Shown: positions 1 to 56,220 of the stretch, piece after piece | Numbering within the stretch: position 1 is the stretch's first letter | How the letters are laid out: each line of letters begins with the position of its first letter | IMG/VR virus record: IMGVR_UViG_3300027985_000156 | Location: 1-56,220 of that record | Reading direction: 5' to 3' (one strand) | Length of the DNA: 56,220 bases | Source: a virus | Notes under the pieces: model-generated | What the model saw: only the letters and a program-made list of their open reading frames with translations | Database searches by the model: none | What the model was told of the DNA's origin: nothing | Translations under genes and position numbers: made by a program

Positions 1-144
1 ACATGGCAACAGGTAAACAAGCAAAAGGTTTCAAAGAAAAAGCTTGTAAGTTCTGTGGTGAGTTGTTCACACCTCTTGCACCATCGCACCTATACTGTTC
101 TCAAGATTGCGCCGACAACGGATGGTCTGAGAAGTATCTGAAGC
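1..144. repeat. Assembly terminal overlap (left copy)
   Basis: These 144 bases are identical to 56077-56220. An exact end overlap inside a gene is what an assembler leaves on a circular or circularly permuted/terminally redundant molecule. The unit genome is therefore 56,076 bp, and features crossing the ends are single features. A genuine 144-bp physical terminal repeat cannot be excluded from sequence alone, but the join falls in the middle of an intron-encoded gene, which argues for an assembly artefact. Confidence 0.93.
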
Positions 145-410
145 GTACCTACGGTATCGACTTTGACGAGTGGGTGTGTATGTTCGAGAAAGCAGAAGGG
201 AAGTGTGCCCTCTGTGGATCGAATGGTTTCAAGCTCAACCCTAAATCTTTCCTTACTCTTGTTGTTGATCATGATCATAACACCGGGAAGATTCGTGGGA
301 TGCTTTGTCATAATTGCAACAGAGCACTAGGGTTATTGCATGATGATACAAATGTCCTCCAGAAAGCTATCGATTATTTGGGAAGTGCAACGACTATCCG
401 AGAGGAGTAG
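3..410 (+). CDS. Intron-encoded HNH homing endonuclease (endonuclease VII type), main part
   Basis: This is a free-standing endonuclease inside the group I intron, predicted to cut an intronless polymerase gene and spread the intron. The C-terminal half has CALCGS, then LVVDHDHNTGKIRGMLC and HNCNRALG. These are the zinc-binding cysteines and catalytic DHDH..TGK..G..C..CN pattern of the recombination endonuclease VII (T4 gp49-like) HNH family. A second cysteine cluster (CKFCGELF...YCSQDC) near the N-terminus looks like another zinc finger. The likely true start is upstream of the join at 56052 (ATG, with AGAGGA seven bases before it), adding nine residues (MIGKGIPMH) to the frame shown here. 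The 3' end runs into the intron core. Confidence 0.88.
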   Translation: MATGKQAKGFKEKACKFCGELFTPLAPSHLYCSQDCADNGWSEKYLKRTYGIDFDEWVCMFEKAEGKCALCGSNGFKLNPKSFLTLVVDHDHNTGKIRGMLCHNCNRALGLLHDDTNVLQKAIDYLGSATTIREE

Positions 411-437
411 AGTCAAGCGACTCGAAGCGGTGGGGTT

Positions 438-452
438 TGTCGAAGATCGACA
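438..452. repeat. Palindrome site, centre AGA (intron P8)
   Basis: Exact TGTCGAAGATCGACA. It sits between the P3 3' strand and P7 3' strand of the intron, where td has its P8 hairpin, so here the palindrome serves as P8. Confidence 0.95.
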
Positions 453-535
453 TTCATGATATAGTCTGATCTTATGTGAAAGCATAAGCTGGTTTCGTAC
501 CGGGGTAGGAGTAGCGAACCTGCCTGAACATAATG

Positions 536-1029
536 TGATGTATAACGCCGGACCTGCTAAGTTAGGAGCAATCCTAGGTAAAAGTTCGGTGGTAGGTAAG
601 CGTAACAAGGATCGGTTCATGAAGAAGTACAAATGCTATCATGAATTGGTACAGAGTCTTGAGCAAGCTTTAGAAGCTAACGGTGGCTGGATCTATGGAC
701 TAGATGGCCGCCGATTCTACGTCAGGAATAAGAAGGATGTTCTCAACACCTGCCTTCAAGGTAACAGTGCGATCATCTTTAAGACGTGGATGGTAATGCT
801 CGATAAAGAACGTCAGTTGTTTGAAGAGAAACACAAGGTAACCCTACGTCAAATCATTGCTTACCACGATGAGCTTCAGTTTGAATTGTACTCTGATGAT
901 AAGGAGTTAGCTGAAGAGTGGGGTGCAATCGCTGTAGAGACTGCGGCCAAGGTTGGTCGTATGTTTAACTTGAATATCCCGGTCGGAGCAGAAGCTAAGG
1001 TCGGAAATAATTGGGCCGAGTGCCACTAA
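536..1029 (+). CDS. DNA polymerase, exon 2 (palm/fingers C-terminus)
   Basis: This is the C-terminal exon of a T7 gp5-like family A DNA polymerase. The first two bases (TG) complete a Leu codon begun by T at 55874. The exon then reads MYNAGPAKLGAILG, equivalent to T7 FLYGAGDEKIG at the end of motif B (O helix). Further on come LDGRRFYVRNKKDVLNT (T7 LDGRKVHVRSPHAALNT), motif C AYHDELQFEL with the catalytic HDE, and the family ending NWAECH (T7 NWAICH). Exons 1 and 2 together give about 683 aa against 704 for T7 gp5. The exon has no ribosome site of its own, so expression depends on splicing. A palindrome site and the next gene follow the stop. Confidence 0.95.
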
Positions 1030-1032
1030 ATT

Positions 1033-1047
1033 TGTCGAAGATCGACA
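1033..1047. repeat. Palindrome site, centre AGA
   Basis: Exact TGTCGAAGATCGACA in the 33-bp gap between the polymerase stop and the next gene, just upstream of its GGAGA ribosome site. Confidence 0.95.
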
Positions 1048-1062
1048 TTACGGAGAATACAA

Positions 1063-2412
1063 ATGAGCAAATTTGAAAAGAATGAAATCATCGTAGCAGT
1101 TGAGTCCGGTAGCTTTGACCTCAAGGCTGGTTCGAAGTACATTGTTACTGGCTCTGGTGGTGAGACCTCAGTATACTGCCGGTGTCTGGATGAGGACGCT
1201 CGTGGTCTGGACTACATCCACGCTGACCGGTGCTTCGTTGCTGCCGAGAAGTTCCTTGATTTCCAAGAGGGCGACAAGGTAGTCTGTATCCGGTGCAAGA
1301 GTAGAGACCATCGCTTCCTTACTCCCAAGGCCATCAACAACGGTCGTACCATCTTCACTATCGCTAGTGTTAATGGGGAGTTCGTTGAGCTTGAGGAAGA
1401 TGACAAATCTGAGGAATACTTCTCCAACCGCTTCGTTGTTGTCGAACGCCATGCCCCTATCGTATCACCATTCGAAGAAGGTGGTTACGCTATATGTAAG
1501 CAGTCTCCTTCGTGTACTTCTGTTACTGAAGGCAAGAAGTACCTTGTCACTGAAGTTGATACATCTGATGATACCATCAAGATCATGCAGGACAACGGCA
1601 CCGAGCGTTGGGTAAGCATCATGTACTTTGTTCCGGCTGGTAGTTCTGAGGTGGTTACTCCTCTTCCCAACTGTCCCAAGGTAGGCCAGTGGGTTCAGGT
1701 GGTGGATACTCACATGGATGTTACTGCTGGCAAGTGGTATGAGGTTATAGCAGCAGACTCCAACGGTGGGTGGATCGAGGTCATCGATGATGTTGATGAT
1801 ACCTGGACCATGCGACTCACTAAAATATCCAAGGAGTTCAAGGATGAAAAGCCTGTGGTTATCAATATTGGTGATTGGATTACTTTGAAGAGGGATGAGG
1901 GTTCAGACATCACCTTCGGAAAATACTACGAGGTTGTAAGTATCCGAAATAGTTACAAAGTATTTTACAACATCATCGATAATGCTGGTTATAAGCGTGA
2001 CATCGCTATCAGTCGCATTGATACCACAAAGATTCTCACCGAAGAACCCACCGAAATCAAAGGTGATTCCTGGGGGTTCAATGTAACTACTGAGGATGCT
2101 GTCGACTATACTGAGGTACGCAAAGCCTTAAATCGCAAGAATCCGGTGGCTGTCATCCAGAGTTCTGTCGATGATGATGCGGTAGTATACATCCACATGA
2201 GCCTCTCTTCCCGCCTTCATAGCCAGGATGCCCCGTTCCCTGGAGATCGTCTGATTCAGGCATTCGAGGACTCTGCCGCATTCCTGATTCCCAACAAGGA
2301 TCTGGAAGGTTTTGTTGCCATGCTGAAGAATGCATACAACACTCCGTTCGTAAGTGAGGGTCGCCGTGATGTAAAGGTCACCCTTATTGATATGAAAGGT
2401 GATCGTAAGTAA
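1063..2412 (+). CDS. Multi-module SH3/KOW-like repeat protein (449 aa)
   Basis: Function unknown. The protein consists of about five tandem modules of roughly 60-70 residues. Each opens with a pattern like xxGDxVxxx and continues to xxGKxYxVxxx (for example QEGDKVVCI, KVGQWVQVV..TAGKWYEVI, NIGDWITLK..TFGKYYEVV), the look of small SH3- or KOW-like beta barrels. Residues from about 330 on form a different, non-repeated domain. The 515-aa protein at 6623 has the same kind of modules, so the two are probably paralogs. ATG with GGAGA ten bases upstream. It lies between the polymerase and a sigma-like gene, so a role in transcription or replication is possible but not shown. Confidence 0.75.
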   Translation: MSKFEKNEIIVAVESGSFDLKAGSKYIVTGSGGETSVYCRCLDEDARGLDYIHADRCFVAAEKFLDFQEGDKVVCIRCKSRDHRFLTPKAINNGRTIFTIASVNGEFVELEEDDKSEEYFSNRFVVVERHAPIVSPFEEGGYAICKQSPSCTSVTEGKKYLVTEVDTSDDTIKIMQDNGTERWVSIMYFVPAGSSEVVTPLPNCPKVGQWVQVVDTHMDVTAGKWYEVIAADSNGGWIEVIDDVDDTWTMRLTKISKEFKDEKPVVINIGDWITLKRDEGSDITFGKYYEVVSIRNSYKVFYNIIDNAGYKRDIAISRIDTTKILTEEPTEIKGDSWGFNVTTEDAVDYTEVRKALNRKNPVAVIQSSVDDDAVVYIHMSLSSRLHSQDAPFPGDRLIQAFEDSAAFLIPNKDLEGFVAMLKNAYNTPFVSEGRRDVKVTLIDMKGDRK

Positions 2413-2965
2413 TAAACCAAAACCTGAAGTCCACGGTCGTCCTAATCCTGAGGACATAAATGTTGCAGACTATGACCCGCTGATATACAAATTCATCCAC
2501 GGCTACGCCAGGACGTATGGAGCAATCATTGTTGAGAACATCGAGGACTTCTATGCAGTAGGACTTGAGGGGATCATGAAGGCTAAGAAAGCTTATGACC
2601 CCTCAAGGGGTACGTTCGTAACCATCGCTTACTATAAAGTATTTACAGAGGTGAGCAAACTCTATAGGAAACTTGTGAAGGAGTACGAGCATTGTGACTT
2701 GAGTACCGAAGAGCAGACAGAGATGCACCAACGTAGTGTGAGTGATGCGCTTGGATCTGCTATAGGTTCGTCTGTAGACTACAGTGCCTTGGGTAGAATC
2801 TTAAGTGTCGAAGATCGACAATTATATTACTGCCTACTTCACAACAAAACAATGACTGAAACCTGCAAGGAACTTCACATATCAAAGGAGGATTATCGTG
2901 AAAGAGTAGCTACCCTGAAGGACACCATCATTGAACACCATCGATTCATCAACGGAATTATTTAA
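2399..2965 (+). CDS. Sigma-70-family transcription factor
   Basis: Predicted to redirect host RNA polymerase to phage promoters. Residues about 25-75 match sigma region 2: LIYKFIHGYARTYG, NIEDFYAVGLEGIMKAKKAY and DPSRGTFVTIAYYKVFTEV are the familiar 'D..Q.G..GL..A...YDPSRG..F.T.A' pattern. Residues about 130-180 (RILSVEDRQLYYCLLHNKTM..TCKELHISKEDYRERVATL) resemble the region 4 helix-turn-helix. At 188 aa it is the size of a small ECF or phage sigma without region 3. It starts with GTG and overlaps the previous gene's stop by 14 bases; no nearer ATG fits. The genome lacks an RNA polymerase, so this is the obvious candidate for middle or late gene control. A palindrome site encodes SVEDRQ between the two domains. 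Confidence 0.8.
   Translation: MIVSNKPKPEVHGRPNPEDINVADYDPLIYKFIHGYARTYGAIIVENIEDFYAVGLEGIMKAKKAYDPSRGTFVTIAYYKVFTEVSKLYRKLVKEYEHCDLSTEEQTEMHQRSVSDALGSAIGSSVDYSALGRILSVEDRQLYYCLLHNKTMTETCKELHISKEDYRERVATLKDTIIEHHRFINGII
2806..2820. repeat. Palindrome site, centre AGA (in sigma gene)
   Basis: Exact TGTCGAAGATCGACA inside the sigma-like gene, read in the frame GTC GAA GAT CGA CA (VEDRQ). Confidence 0.95.
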
Positions 2966-2982
2966 GCTATCTGGAGAATACT

Positions 2983-3450
2983 ATGACTCGCAATCCCAAC
3001 TTCGAAGTTCGTACCAAATATGTAATGTCCAATGTCACCCTCTTCTACCCGAAGGTTTTCAGAGATCACCTCGATGAGTACGAGGGTAAGGAACGCTACA
3101 AAGTAACCCTCGCCCTGGAGCCGGAGAAGGCAGCAAAGATGGAGGACCAAGGGTTCAACATCAAGTATGATGAGGACAACAATGCCTTCGTCGATGCCTT
3201 CCGCAACAAGATGATCAAGAAGAATACCAAGGAGATGCCGCCGCCCATCATCAAGTTCGCCGATGGTACTCCTTACGATGTCGATGTACACGGGTTCATC
3301 GGCAACGGTACTGTGGCTGATGTCCATGTCAACAGTGTGTACACCAAGGTAGGTAAAGAGGTTTACCTGCCGATGTATTTGGATGAGATCCACATCATCG
3401 AACTGGTTCCCTACGGTGGTGATGCTGTCGACGGTGACTCTGTAATCTAA
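2983..3450 (+). CDS. Single-stranded DNA-binding protein
   Basis: Likely the replication ssDNA-binding protein (T7 gp2.5 role), coating the displaced strand and contacting polymerase and helicase. At 155 aa it resembles podovirus gp2.5-like/DUF2815 proteins: VMSNVTLFYPKVF at the start, an OB-fold core, and GNGTVADVHVNSVYTKVGKE..LDEIHIIELV near the C-terminus. The tail GGDAVDGDSVI is mildly acidic, as in other SSBs. GGAGA sits eight bases before the ATG. The gene lies between the sigma-like gene and the exonuclease cluster, as expected for a replication operon. Assignment is by pattern; no residue is diagnostic. Confidence 0.7.
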   Translation: MTRNPNFEVRTKYVMSNVTLFYPKVFRDHLDEYEGKERYKVTLALEPEKAAKMEDQGFNIKYDEDNNAFVDAFRNKMIKKNTKEMPPPIIKFADGTPYDVDVHGFIGNGTVADVHVNSVYTKVGKEVYLPMYLDEIHIIELVPYGGDAVDGDSVI

Positions 3451-3641
3451 TGGAGCCTAAAATCGTAAGGTGCCCTCGCTGTGATGGCGATGGTAAAGTA
3501 TTCTCAGGATACTATGGTCACCCGGAGACTTCTTCGGGTGGCCCTATCATGCACAGGTGTAGCGTCTGTGAAGGTGATGGTTTTGTTACAGAACGTGAAA
3601 GAACTAAATACATAGCGAGTCGAATACCGGACTTCTGCTAG
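3450..3641 (+). CDS. Small zinc-finger protein with DnaJ-type CxxCxGxG motifs
   Basis: This is a 63-aa protein with two CPRCDGDGKV / CSVCEGDGFV motifs, the CxxCxGxG zinc-binding repeat of DnaJ central domains. Two such motifs make one zinc site. The rest of DnaJ is absent, so it is not a chaperone itself; small phage proteins of this type have no settled function. The ATG overlaps the SSB stop (TAATG), so translation is probably coupled. Confidence 0.75.
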   Translation: MEPKIVRCPRCDGDGKVFSGYYGHPETSSGGPIMHRCSVCEGDGFVTERERTKYIASRIPDFC

Positions 3642-3648
3642 GAGAGTT

Positions 3649-4662
3649 TTGGGAAAACTTACACTTGATGATCTCTTTGATCCTAAGTACAGGGTCAAGC
3701 AACTCAACCTCTTAATCGACGGTGATGTGTATGCACATAAGGCATCGTCTGTAACTGATGGCCGGATGTATGAAGTCGGTAAGAGCATCTTTAAATATAA
3801 GAAGGACGCAGATAAGTACGTCTCTGAGAATGGTGGTACGATTGAAGTAACGTATCAACCTGAGCCGTTTAAGCATTGCACCCGTACCTTACGTGCTATG
3901 TTCGAGGCCATCGAGAGTGCGCTGGAGCATAAGACCGATAGTTTGGTAAGTAAGTATTACCTGACAGGTTCCTTGAACTTCAGATCCGACATCCTTGAGC
4001 ATTACAAATGGAATCGCTTAGGTGTCGATGAAGTAATCAAACGATGCAACGGTGACGAAGAAAAGGCCCGTGCAATCCTTAAGATGAAACCTGCTACTTT
4101 CGAGAAGCAGAAAGGTGTTGTACCTCGAAGACCTTTTCATCTTAAGAGAACGAAAGAGTACATCTCCGAAAGACTAGGGGCAACACAAGTAGACTACCTC
4201 GAAGCTGATGATCTTATTGGCATCGAGGCTGATCGCTTGCGTCGTTTAGGCGAGGACTTCGTTATCGTAAGTACCGATAAAGACCTCAACTGTATCCCTG
4301 GGTGGCATTACAACTCTGACCGTGATGAGATCTATCATGTATCTGAGTCGGAAGCAATGTACAATTTCTACTACCAGTGTCTCCTTGGTGATAAGACTGA
4401 CAACATTCCTGGTATTCCTGGAGTGGGTGAGGCTAAGGCTACTGCGGTACTCAAAGGTATCGAGGGTAGTTCTGAGGAAGACTACTACAGGGCCGTACTC
4501 GATAGGTGGACTGTTGCCTATGGTGATGATGCACCTTCTGTTATGCTGAAGTCTGCACAATGCTTGTGGATTCTGCAAGACTCAAGTTCGAAACCTATTG
4601 TCGAGAAAACTTGGCAACCACCTGAAATGTCGAAGATCGACAAAACTGAGGAAGTCAAATGA
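3649..4662 (+). CDS. 5'-3' exonuclease, T7 gp6/FEN-like
   Basis: Predicted 5'-3' exonuclease that removes RNA primers and degrades host DNA. The family metal-binding and H3TH motifs are visible: LLIDGDVY near residue 20, LEADDLIG near 184-191, VSTDKDLNC near 205, and LGDKTDNIPGIPGVGEAKA near 245-262 (helix-hairpin-helix). At 337 aa it is close to the T7 gp6 size. The best start is TTG at 3649 after AGGAGAG, because the next in-frame ATG is about 35 codons on, beyond the first acidic motif. The last codons contain a palindrome site (MSKIDK), and the stop overlaps the next start (ATGA). Confidence 0.9.
   Translation: MGKLTLDDLFDPKYRVKQLNLLIDGDVYAHKASSVTDGRMYEVGKSIFKYKKDADKYVSENGGTIEVTYQPEPFKHCTRTLRAMFEAIESALEHKTDSLVSKYYLTGSLNFRSDILEHYKWNRLGVDEVIKRCNGDEEKARAILKMKPATFEKQKGVVPRRPFHLKRTKEYISERLGATQVDYLEADDLIGIEADRLRRLGEDFVIVSTDKDLNCIPGWHYNSDRDEIYHVSESEAMYNFYYQCLLGDKTDNIPGIPGVGEAKATAVLKGIEGSSEEDYYRAVLDRWTVAYGDDAPSVMLKSAQCLWILQDSSSKPIVEKTWQPPEMSKIDKTEEVK
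4628..4642. repeat. Palindrome site, centre AGA (end of exonuclease)
   Basis: Exact TGTCGAAGATCGACA in the last codons of the exonuclease gene, frame ATG TCG AAG ATC GAC AAA (MSKIDK). Confidence 0.95.
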
Positions 4663-4928
4663 AAAAATTGTTTGCTATAGTTTTTGCAATTTGCTTAGGG
4701 CTGATTGTGACTGGTTGTAATTCTAACCGATTTGCCGAGGATACTATGACGGTAACTTCTATCGAGGTATCAAATTTTCCACGGTACGGAAAGAACTTCT
4801 ATATAATTACAAGCAGGACTGGAGCGAAGCATCACTTCTTCTCTAATAAAGATTTTAAAATAGGCGACAAGCTGGTCCTATCTACGGACTCAACTGGAGG
4901 GGCGTGCGTAAACGATTTGCAAAAGTAA
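4659..4928 (+). CDS. Small lipoprotein
   Basis: This 89-aa protein has a clear lipoprotein signal: MKK, a hydrophobic stretch (LFAIVFAICLGLIV), then lipobox VTGC with the acylated Cys at residue 20. The mature part (about 70 aa) contains IGDKLVLS and looks like a small beta-rich domain. Location would be the cell envelope. Phage-encoded lipoproteins made early or middle often block superinfection; that role is only a guess here, and it does not look like an outer spanin (no Pro-rich linker). The start overlaps the exonuclease stop, so translation is coupled. Confidence 0.75.
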   Translation: MKKLFAIVFAICLGLIVTGCNSNRFAEDTMTVTSIEVSNFPRYGKNFYIITSRTGAKHHFFSNKDFKIGDKLVLSTDSTGGACVNDLQK

Positions 4929-5404
4929 ATGCTTGGTGTCGAAAGAACTTCTATCCTTACAAGAATGAATTCGAGAAACGTATCCACGAACAACTGACCA
5001 CCTTCGACTACGAAGACAAGAAGCGTAAGGTCAAGTACACTATAGAGGCAACCTACAACCCTGACTTCACAAGTGCCGATCATCCTTGGCTACTGGTCGA
5101 GGCGAAAGGTATCTTTCAGGGAGGATCTAAGGAAGCTTCGAAGTACGTGTGGGTCAAGCGTAACCATCCGAACCTGGAGTTAATCTTCATCTTTGATCGT
5201 CCTAACACTAAAGCTTACACTGGTTGCAAGCGTAGAGCGGATGGTTCATACCTGACTCTTGGTGAGTGGTCGGCAAAGAATGGGTTTGCTTTCTTCCAAG
5301 CATCTGATCTTCCGACTGAACTTGTCGAAGGTACAGTTACCCGTGAGTGGCTCGAAGGTATCAAGCGTATGCAGAGATTGCAGTACGGTTTCAAGGTGGT
5401 GTGA
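4904..5404 (+). CDS. Endonuclease I-like Holliday junction resolvase (T7 gp3)
   Basis: Predicted junction-resolving nuclease that debranches replicating DNA before packaging. At 166 aa (T7 gp3 is 149) it has the PD-(D/E)xK core YNPDFT then LLVEAKGIF at about residues 48-68, followed by HPNLELIFIFDR, matching the T7 order YTPDF, VETKG, HPELDIRIVF. The start is GTG at 4904 with GGAGG just before it, overlapping the lipoprotein gene by 25 bases in another frame. It lies next to the exonuclease, as in many T7-like genomes. Confidence 0.9.
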   Translation: MRKRFAKVNAWCRKNFYPYKNEFEKRIHEQLTTFDYEDKKRKVKYTIEATYNPDFTSADHPWLLVEAKGIFQGGSKEASKYVWVKRNHPNLELIFIFDRPNTKAYTGCKRRADGSYLTLGEWSAKNGFAFFQASDLPTELVEGTVTREWLEGIKRMQRLQYGFKVV

Positions 5405-5405
5405 T

Positions 5406-6092
5406 ATGGGATCAACTTTAGTTATTGGGGATACTCATTTCCCCTATCATCATCCGGATACGTTCGAGTTCCTGAGTGCTGTTATCGCCAAGCATAGGCC
5501 AGATCGTTTCATTCATGTGGGAGATCTCACCGATTCGTATGCATTCAGCAGGTATCCGAAAGATCCTGAGTATGACGAGTGCTATACGAAAGAGTTCCAA
5601 ACTGTCCGTGAGGCAGTAAAGCAGTTGCATTTACTGATGCCTACTCTTGACATCATGCATAGTAACCACGATGATCGCCTGTGGAATCGGGCGACTGTTG
5701 CTGGTATCCCTAAGTCTGTGATGCTTCCATTTATGTCAGTCATTGGTGCTGATGGTTTTTATTGGAAGTTACATCCGGATCTTATTGTGGATGATTGGTT
5801 CTTTTGTCACTACAAAGGTGCCAACATCTTAAGAATTGCCAGTGATGCAGGGATGAGTGTCGTCCAGGGACATACGCATACGAAACTCTCAGCGCAATCA
5901 GTGACTAACTTACGTGGTCGACTGTGGGGAGTGGAGTGTGGGTGTATGCTTGGGGATGACCGGCACGCTTTCGCCTACAACAAAGCATCACTGATCCGTC
6001 CGAACCTTGGGTGTATCCTTATCGAAGACGGAAACCCTTTGGTTATTCCTATGAATCTTAACAGCGGAGGTGGGTGGAACCCTAAAGGATAA
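5406..6092 (+). CDS. Calcineurin-like metallophosphoesterase
   Basis: Predicted two-metal phosphoesterase of 228 aa. It has the family motifs in order: GDTHFP (residues about 8-13), HVGDLTD (about 41-47), SNHDDR (the GNHD/E motif) and GHTHT near 160. Such phage enzymes may hydrolyse nucleic acid ends or cyclic nucleotides; the substrate cannot be read from sequence. I chose the ATG at 5406, two bases after the endonuclease stop, over upstream starts that lie wholly inside the previous gene. Confidence 0.85.
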   Translation: MGSTLVIGDTHFPYHHPDTFEFLSAVIAKHRPDRFIHVGDLTDSYAFSRYPKDPEYDECYTKEFQTVREAVKQLHLLMPTLDIMHSNHDDRLWNRATVAGIPKSVMLPFMSVIGADGFYWKLHPDLIVDDWFFCHYKGANILRIASDAGMSVVQGHTHTKLSAQSVTNLRGRLWGVECGCMLGDDRHAFAYNKASLIRPNLGCILIEDGNPLVIPMNLNSGGGWNPKG

Positions 6093-6418
6093 TGTCAAGA
6101 ACCTATCGTAAGTTTGATAAAATCGAAAAAGAGGATTATGATGAGAGCATAAAGTGGTGGGCTTGGCGTAAGTATTGTGGGCATCGTAATACCTTACGTG
6201 GGTATGAATGCTTCGAGGCAACAGCTAAGCAGGTAGAATCAATCTTATCTATGCAGAAGAGGGACCAAGTTAAAGGAGTACCTGCCCACTTTCGTAAAGG
6301 TATGGACAGACTCTACCGAACCGCTTGTCGTCGGGTAACCAACAGCATCAACCGTGGTAACTACGAAGACTACATCTATCCAGTCCTTAAGCGTGACTCT
6401 GGTTACGATTGGTACTGA
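6092..6418 (+). CDS. Hypothetical protein, basic and aromatic-rich (108 aa)
   Basis: Not recognised. The protein is rich in Arg, Lys, Tyr and Trp (IKWWAWRKYCGH, RLYRTACRRVTNS), suggesting nucleic acid contact. Its ATG overlaps the phosphoesterase stop (TAATG), so it is co-translated in the nucleic acid metabolism cluster. Confidence 0.7.
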   Translation: MSRTYRKFDKIEKEDYDESIKWWAWRKYCGHRNTLRGYECFEATAKQVESILSMQKRDQVKGVPAHFRKGMDRLYRTACRRVTNSINRGNYEDYIYPVLKRDSGYDWY

Positions 6419-6426
6419 GGAGTTGA

Positions 6427-6633
6427 ATGGCTAAGCAGGGCTATGTCGGCGTAACATACCAGATGGTTGAACACAAAGGAGAGACATTGATATTCGGTTG
6501 GGGTCGTGAGATTTTTCTCTACGGCCCTAGCTTATACGATGATTTCCTTGATGAATTCTTGGATGCTTTTGTTGAGCATCCGTACTACTTCTATAACAAA
6601 TGGGATATATTGGAGAATGGTTATGAAAACTGA
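6427..6633 (+). CDS. Hypothetical protein (68 aa)
   Basis: Not recognised. This is a small acidic protein (SLYDDFLDEFLDAFVE) preceded by GAGGAG seven bases before the ATG. It overlaps the next gene by 11 bases. Confidence 0.6.
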   Translation: MAKQGYVGVTYQMVEHKGETLIFGWGREIFLYGPSLYDDFLDEFLDAFVEHPYYFYNKWDILENGYEN

Positions 6634-8170
6634 AGATCTTAAAGTAACAAGCAATGGTCAGCTTAAGGTAGGAGATGTAGTCAAATGCATCATGGGTAAT
6701 GAGCGCATCGCAGAGGATGAATTCTACTGTATCACAGGATTCACTGGTGGACTTAAACTGCCTACTGTTGTTCCGTATAAAATGGGTAACAAGGTAGATA
6801 GGGAGTATGGTTTTATGTGGAATCGATTCGAACTTGCTGCCTGTAACAGTGTTGAGGTCGGTGATATTGTAGAGGTTGTTGAACCTAAGCATAATCTTAA
6901 GGGTGATGCTCCTTTTGAAGTCACTTATATCTACATCGATGGTGGACGTAAGTATTTTCATGGGAAGCAAAATGGTCGAAAGTTTGTAGGTATGAATGCC
7001 ACTCGCTTTGCACCTATCAAAAATATGTCGAAGTTCGACAAACCTGTTGTATTCAACAGAGGTGATATTGTAGTATTCAATCAGCCTTATGGTGTCTCCT
7101 TCAACAAGGGCGATGTATGCAAGGTTGACCGCTGCCAACATAACGCCTCTGGTGAGGACATCCTTTACTTCATCCGACTGAATGACCTCAAGTCTGGATC
7201 TGCCTACGCTTACCGATTCGATCAGGCTGAGCTATGGTTCAAGGTAGGGGATAAGGTAACCTTTGTCGAGGATTACATGAAGTTCAAGAAAGGTGATGTG
7301 TGCAAGGTCACTAAGGTCGATAATGAAAACAGCAGCTTGGAGTATACCTTTGTAACTGTCAAGCGTATCTCTGATGATGTGGCTGGTGCTGCTTTTGCAA
7401 AACGTATGACTAAAGCCCCTGAGCTTGAGGTCGCTGCCGCTGAACTCCCTACACCACGCCTCGATAAGTTTAAGGTAGGTGATGTGGTTGTATTAAACCA
7501 GCACTATGGTGTTAAGTTCGAAGAAGGTGATGTCGTTCGTGTCACTAAGTATTCGGCTAAAAAGGATCTCCTTCCTGATTACGACTTGGTGTACTTCAAG
7601 CGTATCTCTGATGGTGAAGAAGCAGGAGCCTACGCTATGCGCTTCGATACCTACGAAGATTGGGCAGGTTACCCTTACAAAGAGCCGGTAAGAAACCCTG
7701 GATTTGAGGTTGGAAGTTATGTGAAAGCTCTCGATTCTAATGGTTACTTTGTAGAGGGACTTAGTTATAAGATCACCTCGTATAGAGAGTGGACCACTCT
7801 GAACCCTAACCGTGACACTATTACACTCGAAACCCTTGGAGGGGAGAAGGTTTCAGGTGGTGGCTATTGGGTATCCCACTTCACTCCTGTAAGTTATAAG
7901 GAAGCTGTGCTTTCCATTCCTCGTCAGAGCGCACAGATCTCACTTGAGGTTCCTGGTGGTAGCACTCCTTCTCAATATGAGTTACCTGCGGATGCCACCG
8001 AACTCCAAGATCTCATCGAGTACCGCAACATGAACTTCGCAGTTGGTAACATCTTCAAAGCTGCGTATCGCCTGGGAACAAAGGAAGGTACGAGTGCAGA
8101 GTACGATCTCAACAAGATCATCTTCTTTGCTCAACGTGAACTCGACCGCATCAAAGGTGAGAATGAGTAA
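6623..8170 (+). CDS. Multi-module SH3/KOW-like repeat protein with DUF3310-like C-terminus (515 aa)
   Basis: Function unknown. There are six tandem modules of about 60-70 residues. The clearest are NRGDIVVFNQPYGVSFNKGD (about 142), KVGDKVTFVEDYMKFKKGD (about 206) and KVGDVVVLNQHYGVKFEEGD (about 287), each followed by a V..V.. strand and an AGAYAxRF-type end. These resemble SH3/KOW beta barrels and the modules of the 1063 gene. The last 60 residues (LQDLIEYRNMNFAVGNIFKA..YRLGTKEG..DLNKIIFFAQREL) resemble DUF3310, a domain usually found alone in phages. I chose ATG 6623 with GGAGA upstream over earlier out-of-context starts. A palindrome site encodes MSKFDK in the linker between modules 2 and 3. 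Confidence 0.78.
   Translation: MKTEDLKVTSNGQLKVGDVVKCIMGNERIAEDEFYCITGFTGGLKLPTVVPYKMGNKVDREYGFMWNRFELAACNSVEVGDIVEVVEPKHNLKGDAPFEVTYIYIDGGRKYFHGKQNGRKFVGMNATRFAPIKNMSKFDKPVVFNRGDIVVFNQPYGVSFNKGDVCKVDRCQHNASGEDILYFIRLNDLKSGSAYAYRFDQAELWFKVGDKVTFVEDYMKFKKGDVCKVTKVDNENSSLEYTFVTVKRISDDVAGAAFAKRMTKAPELEVAAAELPTPRLDKFKVGDVVVLNQHYGVKFEEGDVVRVTKYSAKKDLLPDYDLVYFKRISDGEEAGAYAMRFDTYEDWAGYPYKEPVRNPGFEVGSYVKALDSNGYFVEGLSYKITSYREWTTLNPNRDTITLETLGGEKVSGGGYWVSHFTPVSYKEAVLSIPRQSAQISLEVPGGSTPSQYELPADATELQDLIEYRNMNFAVGNIFKAAYRLGTKEGTSAEYDLNKIIFFAQRELDRIKGENE
7026..7040. repeat. Palindrome site, centre AGT (module linker)
   Basis: Exact TGTCGAAGTTCGACA, frame MSKFDK, in a linker of the repeat-module protein. 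Confidence 0.95.
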
Positions 8171-8765
8171 TTCAGAATACAAAGTAGAGGTTCGAAAACT
8201 CCTGGGGCTTGATTTGCTCCGGGAGTCCATCTCCTTCATCTTAGACCTTGAGTCGACTATGACTCTTGAGAAAATCTACCGTACCCAACACAGTCCGTGC
8301 CGTACTCAGTTGTTCATCGTTAAGATGGTGATACCTAACGAAGTCTCGGTTCATCTTGTGCGTCATTCGGCTGTCGGTCAGTTCCACTATGTATCCAGTA
8401 ACCGTCCTGACTGGCAAGGGCACTCGGCCCGAGAACATGCTGAGATTGGTCGGGATACATTGGTACGTCATGTGATGATCCTGAATGCCAAGCACCTTAT
8501 GGATATGGCTGGTGAGCGTCTGTGTACGAAAGCACTCGCAACTACACGTAAGGTATTCTCCATGATCACTGAGGAAATGTCGAAGATCGACAAAGACCTT
8601 GCGAACCGTATGAAACCTAAGTGCTACCGTCAAGGTGGCGTATGCTACGAGGATGATCCTTGTGGTGTCCACATGAATATGCTACGTGAGATTGTTGAGC
8701 AAGTACCTGAAGCTATCTATCGGGACTGGCGAAACGATTTTATCGTGCGTAACTATAAGGGATAA
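8163..8765 (+). CDS. ThyX-like protein (flavin-dependent thymidylate synthase superfamily)
   Basis: A 200-aa protein resembling the shorter ThyX-like proteins of phages. CRTQLFIVKMVIPNEVSVHL leads into VRHSAVGQFHYVSSNRPDW, which occupies the place of the ThyX signature RHR...S. Later come ILNAKHLMDMAGERLCTKA and PKCYRQGGVCYEDDPCG, a Cys-rich end I recall from phage homologs. The canonical RHRxxSxNxxSxRY motif is not intact, so thymidylate synthesis is uncertain; nucleotide context (dUTPase and RNR nearby) fits. The ATG overlaps the previous stop (ATGAGTAA). A palindrome site gives MSKIDKDLANRM where relatives have a KVDPxLAxxM-type sequence, suggesting it arose by substitution, not insertion. 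Confidence 0.7.
   Translation: MSNSEYKVEVRKLLGLDLLRESISFILDLESTMTLEKIYRTQHSPCRTQLFIVKMVIPNEVSVHLVRHSAVGQFHYVSSNRPDWQGHSAREHAEIGRDTLVRHVMILNAKHLMDMAGERLCTKALATTRKVFSMITEEMSKIDKDLANRMKPKCYRQGGVCYEDDPCGVHMNMLREIVEQVPEAIYRDWRNDFIVRNYKG
8578..8592. repeat. Palindrome site, centre AGA (in ThyX-like gene)
   Basis: Exact TGTCGAAGATCGACA, frame MSKIDK, within a conserved helix of the ThyX-like protein. Confidence 0.95.
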
Positions 8766-8767
8766 CA

Positions 8768-9160
8768 ATGGATGAATATCTGTTGATCAATGTGACTAAA
8801 GGTGAGATGGTTAAGTTGACTCAAGTGCAGCTTGATGCCATCTTGAAACCTGTACCTGAGATTGAGGAAGCAAAGTCTGTACCTCTCAACAGGCCACCTA
8901 CACCTTGGAGCGATTACCAAACTACCGGGATATGGTATGTTATTGAGTCTGGACTTGAAGAGGTTGGGTGTAAACAGAAGCCGTATTGGTCATGCACTTT
9001 AGAATATCTTGAACTGGATACTTTAGATATTGTAGAGCTTGAGATGTATCTTGAGGATGCTTATGCACCAACTGAGTTCAATCTTGTAGGTGATAATACT
9101 CTTGGTGAGATCTACGAGTATATCCAAAAAGAGGTTTTCCACAATGGCCCTACCTGTTAA
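8768..9160 (+). CDS. Hypothetical acidic protein (130 aa)
   Basis: Not recognised. The protein is acidic with many Glu and Tyr (IVELEMYLEDAY). It starts two bases after the ThyX-like gene and overlaps the next gene by 17 bases. Confidence 0.7.
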   Translation: MDEYLLINVTKGEMVKLTQVQLDAILKPVPEIEEAKSVPLNRPPTPWSDYQTTGIWYVIESGLEEVGCKQKPYWSCTLEYLELDTLDIVELEMYLEDAYAPTEFNLVGDNTLGEIYEYIQKEVFHNGPTC

Positions 9161-9365
9161 TAAAGCTTTGTATGCTATCAAGGCAAAGTATGAGGACGGC
9201 ACTGTGCAGTTCTGGGGTAATCGACACGATGCCCCTTTCATTACTGAGCGTAATGCCCAGAAACACTGCGACTGGTTGAATAGTTGCAAGAACAGATCTG
9301 GTAGTGAGTATCCTGAGTACACTGTTATTGATCTTAAATTGGAGGTAGGAAAGTATGAAGGTTAA
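9144..9365 (+). CDS. Hypothetical protein (73 aa)
   Basis: Not recognised. MALPVNKALYAIKAKYEDGT followed by ITERNAQKHCDWLN suggests a small alpha/beta fold. The start at 9144 (GAGG ten bases upstream) is preferred over an earlier in-frame codon buried in the previous gene. It overlaps the dUTPase start by 11 bases. Confidence 0.65.
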   Translation: MALPVNKALYAIKAKYEDGTVQFWGNRHDAPFITERNAQKHCDWLNSCKNRSGSEYPEYTVIDLKLEVGKYEG

Positions 9366-9765
9366 GGTTCTGAGCAATGGATTCCCTCTGTATCGCAAGC
9401 ACCCTACTGATGCCGGTCTTGATGTGCGTCTACCTGAGCTTCTGTATCTCTTTCCTGGAGAACAAGCTACCGTAGACCTTGGTGTAGCTATCGCCACTGA
9501 GCCAGGACACGTCTGTATGCTGGTGAATCGATCATCACTGGCAGCAAAGAATTGCGTCATCTCCAACTTCGGTATCATCGATGAGGATTATCGTGGTGAG
9601 TTGAAGGCTGTACTATTTAACCTGTCAAATGAGATTCAAACTTTCGAGAAGGGCGAGCGAATCGTTCAGCTTCTTGAGGTTCCTGTGGTTCAGAAAGAAC
9701 CTATCTATGTAAGTGAGCTTACCGAAACCGTACGTGGCGAAGGTGGCTTGGGGAGTACAAACTGA
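9355..9765 (+). CDS. dut: dUTP diphosphatase
   Basis: Hydrolyses dUTP to dUMP and pyrophosphate, lowering uracil in phage DNA and feeding dTMP synthesis. All five trimeric dUTPase motifs are present in 136 aa: I TDAGLDVRL (about 18), II NRSSLAAK (about 58), III GIIDEDYRGEL (about 73), IV KGERIVQL (about 98), and V RGEGGLGST at the C-terminus (usual RGxGGFGST). GGAGG precedes the ATG. The next gene begins within its stop. Confidence 0.96.
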   Translation: MKVKVLSNGFPLYRKHPTDAGLDVRLPELLYLFPGEQATVDLGVAIATEPGHVCMLVNRSSLAAKNCVISNFGIIDEDYRGELKAVLFNLSNEIQTFEKGERIVQLLEVPVVQKEPIYVSELTETVRGEGGLGSTN

Positions 9766-9947
9766 TGAAAGATACTATTGCTGCTATTGTTGTTGTCATG
9801 CTTATTGTGGTCGTGTTGCTGTGCTTCGGTGCCCATATCGTAGCATGTATGAAAGCCGGTGCGGTATTTATGCTGCTGCTTGGCATCTTCTTCTTTCCGT
9901 ACGGTGTTATCCACGGACTCGGCTATATGTTTGGTTGGTGGATGTAA
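9765..9947 (+). CDS. Small membrane protein, two TM segments
   Basis: This 60-aa protein is almost wholly hydrophobic. The first TM segment covers about residues 5-28 (IAAIVVVMLIVVVLLCFGAH) and the second about 33-55, with a short KAG loop. The size and topology would suit a class II holin or a phage inner-membrane protein, but the endolysin gene is 5 kb away. It is coupled to dUTPase by an ATGA overlap. Confidence 0.65.
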   Translation: MKDTIAAIVVVMLIVVVLLCFGAHIVACMKAGAVFMLLLGIFFFPYGVIHGLGYMFGWWM

Positions 9948-10066
9948 TGTCGAAGTTCGACAATCTCTGTGTCTGGTTTTATGTACACATGATCTCCTTG
10001 GCAAGTAAGATTCAAGAGTGGTTCTGGAAGATCACTTGTGCCGCTGTCGATAAGATGGAGAAGTAA
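9947..10066 (+). CDS. Small protein starting in a palindrome site (39 aa)
   Basis: Not recognised. MSKFDNLCVWFYVHMISLAS then KIQEWFWKIT, an amphipathic or membrane-associated helix. Its start codon overlaps the previous stop (TAATG) and is the base just before a palindrome site, so initiation would lie inside a potential RNA hairpin. Its stop overlaps the next ATG. Confidence 0.55.
   Translation: MSKFDNLCVWFYVHMISLASKIQEWFWKITCAAVDKMEK
9948..9962. repeat. Palindrome site, centre AGT (start codon)
   Basis: Exact TGTCGAAGTTCGACA overlapping the ATG of the 39-aa gene. Confidence 0.95.
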
Positions 10067-10287
10067 TGGAACGATTTGCAATTGTCCTATCTCGTGGTTG
10101 CTGCGGTGGGTTCCACGCTGGAACTGTCGTTAAAGTAACTGATGAAACTATGGAAGATGCCGGGAGAACAATCTCTCGGTGTCTCCCTATTCGTAACTCT
10201 CAATACACAACTGATATGTGGCACTGTGATTCGTGCTTGATGTTTATTTCCAAGGAGGAAGCTTATGGAACCGTTAAAGGTAACTGA
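10066..10287 (+). CDS. Small Cys-rich protein, tandem paralog 1 (73 aa)
   Basis: Function unknown. It contains RGCCGGFHAGTVVKV near the start and MWHCDSCL near the end. The next gene has RKGCCHGFERGTVCQI and MWQCSRCI in the same places, so the two are a tandem duplication. The G(C)C-G-F-x-x-G-T-V part resembles a KOW/SH3 strand pair, and the four cysteines could bind zinc. GGAGAAG precedes the ATG, and it overlaps its paralog by 23 bases. Confidence 0.7.
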   Translation: MERFAIVLSRGCCGGFHAGTVVKVTDETMEDAGRTISRCLPIRNSQYTTDMWHCDSCLMFISKEEAYGTVKGN

Positions 10288-10480
10288 TAAAGTAGTTGTA
10301 CAACGTAAAGGGTGTTGTCATGGTTTCGAGCGTGGCACTGTCTGTCAGATCATCCAAGTATACACCAACCCCACCACCGGAAAGCTGCTGTACCTTTGTT
10401 ACCCGGATGATACATCTGTTGGGGAGTACGGCATGTGGCAGTGTTCCCGGTGTATTACTAAAGTTCCGGAGGAAAAATAA
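10265..10480 (+). CDS. Small Cys-rich protein, tandem paralog 2 (71 aa)
   Basis: Paralog of the preceding gene (GCCHGFERGTV; MWQCSRC). Function unknown. It starts after AAGGAGG inside the preceding gene and shares its stop/start overlap with the next gene (TAATG). Confidence 0.7.
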   Translation: MEPLKVTDKVVVQRKGCCHGFERGTVCQIIQVYTNPTTGKLLYLCYPDDTSVGEYGMWQCSRCITKVPEEK

Positions 10481-10710
10481 TGCCATTAGAATCAACAGTA
10501 ACTCCATTTACAAGTTCCGAGCCTCCGCTGTTTCCTAGCCTTAGGATTACAGAGGATGGACTCATCTTCTTATTCACAAAACATACTAATGGTAGCACAC
10601 CTTGCCTCAATAACCCTGAGCTGTGGACAAGTGCTGACTTGAGACTTCCTGAAGTACAAGAAGAGTACAAGCCTTTCTACGGGACTATCACCCTTACCTC
10701 AACACCATGA
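10480..10710 (+). CDS. Hypothetical protein (76 aa)
   Basis: Not recognised. It is Pro/Thr/Ser-rich, with ITEDGLIFLFTKHTNG in the middle. GGAGG before the ATG and overlaps on both sides support it as a real member of the operon. Confidence 0.6.
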   Translation: MPLESTVTPFTSSEPPLFPSLRITEDGLIFLFTKHTNGSTPCLNNPELWTSADLRLPEVQEEYKPFYGTITLTSTP

Positions 10711-10997
10711 ATGTCCGTGTAGGTTCGTACCAACTCCGAGTCATCGATAGTATGAACTTTGGAGTCGAGAAGCTTGCCACCGTCGAGAAAGGAAAGATGG
10801 TAGGCCAGGAGTATGTCAGCACTTGCAACTACTTTCCTGACTTCTCAGGTGCATTCAAGTTTTTCATTGGATGTCTTGAGAAAGAAGCATTCAAATACAC
10901 CAGTGACCTTGATGATTTCATGACGAAATACTCTGAGTTGCTGGAGACAACATTCAAGAGAATGGAGGGCTATGAGAAAACTAGCAACGATTCGTAA
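10707..10997 (+). CDS. Hypothetical protein (96 aa)
   Basis: Not recognised. A beta-rich N-terminus (MNVRVGSYQLRVIDSMNFGV) is followed by a helical C-terminus. It overlaps the RNA ligase gene by 26 bases. Confidence 0.65.
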   Translation: MNVRVGSYQLRVIDSMNFGVEKLATVEKGKMVGQEYVSTCNYFPDFSGAFKFFIGCLEKEAFKYTSDLDDFMTKYSELLETTFKRMEGYEKTSNDS

Positions 10998-12078
10998 GAT
11001 CAATGAACTCTTTCCGATCAAAGGTGCCGACCGTATTGAGGGTGCGGTAATCGATGGTTGGGAATGTGTTGTAAAGAAGGGTGAGTTTGAAGTAGGTGAC
11101 CTGTGTGTCTACTTTGAAATCGACAGTATCCTCCCGGTTCGTCCGTGGTCTGAGTTCATGGAGCCACGCAAGTATCGTGTGAGGACTGCAAAGTTCAAAG
11201 GCCAAATAGCACAAGGTCTGGCTCTTCCGGTGAGTATGGTGTTTCCTGAGACTCGCACAGTAGCTCTCGATGAGGATGTTACTGAGGAACTTGGTGTACG
11301 GAAGTATGATCCGGAAGCTGAGAAAGAGCAGAAGGTGTACGACAACCCACGTAAGAAACGTCCGTGGTGGGCGAAGTCTCGTATAGGTATGAAGATCTAC
11401 CTTTGGCTCCATCCTCGCCTCAGCAAAAAAGGATGGCCTGAGTGGTTGCCTAAGACGGATGAGACACGAGTGCAGAACATCCGTAACCTTGAGAAGCATA
11501 TTGCAAACCGCTATCTGTATGCTACTGAGAAGCTGGATGGTCAGTCGTTCACCATGTACTACAACCATAACGAGAAGGCTGGTTTGTTCAAGAAGGGTGT
11601 AGGTGGTGTCTGCTCTCGTAACATCCACTATCCCTTCCGGTGCGACAACAACTGGTGGAACTATGCAGTTGACAGCGGTGACTACAACCGCTTCGAGAAC
11701 TACTGCAAAACCTCTGGTAAAAGTCTAGCCCTCCAGGGTGAGTTGATTGGTCCTGGAATCCAAGGAAACAAGTATAACCTTTCGACCAACGAGATGTACG
11801 CCTTCAACGTATGGGATATTAATAAACAAAAGTATCTCAACCTTGAAGAGAAGCTTATTGTTCTCAGTGAGGTAGGTATTGTTCATGTGCCTTTTCTGAG
11901 TGATCCTAATGATTTAACTACACCTAAAGAGTTCCTTGAGTTTGCTGATGGTCCTTCGTTGTTCGTCAGCACAGAACACCCAAGGGAAGGTGTGGTCATT
12001 CGTGATTGGGATGATGATGGATTCTCCTTCAAGGCAATTAGTAATCAGTTTCTTCTACTTGAGGATTCATTCGAATGA
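10972..12078 (+). CDS. RNA ligase with N-terminal OB domain (Rnl5/DraRnl-like)
   Basis: Predicted ATP-dependent RNA ligase of 368 aa that seals nicked RNA through ligase-AMP and RNA-adenylate steps. The first about 110 residues (IKGADRIEGAVIDGWECVV, VGDLCVYFEIDSILP) are an OB-like domain typical of the Rnl5 type. The nucleotidyltransferase domain has motif I TEKLDGQSF with Lys about 187, motif III/IIIa LALQGELIG, motif IV REGVVIRD and motif V FSFKAISNQFLL. With RtcB at 16048, the phage has two RNA ligases of unrelated mechanism, suggesting repair of cleaved tRNA or other RNA. GGAGGG lies just before the GC-ATG. Confidence 0.9.
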   Translation: MRKLATIRKINELFPIKGADRIEGAVIDGWECVVKKGEFEVGDLCVYFEIDSILPVRPWSEFMEPRKYRVRTAKFKGQIAQGLALPVSMVFPETRTVALDEDVTEELGVRKYDPEAEKEQKVYDNPRKKRPWWAKSRIGMKIYLWLHPRLSKKGWPEWLPKTDETRVQNIRNLEKHIANRYLYATEKLDGQSFTMYYNHNEKAGLFKKGVGGVCSRNIHYPFRCDNNWWNYAVDSGDYNRFENYCKTSGKSLALQGELIGPGIQGNKYNLSTNEMYAFNVWDINKQKYLNLEEKLIVLSEVGIVHVPFLSDPNDLTTPKEFLEFADGPSLFVSTEHPREGVVIRDWDDDGFSFKAISNQFLLLEDSFE

Positions 12079-12173
12079 TATTCAACTTGATATGTCTCTT
12101 TATAATAGTGGCGTGTGCTGCGGCTAACGTATGTTTGTGGGGTAAGATAAACAAGAGACTAGGTAAGATATAA
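12075..12173 (+). CDS. Small membrane peptide (32 aa)
   Basis: Not recognised. MIFNLICLFIIVACAAANVC is one hydrophobic helix, followed by a basic tail (KINKRLGKI). The ATG overlaps the RNA ligase stop (ATGA), which favours real translation; it is too short for standard gene callers. Confidence 0.5.
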   Translation: MIFNLICLFIIVACAAANVCLWGKINKRLGKI

Positions 12174-12183
12174 TGGAGACACT

Positions 12184-12273
12184 ATGGAGATTCTAATTTA
12201 TCCGGTAATCTTTGTCATGACAGGTTTAGGTTGTGTAGCCTTTGCTTGTGCTTGGAAGATCTTTACCAGCTAA
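12184..12273 (+). CDS. Small membrane peptide (29 aa)
   Basis: Not recognised. This is a single hydrophobic helix (LIYPVIFVMTGLGCVAFACA) with GGAGA five bases before the ATG. It is the last frame before a terminator-like hairpin. Confidence 0.45.
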   Translation: MEILIYPVIFVMTGLGCVAFACAWKIFTS

Positions 12274-12280
12274 GGCGCAT

Positions 12281-12320
12281 AAGAGGGGCTTGTGTTCTTA
12301 GGAATGCACGCCCCTTATTT
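12281..12320 (+). terminator. Terminator-like hairpin before RNR
   Basis: The stem AAG(A)GGGGC ... GCCCCTT is followed by ATTT. The stem is GC-rich but the U-tract is weak, so termination is probably partial. It lies between the small membrane peptide and the RNR gene. Confidence 0.4.
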
Positions 12321-12331
12321 CGTGGAGGTTT

Positions 12332-14281
12332 ATGAGTTATATTGACCAACAAATGTCACGGTATATTCACCTGTCAAAGTATAGCCGGTGGTTACCTGAT
12401 GTAAAACGAAGGGAAACCTGGGAGGAAACTGTAGACCGCTTGATTAACTTCTGGCGTGGAAGGTTCGGCGATGTGTTAGGCGAGGATCTTTTTGTCGAAC
12501 TTCGACAATCTACCGTCAACCTGGGAGTCATGCCTTCCATGCGTACGTTGATGACCGCTGGTCCTGCACTTGATCGTGACGAGGCTGCTGGTTTCAACTG
12601 TGCTGGTGCTGGCATCAATCATCTACGGTACTTCGATGAGATCTTCTACCTTCTCATGTGTGGTACTGGTGTTGGCTTTAGTGTCGAATCTAAGTATGTC
12701 TCTCAACTACCTACGATCTCTGAAGATTTCCATCCGACTGAGACTGTTATCCGAGTGCATGACTCGAAGATCGGTTGGGCTAAAGGTCTGAAACAACTGA
12801 TCTCTCTACTTGTCAATGGTGAGATTCCTACGTGGGATCTTAGCTACATCCGTCCCGCTGGTGCCCGACTGAAGACTTTCGGTGGACGTGCATCCGGTCC
12901 TGAACCACTGGACAAACTGTTCAAGATGGTAGTAAAAATCTTCACTAACTCTGCCGGTCGTAAGCTTACGCCGCTTGAGGTACATGACCTTATCTGCTGG
13001 ATTGCTATGACGGTTATCGTCGGTTCGGTTCGTAGGTCAGCCTGTATCTCCATCTCTGATCTCATGGATATGGCGATGGCCCGTGCTAAGACTGGAGAGT
13101 GGTGGAAGACTTATGAGGAAGGTGGGCAGGAGCAACGGAAGCTTTCGAATAACTCTGCTGCCTACTACATCAAGCCAGATGTTGTCGCATTCAACAAAGA
13201 GTTCATGAATCTCTTCAAGAGCTACAGCGGTGAGCGTGGGATTGTCAACAAGACTGCACTTAAGAAAAAGGCTGAAGCTTGTGGTCGTGAGTGGTCAGGT
13301 GATTATCTGTTGAATCCTTGCGGCGAAGCAATCCTCCGGGACACTGGTGGTTTCTGTAATCTGTCAGAGGTTGTCATTCGTCCTGAAGATACCTTCGAAG
13401 ACCTCAGACGTAAGGTGAGATTGGCTACCATCTATGGAACGCTTCAGTCGAGTCTTACGAAGTTCCGGTATCTGCGTAAGGTATGGCAGCGTAACCAGGA
13501 GGAGGAACGCCTACTTGGTGTTAGCCTTACCGGTATCATGGATCATCCGATTATGAGTGGTGCCCGTGAACCTGATGCTGATTTCCTGGAAGGATCTGAA
13601 GAGTATCTCATATTTGATCTCTCTGATGTATTGGCAAACCTCAGGGCCGAGGCTCAACTCGTAAACCAAGATCTTGCAGATGTCCTTGGTATACCTTATG
13701 CCAAACAGATTACACTGGTCAAACCTTCAGGAACTGTATCACAACTTTGTGGGACTTCCTCAGGCATTCATCCTCAGTATGCCCCGTACTATCTACGGCG
13801 TGTAACTCAGGACAACAAAGATCCACTAACGGATCTGATGATAGCTCAAGGTATCCCACATAAACGTGGCGATGACAAGACTTGGTTTAGTTTCCCAATC
13901 GCTGCTCCTGAGAGTACCAAGGTGTTCGCAAGTAACCTCGATCCTATTGATGCCTTAGAGCTTTGGAAGACCTACAGTGACCACTGGTCAGATGGTAACC
14001 CAAGCTGCACCATCTACTACCGTGACAACAACTTCTTTGAGGTGATGTCCTGGGTATACAAGAACTTCGATGACATTGGTGGCTTGAGTTTCTTCCCGTT
14101 GTCTGATGGTATCTATGATAAAGAGACTCAACCGTACCTGCCGATTACAAAAGAAGAGTATGAGGCTGCTGTTGAGGCTTTCCCTAAGGATATTAATTGG
14201 GATATGACTGGTCTCGAAGAAGAGGACAACACTACAGGTATGCAGGAGTATGCTTGTGCTGGAGATAAGTGCTCATTATGA
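12332..14281 (+). CDS. nrdJ: Class II (adenosylcobalamin-dependent) ribonucleotide reductase
   Basis: Reduces ribonucleotides to deoxyribonucleotides for phage DNA synthesis, using coenzyme B12 and no second subunit. At 649 aa it resembles the monomeric Lactobacillus-type RTPR. FNCAGAGINH (about residue 90) supplies one redox Cys. NPCGEAIL (about 328) has the thiyl-radical Cys and catalytic Glu, CNLSEVV the partner Cys. LVKPSGTVSQLCGTSSGIHP is the phosphate-binding loop, and the C-terminal CAGDKC matches the Cys-x4-Cys shuttle pair. GGAGG precedes the ATG. Class II use implies a host that makes or takes up B12. The stop overlaps the next small gene. Confidence 0.95.
   Translation: MSYIDQQMSRYIHLSKYSRWLPDVKRRETWEETVDRLINFWRGRFGDVLGEDLFVELRQSTVNLGVMPSMRTLMTAGPALDRDEAAGFNCAGAGINHLRYFDEIFYLLMCGTGVGFSVESKYVSQLPTISEDFHPTETVIRVHDSKIGWAKGLKQLISLLVNGEIPTWDLSYIRPAGARLKTFGGRASGPEPLDKLFKMVVKIFTNSAGRKLTPLEVHDLICWIAMTVIVGSVRRSACISISDLMDMAMARAKTGEWWKTYEEGGQEQRKLSNNSAAYYIKPDVVAFNKEFMNLFKSYSGERGIVNKTALKKKAEACGREWSGDYLLNPCGEAILRDTGGFCNLSEVVIRPEDTFEDLRRKVRLATIYGTLQSSLTKFRYLRKVWQRNQEEERLLGVSLTGIMDHPIMSGAREPDADFLEGSEEYLIFDLSDVLANLRAEAQLVNQDLADVLGIPYAKQITLVKPSGTVSQLCGTSSGIHPQYAPYYLRRVTQDNKDPLTDLMIAQGIPHKRGDDKTWFSFPIAAPESTKVFASNLDPIDALELWKTYSDHWSDGNPSCTIYYRDNNFFEVMSWVYKNFDDIGGLSFFPLSDGIYDKETQPYLPITKEEYEAAVEAFPKDINWDMTGLEEEDNTTGMQEYACAGDKCSL
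12493..12507. repeat. Palindrome site, centre ACT (in RNR)
   Basis: Exact TGTCGAACTTCGACA in the RNR N-terminal region, frame VELRQ. Confidence 0.95.
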
Positions 14282-14394
14282 TTGTTGACTATATTTTCTT
14301 AGGACTCATTGGTATGCTCGCACTATGCCTTATAGGTATTTTAGTAAATGAACTTATCTATGATGCAAAGATGCACAAGTATGATTGGGTATGA
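14278..14394 (+). CDS. Small membrane peptide (38 aa)
   Basis: Not recognised. One TM helix (YIFLGLIGMLALCLIGILV), then a charged tail. The ATG overlaps the RNR stop and its own stop overlaps the next ATG (ATGA at both ends), supporting coupled translation. Confidence 0.5.
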   Translation: MIVDYIFLGLIGMLALCLIGILVNELIYDAKMHKYDWV

Positions 14395-14558
14395 CGCAAG
14401 AAAGATATTGGGAGCTTGAGATGAAAGGTGGTATACTTACAGAGCAGGAGATGTACGAAGGTTGGCACTTCTGCTCTGATTGGGGTTATATGTTAGTTGG
14501 TCCTGGTATGCCTGAACTTAAAACCTGTACTTGTCGAACAATTCCAAAGGAGAAATGA
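14391..14558 (+). CDS. Small Cys-rich protein (55 aa)
   Basis: WHFCSDWGYMLVGPGMPEL followed by TCTC resembles a short family of phage proteins with a C-x2-W/D...PGxPE...C-x-C pattern, possibly zinc-binding. No function is known to me. Overlaps on both sides indicate an operon gene. Confidence 0.55.
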   Translation: MTQERYWELEMKGGILTEQEMYEGWHFCSDWGYMLVGPGMPELKTCTCRTIPKEK

Positions 14559-14559
14559 T

Positions 14560-14658
14560 ATGGCAAGCCACCCAAAACTTAAAGTGTACAAGGAGGAACT
14601 AAATGACCATAAGACACTTACAGTACCTAAACTATCGATACAAAGGATTGTGGCATGA
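14560..14658 (+). CDS. Possible small protein (32 aa)
   Basis: MASHPKLKVYKEELNDHKT... starts two bases after the previous stop with AAGGAG upstream and overlaps the next start by four bases. It competes with a better-signalled frame at 14603, so only one of the two may be real. Confidence 0.4.
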   Translation: MASHPKLKVYKEELNDHKTLTVPKLSIQRIVA

Positions 14659-14662
14659 CTGA
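14603..14662 (+). CDS. Possible small protein, alternative frame (19 aa)
   Basis: AAGGAGG lies seven bases before this ATG, the best ribosome site in the segment. The product [19 protein letters not shown] ends in a YRYKG motif like that of several tiny phage proteins. It overlaps the 14560 frame. Confidence 0.35.
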   Translation: MTIRHLQYLNYRYKGLWHD

Positions 14663-14864
14663 GTTCGCAAGAGCTATGCAGAATTTGATGGATCTTGGTT
14701 ATGCAGTAACTGTAACTAAGGTTGATGGTGGATTGTATGAGGGTATCGTGTATAATGATGATGGATCTAAGACCTTATACGCAGGGTCTTGGAGAGGTGT
14801 CTTAAGAAAACTTGCGTACTTCGTCAGATACCAGGAGGTGAAGGATGCCGTTGAAAAAGGGTAA
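14655..14864 (+). CDS. Hypothetical protein (69 aa)
   Basis: Not recognised. A helix ([15 protein letters not shown]) is followed by beta strands ([18 protein letters not shown]). Overlaps on both sides show it is part of the coupled run of small genes between RNR and endolysin. Confidence 0.65.
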
Positions 14865-14991
14865 GTCTAATAAGGTAATCTCGGAGAACATTGCTACCGA
14901 GATGTCACACGGTAAACCTCAGAAGCAAGCGGTTGCTATTGCTCTCTCAAAAGCAGGTAAGAAACGAAAGACTCAGAGGAGGAAAAAGTAA
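14845..14991 (+). CDS. Conserved small basic phage protein (48 aa)
   Basis: [20 protein letters not shown]...[18 protein letters not shown] is the pattern of a widespread small basic phage protein, often annotated only as a conserved hypothetical. Lys/Arg content suggests nucleic acid binding; its role is unknown. GGAGG precedes it, and its stop overlaps the endolysin start. Confidence 0.75.
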
Positions 14992-15506
14992 TGGATCTTA
15001 TTGATTTCATGGAACAACTTTCGAAGCAGGAGAACGCCCCATTAGTAGTTGCTGATCCTGAATCTATTGTCATGCCTAACAGAGCACCTGAAGATGGTGG
15101 TGGGAGTGACATTGGTTTTGGTCATAAGCTTACCAGTAACGAGAATGCCTTTGGTATGCTCTATGGTCTCGACTGGACTGATGGTATTACCAGCCTTGAG
15201 GCTATGTACGTTATGATGATCGACTTCATCAAACACTACTTCATCGCTCGTGATCTTGTGGGGATGTCGAACTTCGACAAAATGCCTCAGCTTGCTCAGT
15301 TGATCCTGGCTGAGTATAGCTTCAACGGTGTCTTGAATACCTTCCCTCGATTCCGGAATGCTATCATCACCCGTAACAAGACCGAAGCACTCACGCAATA
15401 CAAACGGTACTGGACTGTTGGTGGTGAGAGGAAGGAACTCACAAGACGCAACGAGTGGACCTTTGGTTTGCTTATGAAACTTGTGGAGTCTGGTTGGCTT
15501 AGATGA
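14991..15506 (+). CDS. Probable endolysin, lysozyme-like
   Basis: Predicted peptidoglycan-cleaving enzyme of 171 aa. GGGSDIGFGHKLTSNEN near residues 37-53 resembles the GxxTIGxGHxxT segment of T4-type lysozymes. YSFNGVLNTFPRFRNAI...RRNEWTFGLL in the second half resembles the helical lobe ending in RR..E..L. An N-terminal Glu of the usual E-G/E-S type is probably E24 (PESIV), but that is uncertain. No signal peptide, so release would need a holin; candidates are 17570, 19559 or 9765. A palindrome site (MSNFDK) lies mid-gene. Confidence 0.6.
   Translation: MDLIDFMEQLSKQENAPLVVADPESIVMPNRAPEDGGGSDIGFGHKLTSNENAFGMLYGLDWTDGITSLEAMYVMMIDFIKHYFIARDLVGMSNFDKMPQLAQLILAEYSFNGVLNTFPRFRNAIITRNKTEALTQYKRYWTVGGERKELTRRNEWTFGLLMKLVESGWLR
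15265..15279. repeat. Palindrome site, centre ACT (in endolysin)
   Basis: Exact TGTCGAACTTCGACA, frame MSNFDK. Confidence 0.95.
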
Positions 15507-15673
15507 CAAAAGATGAGGCTGTAGCTCTTAAGACGTTTAAGAACTACTGTAGCTGTGGAGGATATGCTATCCACATGAATGGTAGACCAGAGAGTCAACC
15601 TCACATGCCTTGGTGTCCTCAGTATGAAGAGTATGCTGAGTGGTACAGAGCTATACACTCGGAGGATAAGTGA
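15503..15673 (+). CDS. Small Cys/His protein (56 aa)
   Basis: YCSCGGYAIHMNG then HMPWCPQYEEYAEWYRAIHS. The C-x-C...C spacing and conserved aromatic residues suggest a small metal-binding protein. It overlaps the endolysin stop (ATGA) and the next gene. Function unknown. Confidence 0.6.
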   Translation: MTKDEAVALKTFKNYCSCGGYAIHMNGRPESQPHMPWCPQYEEYAEWYRAIHSEDK

Positions 15674-15873
15674 TCTGCTATAGAGACAGAACCTTCTGCC
15701 AGTTTTGGAAGGAGTGTGACAAGGGGGTAGCGTGCGAAAGTGCGTATACCCCTTCTGTTTTTCAAGAGGCACTATCCTGGTGGGGTTCAGAGAATCCACC
15801 GATTGCCTTGTTTGTAGAACCACCACCTTGCTTTAATGCAAAACCTATTGAGGTGATAGATGATCGATATTGA
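15670..15873 (+). CDS. Small Cys-rich protein (67 aa), GTG start
   Basis: CYRDRTFCQFWKECDKGVAC gives four cysteines with regular spacing, possibly a zinc site. The C-terminal half is Pro-rich. GTG at 15670 follows GGAGG and overlaps the previous stop. Function unknown. Confidence 0.6.
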   Translation: MICYRDRTFCQFWKECDKGVACESAYTPSVFQEALSWWGSENPPIALFVEPPPCFNAKPIEVIDDRY

Positions 15874-16045
15874 ACTAGAGTGTGATGACTGTGGTGCGGA
15901 TGTAGAGTATGAGCTTGAGTATCGTCGGCATGACATCCGTATTAAAGTGAAACCGTGTAGCTTCTGTATGAACAGCACCTATGCTGAAGGTGAGTCCGAT
16001 GGTTACCAGAAAGCGCAGGATGAAGTGTTGTCAGGAGATGATTGA
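15860..16045 (+). CDS. Small zinc-ribbon protein (61 aa)
   Basis: CDDCGADVEYE and CSFCMNSTYAEGESDGY form a CxxC...CxxC zinc ribbon, with an acidic C-terminus. Function unknown. Its reading frame ends just before the RtcB ATG. Confidence 0.65.
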   Translation: MIDIELECDDCGADVEYELEYRRHDIRIKVKPCSFCMNSTYAEGESDGYQKAQDEVLSGDD

Positions 16046-16047
16046 TT

Positions 16048-17136
16048 ATGCAACCGTATATCTTATGTAACGATCTTGACCCGAAGACTGAGAATCAATT
16101 CTACGAAGCAATCAAGCAACCTTTCGTAACTAAGGCAGCACTACTTCCAGATGCTCATCTTGGATATGATGCACCTATTGGTTCTGTCATTGAGACTAAA
16201 GGTGTCGTGTGTCCATCCTGGGTAGGCTATGACATCGGGTGCGGTGTTGAGGCAATCTGCTTTAACATTGACTACCTTAAGATAATGGATAAACTTCCTG
16301 AGATTGTGTCTGGAATACGTGCCACTCTTTCTGACCGTGAGTATCGTCGTGAACAGTTTGGTGCGGACAGGATCTATAAACTGCTGACACAGGATGGTAA
16401 AGAAATCTTTGATAGGCGTGGAGCAGCTAAGCAGCTTGGCACTATCGGATCTGGAAACCACTTCGTAGACCTATCGTATTCTGAAAGAACCGGCTCGTTG
16501 TATTGTGTTGTTCACTCTGGATCTCGTGGTCTTGGTCATGGTATCGGTGAGCACTATATGTCGAACTTCGACAAATTCCTTGGGATGGATTCACCAGAAG
16601 CTAAAGACTATTTCAAGGATGCATTCGCTGCCACTATGTTCGCTCATTACAGTCGTGGTGCAATGGTTGATTGTGTCCAGGCAGTTGTTGAGTCTGCTAT
16701 CGGGAAGTACCTATTCATTGACGAGTCTCGTACAGCAAGACGTAACCACAATACCCACCACATTACCTTGGATGGATCTGGTGTAGTTCACCGAAAAGGA
16801 ACGATCCACGCCTACAAAGGTTGCCTGTGTCCTATCCCTGGAAACATGGCCTATGGTACGGTTCTTGTCCGTGGTATGGGTAATCCGGATACACTCGAAT
16901 CCTGTAGTCATGGTGCAGGTAGGTCGAAGAGTCGGGGAGAAGCTAAGCGGTCGGCTGATGAAATTGAGTTCAAAGGGCAGATGGGTGACATCATTGTTCC
17001 TGGAGAACTTATGAGTTATGCTGACGAGAATCCTAACGGTTACAAGGATATGGCTGAAGTTATGGGCCAGCAGTACAACATAACCTGTACCTACACTGAT
17101 ACACTTTTACCGCTTGCGGTAATTAAGGGGAAATGA
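16048..17136 (+). CDS. rtcB: RtcB-type RNA 3'-phosphate/5'-OH ligase
   Basis: Predicted Mn2+/GTP-dependent ligase joining RNA 3'-phosphate or 2',3'-cyclic phosphate ends to 5'-OH ends, the ends left by tRNA-cleaving toxins. At 362 aa it is shorter than cellular RtcB (about 400-480). Key motifs are intact: SWVGYDIGCGVEAI (metal Cys), GSGNHFVDL, VVHSGSRGLGHGIG, HNTHH, and the C-terminal SHGAGRSKSR with the His that is guanylylated. The ATG at 16048 (AGGAGA ten bases before) is preferred over a TTG six bases upstream. Together with the RNA ligase at 10972 and the tRNA-like gene at 49566 it suggests RNA repair against host defence. Confidence 0.93.
   Translation: MQPYILCNDLDPKTENQFYEAIKQPFVTKAALLPDAHLGYDAPIGSVIETKGVVCPSWVGYDIGCGVEAICFNIDYLKIMDKLPEIVSGIRATLSDREYRREQFGADRIYKLLTQDGKEIFDRRGAAKQLGTIGSGNHFVDLSYSERTGSLYCVVHSGSRGLGHGIGEHYMSNFDKFLGMDSPEAKDYFKDAFAATMFAHYSRGAMVDCVQAVVESAIGKYLFIDESRTARRNHNTHHITLDGSGVVHRKGTIHAYKGCLCPIPGNMAYGTVLVRGMGNPDTLESCSHGAGRSKSRGEAKRSADEIEFKGQMGDIIVPGELMSYADENPNGYKDMAEVMGQQYNITCTYTDTLLPLAVIKGK
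16559..16573. repeat. Palindrome site, centre ACT (in rtcB)
   Basis: Exact TGTCGAACTTCGACA, frame MSNFDK, just after the HSGSRGLG motif. Confidence 0.95.
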
Positions 17137-17137
17137 T

Positions 17138-17347
17138 ATGGCTACCAGCATACGTCGACAAGTGACTATCATAGTCGAGTCAAAGTATTTTGATGACGAG
17201 GGTATCGGTAGAACACTTACGGTGATGAGTAAATATCCGGGACAAGCTGACATCGCGGTCAGGACCAGTAAGGTCAGTATGACTCACAATGAACTCAAGA
17301 CGCTGAGGGAAGCTATTAATGCTTACTTTGGTGAGGTAGGAGAATAA
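17138..17347 (+). CDS. Hypothetical protein (69 aa)
   Basis: Not recognised. Beta-rich, with the helix NELKTLREAINAYFGEV at the end. The next gene ends in NLEVMYQMISEYLYGG in the same position, so the two may be distant paralogs. Confidence 0.65.
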   Translation: MATSIRRQVTIIVESKYFDDEGIGRTLTVMSKYPGQADIAVRTSKVSMTHNELKTLREAINAYFGEVGE

Positions 17348-17348
17348 C

Positions 17349-17570
17349 ATGGCAACACAAATAGCGTTTGATATAAAGATGAGGAAGCAAATATGTGCTT
17401 TCGATGACAGTGAGACTCGAAGAGAGATGATGTCTATTAAGTACGATACCTCTGAAGATGCTGTCCTTATAGAGCATGACGGGTATGAGTTCTGGATTAC
17501 CGAAGGTAACCTTGAAGTCATGTATCAGATGATCTCTGAGTACCTTTATGGTGGAGTCCTGAAACCTTAA
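17349..17570 (+). CDS. Hypothetical protein (73 aa)
   Basis: Not recognised. Same size and apparent strand-then-helix layout as the preceding gene. GTAGGAG precedes the ATG, and the stop overlaps the next ATG (TAATG). Confidence 0.65.
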   Translation: MATQIAFDIKMRKQICAFDDSETRREMMSIKYDTSEDAVLIEHDGYEFWITEGNLEVMYQMISEYLYGGVLKP

Positions 17571-17725
17571 TGGTACTACAGAGTAGAGACTCAGATTACA
17601 TAAGTCCTTTTGAGCTTGACCTATCTGTGATACTGATGTGGGAACTTATTGTACTTCTTGGTATTATATTATTTGGTGCGGTAGCAGCTTTAGGTTTATT
17701 AGTCTATAGTATTATTATTATGTAA
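17570..17725 (+). CDS. Single-TM membrane protein, holin candidate (51 aa)
   Basis: About 20 polar residues are followed by a long hydrophobic segment (LIVLLGIILFGAVAALGLLV) reaching almost to the end. It is the last gene of the + arm, 2 kb downstream of the endolysin. A single-TM holin is possible but unproven. Confidence 0.5.
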   Translation: MVLQSRDSDYISPFELDLSVILMWELIVLLGIILFGAVAALGLLVYSIIIM

Positions 17726-17734
17726 ACACAAGAA

Positions 17735-17770
17735 AGCCCCAGGAGTCTAATGATTCCTGGGGCCTTTTTA
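17735..17770. terminator. Bidirectional terminator where the two arms converge
   Basis: A perfect 9-bp stem GCCCCAGGA / TCCTGGGGC (17736-17744 / 17755-17763) is followed by CTTTTTATTT on the + strand and by CTTTCTTGTG on the - strand. It sits exactly between the last + gene and the last - gene, so it can end both transcripts. Confidence 0.9.
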
Positions 17771-17772
17771 TT

Positions 17773-17787
17773 TGTCGAAGTTCGACA
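17773..17787. repeat. Palindrome site, centre AGT (convergence point)
   Basis: Exact TGTCGAAGTTCGACA, immediately beyond the bidirectional terminator and six bases from the end of the last late gene. Confidence 0.95.
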
Positions 17788-17792
17788 TTATG

Positions 17793-18068
17793 TTACACGA
17801 ATTTCAAAGCTATGGGAATGATTCCAACTGCAAGTGCCAGTGCTCCACTGACCTTATACATAAACTTTTCCGATGCCATCTGTCGTTTCTCAAGTGCTTC
17901 GATACGTTCGTAATCCCTCCGAAGTCCTTCCATCTGCTCGTTAAGCTTCGCAATACATACCTGGAGCTTAGCTTGCCCCTCAGTAAGTTTCTCTGCTAAT
18001 ACCTCTACTCGCTTAAAGGAATCCGTTACAAACTCATGTGCTGCACAATCTGCCGGGGTGCATGTCAT
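17793..18068 (-). CDS. Coiled-coil protein with C-terminal TM (XhlA/holin-like)
   Basis: A 91-aa protein with a long charged coiled coil (about residues 12-65: KRVEVLAEKLTEGQAKLQ..., EGLRRDYERIEALEKRQ) followed by one C-terminal TM helix (VSGALALAVGIIPIALKFV). This is the arrangement of XhlA-type lysis-associated proteins and of some inner-membrane spanin parts. It is the last gene of the late arm, which fits a lysis role. Confidence 0.65.
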   Translation of the reverse strand: MTCTPADCAAHEFVTDSFKRVEVLAEKLTEGQAKLQVCIAKLNEQMEGLRRDYERIEALEKRQMASEKFMYKVSGALALAVGIIPIALKFV

Positions 18069-18071
18069 ATT

Positions 18072-19562
18072 TTACTCCGTGTAGGTAATGGCGATCTTGA
18101 ATGGTTTACTCAAGATACTGCCGCTGTTGGTTGCATGATTCTTTACCGTTACATTGGTCGGATCTACAGCCACGCTAAACTGATAACCCGCTGTGCCTTG
18201 ATGCTCTTGTGGTACTCGATACCCTGTGCTATACTCTACTGTTCCAGAGATATGAATGATCTTGGTAGAGTCCAGACTATGAGCATACGTGACACTCGAT
18301 CCCTGAGAAGCTCCGGTGGTTCCTTCTACAATCTTCTGACGAATAACAGCACCCTCTGTAGTGATTGTAGTCGCCTGGAAGATACCACTGAATGCACTCT
18401 GAATCTTTACGGCAGTTGCCGCACCCTGATAGATTATAAACCTCCCTACTAGAATTGCGTGCTTACGAATTATATCTGGTAGATCTGTAGGAAGTTGTGC
18501 TGCCTCGGCATCAACTACACTTGCATATTGATTACCCATGATATAGTAACCGTGCTCTTCATTCTGATCGACACCCATAAAGAACCAAGCTACTGTGTAC
18601 TTAGCGACACCGAGGGTAGCCACATTTGTACCATTATCATACTGAGTGTTGCTGTACTGCGCTACAGTAGTCTCTGTCCAAACACCAGCAACATGCGCCC
18701 ACCTTCGAAGCAAGTGCATATCACTTAAGAAAGATGGTGTGGTTGCTCGTGTCACTCCGTACCAAACTTTCCCTTCCGTAATACCCACGTTCCTGGTGCC
18801 ATACTCATATAGCATCAATCCATCATACTCTTCCCGGACAAAGCGATTCTGCTTAATACACCTGTTCAAAAGTTTACTTGCAAGACCATCACCAATAGAA
18901 CCCCATGTAAGGTCATGGAGTGCAGTACCTTGCCTATAGATGGTGAGTACCGGAATAACACTACTGAAATTAATCTCGTCTAGTGTAGTGGTAGCTCGAT
19001 AGATAGGGGAACCACTGTTCCAATCAACTACAACATAGTTCACTGAGTTATCGGTGAGTGCAAGGCTTGTATTAGGGGCAATGTCATACCTAATCATCTG
19101 ACCAACGAAATCATCTGTGGTCTTCAGAATACACACGCAACTTGAGATACTGATTGACCCATCTACGTTATCAGCATGTGTCGGGAAATCTCCTGTTACA
19201 CCTGGAGTGAATCCTTCACCAACACCTACGTTTGCTGCTGGATCGGTGACCTCTTGCCACAAAGATACTCCAACTCTTAACGGTCGGAATCTGACGTATA
19301 CATTAGCGTTATTACCAACACCTACTACACGGAAGTATACACCTTCCTCAGATAGAGAGATCTTACGGTAGGTATCAGCGATGAAGATGAGTCCTGGGTA
19401 GTCAGCCCACTCAGGTTCGGTCAATAGATTTGTCTTAGGCACAAGGTACTGTATCTTAACGTAACCACTTGTCAACCCTTGTATGATAAACTCACACGCA
19501 CCAATAGCAGGAAACTTATCTCCTGTTCCGTCAGTTGCTAAATAATTATCGTAGTCGCTCAT
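18072..19562 (-). CDS. Tail fibre or receptor-binding protein (496 aa)
   Basis: Not matched to a named family. It is a beta-rich, Gly/Thr/Ser/Val-rich virion-like protein with many short strands and no catalytic motif. Its location at the end of the late operon suggests a distal fibre or adhesin. The C-terminus (TIVKNHATNSGSILSKPFKIAI-type strand pattern) looks like a beta sandwich. The ATG overlaps the stop of the upstream small membrane gene (ATGA on the - strand). Confidence 0.6.
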   Translation of the reverse strand: MSDYDNYLATDGTGDKFPAIGACEFIIQGLTSGYVKIQYLVPKTNLLTEPEWADYPGLIFIADTYRKISLSEEGVYFRVVGVGNNANVYVRFRPLRVGVSLWQEVTDPAANVGVGEGFTPGVTGDFPTHADNVDGSISISSCVCILKTTDDFVGQMIRYDIAPNTSLALTDNSVNYVVVDWNSGSPIYRATTTLDEINFSSVIPVLTIYRQGTALHDLTWGSIGDGLASKLLNRCIKQNRFVREEYDGLMLYEYGTRNVGITEGKVWYGVTRATTPSFLSDMHLLRRWAHVAGVWTETTVAQYSNTQYDNGTNVATLGVAKYTVAWFFMGVDQNEEHGYYIMGNQYASVVDAEAAQLPTDLPDIIRKHAILVGRFIIYQGAATAVKIQSAFSGIFQATTITTEGAVIRQKIVEGTTGASQGSSVTYAHSLDSTKIIHISGTVEYSTGYRVPQEHQGTAGYQFSVAVDPTNVTVKNHATNSGSILSKPFKIAITYTE

Positions 19563-19729
19563 TTGATTGCCTTTTTAATACCAGACGATGCCACACCAGA
19601 TCCGGCGAGTCCAGCGATACCGGTGATAGCGATCATCGCAAGATTAGTATCAGGAGCCAAGGCTGCTATGGCAGCGATAGCCACCATAGCGATACCCTTC
19701 TCAATAATGTGTGCAAATAATTCGATCAT
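19559..19729 (-). CDS. Small hydrophobic protein, holin candidate (56 aa)
   Basis: MIELFAHIIEKGIAMVAIAA, then IAALAPDTNLAMIAITGIAG and a Lys-containing end, giving two possible TM segments with a short polar turn. GAGGGG lies five bases before the ATG on the - strand. It lies between the huge internal virion protein and the fibre gene. A holin-type role is plausible; the Gly/Ala richness also fits a small virion membrane protein. Confidence 0.6.
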   Translation of the reverse strand: MIELFAHIIEKGIAMVAIAAIAALAPDTNLAMIAITGIAGLAGSGVASSGIKKAIK

Positions 19730-19730
19730 A

Positions 19731-22700
19731 CTATCCCCTCTTTTTCTCGATTGCTTTCTTCCTATATCGTTTCATTGCTCTGGAGATACTGTCCTGAGTG
19801 ATAGCTTTCTGTCCGAGTTCTTTGGCAAGAGTATTGTACTCCTTCCGAAGCTCACGAAACCTTTTCATATCCTCAGGATCTCTGGATAATGTAGCATCCT
19901 TTAGTGCTCCAAACAATGTCTCACGTCTTCGGGAGAGTCTTCGGTCTGCACCAGCATCGCTGAACCTAGACCAGATCAACTTACCGAAGGCCGGAATCTC
20001 TTGTATTGTCTTCCACTTAGGAGCATCTTTCTCATCACCTGTAATACTTTGCTTGATCTTATCAAGTGAATCAAAGAAAGGCTTATCTAAGAATCCGGTA
20101 GGAGGTGCGAACATCCTTGCCATAGTCTCACCAAATCCTGTACCAGACCCAAGACCTTCGATATTGTACCGACTAGCCATAAATAACTTCAGAACATTGT
20201 CGAGTACCTTATCACCAAAGTTTACCTCATTACCCATAAGCAACTCTCTGATAGCATCAGCACCAGCACCAGCCATTGATAGAAGAGCAACACTTGAGAT
20301 TAACTTCATAGCAGCAGGTACAGCACCCTTCTCACGATACACACGTCGAGTATCCCGGATCAAGTTATTGAACGTCTTGAGTGTCCAGGACTTCAGTGCA
20401 TACAGGAGTCGCATGTTGCCACCCTCCAGGTAACCGATAGGCATATCAGTTGGGAACAAAGGTCTTACGTTGGCAAGCTCAATGAAAGCAAACTCACGCA
20501 ACAGAGGATTCGCTTTGTTCTTATTCTTCAATGCATCATACAGCTCTGGAAGCTCTTCCGCAGTAAATACATTCTCCCACTTCTTAGAGAAATCCTCGAA
20601 GCTCATAGAAGCACCCCGGTTGATAGCAGCTTGCATACCGGCACCAGCAAAGAATCCGTCGACTGCCTCGAACCCTGTGTACTTCAACACTGTATCCAAA
20701 GCCTTTGACGTAACCTTGGAACCACTGATGTCCTTTAGTGCAGTATGAATATCAGTGTCAGCTTTAGTCATTACCTTAGACTCAGAAAGAGCTTTAAGTG
20801 TAGCAGTAATACCATACTCGTTAATCAGAGGTGCAATATCAGAAAGCTGAGTGACGGTAGATCCAATCTGAGATAGCGCACTGGTAAGCGACAGATCCTT
20901 CAGACTAGCAAACCCACGAGTCATGTGCTTCTGGTTGAACCTTGCCCGGAGTGCAGCAATCGCCATGTTCTGATGAGGAATGCTGATACCATTCTCAAGT
21001 ACAGTCTTAAGCCACTCTGAGATTTCACCTTCACTTGTGACTTCATTCTGAGCCATAGCTTTAGTTAGAGAGTCAATCACCTGGAGATCCTCTTCCGACT
21101 TGATCAACTTCTTATTGAGTGCATCCAATCTCTTCTGATTAGCAGCAAGCTTACTTGTGCCAATAACCTTCCGCTGTTCGATGGCCTCAGTAGCTTCCCT
21201 GATGTGGGAATCAAGAGCCTCTAGCGGACTGTAGTAGAACTTATCTACCATCGTATTATCAACAGACCAGATCGTACGTCCTTTAGCTGACCCAGGATTC
21301 ATAAGCATCCCTGGCATATACCCACGCTCAAGCATCTGACGATACATTGCCTGTGCTTCCGACAAACTAAGCCGAGGGTTACCAGTGATCTTCTGGAGTT
21401 CCTTAATGAGTGCGTCGCCCTTCCCAAGATCCTTGGAGATGTACTCCATCAAACCATCAAGATCCTTAACTCGACGTGGGAAATAGTAGCGCATATCCTT
21501 ACCTGCACCAAGAAGACCAACAGCAACAAACTCATTCTTGATCTCTTCGATAACAGACTCTACTTTGCTCCATGCATTCAGAGCTTTAGTGTCAGTACCG
21601 ATTACATCCTTGAGTGCCTGTCGATGTCCAGCGTCATTGTAGTTAGCAATAGCTAGATCAACAACTTGCTTGTCCTCTTTTCCAAGTTCGGAGTACCACT
21701 CCTTAAACTCTCTGACGTTCTCCTGACGTTGCTTAACTCGATCCATTACCTTAGCTTCGAACCTACGGACAACACCATACAACTTAGGAGAGATCCGCTC
21801 AAGAACACCAGCAGCATTCTCGACATAGGTTTGTGCCCACTTAGACAACCGACCTTTAGCTGCGGCAATCTTACTACCTTCACCAAAAGCTTTATCGACA
21901 ATAGACCTCTGATCCTGCTCTTGTGCGTAGGATGTTGCACCTTCAGTAATAGTCTCTGCCTTCTGGTTAAGCTCTTCTTGTGTGTATTCCTTGGTCTTTC
22001 TGGGCTTTCCAGGTTCAGTCTGACCTACGGTATTCTCTAGCTCTGAAACTGCTGAGGAAGGTTCTACCGTGCTCCTACGTTCGAAATCTGCACGTTCCTG
22101 TACTTTCTCTTCGAAGGCTTGTCTTACAGCCTCATTCACAGCGGCACGATCCTTAGCAGCCATAGCAACAAACAGGTTGTTGGAGTTAGGGTAAGTCTTC
22201 TCTGCCATCGGCTGAACTAGCTCAGCTACACGTTTGGTAATCCCAAGCTTCTTTGTGATGCTAGAGATCTGTGCAGGGGCTACATCCTGGACCCTATCAA
22301 TTTCTGCACGCTCACCAGGAAATTGTCGATCTTCGACATTCTTTAGTTCCTCAGGGGTAAAAGGAGCATTCAAGTCCGGAGCAGTTTGAGGCGCAGGTTC
22401 TAGTGACCCATCTTCGTTATGCATTTCCGTATTTGTTTCGGGAGATATAGAAGTTGTGGGTGCCGATGGTACTATAGTATTACTTATGTTACCTTGTGTT
22501 ATACTTGTGTTATCTTGTGAGGTATTAACCCCCTCTCCCCTTAATATAATCTTAGTCCTTTCCTCCTCTATAGTATCCTTAACTATATTCCTGAAAGTAG
22601 TCTGTCCTACCTTAGTTACTCCTTCAACCATAGAGGTTACTGGTGCTCCGGTGATCCTCTCCATCTTAGACTTAACCTGATCAACAATACCACTATTCAC

Positions 22701-24371
22701 TACCTCTTTAACTAAAGTACCTGTGTTAGCAGTGATGTCCTTAGCTATCGAGTCGATCTTAGAGAACTCCGGAGGTTCGATGCCTTCAAGACTAGCTACC
22801 TGCTCAGCACTGAGTCCAGTCTCCTGACGAGGAATAATAACCTTCTCACCTGCTCCCATACGCTGTTGAGCCTGAGCTACCTGCTGTTCAGCCGTAAGTG
22901 GTTCTTGTGTTACCTCTTGGGTTACCTGAGGATTCTCAAGAGTCAGTGGTTGCTGTGCGACCTCTTGAGTTGCTGCCTGAGGTAATGGTCCTTGTTCTGC
23001 TGGAGGGATGTTCTCTTGAGCTTGCCCCTGTTGCTGTACCGCTTGTTCTTGATTGGTAACTTGTCCTTCAACTCCTCCTCCTCCTTCCAATGGTTGCTGT
23101 GCAACCTCCTCTCTTACTTGTGCTTCTTGTTCAGTCTCCAGTCTCAAAGGGGTCTCAGCGAGTACATCAGTTGCCGTAGACTCTTCAGTGGTGACTGTAG
23201 GCATATCCTGCACTGGTGCTTCCACTTGTTCTTCCTGGGAGTTAGGTCGGGTAATAGGTGCCAACTCTACCTGAGGGAGATTCTCTAGCTCCTTGATCTT
23301 ATCCCTAAGTTCTGGAGTCTGAGTAACCTCTACCTGATCAACAAACCCAAGGTCCGCAAGTTGCTGCATAGCCTCTTGTTCAGTCTCAGGTACACGGGTG
23401 CGGGTTCCAGTTGCACTAGAGATACCACCACCGATTACACCACCAGTAATACCAGCACCAGCAGCTTCCTTAAGCCAGCCACCAAGCTTAGGTTTGATGT
23501 ACTCAACAATATCCGGAACAGAGTAGCCTTGTGCTGCTTTCTCCCAGAATGTAGTCTGTACCTGATCGGAGAAGCTCTGGGTAAACTCAGTCCCACCTTC
23601 AGCTAAGAAACCTTTGAATGCTCTGGTTCCTATTGTTCCTACAGGTTTGAGAATCGCATCGAGACCAGCAGCTTCCAGTACAGTATTAAGAGCAAAGTTA
23701 GTAGCGGCGGCACCAGCAGCAGCAAATTTATCTCCATTGGTCTCCTTAAGAACATCCTCATAGGTACGTGCGGTTCCTTCTGCACTCAATACAGCAGAAC
23801 CAACAAGAGATCCAGCTACTCCACCAATAGGCATACCTACGGCCATTGGTGTCATCTTACCTACTTGGTAGTTCCAGTACAGAGGATTCAAGGCGAGGGA
23901 AGGGTTGTCGATAATGTTGGTCTCAAACCCCTGAACCTTATAATCTTCTGCCTTCTTACTCCAAAACTCCTTACGCTTCTCAGCCTCTTCTGCACCAGCC
24001 TCATAACCTAAAGCACTGTATAGTCCTTGTGTTCCGGCATAGTATGCATAAGCTGTACCAGCAATAGCAGTAGGTATACCAGACCCTTTGAAAGTTTGTG
24101 CTGTTTCGTCTACTGCTGCATTCAAAGATCCAGGAGTAAACTCAGGCATACCATACACATCCATTGGCTCAGGTGCTTTTTGTCGAACATCGACATTATC
24201 AGTTTGGTTAATACCAGAAACCTCAGGACCGACTTGCGATACCTGAGGTTCGGAGAGAAACTTATCAAAACCTGTACCAGTGGAAAGCTCAGTAGCTTGA
24301 GTCTCTTGTGGTGTAGTTTCAATAGGAGTTTCTTCAGTAGTTACTTGTCCTAAGAAATCTTCGAATGACAT
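19731..24371 (-). CDS. Very large internal virion protein (1546 aa)
   Basis: Likely an ejected inner-core protein that helps move the genome across the envelope (the role of T7 gp16). Residues about 95-340 are Ala/Gly-rich with helices that may insert in membranes (MAVGMPIGGVAGSLVGSAVL; GAGITGGVIGGGISS). About 340-520 are Gln/Pro/Glu-rich and probably disordered. The rest is mostly alpha-helical and charged, ending in a basic tail (RAMKRYRKKAIEKKRG). I see no clear lytic transglycosylase motif. Two palindrome sites lie in low-complexity linkers (VDVRQK, VEDRQF). Confidence 0.7.
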   Translation of the reverse strand: MSFEDFLGQVTTEETPIETTPQETQATELSTGTGFDKFLSEPQVSQVGPEVSGINQTDNVDVRQKAPEPMDVYGMPEFTPGSLNAAVDETAQTFKGSGIPTAIAGTAYAYYAGTQGLYSALGYEAGAEEAEKRKEFWSKKAEDYKVQGFETNIIDNPSLALNPLYWNYQVGKMTPMAVGMPIGGVAGSLVGSAVLSAEGTARTYEDVLKETNGDKFAAAGAAATNFALNTVLEAAGLDAILKPVGTIGTRAFKGFLAEGGTEFTQSFSDQVQTTFWEKAAQGYSVPDIVEYIKPKLGGWLKEAAGAGITGGVIGGGISSATGTRTRVPETEQEAMQQLADLGFVDQVEVTQTPELRDKIKELENLPQVELAPITRPNSQEEQVEAPVQDMPTVTTEESTATDVLAETPLRLETEQEAQVREEVAQQPLEGGGGVEGQVTNQEQAVQQQGQAQENIPPAEQGPLPQAATQEVAQQPLTLENPQVTQEVTQEPLTAEQQVAQAQQRMGAGEKVIIPRQETGLSAEQVASLEGIEPPEFSKIDSIAKDITANTGTLVKEVVNSGIVDQVKSKMERITGAPVTSMVEGVTKVGQTTFRNIVKDTIEEERTKIILRGEGVNTSQDNTSITQGNISNTIVPSAPTTSISPETNTEMHNEDGSLEPAPQTAPDLNAPFTPEELKNVEDRQFPGERAEIDRVQDVAPAQISSITKKLGITKRVAELVQPMAEKTYPNSNNLFVAMAAKDRAAVNEAVRQAFEEKVQERADFERRSTVEPSSAVSELENTVGQTEPGKPRKTKEYTQEELNQKAETITEGATSYAQEQDQRSIVDKAFGEGSKIAAAKGRLSKWAQTYVENAAGVLERISPKLYGVVRRFEAKVMDRVKQRQENVREFKEWYSELGKEDKQVVDLAIANYNDAGHRQALKDVIGTDTKALNAWSKVESVIEEIKNEFVAVGLLGAGKDMRYYFPRRVKDLDGLMEYISKDLGKGDALIKELQKITGNPRLSLSEAQAMYRQMLERGYMPGMLMNPGSAKGRTIWSVDNTMVDKFYYSPLEALDSHIREATEAIEQRKVIGTSKLAANQKRLDALNKKLIKSEEDLQVIDSLTKAMAQNEVTSEGEISEWLKTVLENGISIPHQNMAIAALRARFNQKHMTRGFASLKDLSLTSALSQIGSTVTQLSDIAPLINEYGITATLKALSESKVMTKADTDIHTALKDISGSKVTSKALDTVLKYTGFEAVDGFFAGAGMQAAINRGASMSFEDFSKKWENVFTAEELPELYDALKNKNKANPLLREFAFIELANVRPLFPTDMPIGYLEGGNMRLLYALKSWTLKTFNNLIRDTRRVYREKGAVPAAMKLISSVALLSMAGAGADAIRELLMGNEVNFGDKVLDNVLKLFMASRYNIEGLGSGTGFGETMARMFAPPTGFLDKPFFDSLDKIKQSITGDEKDAPKWKTIQEIPAFGKLIWSRFSDAGADRRLSRRRETLFGALKDATLSRDPEDMKRFRELRKEYNTLAKELGQKAITQDSISRAMKRYRKKAIEKKRG
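22324..22338. repeat. Palindrome site, centre TCT
   Basis: Exact TGTCGATCTTCGACA in the large internal protein gene; on the coding strand it reads VEDRQ. Confidence 0.95.
24181..24195. repeat. Palindrome site, centre ACA
   Basis: Exact TGTCGAACATCGACA near the 5' end of the large internal protein gene; coding strand VDVRQ. Confidence 0.95.
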
Positions 24372-24386
24372 TTATTCTCCTTAGAC

Positions 24387-25313
24387 TTATTTGTAGGTAT
24401 AAGCTGCGAACCCTTCGTTACCACCAAAACCCATGATAGATGTGCCTTCATCGTACGACAAGTACCCTGCTGCTACACCATAGTTAAGAAGTTTTGTCTT
24501 CTCTTGTTTCGAAAGGCTTTGGCTGTTAGTAATGAAAGCGATGGGATCATTCTGTTGCATAGCTAACTGGAGGGAAGAATCGATTTGCTTTGCTTCCTTC
24601 AAAGTAGCGCTACTAGAGATCAAAGAGTTAGCTTTTGCTGCATTCACAGACTCAAGGTCCGATAGCTTACCGACAATAGATGCAAGTTTATATGCCTCTA
24701 TGTCTTCTTTCTTATTACCAGTGATTGTATCAAGCTCACCTGAGTTATATTGAGTGCTGACCTTACTCAAATCTTTTGTGATAGTTTTCTCAATATCGCT
24801 CATCTGCTTATCTTGAGCCTTGCTGGTAGCTAATTCATTACGTTTGATTGCACGAGTCTCTGCCTCCACTTGTCTCTTGGCAGCACGTTCATCATCCAGT
24901 TTCGCTTTTTTCAGTTGAGTTTGAGAAGACAATGCAGCATTAGCAGCCGACTGAGCATTTGCTGACTGCTGACGAGCCATAGCTGCTGCGCTCTGCATAC
25001 CTTGGAGCTTAATAGCCTGATCATATCCACGTTGTTCTTTATCCATCGCAATCTCTTCAGGACCACGAAGGGCTGCTCGCTGTGTCTCATCCATTCCAGC
25101 GGCTTGCTCTCTTGTTACCATCAAACCAGTAGTAGGATCAATACCTGCATCCTGCATCATAGTCTTAGCTCGTTCCAAATTAACCTGTCGATTGTACTGA
25201 GCATCGGCCTTCATCTGCTCCATAGCGAATGCTCGATTCTCCTTTAGGATACCGTGGTATTCCTCCAGGCCACCACCGACAGTCCCTAGTAAACCTGCTG
25301 CGAGTGCGTTCAT
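24387..25313 (-). CDS. Internal virion protein, helical (308 aa)
   Basis: Not assigned to a named family. Mostly alpha-helical, rich in Ala, Gln, Lys and Glu with long coiled-coil stretches, beginning with a short Gly-rich helix (ALAAGLLGTVGGGLEEY). Composition and position between other core proteins fit an inner-core or ejection protein. It overlaps the upstream gene's stop. Confidence 0.65.
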   Translation of the reverse strand: MNALAAGLLGTVGGGLEEYHGILKENRAFAMEQMKADAQYNRQVNLERAKTMMQDAGIDPTTGLMVTREQAAGMDETQRAALRGPEEIAMDKEQRGYDQAIKLQGMQSAAAMARQQSANAQSAANAALSSQTQLKKAKLDDERAAKRQVEAETRAIKRNELATSKAQDKQMSDIEKTITKDLSKVSTQYNSGELDTITGNKKEDIEAYKLASIVGKLSDLESVNAAKANSLISSSATLKEAKQIDSSLQLAMQQNDPIAFITNSQSLSKQEKTKLLNYGVAAGYLSYDEGTSIMGFGGNEGFAAYTYK

Positions 25314-26047
25314 TACTTACTACCTCCCATCTGCTGCATTACCAGAGCTTGACGTGCTTGCTGATCCTGCTGTTGTTTAGCCTTACCTGCCTGTTGCTTC
25401 TGGACTTCAGCCATAGTCTCCCTTCTGGTTACAATCTGCTGCTGCTGCATAATCTGAGCTTGAGATGGTGCGTGAGGAATTCCGTTCTGCTGTGCAAGAT
25501 ACTGACCACCTACACGTTGATTCTGATTCATAATCTTCTCACCAGTCAACTGAAGTTCAATAGGATCGATAGTTCCATCCTTCAGGCCACGTTGGATATA
25601 CATCTGAAGACTGTCTTGGTATAGAGGCCCGAAGTCATCCTTAGTTACTTTGAACAACCCGTACGAATTACCGATCTCCATCAGATCACCTACGAGGTAT
25701 TGGGATGCAAGGAACTGAGTGTTGATGTCTACTTTCCCACCACCTTGCTGGATCTGGTTAGCAGCAGCATCATTGATTGCCATAGCTGCTTGAGGGATCG
25801 TCATATAAGGGTCTTTAGAACTCCCAAGGATTCCAATAACATCATCCCGTGTCTTAGGACTATGCATGAGATTCATAAGCAAGGAAGTATAATCCTCCAT
25901 CTTACCCTTCATCTCTGCTGATAATTGCTGACCCTCAGGGTTCTGCTGCTGTTGCTGCTGAGAAACCTGGGCCTCTTGCTGAGACACAGGCTCTCCGGTT
26001 CCACCAGTTTCCATCTGAGAGTTCATCTGTACTTGACTCAATTCCAT
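25313..26047 (-). CDS. Gln-rich virion-associated protein (244 aa)
   Basis: Not recognised. Contains long Gln runs (residues about 25-36, and the C-terminal 50 residues). The start ATG at 26047 (MELSQVQM) follows GGGAGAGG and is preferred over an upstream in-frame codon inside the neighbouring gene. Likely structural, with the other core proteins. Confidence 0.65.
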   Translation of the reverse strand: MELSQVQMNSQMETGGTGEPVSQQEAQVSQQQQQQNPEGQQLSAEMKGKMEDYTSLLMNLMHSPKTRDDVIGILGSSKDPYMTIPQAAMAINDAAANQIQQGGGKVDINTQFLASQYLVGDLMEIGNSYGLFKVTKDDFGPLYQDSLQMYIQRGLKDGTIDPIELQLTGEKIMNQNQRVGGQYLAQQNGIPHAPSQAQIMQQQQIVTRRETMAEVQKQQAGKAKQQQDQQARQALVMQQMGGSK

Positions 26048-26048
26048 A

Positions 26049-27038
26049 TTAACCTCTCCCACTGAACAGAGCTTGTCGTTGTTTAACACTCTGTTGGTAC
26101 TCTTGTTTCTGTAGGTTTTCGCTAGTAGTCATTATATCTTTCTGGTTCTGAGCTTCTTGGATATTACCTTGAGAAATTCCGATAGCTTCGTTGATTGCCG
26201 TCTTCTTAGATAAGGCAGTCTGTTGAGCCTCTTGTATCTTAGGTTGTACCTGCTCATAGAAAGATGTCTTAACCTGCTCTCCAACATTACGAGTAGAGTC
26301 GATGAGTTCTGTATCGTACTCGTGGTTGTCTTGGTCATTACGTGTACCAATATACACACCATCATCAAACTCATTCACTGGAAACTCATTCTCATGATAC
26401 TGTGCCATAAGCTCATCTGCTATTTCTCTAGGAACTTTAATAGACATCAGTACGTCAGGGTTACCTCTGGTCCATGTGAATTCCATTGGGTGCGGGTTAG
26501 CACGTCCAGATACTCCCTGCTCTTTTGCATCCCACCTTACAGCATCCTCAGGTATTCCAGCAGCCGCTAGTTTCGCAGGGTCTTGGTCATTAGGGCCTGG
26601 AGTGTAGCTACCACTCTTAGTCCTTGTACCTTTTTCAAAAGTTCCTGTGTAGTATCCCTCAGGTACATCAGCGTAGTATTGCTTAGTGCTAGATCCATTA
26701 GCGATGTTTACTGTAACCCAACCTTTTTGGGCCTCGGCATACAACTCGTCTGCCTTTGAGTTCAAGCTATCAACATACTTATCGATCTCTCCAAGGGCTG
26801 TACGGTTCTGTGAGAGAGCACTTTGATTGGAAGCCATAGTGTTGCCATACTCTTGTAGGAACTGCCCACGAGCACCCATGTACTGACCGTACGCATCATT
26901 AGTCATCTTGAACCCAAGGTCACCACGATACATCGCTTGGTCTACATCTTGGATGTCGATACTACCACCCGTGGACCTACGACTACGGGGGTCAGTAGTA
27001 CCACGGGTTGCTCTCGATAACACTCGTTCTCTAATCAT
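26049..27038 (-). CDS. Virion protein (329 aa)
   Basis: Not recognised. A basic N-terminus (RERVLSRATRGTTDPRSRRS), a helical segment, a central beta-rich part (KGWVTVNIANGSS...ADVPEGYYTG) and a Gln-rich coiled-coil end. Probably an internal or connector virion protein by position. Confidence 0.6.
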   Translation of the reverse strand: MIRERVLSRATRGTTDPRSRRSTGGSIDIQDVDQAMYRGDLGFKMTNDAYGQYMGARGQFLQEYGNTMASNQSALSQNRTALGEIDKYVDSLNSKADELYAEAQKGWVTVNIANGSSTKQYYADVPEGYYTGTFEKGTRTKSGSYTPGPNDQDPAKLAAAGIPEDAVRWDAKEQGVSGRANPHPMEFTWTRGNPDVLMSIKVPREIADELMAQYHENEFPVNEFDDGVYIGTRNDQDNHEYDTELIDSTRNVGEQVKTSFYEQVQPKIQEAQQTALSKKTAINEAIGISQGNIQEAQNQKDIMTTSENLQKQEYQQSVKQRQALFSGRG

Positions 27039-27056
27039 ATATACACCTCTTTAGCT

Positions 27057-27920
27057 TTATGCCTGTAGAGCCGAAGTCTCTTTTGTTTCCTGGAGCGTAT
27101 CATAGATACCAGTGGTCTGGGTAGTGTCCGTAGTGACAGCACCAGTCCTACGCTGAGACTCACCGAAGAGTGCCTGACGATCTGCCTTAGTCTGTTGAGT
27201 TGCTGCGTACTGTTCTCGGTTGAAAGCCATAGTAGCATCAAACTCTTTCTGTCGCTGATCAAGTTCAGACATACGGGCATCATAAGTCATCTGCTCAGCA
27301 GCACTAGCTTTCTCCTTATTATACTGGAGTTGCTCCATAGCTTGCTTACCTTTCATATCCTGAAGTTCCAGGAGTTTCTCATACTCAGCATCACTAGCCT
27401 CTTTAGCAGCATCAGCTTGTTCACTTGCCATATCAGCAGCAAGGTATGCACTAACACCTTTACTCAAGGCACCTACACCAACTTGGAGACCTACTGCCTC
27501 TAGTGCACCAGCAGATCCGGCAGCAATTCCGGCAGCACCTTCTGCACCAACTACACCAATACCTGCTTCACTTGCGAGTCCGGCCATAAAAGTATCACCA
27601 GCAGCAGCATAAGCAGTACCACCTTCAAGACCTACAGACAACCCGCTTGTTCCTAGAGAGAGTGATTCAGAACCAGCAGTAACAGTGCTTGAAAGTCCAG
27701 ATGCATAACTTGCTACACCACCAGTAACTGCTCCACCAATAGCCCCAAACAGGAGACCTTTACCAATATCACCATCGGTGACTGCGGCAGTAAGACCACC
27801 GATAACTGCACCAACAATAGCACCACCAATAATAGCTGTGGTAGTGATACTGAGTCCAGTGATTCCGATAGCACCAGCTACCGCACTACCAATACCAGCT
27901 AAAGCTGTTTCGATTCCCAT
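27057..27920 (-). CDS. Gly/Ala-rich membrane-interacting virion protein (287 aa)
   Basis: The first 160 residues are Gly, Ala, Ile and Val-rich with several GxxxG-like hydrophobic stretches (ITTTAIIGGAIVGAVIGGL, GLLFGAIGGAVTGGVA). The second part is a charged coiled coil (ASDAEYEKLLELQDMKGKQA). This is the layout of short-tailed phage ejection proteins that line a channel (T7 gp14-like role). Confidence 0.65.
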   Translation of the reverse strand: MGIETALAGIGSAVAGAIGITGLSITTTAIIGGAIVGAVIGGLTAAVTDGDIGKGLLFGAIGGAVTGGVASYASGLSSTVTAGSESLSLGTSGLSVGLEGGTAYAAAGDTFMAGLASEAGIGVVGAEGAAGIAAGSAGALEAVGLQVGVGALSKGVSAYLAADMASEQADAAKEASDAEYEKLLELQDMKGKQAMEQLQYNKEKASAAEQMTYDARMSELDQRQKEFDATMAFNREQYAATQQTKADRQALFGESQRRTGAVTTDTTQTTGIYDTLQETKETSALQA

Positions 27921-27922
27921 AA

Positions 27923-28288
27923 TTACCTCCAGAGTATGTATCGATACTTGTCGTCAACTTGTTCCCAATAACCTGACAAAGCAACGAACCGACTTACTCT
28001 CTTATCTCCTTGTGGATCAACGTAGACCTCCTTGTACGGAAGTATTGGTTCCATATCTTTGAGGGCCTGTATCAGAGCTTTACCTCGCATGTGCTTACGA
28101 GCGTATACATGGAGTCTCACCCCATACGAAAGACTCTGAAAGATTACACACAAAGTGCCAGCATGATTAATATAGAAGTCATAGGCAGGATCGGTGATAA
28201 GTCTTGTGATACCAAACAAGTCACACTCTGTATACCTACCTATGAGTTCACATACTTCCCATGCGTTTCTTATGTCTGCTTTTACCAC
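27923..28288 (-). CDS. Putative GNAT-fold protein (121 aa)
   Basis: DLFGITRLITDPAYDFYINH, then LHVYARKHMRGKALIQALKD and a final GYWEQVDDKYRYILWR follow the strand/helix order of GNAT acetyltransferases. Proteins of this fold occur in T7-like virion clusters (T7 gp13). The acetyl-CoA loop (Q/RxxGxG/A) is not clearly present, so enzyme activity is doubtful. Confidence 0.5.
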   Translation of the reverse strand: MVKADIRNAWEVCELIGRYTECDLFGITRLITDPAYDFYINHAGTLCVIFQSLSYGVRLHVYARKHMRGKALIQALKDMEPILPYKEVYVDPQGDKRVSRFVALSGYWEQVDDKYRYILWR

Positions 28289-29295
28289 TGGTTAGCTGCA
28301 ATCATACTTGAGATTGCGGTCTGCATATTAGCATCGTACGTACCAGAGGCTTTACTTGCGAACTGGATAGAACTAGATACAGTAGCAAACAAATCATTGA
28401 AGACAGAGTTCATAGCGGCAGCGTTAGGCATAGACTCAAGAAACACTTGATTCCCAAGCAACTGCTGTACAGTAACCTGATAGTTATTCATCATATCCTG
28501 AGCTTGATTCATGATCTGAGTCTGAAGAGCCGCATCGATCTGCTGCTGCTGCAACTGTTTCTGGAGGTTCTGCTCAAGAGTAGTTAGGACCAAAGTAGCA
28601 TCCTGCTGTTGCTTCTGAAGCTGTTGGTTAATAGTACCTTGGAGTTCAGTCAACCTCTCAGATTGTACAGCCCCTTGCCTCTGAATCTCCGCATTGATGT
28701 TACCTTGTTGAAGTGCAGTTGTCAAGTTTGCCTGGAGATTAGCTTGTGCCTGAGCACCTTGAAGCATGGTCTCCCACTGAGCTTGAATCTTAGCCGACTG
28801 TTCAGCTAACTGAGACTTTTGTATATTCAGAGATCCAGCAACCTGCGCCTCGGTCTCGATCTTAGCTTGTTCATAGTTTAGGTCTTGTTCAGACTTCTTG
28901 AAAGCTGCGGCAGTCTGTGCATCCGACTGTGCAATCGGGAGTGCCGACTCTACCAAAGCCTTCTGTGCTGCTCCAATAGCCATACTTGAACTAGACATAC
29001 CAAGAGCCGACGCTTGCTCTGCTGCATTAGCTTTAGTTACCTTATTGAGTTGACTATCGGAACTAAGGATCTTCTCTAGTTGTCCACTCACCGTAGTCTC
29101 AGGAGTCATATACGACTCAGCCGAAGCACCTTGAGGTGCCCCGGCCAATTCTCCAGTAGACGTAAGTGTGTAGGGACTTTCATAAGTTGCGGTAGATGTG
29201 ATAGGCGTAGCTGAGATAGTATTTGCTACATCAGTATACGTCTTCTCTACATCAGGAGTTGCTACAGTATTTGTTACAGTCCCTTCGGTTGCCAT
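28282..29295 (-). CDS. Virion protein with long Gln-rich coiled coil (337 aa)
   Basis: Not recognised. A Thr/Ser-rich N-terminus is followed by about 200 residues of coiled coil rich in Gln, Ala and Leu. Likely an internal core or tail-associated protein. It overlaps the next gene by seven bases. Confidence 0.6.
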   Translation of the reverse strand: MATEGTVTNTVATPDVEKTYTDVANTISATPITSTATYESPYTLTSTGELAGAPQGASAESYMTPETTVSGQLEKILSSDSQLNKVTKANAAEQASALGMSSSSMAIGAAQKALVESALPIAQSDAQTAAAFKKSEQDLNYEQAKIETEAQVAGSLNIQKSQLAEQSAKIQAQWETMLQGAQAQANLQANLTTALQQGNINAEIQRQGAVQSERLTELQGTINQQLQKQQQDATLVLTTLEQNLQKQLQQQQIDAALQTQIMNQAQDMMNNYQVTVQQLLGNQVFLESMPNAAAMNSVFNDLFATVSSSIQFASKASGTYDANMQTAISSMIAANQW

Positions 29296-29298
29296 TGA

Positions 29299-29820
29299 TT
29301 ATGCTCCAGTGTACTCAGTACCAATACTCTCAATAGTGATTGAGGTAGCAGATTCAATCTCTTGAGTCTTCTCTTTATACCACCCAAATACATTAGAGAG
29401 ATGCTGGTTCACAGCTATGTTTACTTTATTGAAGAGAGTCGCATCCATCGTTACCCATTGACCCTCAGATGCTTTGAAGTTGTCGACCGAGTAACTTGGG
29501 TTGCTCATGATTGCAAGACCAATTCCGAGATAAGCTACAAGAGCAGCAGTGTCGGTATCAAAAAGAATACCCTCAATCTCAACACCGCCGTCCTTAATCT
29601 TAGCCTTCTCAGACCTAACCTTAGTCTCCTTCTCTTTCTTAAGTCTATCAAACTTCTCTGCCGAAGTCTCGAAAGCCTCGATGATACCACCATCACCTAC
29701 ATACTCTTCCACCTGACTCCACAGATGAACTCCTGGATGGATTCCAAATACTTTGGTTGCACCATCTTCAATGAGATTTACTGAGGTTTCCTCTGCATTT
29801 GCGTATTTATATTTTTTCAT
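29299..29820 (-). CDS. DUF4376-type tail-associated protein (173 aa)
   Basis: The second half matches the DUF4376 pattern seen in tail fibre assembly-type proteins: VEIEGILFDTDTAALVAYL then WVTMDATLFNKVNIAVNQHL and a final coiled WYKEKTQEIE. It sits just after the fibre genes, as such proteins usually do, and may help fibre assembly. GGAGAATAC precedes the ATG. Confidence 0.65.
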   Translation of the reverse strand: MKKYKYANAEETSVNLIEDGATKVFGIHPGVHLWSQVEEYVGDGGIIEAFETSAEKFDRLKKEKETKVRSEKAKIKDGGVEIEGILFDTDTAALVAYLGIGLAIMSNPSYSVDNFKASEGQWVTMDATLFNKVNIAVNQHLSNVFGWYKEKTQEIESATSITIESIGTEYTGA

Positions 29821-29847
29821 TTGTATTCTCCTGTTTGCCTGTGATTA

Positions 29848-30825
29848 TTAGAGTCTTGCGTCGGCTGTTACACTAGCTACGCCATATATAGTTTCTAAAC
29901 CACTTCTTGTCGCTTTAATAGTTAAGTGATTCTCATTGGTTACTGTACTCAATATAACAGAGGTTATAACCCCTCCGGTATCATTAGAGACAGTACATGT
30001 TGGAGATGTACGCATTACTACCGGAAACCACACTGTAATGTTTGAACCTTGTGTTGCATCGTATGCCCTAGAAATCAGTGATACTTTATCTGTTGCGAAA
30101 TAGTATTTCTGACACAGACTAAGCTCCAACCATACAGGTCTGTGTTCAAACTCAGTAGCAACCGAACCTTCCTCAAACTGTACTTGAGCAGTATCAAAGG
30201 TTCCTGACTGTTGGCCGAGGGAATCAGTATATGTGTCGTAATCTGACCCAGCATCAAACCATATACGTGCAGCTAGATAATTACCATCACCTATTGTTTT
30301 TCCAGAAACACTTGGAAGATCGACAGTTACACTATACTTATTCCAAGAGGTTGATAGTTGTACCTTTTGTGATCCTATTCCATATACAGTTGGAGACCCA
30401 CCAGTGCCAAACATTTGAGCAAAATCAATGGCTACACTCTTAACAGCATCAGCTTTTGCGAAAAAGCTAAACGTCATTGTTTTTCCGGCGAGGGCCTTAA
30501 CATCTTCTAGACGTTGTAGTATCAAAATATAGTTAGCAGCACCAGCTACTGACGATACAACTGTTCTTGAGAAGTATGTAGGGTTTCCGGGGACATCTGT
30601 TTGTCCAGGAGTAAACTCTTGTCTGCTATGCACAACAGTAGATCCGATAACACCCTTATACCACATAGTAGACGAACCGTAGCCATTGACAGACTGTGAT
30701 GTTCCTTCAAACCAGAAGTTAAAATCTCCATCAATAATCTTATTCCTGAACCCTGTGAGTGCAGGAGCTACTTGCTTTCTATTATCGGGGAATACAATAC
30801 CATCCCCTTCGTATGCCATTGTCAT
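29848..30825 (-). CDS. Tail fibre/tailspike-like protein with carbohydrate-binding domain (325 aa)
   Basis: GFRNKIIDGDFNFWFEGTSQ, RLEDVKALAGKTMTFSFFAK and QVQFEEGSVATEFEHRPVW are the landmark strands of the carbohydrate-binding jelly-roll common on phage fibres. It is a paralog of the frameshifted gene at 31065-31993. AAGGAG lies nine bases before the ATG at 30825. Likely binds surface glycans. Confidence 0.75.
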   Translation of the reverse strand: MTMAYEGDGIVFPDNRKQVAPALTGFRNKIIDGDFNFWFEGTSQSVNGYGSSTMWYKGVIGSTVVHSRQEFTPGQTDVPGNPTYFSRTVVSSVAGAANYILILQRLEDVKALAGKTMTFSFFAKADAVKSVAIDFAQMFGTGGSPTVYGIGSQKVQLSTSWNKYSVTVDLPSVSGKTIGDGNYLAARIWFDAGSDYDTYTDSLGQQSGTFDTAQVQFEEGSVATEFEHRPVWLELSLCQKYYFATDKVSLISRAYDATQGSNITVWFPVVMRTSPTCTVSNDTGGVITSVILSTVTNENHLTIKATRSGLETIYGVASVTADARL

Positions 30826-30836
30826 ATTATATCTCC

Positions 30837-31055
30837 TTATGCCACGATAGCTAACTTTACGGTGTTCCCATTAGAGTCCACAACTGTAAGGTATCCTGTT
30901 ATAGCGACATCTCCTGTTGCAACAGTAACTCCAGTAATAAGAAGAGTACCAGAGGCATCTGGCAGATTAAAGGTTCTATCAGTATCCGTATTAGGGGTCT
31001 CGATAGTCAAAACCCCTGAACCACTATCATGCGGTTTAATTGCAATTTTACTCAT
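30837..31055 (-). CDS. Short tail fibre segment protein (72 aa)
   Basis: SGVLTIETPNTDTDRTFNLP then DASGTLLIT is a repeat segment common in tail fibres of many phages, usually part of a longer protein. Here it stands alone with its own AAGGAG. It could be a fibre accessory subunit. Confidence 0.65.
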   Translation of the reverse strand: MSKIAIKPHDSGSGVLTIETPNTDTDRTFNLPDASGTLLITGVTVATGDVAITGYLTVVDSNGNTVKLAIVA

Positions 31056-31064
31056 TTGTTCTCC

Positions 31065-31993
31065 TTAAAATTCTGCATCCAGATAAAGTATTGATCTGTA
31101 CTCCCCAACTCCAGTTGCGATAGCTTGTCTAAATTCATATAGAACTGCTCCTGTTACTACAGCAAAAGAACCTAATACGTTGTTGAATTGTTGGGCTGAG
31201 ACACTACTACCAGTTATTACAGGAGTAGTTCTCATATTATTAGTGAGATAAACCCCTGCTCTATAACCACCGTTTAGTGTAACATCACCTGCAAAAACTG
31301 AATATGCCACTTGATAGAATCGAGTACACAACATAACCTCTATTGTATACTCTCTATCTTCAAAAGGAGTTGCTTCAGAACCACTTTCCAATTGGATTTC
31401 GGTTATATGAAAAGAAAAGTTCGTATTGTCTTTTCTTAATAAAAGTAATAAATGGTTGTTAGTACCTACCAATTTGCCATCAATAGATGGGAGCGTAAAT
31501 GTTTTATAATACTTAGTCCAATTACTATCTATAGCCGTTACACTTCCAATCTCTGTAACTACTGTATCACTACCTCCAGTACCATACACTTGTCGAATAG
31601 AGAGTTCTAATGACTCTCCAGCAGACGCTTTATACCAAAATGATAATGTAACCTCTTTACCATTGAGGGTTCTAACATCTTCTATGGGTTGCATAATTAG
31701 GTTAGAACCGGAAGTAGTCCCAGAAAAATTACACCAGTAATAGAGTTAAATGGCATCGAAGTAGTGTATACTTCTCTCTCAACATTTCCTGTAGTATTGG
31801 CTTTCCACCTATCAAGAGTAAATACCTCATTAGGAGCAGTAAAAGATACGCCTCTCTGTCCTACCCTGAAGTTTCCATTGATAATCTTGTTTCTAAACCC
31901 AAGACTCCCAATATCCTGAACAACCTCAGACTGAGGCACAGTATCGGGGACAACTTTGTTGATACCAGTAGTACCATTAATTGTTACACTCAT
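31065..31993 (-). pseudogene. Tail fibre carbohydrate-binding protein, frameshifted at a T5 tract
   Basis: Two frames form one gene. 31697-31993 encodes the N-terminus (GFRNKIINGNFRVGQRG...LDRWKA), and 31065-31694 encodes the rest (PIEDVRTLNGKEVTLSFWYK...SEATPFEDREYTIE). Together they align along the intact paralog at 29848. Adding one T to the five-T run (plus-strand A5 at 31724-31728) restores GVIFSGTTSGSNLI and joins the frames into about 309 aa. So the sequence carries a one-base deletion in a homopolymer: a sequencing error, a true disruption, or a slippage switch. The N-terminal piece has its own AAGGAG ribosome site. Confidence 0.8.
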
Positions 31994-32002
31994 TTGTTCT
32001 CC

Positions 32003-33037
32003 TTACAGGATTACCCAACGAGATCCGTCAGGCACCGTGACAGTAACACCGTCATTGATTGTGATAGGACCAACAGAGCTTGCAGACTTACCAGAGGTAA
32101 TGGTGTAGTCAGCAGTCACGATCATATCATTCTCTACGAATACCTTGTCGGAGCCACCACCAGTAGCACCACCACCAAGAGATCCCCATGCAGACCCATC
32201 GTACCCCTCAAATCCATTTAGATCTGTATTATACCTGATGTAGTAATAAGAGTCTGTAGGACGTTCAGCAGTCGTACCACCAGGGGAGATGATAGCTCCA
32301 GTGTCAAGGAGAGTCTTATCAGCCTTAAGGTCAGCGACCCCATAGAAATCATCACGGTATCCTTCAGACTTCTTAGCCCAATGGTAGGAGCTATACTCAC
32401 CACCAGATACCACAACATCTTCAAGCTCATCAGCCCACTTGTAGGCCATAAGCTCACTAGCGGCTGCATTAGTCTCCGAGGTAGCAGCATTAGTTTCACT
32501 GAGGGCAGCAGCATTCTCAGAAGCTAGAGCATTCGTCTCAGACAGTGCAGCAGCATTCTCAGAAGCCAAGGCAGCAGCCTCAGAAGCAGCAGCATTAGTT
32601 TCCGATATGAGAGCAGCAGCCTCACTGGCAGCAGCATTCGTCTCAGACACTAGAGCAGCAGCAGCACTAACAGCGGCTTTCTCAGAACCAACCTTAGCAG
32701 ACTGAGCTACCACAGTGGTGCCATCAGCCAAATGAATGACAGCACCTTCTGCGTTATTAGTCCACTCCTTTGCTTCCAAGGCATAAGCGTACGAGCTATA
32801 CTTACCAGGATACAAAGCATCCGGAAGAACACCTTGGTTATTCGTTGCCCACTTCTGAGCCTTACTGATTACTGTCGATACTGTAATCTCGATAGAGTCT
32901 AAGTCGTCAGCTACCTGCTCGAACGAACTATCGACTGCATAGTTAATCTTATTTAGATCATCTGCATAGGCAGTATCACCATCATTTACAATCTTGTTAG
33001 ATGGGGAGTAATACTTATCAGTACCTCCATGTGCCAT
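32003..33037 (-). CDS. Tail fibre protein with Ala/Ser/Glu/Thr coiled repeat (344 aa)
   Basis: The N-terminal about 120 residues (IVNDGDTAYADDLNKINYAV; KAQKWATNNQGVLPD, YSSYAYALEAKEW) look like a fibre attachment domain. Residues about 125-200 are a heptad-like repeat (SETNAAASEAAALISE units), a trimeric coiled-coil shaft. The C-terminus is a beta-rich tip ending in VTVPDGSRWVIL. It probably links other fibre proteins to the tail. GGAGG precedes the ATG. Confidence 0.75.
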   Translation of the reverse strand: MAHGGTDKYYSPSNKIVNDGDTAYADDLNKINYAVDSSFEQVADDLDSIEITVSTVISKAQKWATNNQGVLPDALYPGKYSSYAYALEAKEWTNNAEGAVIHLADGTTVVAQSAKVGSEKAAVSAAAALVSETNAAASEAAALISETNAAASEAAALASENAAALSETNALASENAAALSETNAATSETNAAASELMAYKWADELEDVVVSGGEYSSYHWAKKSEGYRDDFYGVADLKADKTLLDTGAIISPGGTTAERPTDSYYYIRYNTDLNGFEGYDGSAWGSLGGGATGGGSDKVFVENDMIVTADYTITSGKSASSVGPITINDGVTVTVPDGSRWVIL

Positions 33038-33057
33038 AACTTCCCTCCACCAGACAC

Positions 33058-35343
33058 TTACATTACCCTGCCTGTCAGCGAATACTCGACTACGACTGCA
33101 TTCAAGATATGTGGTCCTCGATATTTATCTACTGTTGCTAGTGTCATACTCATGTTCTTTCCGTAACCACTGACGTACATTGCTGGGTTCTGTACGATAG
33201 CAGACCCGTAATTAAAGAAGCCCCAAGTATCTATACCCCAGATACCACCAGAGCTTGTAGCTGTAAGATCCTCACGAACCGTACGTGGAGTACCTGGATC
33301 TCCGTAGTCAAAAGAGAGGTTACCATAGATCACCAAATCTCTGTCGGCCTTAAGCTCTAAAGAGATCTTTCGGAACCTTTTACGGACTGTGGGAGAACTG
33401 TAAGAATTATAAGAGGTAGTCAGTTTAGTGTTTATATCTCCACCGTTAAAGGATGTACCAGAGTCCATCATATAGACGTAACCTGTAGTAGATCCAAAGG
33501 CCAAGATGAGATTACCATTACTGTCGTTACCCTCAGTTACATTCATAACAGGAGCAGGGTATTGTGTCCTTGTGACACCTTTGACTTTCTTCTCGGAGTC
33601 GTAGGTGAACAGCAACCCAAGCCCATTATTAAAGTACATCCGATACTGGTTATTACTTCGATGAACAACTGTACAGGTCATGTAGTCTCTGTTCTCCAAG
33701 AGTGTCCGTTGTACGTTCTTGCTCATAAACGATACTGAGAAGGAACCATAGGCATCCGTAGCTTCCAAGCTTGTGATACCTCGATCACCCATAGAGATAA
33801 CTGTACCAAGCATACGCTGAGCAGAGTTAGACATTGCACCCGACTGCTTGCTAAAGGTTTCTTTGTAGAATTTATACTGAGCCGTTACTGTTCCAGATGC
33901 ACCTGAGTTATCTGACAAGGACTTGATGAAAAATGTCGAAGTTCGACAAAAGACTACCAAGGTATCACCAGGAGCTACAACCAGATCCATGATCTCATCT
34001 TCCATGTAGATCTCACCAGCACCGCTGATAGGGTCGAAGTTGAGCGGGTCGTCCACAGCACTAAACACAAGCCTACCATCCGGATACGCTAGGAACAATC
34101 GGCTCTTAAACTCAACCAAGTTGTTTGCGTAGAAGTTTGTATCACTATCGTCTGGTAAGAACTCGCTAGTTATGTCAGTGATTGTATCGTCATCAAGCCA
34201 TTGAGGAAAGTCTACACCACTTGTCCAGAATAAAATCTTCTCTCGTTGATGACTCATCAGAGCAGGGTATTGACCAATACTCCAACGGTAAGTTCCTTGT
34301 GGATTAATACTCCCATTCATTGTTGCCCATCCAGAGCTTGTGGTACGATAAAGTCCTGAGCTTAGCAGGTCAAGATTATCTCTAACAGCAAACACATCTC
34401 CGTCATAGATCTTAACTCCAAGCACAGTTCCGGACCCAGGAACCGGTTGAATCTCATTACGTCTTACTTCACGATTAGTGTCATTGATCTGATACGAGTA
34501 GAAACTAGAGCTTGAGTAGGGAATCTGCGGATAATCAAAATCAAGATAGTGTCGGTAGGTTCCTTTAGAGAATCTAAACTCTTCAAGGTTACCAATGAAA
34601 CCGTCACCAATCACAAGATCACCAGACCCTACAGGAACACTAGCTAAAGTTACCATATTAGCATCTTCAAGAGTTCCATCAAGGAAGATGTAGAAATCAC
34701 CAGAGTTCCTTCGTACCACTTCGATATGATAGGTTCGTCCTTCTACCAACGTACTCTCGTGGACTAGATTGGTATCGTAGGAGATACCGTCCGAACTCAA
34801 CTGAAACACAAAGTTGCCACCAATAATAGCCAGCCGATAACTTGTAGCCCTTTCATAGATGATAGTATCAGCAAGGGTATTAGGTCTTACCGTCACATCA
34901 ATAGCACAATCTGTTGATTCAATATCCAGGTCTGAGCCAGTTGGAGTTACAGAGATATTCGATAACCCATCAAACAAGAAACTCTTGTCGAAGTATCTGA
35001 AGAATGTAGAGTCATACTGGACACCATTATCTGCGATAGTTACATCAGCAGTCCCAAGATTCGTAAGAGCATTTACTTCAAGTAGGAACTTTACAAACCC
35101 ATCAAGTCCATTATCGGGAAGGTAATCAACAGCTACTTGACTTGCTAATTGAGTACCATCTGTTACCTCATACCCAGGAATACTGGTGTAACCGTGGTAC
35201 ACACCATCAATCTCTTGATAGTTGATGCAGTCAATAAGCTCACCACCTTTTAACTCTACCTGAGCAACATCCTCTTTCAGACCACCAGTAAAAATATGGA
35301 TCTGTGCCTTGGTAGTAGGCATTCGTGTACGTTTGGTTCTCAT
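33058..35343 (-). CDS. Tail tubular protein B-like, with LamG-like insert (761 aa)
   Basis: Likely the tail nozzle (T7 gp12 role). The start (IHIFTGGLKEDVAQVELKGG...INYQEIDGVYHGYTSIPGYE) and the second half with propeller-like strands fit tail tube B proteins of podoviruses. Residues about 110-260 (IDVTVRPNTLADTIIYERA, TYHIEVVRRNSGDFYIFLDG, IGNLEEFRFSKGTYRH) form a concanavalin/LamG-type sandwich, an inserted sugar-binding domain. CGGAGAA precedes the ATG. A palindrome site in frame TGT CGA ACT TCG ACA gives CRTST. Confidence 0.75.
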   Translation of the reverse strand: MRTKRTRMPTTKAQIHIFTGGLKEDVAQVELKGGELIDCINYQEIDGVYHGYTSIPGYEVTDGTQLASQVAVDYLPDNGLDGFVKFLLEVNALTNLGTADVTIADNGVQYDSTFFRYFDKSFLFDGLSNISVTPTGSDLDIESTDCAIDVTVRPNTLADTIIYERATSYRLAIIGGNFVFQLSSDGISYDTNLVHESTLVEGRTYHIEVVRRNSGDFYIFLDGTLEDANMVTLASVPVGSGDLVIGDGFIGNLEEFRFSKGTYRHYLDFDYPQIPYSSSSFYSYQINDTNREVRRNEIQPVPGSGTVLGVKIYDGDVFAVRDNLDLLSSGLYRTTSSGWATMNGSINPQGTYRWSIGQYPALMSHQREKILFWTSGVDFPQWLDDDTITDITSEFLPDDSDTNFYANNLVEFKSRLFLAYPDGRLVFSAVDDPLNFDPISGAGEIYMEDEIMDLVVAPGDTLVVFCRTSTFFIKSLSDNSGASGTVTAQYKFYKETFSKQSGAMSNSAQRMLGTVISMGDRGITSLEATDAYGSFSVSFMSKNVQRTLLENRDYMTCTVVHRSNNQYRMYFNNGLGLLFTYDSEKKVKGVTRTQYPAPVMNVTEGNDSNGNLILAFGSTTGYVYMMDSGTSFNGGDINTKLTTSYNSYSSPTVRKRFRKISLELKADRDLVIYGNLSFDYGDPGTPRTVREDLTATSSGGIWGIDTWGFFNYGSAIVQNPAMYVSGYGKNMSMTLATVDKYRGPHILNAVVVEYSLTGRVM
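33934..33948. repeat. Palindrome site, centre AGT (in tail tube B)
   Basis: Exact TGTCGAAGTTCGACA; coding strand reads CRTST, the rarest of the three frames. Confidence 0.95.
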
Positions 35344-35359
35344 AAGTTATTCTCCGAAT

Positions 35360-35374
35360 TGTCGATGTTCGACA
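35360..35374. repeat. Palindrome site, centre TGT
   Basis: Exact TGTCGATGTTCGACA in the 35-bp gap between tail tube A and B genes, directly upstream of the tail tube B ribosome site. Confidence 0.95.
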
Positions 35375-35378
35375 AAAA

Positions 35379-35996
35379 CTAAGCCATAGGAGTTAGGTTC
35401 ACAAAAGAAGCAGGGCATTCGGAACGTAGCAACTGTCCCATAAGTATATCAGTCTGAAGCTGATTACGGTCCTCTATCTCAACATTACCTAGCCATGAAC
35501 CAAAAGCAGCAGAAGCTTTATAGGCAATCAAGGAGTGGAACCGTTCAGGGATAATAGACACATCAGCATTCTGAGAGATGTCCACAGGGTTACGGATGTA
35601 TCTTGCAGTTAGGGTGTAGGTAGCATCAAACTGATTGGTGATAACCTCATTAGTCTCAGGAACGATAGTGAATCTTGTAGGTACTCCAGGTACATCCCAA
35701 TTGTCTTCCTCCAAATACTCATCGTATGGTACGTATACAAGTGACTTCTTGCTGTAAAAGATCTTTACCCATTTGGCAACTTCAGTATTCGTGATGGAGT
35801 CAGTGCCGTCTGTAGCTACCACATACGTAGCATTCATAAACTTCCAGTTATCACGCATCAACTGGATCTGAATGTTTGCCTGACGTACGAAATTATACAG
35901 ATCCATCTGAACATCCTTCAAACTAGCAACCGTATCGATTGTATCCTGAAGGCCACAGAAGGTATTCGCCAGTTTCATTATATCAAGTAGATTCAT
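35379..35996 (-). CDS. Tail tubular protein A-like/head-tail adaptor (205 aa)
   Basis: Helical N-terminus (DIMKLANTFCGLQDTIDTV...MDLYNFVRQANIQIQLMRDN), then VAKWVKIFYSKKSLVYVPYD and RFTIVPETNEVITNQFDAT. This is the general pattern of gp11-like gatekeeper/adaptor proteins that sit under the portal. Position between capsid and tail tube B supports this. GGAGATGC precedes the ATG. Confidence 0.65.
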   Translation of the reverse strand: MNLLDIMKLANTFCGLQDTIDTVASLKDVQMDLYNFVRQANIQIQLMRDNWKFMNATYVVATDGTDSITNTEVAKWVKIFYSKKSLVYVPYDEYLEEDNWDVPGVPTRFTIVPETNEVITNQFDATYTLTARYIRNPVDISQNADVSIIPERFHSLIAYKASAAFGSWLGNVEIEDRNQLQTDILMGQLLRSECPASFVNLTPMA

Positions 35997-36017
35997 GCAT
36001 CTCCACTATATACAAGA

Positions 36018-36049
36018 AAACCCCCGCAGCTTGTGACTACGAGGGTTTC
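36018..36049 (-). terminator. Terminator after major capsid gene
   Basis: Read on the - strand, GAAACCCTCG pairs with CGGGGGTTTTC around an 11-base loop (one mismatch), followed by TTTTCTTGTATA. It lies between capsid and tail genes and would keep capsid mRNA abundant relative to tail mRNA. Confidence 0.75.
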
Positions 36050-36070
36050 TCACTACGGATTACTTATGGA

Positions 36071-37027
36071 TTATGCCAGGGTAGACTTGGTAGCCAGCAG
36101 CAGAGCGACAGCCTCAGGCATGATTACCTTACGACCGTACAGCAAGAGAGTACGCCACCGCTCACCGAACTGATCCGGGTTAGGCAGGGTCTCAGTCTTG
36201 TTGATCTGAGATGCGAAGGTTACGGCATCCTTGACACCAGCCAGAATGGAGAAGGTCTCAACATCCGTACCACCAGTACCAATACCAGCCTCAGTTACAT
36301 GGTAAACAGAGTTGCTCTGGTAAACCATGAAGCGGTCAATCTGACCAATCAGACCCGTGCGGATTACACCAGTGGAGTCACCAGTTACATCAACACGCTT
36401 CAGGTCGCCTTTCTTCAGGAGGTTTGCATACCAAGCCGGAAGAACAATCCAACGACCCTCATCAGGAATATTGGCCTCATCGAGAACAGTACCAAGATCG
36501 GCAATCAACTCGACGGCATTATCAGCAGTTACGGTAATCGGAGCACCAGCAGCACCCAGATCATAACCGCCAGAGACAGCACCAGCAGTAGCACCTTTGT
36601 TATTGGCACCAACCTCGGTAGGAATGTAGGCCAGGATTCGACGGTCAGTATCGATCTTCAGAGAAAGACTGGCACGCTCGGCAAACAGTTCCATCAGCCC
36701 AAGGTCAGACTGCATCTTATCAACCTCATCAACCTCGAAAGCCTTATAGAACGCCTGATCAATCAGGAGAGTCCGTGCATTCTCGGAAGGAGTGTCGTAA
36801 ACAATAGGAGTACCAACAGAGTAAGCGGTTACATCACCAGCCACCGGGGTCGGAGCTACACGTACGTATACGGTATCACCCTTTCCAGAGATCTCACCTT
36901 CGTAGTCGGTGTTACAAATCTCATTCATTACGGTGGACTCGGTGAAGAGTCGCATTACCTTGGAGCTAAAAATCATCGGTGCATACTTCACCGCACCAGA
37001 CGAAGGATAAGTAGCGTTATAAGCCAT
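36071..37027 (-). CDS. Major capsid protein (318 aa)
   Basis: Predicted HK97-fold coat protein. N-terminal arm (MAYNATYPSSGAVKYAPMIF), then VMNEICNTDYEGEISGKGDT and a helix DMQSDLGLMELFAERAS-type segment. RWIVLPAWYANLLKKGDL and the P-domain strands SILAGVKDAVTFASQ follow the order of P22/N4-like coat proteins. It is followed by a terminator and preceded by the scaffold gene, the usual order. Codon use is even and high-expression-like (few rare Arg codons). Confidence 0.85.
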   Translation of the reverse strand: MAYNATYPSSGAVKYAPMIFSSKVMRLFTESTVMNEICNTDYEGEISGKGDTVYVRVAPTPVAGDVTAYSVGTPIVYDTPSENARTLLIDQAFYKAFEVDEVDKMQSDLGLMELFAERASLSLKIDTDRRILAYIPTEVGANNKGATAGAVSGGYDLGAAGAPITVTADNAVELIADLGTVLDEANIPDEGRWIVLPAWYANLLKKGDLKRVDVTGDSTGVIRTGLIGQIDRFMVYQSNSVYHVTEAGIGTGGTDVETFSILAGVKDAVTFASQINKTETLPNPDQFGERWRTLLLYGRKVIMPEAVALLLATKSTLA

Positions 37028-37038
37028 TTGTTACCTCA

Positions 37039-38028
37039 TCATTTATCAAGGATTTTTCCGGAAAGGAAAGCCTCCTCGATTCGCTTGTCGATTGCTAGTT
37101 GTTCAGAGCGACGACCTTTGTAGTAACCCTTCGATACCTTGGTCTGATGATCACGGATAAACGAAGTGGTAATAGTATCGTCGGAAATTTTAACCTCAGT
37201 AGTTGAAGAGGACGACCGTTGCGTCGGGCCTACTCTACTTGCGATAGAGTCTCTCTTAGGAGTTGCGACGGGTTTAAGAGTTTCTTTGTAAGCATTGAAG
37301 AACTGTGCAACACGTTCGACATCACCAATATTCTGAGCGGCTCTCATACGGTCGAGGCGGCTAACACCGGTAGCGTCTGGGATTCCAAGCCAATCAATGA
37401 ACTTACCATCATTGTTCATGATACGACAATCAGGTACATAAGACTCAAGCGCAACCAGGAAGGATTCATACTTCGCTGACTCTGCGGACTGCATACGAGA
37501 TGCTTCATCTTTCTGTCGCTGTGCCGTAAGATCCTGCTGAGTCTTTCGAGATTCAGCTTGGGTACGTTCAATAACACTCTTAATTGCATCTACTGCTTCA
37601 GTTCCGAGAACATCAACAACCTCTGGCTTGAAGAGTTCCTCCTGGGTAGGTGAGGGAGTAGCTAATTCCATGTCACTTACTTTCTGGATAAGATCAACCT
37701 TCTCTGCACGCAGGTCACGAACTTCGGATCGCAACTGATAAATCGTGGTATCGGTAGATGCCTTATACTTTCCAAAGCGGTACTCAGAGTCAAGTGCACG
37801 CTTCTTCCAATAGTCAAGACCCTGTTCAACTGGTTCCTCTTTAGTCTCTTGCTCAGTGGTTGAAACGACCTTGGCCTCAGTCGGCACTTCGGTTACGGAC
37901 GGTTCAGACTGTGTAGGGGTGGGAACGTCAGTGGTTCCCTCTGAGACTGTTTTCCCTTCTGCGGCTGCAATCAACTCAGCCTCCTGTTGTGCAAGCTTAG
38001 TTAATCGCTGTTCCTTCAATGTACTCAT
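37039..38028 (-). CDS. Scaffolding protein (330 aa)
   Basis: Acidic, largely helical: MSTLKEQRLTKLAQQEAELI, Pro/Thr/Glu-rich spacer, then a coiled coil (IYQLRSEVRDLRAEKVDLIQ) and a basic C-terminus (KVSKGYYKGRRSEQ) that would touch the coat protein. Location directly upstream of the capsid gene is typical. ATG 38028 has AAGGAG seven bases before it; an upstream GTG is not needed. Confidence 0.75.
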   Translation of the reverse strand: MSTLKEQRLTKLAQQEAELIAAAEGKTVSEGTTDVPTPTQSEPSVTEVPTEAKVVSTTEQETKEEPVEQGLDYWKKRALDSEYRFGKYKASTDTTIYQLRSEVRDLRAEKVDLIQKVSDMELATPSPTQEELFKPEVVDVLGTEAVDAIKSVIERTQAESRKTQQDLTAQRQKDEASRMQSAESAKYESFLVALESYVPDCRIMNNDGKFIDWLGIPDATGVSRLDRMRAAQNIGDVERVAQFFNAYKETLKPVATPKRDSIASRVGPTQRSSSSTTEVKISDDTITTSFIRDHQTKVSKGYYKGRRSEQLAIDKRIEEAFLSGKILDK

Positions 38029-38152
38029 GCGGCTCCTTATGTGATATGCTGTACGAGTGTCTTGGTGATTCACATCCTTGCGACAAGCATGGTTAGTGTG
38101 CTCCCGTTAAGCAACACTAGATAACTGTCGTAGGTCTCCGTGAGGCCAGACT

Positions 38153-38344
38153 CTACTGTTGTTTGATTAGATCACGAAGATAGTCAATGGCAGCAGAATA
38201 CCCTTGAACATACCGTACGTCATCCTTGGTTTCCTTTAGATTCTTGATGACCTGCCTATCGATTTCCTCAAGAACCCTACGCATTACCGTAGGGTCTTGG
38301 GATTTCAATCGGTCTTTAAGATTCGATTCCAGTTGTATTACCAC
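38153..38344 (-). CDS. Small helical protein downstream of portal (63 aa)
   Basis: Not recognised. NLKDRLKSQDPTVMRRVLEE...YSAAIDYLRDLIKQQ is helical and charged. Its start lies within the 3' end of the portal gene, so it is translationally coupled. A small protein at this place is common next to podovirus portal genes. Confidence 0.65.
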   Translation of the reverse strand: MVIQLESNLKDRLKSQDPTVMRRVLEEIDRQVIKNLKETKDDVRYVQGYSAAIDYLRDLIKQQ

Positions 38345-40760
38345 CGGTTTCCTCTCTTATATCTCTCTCTTGTTGCTTTAACTGTGCGTTGACAGAAAGT
38401 TTTCTTGTTTCAAGGTCACGTTTAGACTGACTCGTCTCGGTTGCAATCTTCTCCTGGGATTGGATCTTCCCGGCAGCAATTCGAGTTTGCTGGTCAATCT
38501 GGACTGCCTTAAGTTCCTGATCACGAGCCTTAAGCTGAGCCTTAAGTTGCTCTACCTCACGCTTCATCTGCATTGATTCTTGATGCATCTGCTGCTGCCC
38601 ACCGACCTGAACCTTAGTTGCTTCAAGTCCAATCGACTGCTTCTGTTGCTCAAGCTGCATAGCCTGTTTCTGTTGCTGTGCTCGTGACTGCTGATCTTCA
38701 ATATCTTTCTGCTTAACCTCAAGTCGACTAGGTACAATGTCCTCGTTAAAGTTAGCAGTCTTGAATGTCTTTCTTAACATATCTGCTCGACCAACCTTTC
38801 CGATGATACTCATATCGTACTCATTAGCGGTAGCCTTAAGAAGCTCACGTTGAACTTCCTGCTCCATAGCTTTCAGAGTGATTGCTTCAGCAGCATATAC
38901 AATGACGTTTATATCTCCATGATAGTTGACTGGATTGCCTTCCTCTTCTTCCTTGAGTAGATGTAGGTAGAATTGGTACTCTGCTCGTGGTACTAAGACA
39001 CCTTCAGAAATATTCTTGATGGCACTCTTGATACCTTTACTAGCAGACTCCATAAGGATGTTAAGACCACCCATCGTTTGTCCGGCACCACCAACCTGCT
39101 CGTTTCCATAAGCATATCTTGGGATACCTGTGACATCATCAGCTTTAATTTCAAATCGATCATAGACTGCAAGCAACTCATTAGCGTTACTCGGAATCGT
39201 GAACCACTCAATAGGTCGGCCACCATTACCTTGAGGATCGCTAGTGAACTGCCAAATCATGTGCGGTCGTTGTTCCTCAATAGCACCATCAGCAGCAAGA
39301 CGATCAACTAGGATAGCACATTGAGGACCAGCACTCAGGCCCATATTATCAGCCAAAGCACGGGCAGCACCGTTGCACATTCGCTGGATGTCCCTCATAC
39401 TCGCTGGCATACTTTTACCCCAGATCGAGCCAGGACGTTTACTATAAGAGGCAGAGTAATAAGGTCTGCGGCCCAGAGGATCACGGTTGATGCAACACTT
39501 GATAATCGAATGATTCACTAGAATAGCTTCGATCTCAACCTCTTCCCAATCCTCAAGCATCTCAAGATCCTCTTCTTCCATACCCCAATCCTTCAAGAGT
39601 TTTACGGAAGCAGTTCCCCAGAAATGAATACCATTATAGATGCCAATATTAGCTTGGTCTTGTGACCCACGTTTCTCCAAGACAGCTTTAGTCTCTTCGA
39701 TGTTGTTGCTAGTACCAAGAGTCTGAGGAGTCTCGTTAAGGACTTTGATGATGTTCTTGCGTTTGTATCCCTGAGCTTTCTTCATGTGAGCAAGAGCACT
39801 CAGATCTTTACGTGAGAGCCGTATGTGCTCAATGAAGTTCCCATCATAAATGCTATCAGCACTTGGGCTAGGATAGATGTCGAAGGGAGACACACGCTTG
39901 TTCATGAATATAATATCTCGAATCTCTTTAGGTTTACCGTTCTCGTAGGTAAGTTTCTTGCTTGTGGTAACGATTGGTCCTTTGATGAACGCAGTCGGAA
40001 ACACAAGAAAGTCATTGATAAACTCAGAGAACGCAGTATCCCAACTGCCTTGCTTCAGATCATCTAGTACCACACGTTGAATCATGCGACACTGTTGGTT
40101 TGCTTCTTTGTTAATCTCAGATGTAATAGCTTCCTGGAGATCACGTTTGAGTTCATTCATCTCACGGAGTTCACGAGAAGCAGCCATAGCAGTCGGAGGT
40201 TTCTGCTCCTGCTGCACTGGTTGACCGTCTGGACCCACTTGCTGCTGCTGTTGTTCCTGTGGCTGCTGAGCATACTTCTCACGAAGCTTCCCAATTAACT
40301 CCTGCTGATCCTGCTCGAAGGCAGCACGAATCTGATCCTCAATCTCAGAGGGTAGCTCTTCCAAAGGAGTAGGACGGAACTCCATAGGGAATGCATTAGC
40401 TGGCTGAAGAATATCCTGAATCCAACTGACACCTGCACGCTTCTTAGTTGCGGTAAGGTTCATAAAGATCTTGGATCTGTTAGGCATGTTGGCAATCTCT
40501 TCTGGAGTATACTCGCCATTCACCTGATAAACAGACTCAATCATCTCACGATCAACACCAGCCTGATCCCTTGCATTCTTATTTTCCTCGAAGGTCTTAA
40601 GGATGTGACCCTCAAGTGTCTGATAGAATGCCTCCTTCTCTTCTTCCTCTTCGTAAAGAGACTCATCGAGATTAGCTACTACTTGCTCGACAATATCTGA
40701 GATACCTTGGACCTGAATCCCTGGAATATCTCTGTAGCCTTCTGTCTTATCCGGTTCCAT
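38316..40760 (-). CDS. Portal protein (814 aa)
   Basis: Forms the dodecameric DNA gate at the head vertex. Landmarks: FEENKNARDQAGVDREMIES, KIFMNLTATKKRAGVSWIQD, NPFDIYPSPSADSIYDGNFI-like (RVSPFDIYPSPSAD) and RMCNGAARALADNMGLSAGP in the core. A long Gln/Lys-rich coiled tail follows (RAQQQKQAMQLEQQKQ...). It is longer than T7 gp8 (536) because of that barrel/tail and an inserted Gln-rich segment near 170. It follows the terminase gene, separated by a terminator hairpin and palindrome site. Confidence 0.85.
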   Translation of the reverse strand: MEPDKTEGYRDIPGIQVQGISDIVEQVVANLDESLYEEEEEKEAFYQTLEGHILKTFEENKNARDQAGVDREMIESVYQVNGEYTPEEIANMPNRSKIFMNLTATKKRAGVSWIQDILQPANAFPMEFRPTPLEELPSEIEDQIRAAFEQDQQELIGKLREKYAQQPQEQQQQQVGPDGQPVQQEQKPPTAMAASRELREMNELKRDLQEAITSEINKEANQQCRMIQRVVLDDLKQGSWDTAFSEFINDFLVFPTAFIKGPIVTTSKKLTYENGKPKEIRDIIFMNKRVSPFDIYPSPSADSIYDGNFIEHIRLSRKDLSALAHMKKAQGYKRKNIIKVLNETPQTLGTSNNIEETKAVLEKRGSQDQANIGIYNGIHFWGTASVKLLKDWGMEEEDLEMLEDWEEVEIEAILVNHSIIKCCINRDPLGRRPYYSASYSKRPGSIWGKSMPASMRDIQRMCNGAARALADNMGLSAGPQCAILVDRLAADGAIEEQRPHMIWQFTSDPQGNGGRPIEWFTIPSNANELLAVYDRFEIKADDVTGIPRYAYGNEQVGGAGQTMGGLNILMESASKGIKSAIKNISEGVLVPRAEYQFYLHLLKEEEEGNPVNYHGDINVIVYAAEAITLKAMEQEVQRELLKATANEYDMSIIGKVGRADMLRKTFKTANFNEDIVPSRLEVKQKDIEDQQSRAQQQKQAMQLEQQKQSIGLEATKVQVGGQQQMHQESMQMKREVEQLKAQLKARDQELKAVQIDQQTRIAAGKIQSQEKIATETSQSKRDLETRKLSVNAQLKQQERDIREETGGNTTGIES

Positions 40761-40775
40761 ATTCCTCCACTATTT

Positions 40776-40790
40776 TGTCGAAGTTCGACA
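40776..40790. repeat. Palindrome site, centre AGT (upstream of portal)
   Basis: Exact TGTCGAAGTTCGACA in the terminase-portal gap, just upstream of the portal GGAGG. Confidence 0.95.
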
Positions 40791-40805
40791 TTATCATACA
40801 AGAAG

Positions 40806-40849
40806 GCCCAATCGTAATGAAGATCAGAGTCAACATCAGAGGATTGGGC
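40806..40849 (-). terminator. Terminator-like hairpin between terminase and portal
   Basis: On the - strand, an 8-bp stem GCCCAATC / GATTGGGC encloses 28 bases and is followed by CTTCTTGTAT. The tail resembles the other late-arm terminators (TTTTCTTGT). The large loop makes it weaker. Confidence 0.6.
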
Positions 40850-40871
40850 ACGATTATAGTTTATATCTCGT

Positions 40872-42290
40872 TCAAATATAGAACCCGTTTGATTTCAAGA
40901 TGGGACGAACCTTAGCCCTACCGACACCAATAACAGCAGCATACGCCTCATCACCAAAGGTAAGAGCAATGGCATCAGCAATATCTGGAGACTTCATACC
41001 AGCACGTTTGAGATCTTTCTTACTCGTCAGCATCAACTGCATCTTAGAGTTATACCCATAGGTCATACCAACAAGCTGATCTCGAAGGTCGGGCATGTAA
41101 GGTATAGAAGCACCAGTCATCATCCAGTTCTTCATCTCACCCCAAAGCTGCGAACGAACATTGAAGTATTCTAGTGGTTTACTTGAGCGGTTACTTGAAA
41201 TAACAGCCTTCACCGGCATCCCAAGAGCCTTGCACCTATCGAACACACCAGCACCAATACCGATAGCATCGATGAACACGATAGTACCACGGTAACGATT
41301 CTGGTATTCCAGTAGGGAACCTGCGACCTCTTGTGTATCCTGGTTCTTGATACGTGTGATGTTAATAATATGTGGGCCTTGTCTAGCTACAAAGACTGTC
41401 TCATCATCACCAAAGCGTGCAATATCAGCCCCAATCTTCACAGGGTATTCCTTGTAGAAGTTAGGATCATTCTGTGTACTCATCGCATTATCTACGATTA
41501 AGGCAGAGATGAACTGAGTATCGGTAGCTCTTGGGAACTGACCTAGTACACCAATCCGATACTGATCCGAGTCCTCACCATAATACTCTTTTACCTCCTT
41601 GATCCATCGGTCAGACACATGAGGACAGTCGAAGGCAGTAAAGTACATTGTTTCCCAGACGGTGTTATCATCCCTATGGAAGATCTCATAGAAAGCACCA
41701 GAGCTTCTAGTTGGGTTGGATGTAAGTACGAAGCGTCCACCATTGCCGGTACTGAGCGTTCTCTGTAATACTTTGAACGTCTCTTCATCGATACCTGAAG
41801 CCTCATCAGCTAAGATAATGTAGTTCTCGGAATGCCCACCCTGTAGAGATTCTTTGTTATCCGCAGAAGCAGTAACAAGGTTAGCCACCTGAACCCTAGT
41901 GTTCATCGTTAGCTGCACACGTTCACGAGTGACCTCGAACATCTCTGAGAAAGTCCTGGGCATCTTGCCTTTCCACTTCATCATCTCAGCATAATAAACA
42001 CGAGTCAACTGAGAGTAACTAGGCGAGGTAACAATAATACGGCAGTCGTTCTGAGTCAGAAGTAACAAGAAGGTCATCCATGCGAGTACGGTTGTCTTAC
42101 CTGCACCAGTACAACTGGAGACAGCCACACGACAATAGGGTTTCCACATGGCAAGGATAAGCTTCTCTTGCTGCTTGGTTGGTGTTGCTCCGAACAATTC
42201 CTTTACACCCTGGATGGGATCTTGGGACCACCGGAATAAGAAGTCAGCAATCTTTTCATTAGGCAACATTGGTTTGTCGAAGTTCGACAT
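40872..42290 (-). CDS. Terminase large subunit
   Basis: Packaging ATPase and nuclease of about 472 aa. ATPase: Walker A SSCTGAGKTT near residue 60, Walker B NYIILADEAS near 155, coupling VLTSNPTRSSG. Nuclease: IGADIARFGDDETV near 285, FIDAIGIGAG near 335 and SPDIADAIALTF near 440 give the three acidic positions. ATG at 42290 after GGAGGAGAG is preferred to a GTG six bases upstream. That ATG overlaps a palindrome site, so the product starts MSNFDK. The gene overlaps the small-subunit gene by 32 bases. Confidence 0.93.
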   Translation of the reverse strand: MSNFDKPMLPNEKIADFLFRWSQDPIQGVKELFGATPTKQQEKLILAMWKPYCRVAVSSCTGAGKTTVLAWMTFLLLLTQNDCRIIVTSPSYSQLTRVYYAEMMKWKGKMPRTFSEMFEVTRERVQLTMNTRVQVANLVTASADNKESLQGGHSENYIILADEASGIDEETFKVLQRTLSTGNGGRFVLTSNPTRSSGAFYEIFHRDDNTVWETMYFTAFDCPHVSDRWIKEVKEYYGEDSDQYRIGVLGQFPRATDTQFISALIVDNAMSTQNDPNFYKEYPVKIGADIARFGDDETVFVARQGPHIINITRIKNQDTQEVAGSLLEYQNRYRGTIVFIDAIGIGAGVFDRCKALGMPVKAVISSNRSSKPLEYFNVRSQLWGEMKNWMMTGASIPYMPDLRDQLVGMTYGYNSKMQLMLTSKKDLKRAGMKSPDIADAIALTFGDEAYAAVIGVGRAKVRPILKSNGFYI

Positions 42291-43131
42291 TTTCACTCTC
42301 CTCCTCCAGTGTATCCGGGTCTACGTATGTTCCAGATGGTGTAAGTGCTAACTCTATAGTCTCGGAACTGGCTAACTCTGCTTGCCTCTGCAACATGATC
42401 TCGAAAGAATCATCAAGGCTAAACCGATTATCCACCTGAGTCTTATCCACAAAGACACCCTCAGTACGCCCAAGATCCGACAGAAGCTTAGCGATAGTTG
42501 GTGCATTCTTAGGATCATTCTGGTTCCTGAGTTGAGCAATAGTTCTCCAGATCTCTGCCTGAATAGCTTCCTTACTTACCTTGAAGTCAGATACGAATTG
42601 AGTCTGAAGCTCACGCATGTAGGAGATGAGGTTGGGTTTAGACTTAAGGTACGTTACCCTAAGCTCCAGTACCCGATCCCTCTCAGTCTGCCCCATAGTC
42701 TTAAGAATACCTACATCAAGACCAGCGGTAACTAGAGCAGCCTTAGCATCACCCTCGTAGATCAATAGGTAACAAAAGGTACGCTCGTCTTCGGTAAGTA
42801 CAGGATCATTACCTTCAGATAGCTTAGCAATGAATCTCTTGTTGACATCATTGTCCAGGGCTTTCGTTGGTGCCCAATAGTATTTCTTTCCAGCCTGATC
42901 AAGCAAGGAAGAGTGTACAAGCTGCTTAGTCTCGTATGACTGATTGAGAGCCTTGATGGTCTTGGTGATGAACCCCTTGATAGTCTTAGGAGTTACATCG
43001 AACTGCTTTGCAATCTCTTCTTCACTAATGTTGTCCAGGTACATCGTGAGGATTTCCCACTCGTGTCCTGCGGTTGCTCTTGCCGGTCCTTTTCGTTTTC
43101 GAACTGTAGCTGAAGTTTCTTTAGTAGTCAT
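42259..43131 (-). CDS. Probable terminase small subunit (290 aa)
   Basis: DNA-recognition partner of the large subunit. The first 70 residues contain a basic stretch (ATVRKRKGPAR) and a helix-turn-helix (ISEEEIAKQFDVTPKTIKGF). The middle is helical (DAKAALVTAGLDV resembles the TAxxAGY-type motif of small terminases). The C-terminus is acidic. It is the first gene of the late arm and overlaps the large subunit. It is longer than many small subunits. Confidence 0.75.
   Translation of the reverse strand: MTTKETSATVRKRKGPARATAGHEWEILTMYLDNISEEEIAKQFDVTPKTIKGFITKTIKALNQSYETKQLVHSSLLDQAGKKYYWAPTKALDNDVNKRFIAKLSEGNDPVLTEDERTFCYLLIYEGDAKAALVTAGLDVGILKTMGQTERDRVLELRVTYLKSKPNLISYMRELQTQFVSDFKVSKEAIQAEIWRTIAQLRNQNDPKNAPTIAKLLSDLGRTEGVFVDKTQVDNRFSLDDSFEIMLQRQAELASSETIELALTPSGTYVDPDTLEEESENVELRQTNVA
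42275..42289. repeat. Palindrome site, centre AGT (terminase start codon)
   Basis: Exact TGTCGAAGTTCGACA overlapping codons 1-6 of terminase large subunit and the 3' end of the small-subunit gene. Confidence 0.95.
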
Positions 43132-43140
43132 CCCACCCCA

Positions 43141-43184
43141 TATAAGAAAACACCTGATTCCAAAGTTACGCTCGGAACCGGTGT
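43141..43184 (-). terminator. Hairpin plus T-run just before the late arm (attenuator candidate)
   Basis: On the - strand ACACC / GGTGT and TTCC / GGAA form an interrupted stem (internal loop) followed by TTTTCTTATA. It ends about nine bases before the terminase small-subunit ATG. A terminator in the leader of the whole late operon could hold it off until antitermination or promoter switching. Confidence 0.5.
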
Positions 43185-43240
43185 CGCTAGTAATTAGATA
43201 AAGCTATCGCCTTGTAAGGCCCTTGTCTTACTTTATATCT

Positions 43241-43304
43241 ACTTGAGAATCACTTTAGTTCTACTTGGGAACCACTTTAGTAATCAAGCACTTGGATACT
43301 TTAG
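43241..43304. repeat. Tandem near-repeats ACTTGRGAAYCACTTTAGT
   Basis: Copies at 43241-43259 and 43263-43281 differ at two positions and are offset by 22 bp (two helical turns). A shorter third copy (ACTTGGATACTTTAG) starts at 43290. They could be operators or iterons upstream of the late arm. Confidence 0.7.
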
Positions 43305-43560
43305 AATACAGTAAGAGAGTTTGGCCCAAGATTATGCGTGAAATCGGTAGGTTACTAGGGCGCACAGTGGGCACCTCGCGCGGCCAGGGGGCATCGCCAG
43401 CCAACCTAGGAATCGCTCTCATTCTCACGAAAGCCCCCACCCCCTTGCGAAACCATCGAAAACCCAAGAATACCCTAGGTGTAAGGTGCTGGAATTACAG
43501 GGGAAATCCTAAGGTGCTAGGGTTGTGCATTGGTTCGGGTGTTGCTAGGGTTCGCGGGTG

Positions 43561-43620
43561 TTATCCCTAGATATCCCTAGATATCCCTAGATACCCCTAG
43601 ATACCCCTAGACACCCTTAG
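43561..43620. repeat. Six 10-bp iterons (ATAYCCCTAG)
   Basis: Six units in exact 10-bp register: TTATCCCTAG, ATATCCCTAG twice, ATACCCCTAG twice, ACACCCTTAG. The reverse complement CTAGGG also occurs upstream at about 43470, 43519 and 43553. Near-helical phasing suggests bound protein or intrinsic bending. Confidence 0.9.
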
Positions 43621-43630
43621 ATACCACAAG

Positions 43631-43657
43631 CAACCCACGCAACCCACGCAACCCTTG
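43631..43657. repeat. Triple 9-bp repeat CAACCCACG
   Basis: CAACCCACG, CAACCCACG, CAACCCTTG in direct tandem, ten bases after the 10-bp iterons. Confidence 0.85.
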
Positions 43658-43709
43658 TTTTCCGCTATAGTGTATTCACTAGAATGCACTGGTTTATACC
43701 TTGGTTCCT

Positions 43710-43938
43710 CTCTTGTGCCGTCCAGAGTCCTCTTGTGGAGGCAAGGTAATTTCCTTCCATAGCATTATTGCCAGTTTCGAGTGGTTCCTATAGAGGATAG
43801 CACTCTATCGAATACTCTCTGATCTTGTTTCGAGTAGTCCTCTCTTGTGTTGTGTATGGTACTTTCGTGAGTTAGTGAGAATAATACCTATTACCATCTT
43901 TTAGTCCTTCTCTTGTGTTCTCTTGTGTTCTCGCTTGT
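43710..43938. repeat. Scattered CTCTTGTG copies
   Basis: CTCTTGTG occurs at 43710, 43730, 43842, 43910 and 43920, with a variant (CGCTTGTG) at 43931. The last copies form the tandem TCTTGTGTTC pair. The motif resembles the tail (TTTTCTTGTG) of the late-arm terminators. Confidence 0.6.
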
Positions 43939-44013
43939 GTTTTCTAGTGGATAATATTTTTCACCTGTTTTTTCTCTTTCGTGGTTAGATATAAAACACA
44001 AGAAAGCTTTTGA

Positions 44014-44084
44014 TTTTTCTTTTTTCTTTTCTTTAGAGGGAGGGTTTGAAAGGGAGGGAGACCTTTCTTTTCTTTTTTCTTTTT
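44014..44084. repeat. 71-bp mirror repeat (H-DNA/triplex candidate)
   Basis: A 21-nt pyrimidine arm T5-C-T6-C-T4-C-T3 (44014-44034) is exactly mirrored by T3-C-T4-C-T6-C-T5 (44064-44084). Inside lie two mirrored purine arms, AGAGGGAGGG (44035-44044) and GGGAGGGAGA (44052-44061), around TTTGAAA. Only CC at 44062-44063 breaks the symmetry. Such mirror homopurine/homopyrimidine tracts can form intramolecular triplexes. Confidence 0.9.
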
Positions 44085-44098
44085 GTCGATCTTCGACA
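44084..44098. repeat. Palindrome site, centre TCT (adjoins mirror repeat)
   Basis: Exact TGTCGATCTTCGACA beginning at the last T of the mirror repeat. Confidence 0.95.
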
Positions 44099-44233
44099 TT
44101 ATCCCCTTGTTTCCCTTGTTTCCTTGTATTTCCGCTAGTTTATCCTTTGTTGTCTTTTTGTTGTCCTCTGTTTTCCTCCTTGTTCTTTTCTGTTTTCTAT
44201 CGTCATTCCACGCATTTACCTACTACCTACCGC

Positions 44234-44283
44234 ATTTCCACACAAACTTGTAAAAACCGCCATATTTCCACACAAACTTGTAA
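44234..44283. repeat. 20-bp direct repeat, 30-bp period
   Basis: ATTTCCACACAAACTTGTAA occurs at 44234-44253 and 44264-44283. A partial third copy (ACAAACTTGT) is near 44352. Possible iteron or operator; the ACAA..TTGT core is a partial inverted repeat. Confidence 0.85.
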
Positions 44284-44433
44284 GACTATTTTTCTATCGT
44301 GATTTCACATACTTACGCATCATTTGAGAATCATTCTCCTGTTTAGGCTTTACAAACTTGTGATTTTCCTTATCATGCCCATTTTTGACCTAAAATTTAT
44401 TTATGTAATCATTCCGGCATCTTAAACGTCATT

Positions 44434-44462
44434 TTCAAAACTGGCACGGGTGATGCTATAGT
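44434..44462 (+). promoter_or_regulatory. Promoter candidate (sigma-70; also fits sigma-54)
   Basis: TTCAAA, 17 bases, TATAGT reads as a sigma-70 promoter toward the + arm. The spacer also contains TGGCACGGGTGATGCT, with GG-N10-GC in exact sigma-54 spacing and one mismatch to the -12 element. Sigma-70 is the simpler reading. Confidence 0.45.
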
Positions 44463-44742
44463 TAGGGCACAAGCGAGGCAAACGGCGCCAAGCTAACTAA
44501 GACCAAGAAAAACGATGGAGGATAAAAAAAAAGCTTGCAGGACTCGAAAGCATCTTGTAAGGTGCTTGGGACGGTTCGGGATAAACTTGAACCACAACGG
44601 GTGGAGGTAAGCTTAAATATGATCGCTCGCCAGGAACGACTGGCACCTTGCAAAGCATCACTTGAAACCTTGGAGTTTAAAACGGGGCACACGACAGCGA
44701 GACCTAGCAAGGGAAAAAAGCGAAACAAAGAAAAAAAAAAGG

Positions 44743-44771
44743 TTGACAAGCTACCGGAAAGCTTGTAGGAT
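44743..44771 (+). promoter_or_regulatory. Sigma-70 promoter candidate for the + arm
   Basis: Perfect -35 TTGACA, 17-base spacer, -10 TAGGAT (4 of 6). It lies upstream of the first early gene. The spacer holds an inverted repeat (CAAGCT / AGCTTG), a possible operator. Confidence 0.6.
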
Positions 44772-45008
44772 GGCCTGAACGGTTCGGAAATTTTCGAGCT
44801 AAAGACTAACCCTGATCTTTACATAGCACCTTGACTCCCTGATTGTAGGGGTAGATTGTCAAGACATTACCCGAAACGGCGTGACGGGCGGCAGGTCGCA
44901 AACGGATTCCCGGAGAATCTACCTAATGAGCGAAACGGCGGCGGTATTGTTTCCAGGTTTCAAGCGGACCACTCAAGGTACTCTTGCAAGCTGAAAACAA
45001 ACCGATCC

Positions 45009-45023
45009 TGTCGAACATCGACA
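45009..45023. repeat. Palindrome site, centre ACA (first early gene leader)
   Basis: Exact TGTCGAACATCGACA, 27 bases upstream of the first early ATG. Confidence 0.95.
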
Positions 45024-45050
45024 AATAAACCCAAGACGAAAGGGAAAACA

Positions 45051-45260
45051 ATGGCACTTGTACGTGAAACGATGAACCATGTGATAGTGATTGATGGAAT
45101 TCTGCGAGAAGTAAAGCGAATAAATCCGAACGGCACTCTTGAGGTGAAACGTCCAGGTAAGACAGCCTTGGATAATGTGAAATTCAAAACAGGTATGGTG
45201 ATTGAAACCACTCGAAACTACAAAGGAAAGTTTACTTCTCACAGGGTGCAGGTAGGATAA
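45051..45260 (+). CDS. Early hypothetical protein (69 aa)
   Basis: Not recognised. Short beta strands (HVIVIDGILREVKRINPNGT, KFKTGMVIETTRNYKG), rich in Lys/Arg and Thr, possibly a small SH3/KOW-like barrel. The ATG follows AAAGGGA. An upstream in-frame start at 44856 lacks a ribosome site. It is the first gene after the divergent region, so probably expressed at once after infection. Confidence 0.65.
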   Translation: MALVRETMNHVIVIDGILREVKRINPNGTLEVKRPGKTALDNVKFKTGMVIETTRNYKGKFTSHRVQVG

Positions 45261-45268
45261 TTTGAATA

Positions 45269-45317
45269 CTACAGGAAGCATTAGGAGTCTAATGCTTCCG
45301 ATAGTGGTCAAAAGACC
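45269..45317 (+). promoter_or_regulatory. Leader hairpin element, copy 1
   Basis: CTACA, then an 11-bp perfect hairpin GGAAGCATTAG / CTAATGCTTCC (45274-45299), then GATAGTG and a second hairpin GGTC-aaaa-GACC. It lies between two early genes, upstream of an AAGGAG ribosome site. The flanks CTACAGG and RATAGTG recur in copies 2-4, while the stem differs with compensating changes. Confidence 0.8.
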
Positions 45318-45349
45318 ATAACTTAACCCTCAATTAAGGAGAAAAAATC

Positions 45350-46198
45350 ATGGCAATTTCAAAAGCAACACTACAGAGTAAGGTTATCCAGGAAGAGACC
45401 AAGAAAAATGTGGAGCATCGAAACTTGGAAGGTCTCACGATTGCAATCTTGAAATCCTACCTTGCAGATTTGGAAGAAATGGAGATTCAAGGTGAACCTT
45501 CCGAACCTGTCGAAAATGTCGAACCTTCCGAACCTTCCGAACCTTCTGAACCTTCTGAACCTTCCGAACCTGCCGAACCTTCCGAACCTTCCGACGAAAA
45601 GCCGAAACCGGAAAACGAGGAAACCTTGTTGGTCCGTATGAGCATCTTAGGTGCTGAAATGTCCGGAAATATATGGGGAAGGACTGGAAAGGTACTTGCT
45701 CAGTCAAAAGGATTGTTTGACGGGGTGAAACCCAAGGATATGGCAAAGAATTTCAGTAAGTTGCTGGATACCAACGTCCGGCAAGAGTTGATCCCTGAAC
45801 AGGGCCTTAACCGGAAGGGTGAAGTAATCGATCTTCGCAAGAAAGGTGGAGCTATCAAGTGGTCATCTTGGGAAAAGACCGCTCGTATGGTCCAGAATTG
45901 CAGCACGATTTTCAAGGGCATCGATCTTTTAGGGTGGGAAAAATGCTTTCCATACGGAGTCCTGATTCCAAGATCTGCAATGGACAAGTTGATAAAAGAG
46001 GTGGAGGATGAAAAACCCGGAGAAGCCCCGGAAGATACCGTTGCACGGTGCCTCGAAATGTGCCAGAAAAAACTTCCTGATGTGGAGTCCTTGGAGGGCA
46101 TGGCAAAGATCAGCGAATTCCTTAGCTATGTGAACGACCTCTTTGCTGAGAGAGTTATGGAGTTGAAGGATAAAGAGGCAGAGGCAGCAAAAGCTTAA
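45350..46198 (+). CDS. Early protein with Ser-Glu-Pro repeat linker (282 aa)
   Basis: Not recognised. An N-terminal helical part (about 45 aa) is joined by a low-complexity linker of nine or so SEP tripeptides (about residues 50-85) to a C-terminal domain of about 190 aa (SILGAEMSGNIWGRTGKVLA; AIKWSSWEKTARMVQNCS; FPYGVLIPRSAMDKLIKEVE). The linker should be extended and acidic. AAGGAG precedes the ATG, behind leader hairpin copy 1. Abundant early expression and host takeover are plausible guesses. Confidence 0.75.
   Translation: MAISKATLQSKVIQEETKKNVEHRNLEGLTIAILKSYLADLEEMEIQGEPSEPVENVEPSEPSEPSEPSEPSEPAEPSEPSDEKPKPENEETLLVRMSILGAEMSGNIWGRTGKVLAQSKGLFDGVKPKDMAKNFSKLLDTNVRQELIPEQGLNRKGEVIDLRKKGGAIKWSSWEKTARMVQNCSTIFKGIDLLGWEKCFPYGVLIPRSAMDKLIKEVEDEKPGEAPEDTVARCLEMCQKKLPDVESLEGMAKISEFLSYVNDLFAERVMELKDKEAEAAKA
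45508..45522. repeat. Direct-repeat variant of the palindrome half-site
   Basis: TGTCGAAAATGTCGA: the half-site TGTCGA twice in the same orientation with the same 3-bp gap as the palindrome. The 17-mer CCTGTCGAAAATGTCGA recurs at 54037. Here it encodes PVENVE at the start of the linker. Confidence 0.85.
45521..45593 (+). repeat. GAACCTTCC 9-bp tandem repeat
   Basis: About eight 9-bp units (GAACCTTCC/T, one GCC variant) encoding Ser-Glu-Pro. Such a minisatellite can change length by slippage. Confidence 0.9.
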
Positions 46199-46208
46199 CG
46201 ATTGAATG

Positions 46209-46260
46209 CTACAGGATGCCTTGGGTTTCTCAAGGCATCCAATAGTGGTCAATAGTGGCC
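46209..46260 (+). promoter_or_regulatory. Leader hairpin element, copy 2
   Basis: CTACA, 10-bp hairpin GGATGCCTTG / CAAGGCATCC (46214-46240), AATAGTG, then a second short hairpin GGTC / GGCC (46247-46260). It is followed by a palindrome site and AAGGAG. Confidence 0.85.
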
Positions 46261-46270
46261 TTACTTAGAA

Positions 46271-46285
46271 TGTCGATCTTCGACA
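46271..46285. repeat. Palindrome site, centre TCT (early leader)
   Basis: Exact TGTCGATCTTCGACA, between leader hairpin copy 2 and the next ribosome site. Confidence 0.95.
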
Positions 46286-46303
46286 AATTCAAAAGGAGCA
46301 AAC

Positions 46304-46765
46304 ATGAAACGTGAATACTTCAAGACGATTTCTACCGGTGACATTAAAGGGCTTTTCCCCGAAGATGCAAAATATATCGCAATGGACCGTACCGGGGAGA
46401 TTTTCTGCTACTACAGAAAGCCGGAATGCAATGGTTCCGCGTGGCTTGGGGGGAGTATAACCAACCTTCATCTCCGGATTCCTAACCTGGAACAACTCCT
46501 GGAAAACCCGGTATGGACTGAATCCCTCTTTTCGGTGGATGTTACCGAAAGTGAGATGAAGGTATACAAGATCATTGATCTCCCGGACTTCAAGCATGAT
46601 CAGGTTATTCTGGTCCGGAACTACACTCACGAAGAGTGGCAACCTCGGTACTTCAAAGAGTTTAACGATGCCGGACAAGCCTGTGCATACAACAGTGGCA
46701 AGTCTTCACTGACGGTAAGCAAGAGCTATCACACGACAACTTGGAAATACTTTAAAGCCCTTTAA
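46304..46765 (+). CDS. Early protein, paralog family A (153 aa)
   Basis: Not recognised, but a clear paralog of the gene at 47562: both carry KxxxxTG-type starts, a MDRTGEIFCYYRKPECNGSA / KDRGGEVYVYQQKPELDGSC segment and a related C-terminal half (VYKIIDLPDF..DQVILVRNYT / VYKEITRPYI..DEVVYLIRDG). Preceded by hairpin, palindrome and AAGGAG. Confidence 0.75.
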   Translation: MKREYFKTISTGDIKGLFPEDAKYIAMDRTGEIFCYYRKPECNGSAWLGGSITNLHLRIPNLEQLLENPVWTESLFSVDVTESEMKVYKIIDLPDFKHDQVILVRNYTHEEWQPRYFKEFNDAGQACAYNSGKSSLTVSKSYHTTTWKYFKAL

Positions 46766-46768
46766 TTG

Positions 46769-46815
46769 CTACAGGGTGCCTTGGAGTCCAAGGCATCCGA
46801 TAGTGCTTAAAGCAC
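46769..46815 (+). promoter_or_regulatory. Leader hairpin element, copy 3
   Basis: CTACA, 11-bp hairpin GGGTGCCTTGG / CCAAGGCATCC with one G-U pair (46774-46798), GATA, then hairpin GTGC / GCAC (46803-46815). It begins four bases after the preceding stop. Confidence 0.87.
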
Positions 46816-46826
46816 ATAACCGAAAA

Positions 46827-46841
46827 TGTCGATCTTCGACA
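46827..46841. repeat. Palindrome site, centre TCT (early leader)
   Basis: Exact TGTCGATCTTCGACA. With the preceding A it makes an ATG in frame with the true start at 46862. Confidence 0.95.
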
Positions 46842-46861
46842 AATCACAAAAGGAGAACACC

Positions 46862-47248
46862 ATGCAAGCTCAAAAACACCCCTGCTTTATCTTCGCTGTA
46901 AATCATAGCACTCAGGAGCAGGATCTCAAGTACATCCAGAGTATGCTTCCGGAAGGGGTAAAAGTAATTGAGTGCCTCGGTTCTTGGAAAGGGGAGCAGG
47001 AGTATTCCTATATCGTTTCAGCAGCCCACGTTCTTCCGGTCTTCCTTATGGCAAAGGAAAGGAACCAAGAGTCCGTGCTGTACCTGGACAACGAACGGTC
47101 GGCAACCTTGGTATATGGTTTCCAGGATGATCAAGAGCTTGTTGAGGAACCGGTAGGGACTCTTCGTGAGGTATCAGAACAGGAGGCAATGAAACACGAT
47201 GGATGGACCAAGCGCATCGACAGCGGGCAATACTTCGTCGTAGAATAG
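46862..47248 (+). CDS. Early hypothetical protein (128 aa)
   Basis: Not recognised. Alternating strands and helices (PCFIFAVNHSTQEQDLKYIQ; GVKVIECLGSWKGEQEYSYI; ESVLYLDNERSATLVYGFQD). AAAGGAG lies eight bases before the ATG at 46862; the in-frame ATG at 46826, inside the palindrome, lacks a ribosome site. Confidence 0.7.
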   Translation: MQAQKHPCFIFAVNHSTQEQDLKYIQSMLPEGVKVIECLGSWKGEQEYSYIVSAAHVLPVFLMAKERNQESVLYLDNERSATLVYGFQDDQELVEEPVGTLREVSEQEAMKHDGWTKRIDSGQYFVVE

Positions 47249-47361
47249 GCATCTATATACCGGAGTGGCTTGCTCCACTTATGGCTCAAAGGGAGTGGAG
47301 GATTGCCAACAGTCCTTCAGCATACATAACAAATTTAGAAGAGGATGAAGGAGAGGAACGT

Positions 47362-47445
47362 ATGCCACGGCATCAACAGACAATAGTGTGTCCTATAAAC
47401 GGACGCTTTACAATCGATAGCAGAAGGAGAGCTATAATCGGTTGA
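47362..47445 (+). CDS. Possible small basic peptide (27 aa)
   Basis: MPRHQQTIVCPINGRFTIDS plus RRRAIIG. AAGGAGAGG lies six bases before the ATG. A longer in-frame version from 47281 lacks a ribosome site. It fills the 300-bp gap between the 128-aa gene and leader copy 4. Confidence 0.4.
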   Translation: MPRHQQTIVCPINGRFTIDSRRRAIIG

Positions 47446-47448
47446 CCG

Positions 47449-47487
47449 CTACAGGGTGCCTTGGGTCTCTCAAGGCATCCGATAGTG
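47449..47487 (+). promoter_or_regulatory. Leader hairpin element, copy 4
   Basis: CTACA, 10-bp hairpin GGGTGCCTTG / CAAGGCATCC (47454-47480) with one G-U pair, then GATAGTG. The second hairpin is degenerate here. It is followed by a palindrome site and AAAGGAG. Confidence 0.83.
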
Positions 47488-47517
47488 TTCAATGGTGGGT
47501 ACGATAACAATTTAAAA

Positions 47518-47532
47518 TGTCGAAGATCGACA
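47518..47532. repeat. Palindrome site, centre AGA (early leader)
   Basis: Exact TGTCGAAGATCGACA upstream of the 47562 gene; the ATG it forms at 47517 is in frame with the true start. Confidence 0.95.
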
Positions 47533-47561
47533 AACGAACGACAACCAAAGGAGAACAACAA

Positions 47562-48032
47562 ATGAAAAAGCTTATCGCAACCGTAAACGCTGGCCTCTTC
47601 CTCTTCGACCCTGAGCGTTCCACCTTCTATATGGCAAAAGATCGTGGTGGAGAAGTCTACGTTTACCAGCAAAAACCAGAACTTGATGGAAGTTGTTGGA
47701 CTGGTGGTGAGGACTACTGCAAGGTTTCTAACTACTTTCCTCGCCTTGCCGAACTCCTTAATGATGTCGACTATGAGAATTCCCTCCGGATTATTTCGTA
47801 CAACTTCGATTCTGAAACCATTAGTGTATACAAGGAAATCACCCGCCCTTACATTGCCGAAGATGAGGTTGTGTACCTTATCCGTGACGGTATCACCGAC
47901 TATTCCCGGAAGTACCACTTCAAGCAATGGGCTGATGATGGTCGGGCTGATGTATGGTTCAACGGTCGCTCTTCCGAGACTGCCCTAAACGAAGATGACT
48001 TCTGTACCGTTGATAATGTGGAACGTGCGTAA
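47562..48032 (+). CDS. Early protein, paralog family A (156 aa)
   Basis: Paralog of the 46304 product (KDRGGEVYVYQQKPELDGSC; VYKEITRPYIAEDEVVYLIR). Function unknown. AAAGGAG precedes ATG 47562. Both copies carry the same leader set-up, suggesting duplication of leader plus gene. Confidence 0.75.
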   Translation: MKKLIATVNAGLFLFDPERSTFYMAKDRGGEVYVYQQKPELDGSCWTGGEDYCKVSNYFPRLAELLNDVDYENSLRIISYNFDSETISVYKEITRPYIAEDEVVYLIRDGITDYSRKYHFKQWADDGRADVWFNGRSSETALNEDDFCTVDNVERA

Positions 48033-48047
48033 ACCCTAGTTGTCACA

Positions 48048-48098
48048 AGGTATCTTGGGCCTAAACTCAAGATACCTGATGATGCTTAGGGTAGCATC
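48048..48098 (+). promoter_or_regulatory. Leader hairpin element, copy 5 (divergent)
   Basis: A 10-bp hairpin AGGTATCTTG / CAAGATACCT (48048-48077), then GAT and a second hairpin GATGCT / AGCATC (48081-48098), then a palindrome site and AAAGGAG. The sequence differs from copies 1-4 but the layout is the same. Confidence 0.75.
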
Positions 48099-48101
48099 GA
48101 A

Positions 48102-48116
48102 TGTCGAACATCGACA
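48102..48116. repeat. Palindrome site, centre ACA (early leader)
   Basis: Exact TGTCGAACATCGACA four bases after leader hairpin copy 5. Confidence 0.95.
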
Positions 48117-48144
48117 AAAAACCGAAACAAAAGGAGAACAACAA

Positions 48145-48774
48145 ATGAAAATGTGTTTAAAGGAAGCAACTCATCGGTTCGGAGAGGAAGGTATCAAAGG
48201 TCAGCCGCTTTATGTTAAACCTGCTGAGTATTTCGTTGAACGCTATGGTTGCCGGAAAGGTGACTGCATCTACGAAGGGTGTGATTTCGTGGAAGGTATG
48301 TGGGGCACTTGCGGGAAGATGTTCGACCACGTATCTGTCGGTATCTATGGTAACAATGTATTGGTGGATGGCCGTACTCCTGGTGAACAGTTTCCTTGGC
48401 TCTACGAACTCGACTGGACCGAAGTTGAACTCACGCCATTGCAAGATGCCATTGTCCGTGCCGAGAAACTCCCAGGTAAGTACATTGTTATCAAAGGTAA
48501 CGGACAACTTATTCCTGGGTTGGTCGCAGCTATCGACATCAACATCGGATGCTCCCTTGTGAAAGCAAACGATCCGACTGATGTGCTGGTCTGCGCTCAC
48601 GGCAAGCTGTCGCCGGAAGTCACCAGCGGTAAGCGTATGTACAGTGGCACTCTTGAACGTGTGTTCATTAACCTTGTGGATATGTTGGAAACTGGTGTCT
48701 ACGATGACGACGCCTTTATTGAAGACAACAACATCTTTGCAGGTCATAACGTATCCTGCGCCTTTTCACATTAA
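48145..48774 (+). CDS. Early protein, paralog family B (209 aa)
   Basis: Not recognised. The N-terminal half (GQPLYVKPAEYFVERYGCRK; EGMWGTCGKMFDHVSVGIYG; LYELDWTEVELTP) matches the order of the next gene (TVKVFVKPTYAIESILGSHC; KMWEFCGKELSITTFYPAYH; WKAEWLDVVVAD). The C-terminal half adds a Cys-containing domain absent from the paralog. AAAGGAG precedes the ATG. Confidence 0.7.
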   Translation: MKMCLKEATHRFGEEGIKGQPLYVKPAEYFVERYGCRKGDCIYEGCDFVEGMWGTCGKMFDHVSVGIYGNNVLVDGRTPGEQFPWLYELDWTEVELTPLQDAIVRAEKLPGKYIVIKGNGQLIPGLVAAIDINIGCSLVKANDPTDVLVCAHGKLSPEVTSGKRMYSGTLERVFINLVDMLETGVYDDDAFIEDNNIFAGHNVSCAFSH

Positions 48775-48777
48775 TTC

Positions 48778-48792
48778 TGTCGATCTTCGACA
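48778..48792. repeat. Palindrome site, centre TCT
   Basis: Exact TGTCGATCTTCGACA between two early genes, four bases after the stop and upstream of CGGAGGA; no leader hairpin here. Confidence 0.95.
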
Positions 48793-48810
48793 AAATACGG
48801 AGGACAACAA

Positions 48811-49317
48811 ATGAAATCACAAGTAATCGACGGTGCTAAATTCTTCGCTGAGAATCGTACCTTGGATCTTCCCGGCAAAACAGTGAAGGTCTTTGTGAAA
48901 CCTACCTACGCCATCGAGAGTATCCTTGGAAGTCACTGCACACCTGGAGAAACTTTCTCTCATAATAAAGGAACTTTCGCAAGAAAGATGTGGGAGTTTT
49001 GTGGTAAGGAGCTTAGTATCACTACCTTCTACCCTGCCTACCACATCTATGCAGTATCGGCAAGGGGTGATGATGGCGGTAGATGGGGTTGGAAAGCCGA
49101 GTGGCTTGATGTTGTGGTAGCTGATGCTCCTGTCCTGCCTGGAACTCTTGTGTGGGCTTGGGATGAGTATGAAGAAAAAGCAGGTGTTCGGAGGTACGTT
49201 CGGTACGATGCTGCTAAGGGAAGGCACGAGGTAACGATCTCTGATCAAACTCGGTTCGCGGACCATCCTGACCCAGAGATTGTCTGGTATCTCAACGTAA
49301 CTCCGGTGGTGCTGTAA
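48811..49317 (+). CDS. Early protein, paralog family B (168 aa)
   Basis: Paralog of the N-terminal half of the preceding protein (KVFVKPTYAIESILG; KMWEFCGK; EWLDVVV). Function unknown. CGGAGG precedes the ATG, and its stop overlaps the next start (TAATGA). Confidence 0.7.
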   Translation: MKSQVIDGAKFFAENRTLDLPGKTVKVFVKPTYAIESILGSHCTPGETFSHNKGTFARKMWEFCGKELSITTFYPAYHIYAVSARGDDGGRWGWKAEWLDVVVADAPVLPGTLVWAWDEYEEKAGVRRYVRYDAAKGRHEVTISDQTRFADHPDPEIVWYLNVTPVVL

Positions 49318-49556
49318 TGAAACACAAGATCAACAACGAACGTGAGGCAATCGAACAACTCATCCGGAATGGCATCGACGCTGACTCCGATGACAAAGTT
49401 GTCCTTTACTCTTCCCGAACCCCTGGACTCCGACTGATGGCGGCATTCGATTACCTCATCAACCGGTGTAACTATAGGCAGTTAGGCCAAGTCGCCACTG
49501 AGTCTTACCTCAAGGCCAAGGCCATCGCCAGTAAACGCAAGGCATCTCAACTGTAA
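49317..49556 (+). CDS. Hypothetical helical protein (79 aa)
   Basis: Not recognised. NNEREAIEQLIRNGIDADSD then RLMAAFDYLINRCNYRQLGQ and a Lys/Ala-rich end. Start overlaps the previous stop. Confidence 0.65.
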   Translation: MKHKINNEREAIEQLIRNGIDADSDDKVVLYSSRTPGLRLMAAFDYLINRCNYRQLGQVATESYLKAKAIASKRKASQL

Positions 49557-49565
49557 TATGAATGG

Positions 49566-49638
49566 TCTACTGTCGTCTAAAGGGAGGATTCTGGTCGTCT
49601 TGTACCAGCGGATGTGGGTTCGAATCCCACCAGTAGAC
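49566..49638 (+). tRNA. tRNA-like gene with 8-nt anticodon loop (Lys-CUU if U33 rule holds)
   Basis: Acceptor TCTACTG / CAGTAGA (7 bp). T8 C9. D-arm GTCT-AAAGGGA-GGAT. Anticodon stem CTGGT / ACCAG around the 8-base loop CGTCTTGT. Variable CGGAT. T-arm GTGGG-TTCGAAT-CCCAC. All are in canonical register except one extra loop base at 49596. Taking the T at 49598 as U33 gives anticodon CTT (Lys). The acceptor pairs three further bases outward (TGG with CCA at 49638-49640), making 10 bp, so the encoded CCA is base-paired in the precursor. It may be a functional tRNA, a frame-altering tRNA or a decoy for tRNA-cleaving defences. Confidence 0.65.
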
Positions 49639-49720
49639 CAATCAATTAATCTGATAACGTCCCTTCTGAGCGTGCAGAATGGTGGTAACTTAGGCACTTA
49701 CCTACTGTTCGAGTGACGTA

Positions 49721-49786
49721 CCGCAGGGCTTGGAGGCTCTTTGAAAGGGGGTTGCCTGACTGCCTAGCCGGGGAAGAGTCCTGCGG
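49721..49786 (+). ncRNA. Possible structured RNA downstream of tRNA
   Basis: A 10-bp outer stem CCGCAGGGCT / AGTCCTGCGG (one G-U) closes a 46-base interior with smaller complementary segments. There is no T-loop, so it is not a tRNA. It lies in a protein-free gap (49641-49835) between the tRNA-like gene and the next CDS. It could be an RNA gene or a processed leader. Confidence 0.4.
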
Positions 49787-49835
49787 ATTCCTTACAAAAA
49801 TCAACTCTCAACACAACTCAACAGGAAACAATCAA

Positions 49836-49988
49836 ATGAAAATCACAATCGCAAACATGATCGTTCGGTCTCTCTCCTTCGTATCCTCCTGCATGAATTC
49901 GGCCATCGCCTCGCATAACGCCAAGTCGCTGAAGAAAAAAGTCGAAGATCGACAAAATCACTTCGGATACAAAGATGAAGATCGATGA
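49836..49988 (+). CDS. Small protein (50 aa)
   Basis: Not recognised. MKITIANMIVRSLSFVSSCM is a hydrophobic N-terminus, then SHNAKSLKKKVEDRQN, basic. AGGAAAC precedes the ATG; longer upstream frames cross the structured RNA. It contains a near-perfect palindrome site. Confidence 0.55.
   Translation: MKITIANMIVRSLSFVSSCMNSAIASHNAKSLKKKVEDRQNHFGYKDEDR
49940..49954. repeat. Palindrome site, one mismatch (AGA centre)
   Basis: AGTCGAAGATCGACA: the first base is A instead of T. Frame VEDRQ. Confidence 0.85.
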
Positions 49989-50145
49989 TCTCCAGGCCAA
50001 GGTTGATGCCCATGCTGCTGAGGCTACCAAGTTGAACAACATCGCCGGAACCTTGGGTATCCTGGCTGCTCCGACTGTTGCCGCTATCATTACTGATGAG
50101 GTCGTCGAGATCCTTGAGTCGGATGATATGGAGGTGGTGAAGTGA
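49975..50145 (+). CDS. Small protein (56 aa)
   Basis: Not recognised. MKIDDLQAKVDAHAAEATKL, a short coiled coil, then an Ala/Ile/Val-rich segment (GTLGILAAPTVAAIITDEVV) that might be a TM helix. It overlaps the preceding gene by 14 bases. Confidence 0.55.
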   Translation: MKIDDLQAKVDAHAAEATKLNNIAGTLGILAAPTVAAIITDEVVEILESDDMEVVK

Positions 50146-50154
50146 AGACTGAGG

Positions 50155-50391
50155 ATGAATACCTTCCAGAGCATCAACGTGTCGTTAGCTAATGGCATAA
50201 TCCAGGTATCGGCCAAGGTTCGGAAGAAAAAGAAAGGGACTCCGGTGTATTCTGGAGTACCCCTTCTACGAAAGTTGTCTGTCGGTTCGGTGACTGAATC
50301 GTTGTCACGTCTGGATGGAACCAACAAGCTTCCGGAAATGTCGATGTTCGACAAACAAGTGGAGGGACTCAAACGAAAATGGAACCTGTAA
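50155..50391 (+). CDS. Hypothetical basic protein (78 aa)
   Basis: Not recognised. It contains VRKKKKGTPVYSG and ends in a palindrome-encoded MSMFDKQ. The ribosome site is weak (GAGG). The stop overlaps the ligase start by 13 bases. It may serve mainly to couple ligase translation. Confidence 0.45.
   Translation: MNTFQSINVSLANGIIQVSAKVRKKKKGTPVYSGVPLLRKLSVGSVTESLSRLDGTNKLPEMSMFDKQVEGLKRKWNL
50339..50353. repeat. Palindrome site, centre TGT (upstream of ligase)
   Basis: Exact TGTCGATGTTCGACA, 25 bases before the ligase ATG. Confidence 0.95.
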
Positions 50392-51512
50392 CCAATGAAG
50401 CTACACTCTATAGTCGACGGCTTTATAAGCTTGGCAGCAACGGACGTATCAAGGAGTGGTACATCGTTGTGTATCAAGACCCTGAAGGTAAGGTCTTCGA
50501 AGAAACAAACTCCGGGTATGTCGCTGGTAAACTTAAGGTATCTAGCAAACCTTCTTCCGGTGATGCCGTCAAGAAAGCGGCGACAAAGGCTGAGAAGAAA
50601 CGCCGGGAAGGTTATGTCAATACTGAAGAGGAGGCGAAGGCTGCCCCGGTAACACGGTCGGGTATGCAAGCTAAGTGGGCCACCATTGAGGAAGTCCAGG
50701 CTCTTCCGATGCGTAAGATTATTGATGAGAAGTACAACGGTATCCGTGCAACCTACCATCTTGACACCAACTCTCTTGTTAGCAAAGGCAACAAGGTGTA
50801 TGACCTTTCTACGATGGCAACGTACTGCCGAACCTTCTGTGATCTGTACGGATACTCCTTCCTTGATATGGAACTCTATGCTCCTGGGTATAAGGTAAAT
50901 GAAATCGCAAGCATGGTCAAGAATACTTCTAATCCTCTGCGTAGGCACTTGGTTGCTGTTGTTTTTGATGCCCTTGAGTCAGTGGATGATAAGCGTCCGG
51001 CCATTGATCGCCGAAAGAAACTTAACGCTGACCTCAGAAGTAGTTACTCACCGGCATTACTCAAGCCAAACCAACTGATCCTTCCGTCTACCTTAGATAC
51101 TGAGGTATTCTACAACAGCATCATCTCCAGAGGTGGTGAGGGTATCATCACCCGCAACGCTGACCTGCCGTATGAGTGGGACAACAAGTCACGCCGATCT
51201 GAGGTCATGCTCAAGACCAAGCCTCTGCTTACCGAAGAGTTCCAGGTGGTCGGTTGCTCTTTCGAAGAGCGGTTCGTTCGTGGTGTGTTCGAGAAGCTTA
51301 TCCTCTATACCTGTGTAACTCAGGACGGTAAGACCTTTACTGTAACTCCGGAGGGTTCTGTCGAAGATCGACAAATACCTGCACCAGAAACCTTTGACGA
51401 TCTGTGGTACATCGTTGAGTTCCGTGAGTATACTGTGAATGGGATTCCGTTCCACGGTGTAGGCAAAGGGTTCCGCATTCCTGAGGATATGGATGATGAC
51501 AAAACGTCTTAA
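50379..51512 (+). CDS. ATP-dependent DNA ligase (T7-like)
   Basis: Seals nicks between lagging-strand fragments using ATP. At 377 aa (T7 gp1.3 is 359) it has motif I DEKYNGIRA with the adenylated Lys about 118, motif III SFLDMELYAP, motif IV GGEGIITRNADLPYEW and motif V VMLKTKPLLTEEFQVVG leading into the OB domain (TVTPEGSVEDRQIPAPETFD). The first 80 residues add a short WGR-like/basic segment before the catalytic core. GGAGGG lies 12 bases before the ATG, a long spacing. A palindrome site lies in an OB-domain loop. Confidence 0.93.
   Translation: MEPVTNEATLYSRRLYKLGSNGRIKEWYIVVYQDPEGKVFEETNSGYVAGKLKVSSKPSSGDAVKKAATKAEKKRREGYVNTEEEAKAAPVTRSGMQAKWATIEEVQALPMRKIIDEKYNGIRATYHLDTNSLVSKGNKVYDLSTMATYCRTFCDLYGYSFLDMELYAPGYKVNEIASMVKNTSNPLRRHLVAVVFDALESVDDKRPAIDRRKKLNADLRSSYSPALLKPNQLILPSTLDTEVFYNSIISRGGEGIITRNADLPYEWDNKSRRSEVMLKTKPLLTEEFQVVGCSFEERFVRGVFEKLILYTCVTQDGKTFTVTPEGSVEDRQIPAPETFDDLWYIVEFREYTVNGIPFHGVGKGFRIPEDMDDDKTS
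51359..51373. repeat. Palindrome site, centre AGA (in ligase)
   Basis: Exact TGTCGAAGATCGACA, frame VEDRQ, in a loop of the ligase OB domain. Confidence 0.95.
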
Positions 51513-51615
51513 GAATATCATCTGGCACCGGTTTGATGTGCCTTGGTATTGGAGGCAATACAAATATGAACTTCGACAGAAGGGAATTAGACAAGCCAAT
51601 CACGATCAATACTGA
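51496..51615 (+). CDS. Possible small basic protein (39 aa)
   Basis: MTKRLKNIIWHRFDVPWYWR... begins inside the ligase 3' end (ATGA-type overlap) without a clear ribosome site and overlaps the better-supported 51566 frame. Confidence 0.3.
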   Translation: MTKRLKNIIWHRFDVPWYWRQYKYELRQKGIRQANHDQY

Positions 51616-51754
51616 ACAGGATGCTCTCTACTACGAGCAAGTATACTGGCAACTCTACTACAACACAAGCTTCGAAGCTCAGGAGTATCGTATGAGAATC
51701 CAGAAAGCTTTGGATCAACTGAGACAGAAACAGCAGGAGAGGATGTATGAGTGA
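51566..51754 (+). CDS. Hypothetical helical protein (62 aa)
   Basis: Not recognised. MNFDRRELDKPITINTEQDA, then Tyr/Gln/Glu/Arg-rich helices. GGAGG lies ten bases before the ATG. Codons 2-5 (AACTTCGACAGA) keep a half palindrome site. It overlaps the next gene. Confidence 0.6.
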   Translation: MNFDRRELDKPITINTEQDALYYEQVYWQLYYNTSFEAQEYRMRIQKALDQLRQKQQERMYE

Positions 51755-51941
51755 TTTTCCAAGCAAGATCGTAACAGTACAGTACGAGTACATTGAAACT
51801 TTGAATGGTGGGTCATGTCACGGGTGTATATTCGAAGCTGACCCACCGAACAACCACTCTATTACATGCCCTGCCTCGACAACGGAAGGGTTTATCTGTA
51901 GAGGTATCATCAACCGTATGCTCTCCAGTAAAATGGAGTAA
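51747..51941 (+). CDS. Small Cys-rich protein (64 aa)
   Basis: SCHGCIFEADPPNNHSITCP...GFICRG contains a CxxC...C...C set resembling a recurrent small phage zinc-binding protein. AGGAGAGG precedes the ATG. Function unknown. Confidence 0.65.
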   Translation: MSDFPSKIVTVQYEYIETLNGGSCHGCIFEADPPNNHSITCPASTTEGFICRGIINRMLSSKME

Positions 51942-51947
51942 GGATGG

Positions 51948-52064
51948 ATGAATCTATTAAGATGGATTACGGATAGTGACTCTTTTATCTGGTGTATCAT
52001 TTCGCTAACTCTTTTATCAGGAGTATTATCTATATGGAACCTCTTACATATTTGTGGATCGTAG
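51948..52064 (+). CDS. Small membrane peptide (38 aa)
   Basis: MNLLRWITDSDSFIWCIISL then TLLSGVLSIWNLL: one or two short hydrophobic helices. TAAGG precedes the ATG. It overlaps the next small membrane frame. Confidence 0.4.
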   Translation: MNLLRWITDSDSFIWCIISLTLLSGVLSIWNLLHICGS

Positions 52065-52141
52065 ATGGAATTATAGGTCTCGTGTGCCTATGGATTATCC
52101 TACTTGAAAGTAATAGCTTAGGAAGACCAATAAATGATTGA
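52034..52141 (+). CDS. Small membrane peptide (35 aa)
   Basis: MEPLTYLWIVDGIIGLVCLW IILLE is a single TM helix. The stop overlaps the next ATG (ATGATTGA), the coupling pattern seen across this arm. Confidence 0.4.
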   Translation: MEPLTYLWIVDGIIGLVCLWIILLESNSLGRPIND

Positions 52142-52394
52142 GTATCAGATGAAGTATCAATGCCCAAACTGCGGACGTAAATGGACAGCCCTCGATTCCG
52201 TTCGAGGTCCAGCGGTTTGTCGATGTTCGACAAAAGTTACGCCGGTTGAAGTTCAGGAGTACAGTTTGTACAACTGCAAACACTGGCAGTTTTGGGATCA
52301 GGTCGACCTCTACGAAGGGGTTGGCAAATGGGAGGGATATGGCGGTTCCGAACCGAGCGTGTCCGATGTGCCAGGAGAACGGGCACGACTCTAA
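52134..52394 (+). CDS. Small zinc-ribbon protein (86 aa)
   Basis: YQCPNCGRKWTALDSVRGPA then VCRCSTKV suggests a zinc ribbon. The C-terminal 18 codons overlap the primase-helicase start in another frame. It includes a palindrome site in the rare frame (CRCST), which supplies two of the candidate zinc cysteines. Function unknown. Confidence 0.6.
   Translation: MIEYQMKYQCPNCGRKWTALDSVRGPAVCRCSTKVTPVEVQEYSLYNCKHWQFWDQVDLYEGVGKWEGYGGSEPSVSDVPGERARL
52218..52232. repeat. Palindrome site, centre TGT (in zinc-ribbon gene)
   Basis: Exact TGTCGATGTTCGACA, frame TGT CGA TGT TCG ACA (CRCST). Confidence 0.95.
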
Positions 52395-54165
52395 CGGAGA
52401 TCACCTGTTCTTAATGGCCGATGGTAAGACGTGGTGCTGTAATAGAACTCAGCATCACCCTGAAGCTAAGATGTACTTTGAGGATGACAACGGAAACACA
52501 CGAACTTCCAGTAAGATGGGAGTCAAAGGTGAGACCTATGTTAAAGAGTCATCCAACAAAGAGATTGATCCTACGGAGTTTGATGTACAAGGATTCCGTG
52601 GTATTCCTGAGTATGTGTACGGTAACGCTGGTGTCCGGTGTGAGACTGACAAGTTTGATGAGCCGCATACCTTCTACTATCCTGTGTTTGCTCAGGATGG
52701 ATCTATGATCTGGAAGATTAGAGAAGTAGATCCGAAGAAGTTCTACTGGTCAGAGAAGGTCGGCGAACGTAAGCTGATGTTCTTCAACCAAGATAAGGTT
52801 GGTGTTCCTAAGCGTCTATTGATTACCGAGGGACAGGATGATGCTCTTGCTGCTGAACACATGCTCAGTAAGTATAACATTAAGTGTATCAGTCTACCCA
52901 ACGGTGCCAACACTAAAGCATTCAAGGATAATTTTGAATGGCTAAGTAAGATAGATGATATTACTTTCGATCCTGATGCTGATGCCGCTGGACTGAAGTT
53001 GATTCCAGAGGTGTCTGCTCTTCTGCCTAAGATCAAGATCCTTGAGAAGACTCTCAAAGATGCATGTGATATGTTCAAGGCTAAGAAGCAAGCTGAGTAT
53101 ATCGACTGTTACTTTCGTGCTAAAGAACACAAGCCTAGTTGTATACTGGAAATATCGGATGAGTTAATTGAAGAGGCCACTAAGCCTGTCGAGTGGGGAC
53201 TTGACTATCCATTCAAAGGTCTTACAGAAAAGACTTTTGGATTGGTGTATCCTGCCGTCATCGGTATCGGTGGTGGTCCTGGTAGTGGTAAGACAACTTT
53301 CGTTCAAGCTATCCAATCTCATCTACTCTATAACCACAAGCAACCGATTGGTGTCATTGATCTTGAGAACAAGCCGGGGTTCGCCCTGCGTAAACTCATT
53401 GGTTACCAGCTTGGTGTCAAGATCCATACACCGGATACACCATATCCGGTAGAGTTACAAGAGAATGCAAGGCATATAGGGTATGACCTGCGTGACCGTG
53501 GGCTTATGTTCTATGACTCCAAGCGTGAGATTGATTGGCCGGATATTGAAGCAGCCATTCGCTTCATGGTGATGTCGAAAGGTATCAAGGCGATATTCAT
53601 TGACCCTATGTCTGGACTGGTTACCCACCTGTCCGCTAGTGAGGGCAACGAATATCTTAACAAGGCAATGTTCTCGCTCTCAAGACTTACCCGTGAGCTT
53701 GACTTTACTGCCTTCCACATCAACCATCTCAACAACCCTAGCTCCGACAAGGATCATGGTGAAGGCGCAGTTGTACGTGGGTCACAGTTTGCTGGCTCTC
53801 GTGCTATGTGGAAATACTCAACAGACCTTTGGGGTCTTGAGGTAAACCAGCAAGCGGTAACAGCAGAGGAAAGATCAAAAGTTACCCTCCGCATTATCAA
53901 GCATCGACTTGATGGCCGCACTGGTACAATCACGTTGAAGTATAACACTGAGACTGGTCGTCATGAAGAGATGACATCTGACAATGTGTTCACCCGAACA
54001 CCGCCGTCACCTATCGTTAGCCCTAGTCCTGATGAGCCTGTCGAAAATGTCGAGCGACAGCGCGATCCTGTCGAAGATCGACAAACACCTGAGCCACCCA
54101 AGCCAAAGGCTCCAGTGTTCAAACCAAAGATGAGAAGGAAACAAAAGGAGGATAAGTTCCTATGA
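52339..54165 (+). CDS. Primase-helicase (T7 gp4-like)
   Basis: Replicative DnaB-type helicase joined to a Toprim primase, about 608 aa (T7 gp4 is 566). N-terminal zinc-binding: ACPMCQENG and TWCCN (residues about 8-36). Toprim: LLITEGQDDALAAEHM (about 160) and FDPDADAAGLKLIP (about 209). RecA-like helicase: GIGGGPGSGKTTF (Walker A, about 310), IDLENKPG, KAIFIDPMSGLV (Walker B, about 417), FHINHLNNP and QFAGSRAMWKYS. The C-terminal tail (Pro/Glu-rich, PVENVERQRDPVEDRQTPEP) carries two half-site repeats, then a basic end. ATG 52339 follows GGGAGGG; longer frames lie in the zinc-ribbon gene. Confidence 0.93.
   Translation: MAVPNRACPMCQENGHDSNGDHLFLMADGKTWCCNRTQHHPEAKMYFEDDNGNTRTSSKMGVKGETYVKESSNKEIDPTEFDVQGFRGIPEYVYGNAGVRCETDKFDEPHTFYYPVFAQDGSMIWKIREVDPKKFYWSEKVGERKLMFFNQDKVGVPKRLLITEGQDDALAAEHMLSKYNIKCISLPNGANTKAFKDNFEWLSKIDDITFDPDADAAGLKLIPEVSALLPKIKILEKTLKDACDMFKAKKQAEYIDCYFRAKEHKPSCILEISDELIEEATKPVEWGLDYPFKGLTEKTFGLVYPAVIGIGGGPGSGKTTFVQAIQSHLLYNHKQPIGVIDLENKPGFALRKLIGYQLGVKIHTPDTPYPVELQENARHIGYDLRDRGLMFYDSKREIDWPDIEAAIRFMVMSKGIKAIFIDPMSGLVTHLSASEGNEYLNKAMFSLSRLTRELDFTAFHINHLNNPSSDKDHGEGAVVRGSQFAGSRAMWKYSTDLWGLEVNQQAVTAEERSKVTLRIIKHRLDGRTGTITLKYNTETGRHEEMTSDNVFTRTPPSPIVSPSPDEPVENVERQRDPVEDRQTPEPPKPKAPVFKPKMRRKQKEDKFL
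54039..54053. repeat. Direct-repeat variant of the palindrome half-site
   Basis: TGTCGAAAATGTCGA, same as 45508-45522, here encoding VENVE in the helicase tail, 16 bases before a palindrome site. Confidence 0.85.
54069..54083. repeat. Palindrome site, centre AGA (helicase tail)
   Basis: Exact TGTCGAAGATCGACA, frame VEDRQ, in the disordered helicase tail. Confidence 0.95.
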
Positions 54166-54332
54166 TTATTAGAGTAGGTTTGCCGTACTTCCAGTGGACA
54201 AAGAAGTTATGTATACTTCCAAGGGTATTCAGGGATAAGAAATCAAATGCACATCACCTTGTGTTCCTACAGTATGTTGAACTGTACAAGGATATTGACG
54301 AGGTGTACTTCAGGGAATGTCAGGAGCAGTAG
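54162..54332 (+). CDS. Small protein between helicase and polymerase (56 aa)
   Basis: Not recognised. MIIRVGLPYFQWTKKLCILP then KKSNAHHLVFLQYVELYKDI. AGGAGG lies ten bases before the ATG. It overlaps helicase by four bases and polymerase by 16, so it is tightly coupled. A polymerase or helicase partner is possible. Confidence 0.6.
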   Translation: MIIRVGLPYFQWTKKLCILPRVFRDKKSNAHHLVFLQYVELYKDIDEVYFRECQEQ

Positions 54333-55874
54333 TATTCGATATTGAAGCAAATGGTTTCTATGACACGGTGTCTCAGTTGTTATGCATCGTGACTCATGAC
54401 CTGGAAACACAAGAACTGAAAGCGTTCCACGACACCAAGCTATACCCACGACACGGTAGTCTATCTGATGGACTGGCGTACTTGACCAGCTTCGAGTGTA
54501 TCATCGGTCACAACATCTTGACGTACGATGTACCTGTGCTTGTCAAGTTGTACCCTGAGCTTGCCGAAGTCTTAGATGACATCGGTGAGATTGACACTCA
54601 GAAGTTGTGCGAGATCTTATTCCCTGATGTCAAGAAGCAAGGCATCGAAGAGTGGGTGAAGATCTTAGGTCTACCTGATCCGAAGATCCAAGTGAGTGAC
54701 TTCTCGTACCTTTCGCAGAAGCTACTTAACAGATGCTTGGGTGATGTTAAGAACAACGTAGCACTGTATAACTATCTGATTAGACAGAAGAGATCGGAAG
54801 AACGTGGTGGTAACTCATTCAATGCCGCTATCAAACTGGAGCATGATGTCGCCAGATTACACTCGAAGCAAGAGATTCATGGGGTGTATTATGATGTGGC
54901 ACTTGCCCTCAAGACTGTCGATCAATTCACTGAGAAGATGAACGTGTTGGAAGCTAAGGTTACCGACCTTGCCCCACCGATCCTTACAATACCATCGTTG
55001 ACCAAAGAGAAGCAGAAGGATCTCCGGAAGGAGTGCCTTGAACCACTGTTCTCTGGCTATCTTACAGGACAAACGGCAAGTAAAAAGTCGAAGTTCGACA
55101 AAACAATCAACCCGTTCCTGAAGAGTGGTAAGCTCACATCTCAAGTTAGAGAATATTTTGGTGATGTTGAGGCCAATGTTAAGGGTCCGTTCTGCAAGGT
55201 GTCCTTTGAGTTGGAGGACTGGTACACTAAAGCATCCATCGATTACTTTGGCGAGGACTACATACGGAATGTAAAAGGTCCGTACAATAAGATCGAGATC
55301 AACCCGATCAACTGTTCAAGTGATACGCAGATCAAGGATTTCTTACTGAGTCTTGGTTGGGTTCCAATCGAGTACAACTATAGTAAGACTACCAATGAGC
55401 GTACGTCGCCGAAGCTGACTGAGGAATCCTTTGGAAGCTTGCCTCCTGGTTTAGGGCAGGACATTGCTGAGTTCCGTATCCTTCAGCATCGAAGGAGTTT
55501 AATAACCAACATCAAAGACCCGGAAAACAAAGGTGCCTTAAGCCATGTGCGTGAGGACCATCGTGTTCCGGCTGAAGCATTCACCTGTGGTACTCCAACT
55601 GCAAGGTATAGGCACAGCGGGGCAGTATGTAACATCCCACGACCTACCTCTAAGTATGGTAATGAAATCCGCAGGTTATATCGAGTAGCTCCTGGTCACC
55701 TACAGATAGGGATCGACCTCAGTGGTATTGAAGCCAGGATGCTTACCAATTTCTGCTACGAGTTTGAGGGTGGGCCTGAGTTTGCTGAGCTTGTCCTCAA
55801 TGGTGATTGGCATTCGGAGAACGCTAAGCTCTGGATGTGTGACAGAAACGATGCAAAGACAGAACTTTATGCGT
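54317..55874 (+). CDS. DNA polymerase, exon 1 (exonuclease, thumb and palm)
   Basis: Family A replicative polymerase, T7 gp5-like; 519 codons plus one base. The proofreading exonuclease has FDIEANGF (D8, E10), GHNILTYDVP (D71) and CLGDVKNNVALYN. The polymerase domain has TPTARYRHSGAVCNIPR, motif A IGIDLSGIEARML (about 463-475) and the start of motif B NDAKTELYA (T7 NAKTFIYG). The exon ends at T55874, where the group I intron begins; reading on gives a stop at 55985. Spliced to 536-1029 the protein is about 683 aa. Confidence 0.95.
55086..55100. repeat. Palindrome site, one mismatch (AGT centre)
   Basis: AGTCGAAGTTCGACA in polymerase exon 1, frame KSKFDK, in the thumb region. Confidence 0.85.
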
Positions 55875-56051
55875 TAAGATTAGCGCATGTAAAACCCATT
55901 GAAAACAGGGAAAGTCTAAATCGTTACATTACCATTTATGTTTTAAGAGATATAGTTGGTATGGGCGACAGGATAACCCTGTGCTAAACCAGTAGCGTAG
56001 TTCAATGGAGGATGTATGTATATACAAACAAATAAGAAACAAGAGGATACC

Positions 56052-56220
56052 ATGATTGGAAAAGGAATACCAATGCACATGGCAACAGGTAAACAAGCAA
56101 AAGGTTTCAAAGAAAAAGCTTGTAAGTTCTGTGGTGAGTTGTTCACACCTCTTGCACCATCGCACCTATACTGTTCTCAAGATTGCGCCGACAACGGATG
56201 GTCTGAGAAGTATCTGAAGC
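56052..56220 (+). CDS. Intron HNH endonuclease, 5' part (continues at 3-410)
   Basis: ATG at 56052 with AGAGGA upstream opens MIGKGIPMHMATGKQAKGF, in frame with the 3-410 reading. The window end truncates it; the rest is at the start of the window. A weaker alternative start is the ATG at 56073. Confidence 0.8.
   Translation, partial: MIGKGIPMHMATGKQAKGFKEKACKFCGELFTPLAPSHLYCSQDCADNGWSEKYLK
56077..56220. repeat. Assembly terminal overlap (right copy)
   Basis: Identical to bases 1-144; see the left copy. Confidence 0.93.

Follow-up and report, generated by a model that had tools for sequence, protein, structure and literature searches.

A short RNA hairpin with an almost invariant CA/GA internal loop follows five early genes in the window (the whole 56,220-nt stretch of viral DNA analysed here), and the same unit lies behind genes of unrelated phages. 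Its structure, its covariation, its action as sense-strand RNA, its placement after stop codons, its spread among phages and its likeness to the early RNase III sites of T7 and T3 were all computed from sequence. We believe that the elements are probably RNase III processing sites of the T7 type that together make up one family, and at which cleavage is predicted.

Five copies of one hairpin lie between early genes

The five copies span positions 45267 to 48084 between early genes, all on the plus strand, which is the coding strand (Table 1). A first-pass annotation had placed a hairpin in each of these five spacers, and one is present at each. The conserved unit is a single hairpin, composed of a lower stem of 4–9 bp, a 2x2 internal loop 5'-CA/GA-3' and an upper stem of 9–12 bp. 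In copies 1–4 the annotated flanks CTACAGG and RATAGTG are present and, as CUACAGG and RAUAGUG, enclose a stem of 11–12 bp. The suggestion that CTA and TAG extend this stem past a 2x2 internal loop was borne out: in the alignment of the window copies CUA and UAG pair beneath the loop, and all five copies have a lower stem. The constant feature of the window copies is the CA/GA loop (CA/AA in copy 2) over a lower stem of 4–5 bp, which in copy 4 can be extended across the stop codon (UGA/UCA). Copy 5 had been set apart by the annotation; its sequence is indeed divergent, but it follows the same plan, with divergent stems around an identical loop (GUCA-CA-AGGUAUCUUG...CAAGAUACCU-GA-UGAU).

Compared with dinucleotide shuffles, all five copies folded with z scores of –4.4 to –6.3. 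The model R2, whose training set included copies 1, 2, 3 and 5 with copy 4 left out, recovered the five copies at E values of 6e-10 to 2e-7, and its next best match in the window had an E value of 0.4. Loops in the R2 input were shortened to 4 nt for a gapless alignment, so that bit scores of long-loop members are conservative. Two covariance models run over the whole 56 kb gave no further convincing copy. The gene that separates copies 3 and 4 encodes an S-adenosylmethionine lyase-like protein and is an early gene of anti-restriction type, comparable to T3 gene 0.3.

Table 1. Hairpin copies and associated features in the window
Feature	Position	Strand	Description	Context
Copy 1	45267..45306	+	lower stem UACUA/UAGUG, upper stem 11 bp, loop GAGU	6–7 nt past TAA of upstream gene (ends 45260)
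Copy 1, internal loop	45272–45273 / 45300–45301	+	CA / GA	
Copy 1, second hairpin	45304..45319	+	GUGGUC-AAAA-GACCAU, z –3.2	
Copy 2	46207..46247	+	lower stem UGCUA/UAGUG, internal loop CA/AA, upper stem 10–12 bp	8 nt past TAA (ends 46198)
Copy 2, second hairpin	46247..46260	+	weak, z –0.9	
Copy 3	46767..46805	+	lower stem UGCUA/UAGUG, internal loop CA/GA, upper stem 11 bp	1–2 nt past TAA (ends 46765)
Copy 3, second hairpin	46803..46815	+	GUGCU-UAA-AGCAC, z –3.1	
S-adenosylmethionine lyase-like gene	46862..47248	+	PF23780, E 3.3e-11, above cut-off	between copies 3 and 4
Copy 4	47447..47487	+	lower stem CGCUA/UAGUG, internal loop CA/GA, upper stem 12 bp	1–2 nt past TGA (ends 47445) of small ORF
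Copy 4, possible second hairpin	47485..47502	+	largely G-U pairs, unsupported, z +0.3	
Copy 5	48041..48084	+	lower stem UGUCA/UGAUG, internal loop CA/GA, upper stem 12 bp; outer pairs ACCCUAG/UUAGGGU; R2 E 1.8e-7	8–9 nt past TAA (ends 48032)
Copy 5, second hairpin	48081..48098	+	GAUGCU/AGCAUC, z –2.9	

The annotation had described a two-hairpin plan. Copies 1, 3 and 5 fit this plan, with support for the second hairpin at z about –3; copies 2 and 4 do not, and most relatives of the element have no second hairpin. The GUG of the copy 1 second hairpin doubles as the 3' strand of the lower stem; because it uses this GUG, the second hairpin competes with the lower stem. The earlier view that the element is not a terminator agrees with our scan, in which no terminator-like site was present on the plus strand at any of the five copies. 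We also rejected a CsrA site (ACAGGA occurs in some copies, but its GGA is not conserved and lies outside any loop) and a hammerhead core (CUGAUGA is present in copy 5 and absent from the other copies).

The element is widespread in phages

A search for close relatives of the window phage found none, and DNA patterns therefore served to reach the wider family. Members were gathered by pattern scans of viral contigs combined with a folding filter; the initial pattern matches were mostly chance, and folding split true members from noise, yielding unrelated phages with the same hairpin unit. A model built from the first 14 members found further ones, with other lower stems, in the members' own records and in a Pantoea genome. 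The element occurs in more than 100 viral contigs, a 45 kb phage record carries three copies, and BLAST with one lambdoid copy returned 173 phage records. BLAST of the phage collection with the Pantoea and L132 elements returned nothing useful. HK022 (at 39686 and 39881) and HK97 carry two elements each, and P22, phi80, Sf6, mEp460, PhiR70_1 and Gally are further carriers. In SP6, which was outside the training set, two matches on the sense strand flank the ocr-like gene of the early region (E values of 8e-6 and 1.5e-5). Prophages of Pantoea and Erwinia carry the element as well, with seven in one Pantoea genome.

At an E value of 0.05, matches occurred in 7 of 198 Enterobacterales genomes and 13 of 398 Pseudomonadota genomes, the weakest of them probably by chance; the Bacteroidota control gave 2 of 198 genomes, both weak. 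A strict CA/GA scan at the same stringency found none in lambda, N15, epsilon15 or positions 500–7000 of T7, and the K-12 cryptic prophages Qin, DLP12, Rac and e14 hold no copy. Rfam (release 15) returned no family at the gathering score and only weak chance matches. STnc560 was rejected as such a match (21/55 bits). A literature search found no description of the CA/GA hairpin.

The HK022 copies bear on the idea, also raised in the first-pass annotation, that the element is an RNA polymerase-modifying, put-like antiterminator. HK022 has both put and the element, putL and putR are likewise phage RNA with two stem-loops, and the window copies have a two-hairpin look. However, the put regions at PL and PR of HK022 contain no CA/GA hairpin and share no sequence with the element, which lies elsewhere in that genome. 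Furthermore, put acts once, directly downstream of the early promoter (PMC9378689), whereas the CA/GA hairpin recurs gene after gene, and the second hairpin, on which the resemblance depends, is not conserved in relatives. We give this option hardly any credence.

The hairpin is positioned by the upstream stop codon

The element usually starts 0–9 nt past a stop codon. Twenty-eight of 34 elements started no more than 9 nt past the upstream stop codon, compared to 9% of random positions, and no comparable peak near stop codons appeared in the antisense direction. The same was seen in a pattern set of 46 stems, drawn from 120 contigs matching CATTACARRG...CYYGATAATG with upper-stem positions 4–9 left free: 32 of the 46 lay within 9 nt of the upstream stop codon, 17 of them at exactly 1 nt. 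Most of the remaining members sit further downstream, and those inspected (e.g. mEp460) come after an intrinsic terminator. Within the window, the stop codon is 2–9 nt upstream of each copy and the next ATG 43–74 nt downstream. Since the short, fixed distance is to the upstream stop and not to the next start, the element belongs to the preceding gene. What had been read as a leader before five genes is thus a gene-end element, a trailer after five genes.

Pairing is conserved over sequence, and the element acts as sense RNA

Inside the window alone the covariation signal is thin because copies 2–4 are nearly identical. Once relatives were added to the window copies the signal became strong, which upholds the annotation's claim that pairing is conserved over sequence. 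Among 17 diverse members, 15 of the 16 pairs changed on both sides and 96% of the cells paired; none of 500 shuffles showed covariation as good. The lower stem also varies with compensation, as seen in the members found by the 14-sequence model.

The non-canonical pairs identify the strand on which the structure is selected. At the upper-stem positions left free in the pattern, the 46 unique stems contained 201 Watson-Crick, 59 G-U, 3 A-C and 13 other cells. The excess of G-U over A-C has a sole explanation, that the hairpin functions as sense-strand RNA. In the Watson-Crick-only scan, the ratio of G-U (G-T) to A-C was 75:13 for CA/GA hairpins and about 1:1 for control loops. This indicates that the element acts as sense RNA.

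These ratios, 75:13 overall against a background of about 1:1 and 59:3 in the pattern-anchored stems, argue against a DNA-level role, in which a REP-like palindrome or a recombination joint would be conserved as DNA and mark module boundaries. The REP and BIME sequences of enterobacteria are imperfect hairpins often found just past stop codons, and our element, like REP, often follows stop codons or terminators. In lambdoid phages (HK022, Sf6, mEp460, Gally and PhiR70_1), moreover, the DNA 3' of the hairpin is identical and the 5' half varies, resembling a mosaic joint. Yet the CA/GA strand follows the upstream gene, a strand bias that a DNA element would lack, and the phage-borne element differs from REP/BIME in its single orientation relative to the gene and in its RNA-type wobble bias. 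We therefore regard conservation at the level of DNA as very unlikely.

The CA/GA loop is nearly invariant

Among 46 unique hairpins with any 2x2 loop, CA/GA accounted for 22 and every other loop for at most two, in a count made over all loci gathered to that stage, at fixed stringency, without energy terms and with part of the loci chosen by sequence pattern. Copy 5 of the window, the two elements of HK022 and the second copies in L018, L132 and L181 are CA/GA finds independent of such selection. A later scan restricted to Watson-Crick pairs gave 64 CA/GA cases, some of them by chance, compared to 12–53 for control loops. Across phages whose stems differ, the loop is nearly invariant.

The element resembles the early RNase III sites of T7 and T3

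We compared the element with the T7/T3 early sites R0.3, R0.5, R1, R1.1 and R1.3; the T3 sites are annotated as RNase III sites, and the T7 equivalents were located by sequence and folding. These, too, are intercistronic hairpins in early mRNA, with an upper stem of 9–11 bp, an internal loop and a short lower stem, and R0.5 and R1 of both phages begin directly after a stop codon, as the element usually does. The T7/T3 sites and the element share purines on the 5' strand at the base of the upper stem and a common order of upper-stem pairs, with C-G at position 6, A-U at 7 and often U-G at 8. When nine T7/T3 sites were compared with the element profile, 7 of 20,000 permutations of order and strand, and 32 of 20,000 of order only, were as good; as these nine sites are mutually homologous, this result amounts to roughly one test.

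The flanks of R1, UUACAGG...CCUGAAUAG, are nearly alike to CUACAGG...CCGAUAG of the window, and R1 of T7 and T3 reads TACAGG...CCTGAATA, close to the window flanks. Within T7 and T3, R1 is the sole place with the pattern TACAGG...CC(N)GA(N)TA, and the 14-mer TCATCTGCGGGTGG is common to T7 R1 and an HK022 element. R1 was also the best match of R2 in T7, at a score that was not significant (10.8 bits; E 0.26 in T7 alone and 1.7 over five phages). T7 R1.1 has a second hairpin that shares bases with the lower-stem strand, an arrangement also present in window copies 1 and 3, and the downstream strand of R1.1 can fold alone. In SP6, a phage of the T7 group, the hairpins next to the ocr-like gene are of the CA/GA form itself. 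The two sets differ in their internal loops, which in T7/T3 are larger or different (e.g. ACUC/UAUGA, CUU/AGU and CUU/CGU) and in the element are almost invariably CA/GA. T7/T3 sites also keep U-G at position 5, whereas the upper-stem sequence of the element is free.

Probable processing by RNase III and the alternative of a loop-binding factor

This likeness in architecture, pair order and position after the stop codon favours an RNase III processing site, the first option given in the annotation. In the early polycistronic message, the hairpin immediately 3' of each cistron's stop codon would then be a processing site, formed by a short AU-rich lower stem, the CA/GA loop and a 9–12 bp upper stem with C-G, A-U and U-G favoured at positions 6–8. 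Host RNase III would bind the stem, and the internal loop, by analogy with T7 single-cut sites, may restrict it to one cut near the 3'-side GA. The upstream mRNA would retain a 3'-end hairpin directly behind its stop codon, which could slow 3' exonucleases; the downstream mRNA would begin with the freed lower-stem strand, and in copies 1, 3 and 5 this strand is predicted to refold into the second hairpin. E. coli RNase III needs no more than a 12 bp stem and a tetraloop (PMC8708148), and mRNA is reported to be stabilised when a single RNase III cut leaves a 3' fold behind (PMC6993053).

Some observations run counter to processing by RNase III: R2 gave no significant match to the T7 sites, some members follow intrinsic terminators, not stop codons, and an RNA end reported in P22 lies off the predicted cut. 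The stable small RNA P22G from P22-infected cells has its reported 3' end inside the P22 element at 40316 (PMC13397905), the ends in that study being called by an 80% read rule. This end maps to the 5' strand of the upper stem near the loop. As a sign of RNase III cutting, it is suggestive only.

The same P22G end would also suit a hairpin that RNase III leaves uncut, serving as a gene-end mRNA stabiliser or as a site for another host RNA-binding factor. Such a factor would read CA/GA, and the hairpin would either shield the preceding gene on its 3' side or affect translation termination or re-initiation. A loop that stays nearly invariant while the stems differ suits specific recognition, and the stop-codon rule places the hairpin at the front edge of the terminating ribosome. 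E. coli RNase III sites, moreover, are reported to have no strong consensus (PMC8708148), and the near-invariant CA/GA therefore exceeds the known needs of the enzyme, so that another reader may be meant. On the other hand, the element agrees with the T7/T3 sites in upper-stem pair order and in lying just past the stop codon, Rfam has no such binding motif and no candidate factor is known. We hold a stabilising or factor-binding hairpin to be a possible but rather unlikely account. Correspondingly, we can only tentatively suggest that the CA/GA hairpins are a class of their own among phage gene-end RNA elements, read loop-specifically by a host factor, be it RNase III that binds but does not cut or some other protein. 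On that doubtful supposition, the hairpin might be used by lambdoid, SP6-like and unrelated phages to set the fate of each cistron.

Either way, an RNA element with a fixed loop lies behind genes of well-studied phages (P22, HK022, HK97, phi80, Sf6 and SP6), yet it is missing from Rfam. A role as an RNase III site would make it a distinct, recognisable class across unrelated phages and provide a signature by which processing points could be searched for in phage messages; it would also mean that, in phages, an enzyme credited with no strong sequence consensus encounters a sharply conserved loop. Otherwise, a host factor not yet known would read the loop. The element also accounts for part of the reported P22G small RNA and for 'orf25' of P22, whose annotated start falls in the loop of the P22 element.

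A palindrome distributed across the window

The palindrome TGTCGAWSWTCGACA occurs at 28 exact sites in the window, between positions 438 and 54083, and at two further sites with one mismatch; about 2 sites would be expected by chance with up to two mismatches allowed. Many of the sites lie 14–30 nt ahead of gene starts on either strand. The centre letters of the sites in the window showed no strand preference, and TGTCGAWSWTCGACA therefore looks like a candidate DNA operator read by a dimeric regulator.

The hairpin in lambdoid phages

In Sf6, mEp460, Gally and PhiR70_1, the DNA 3' of the CA/GA hairpin (two stems separated by a 2x2 internal loop) is common to the loci, and the 5' half varies among the phages. 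This pattern, as read from sequence comparison, places the hairpin of lambdoid phages on a mosaic joint. At the P22 locus (L211, 40308–40352), the annotated start of 'orf25' falls in the hairpin loop, indicating that 'orf25' is probably not a gene.

Other features of the window

Just upstream of copy 4, the fourth of the window's five hairpin copies, ends a likely unannotated gene with a ribosome-binding site. The long stretch without clear genes separates the minus-strand terminase genes from the plus-strand early genes. The nine-base repeats encode a Pro-Ser-Glu run. The polynucleotide kinase match in the RNA repair set was weak. The frame for the DNA polymerase stops prematurely, some 230 bases short of the contig end, and closes in an unrelated tail, possibly reflecting an intron, insertion or frameshift.

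Positions of features in the window
Feature	Position	Remarks
RNA repair set	6506-17136	RNA ligase, RtcB-like tRNA splicing ligase
Gene-poor stretch	43132-45050	
Ten-base tandem repeats	43562-43631	TATCCCTAGA; within gene-poor stretch
Nine-base tandem repeats	45493-45600	inside 282-aa gene following copy 1
Likely 27-aa gene	47363-47445	MPRHQQTIVCPINGRFTIDSRRRAIIG
tRNA gene	49566-49639	ARAGORN: four-base anticodon tctt
DNA polymerase frame	54317-55987
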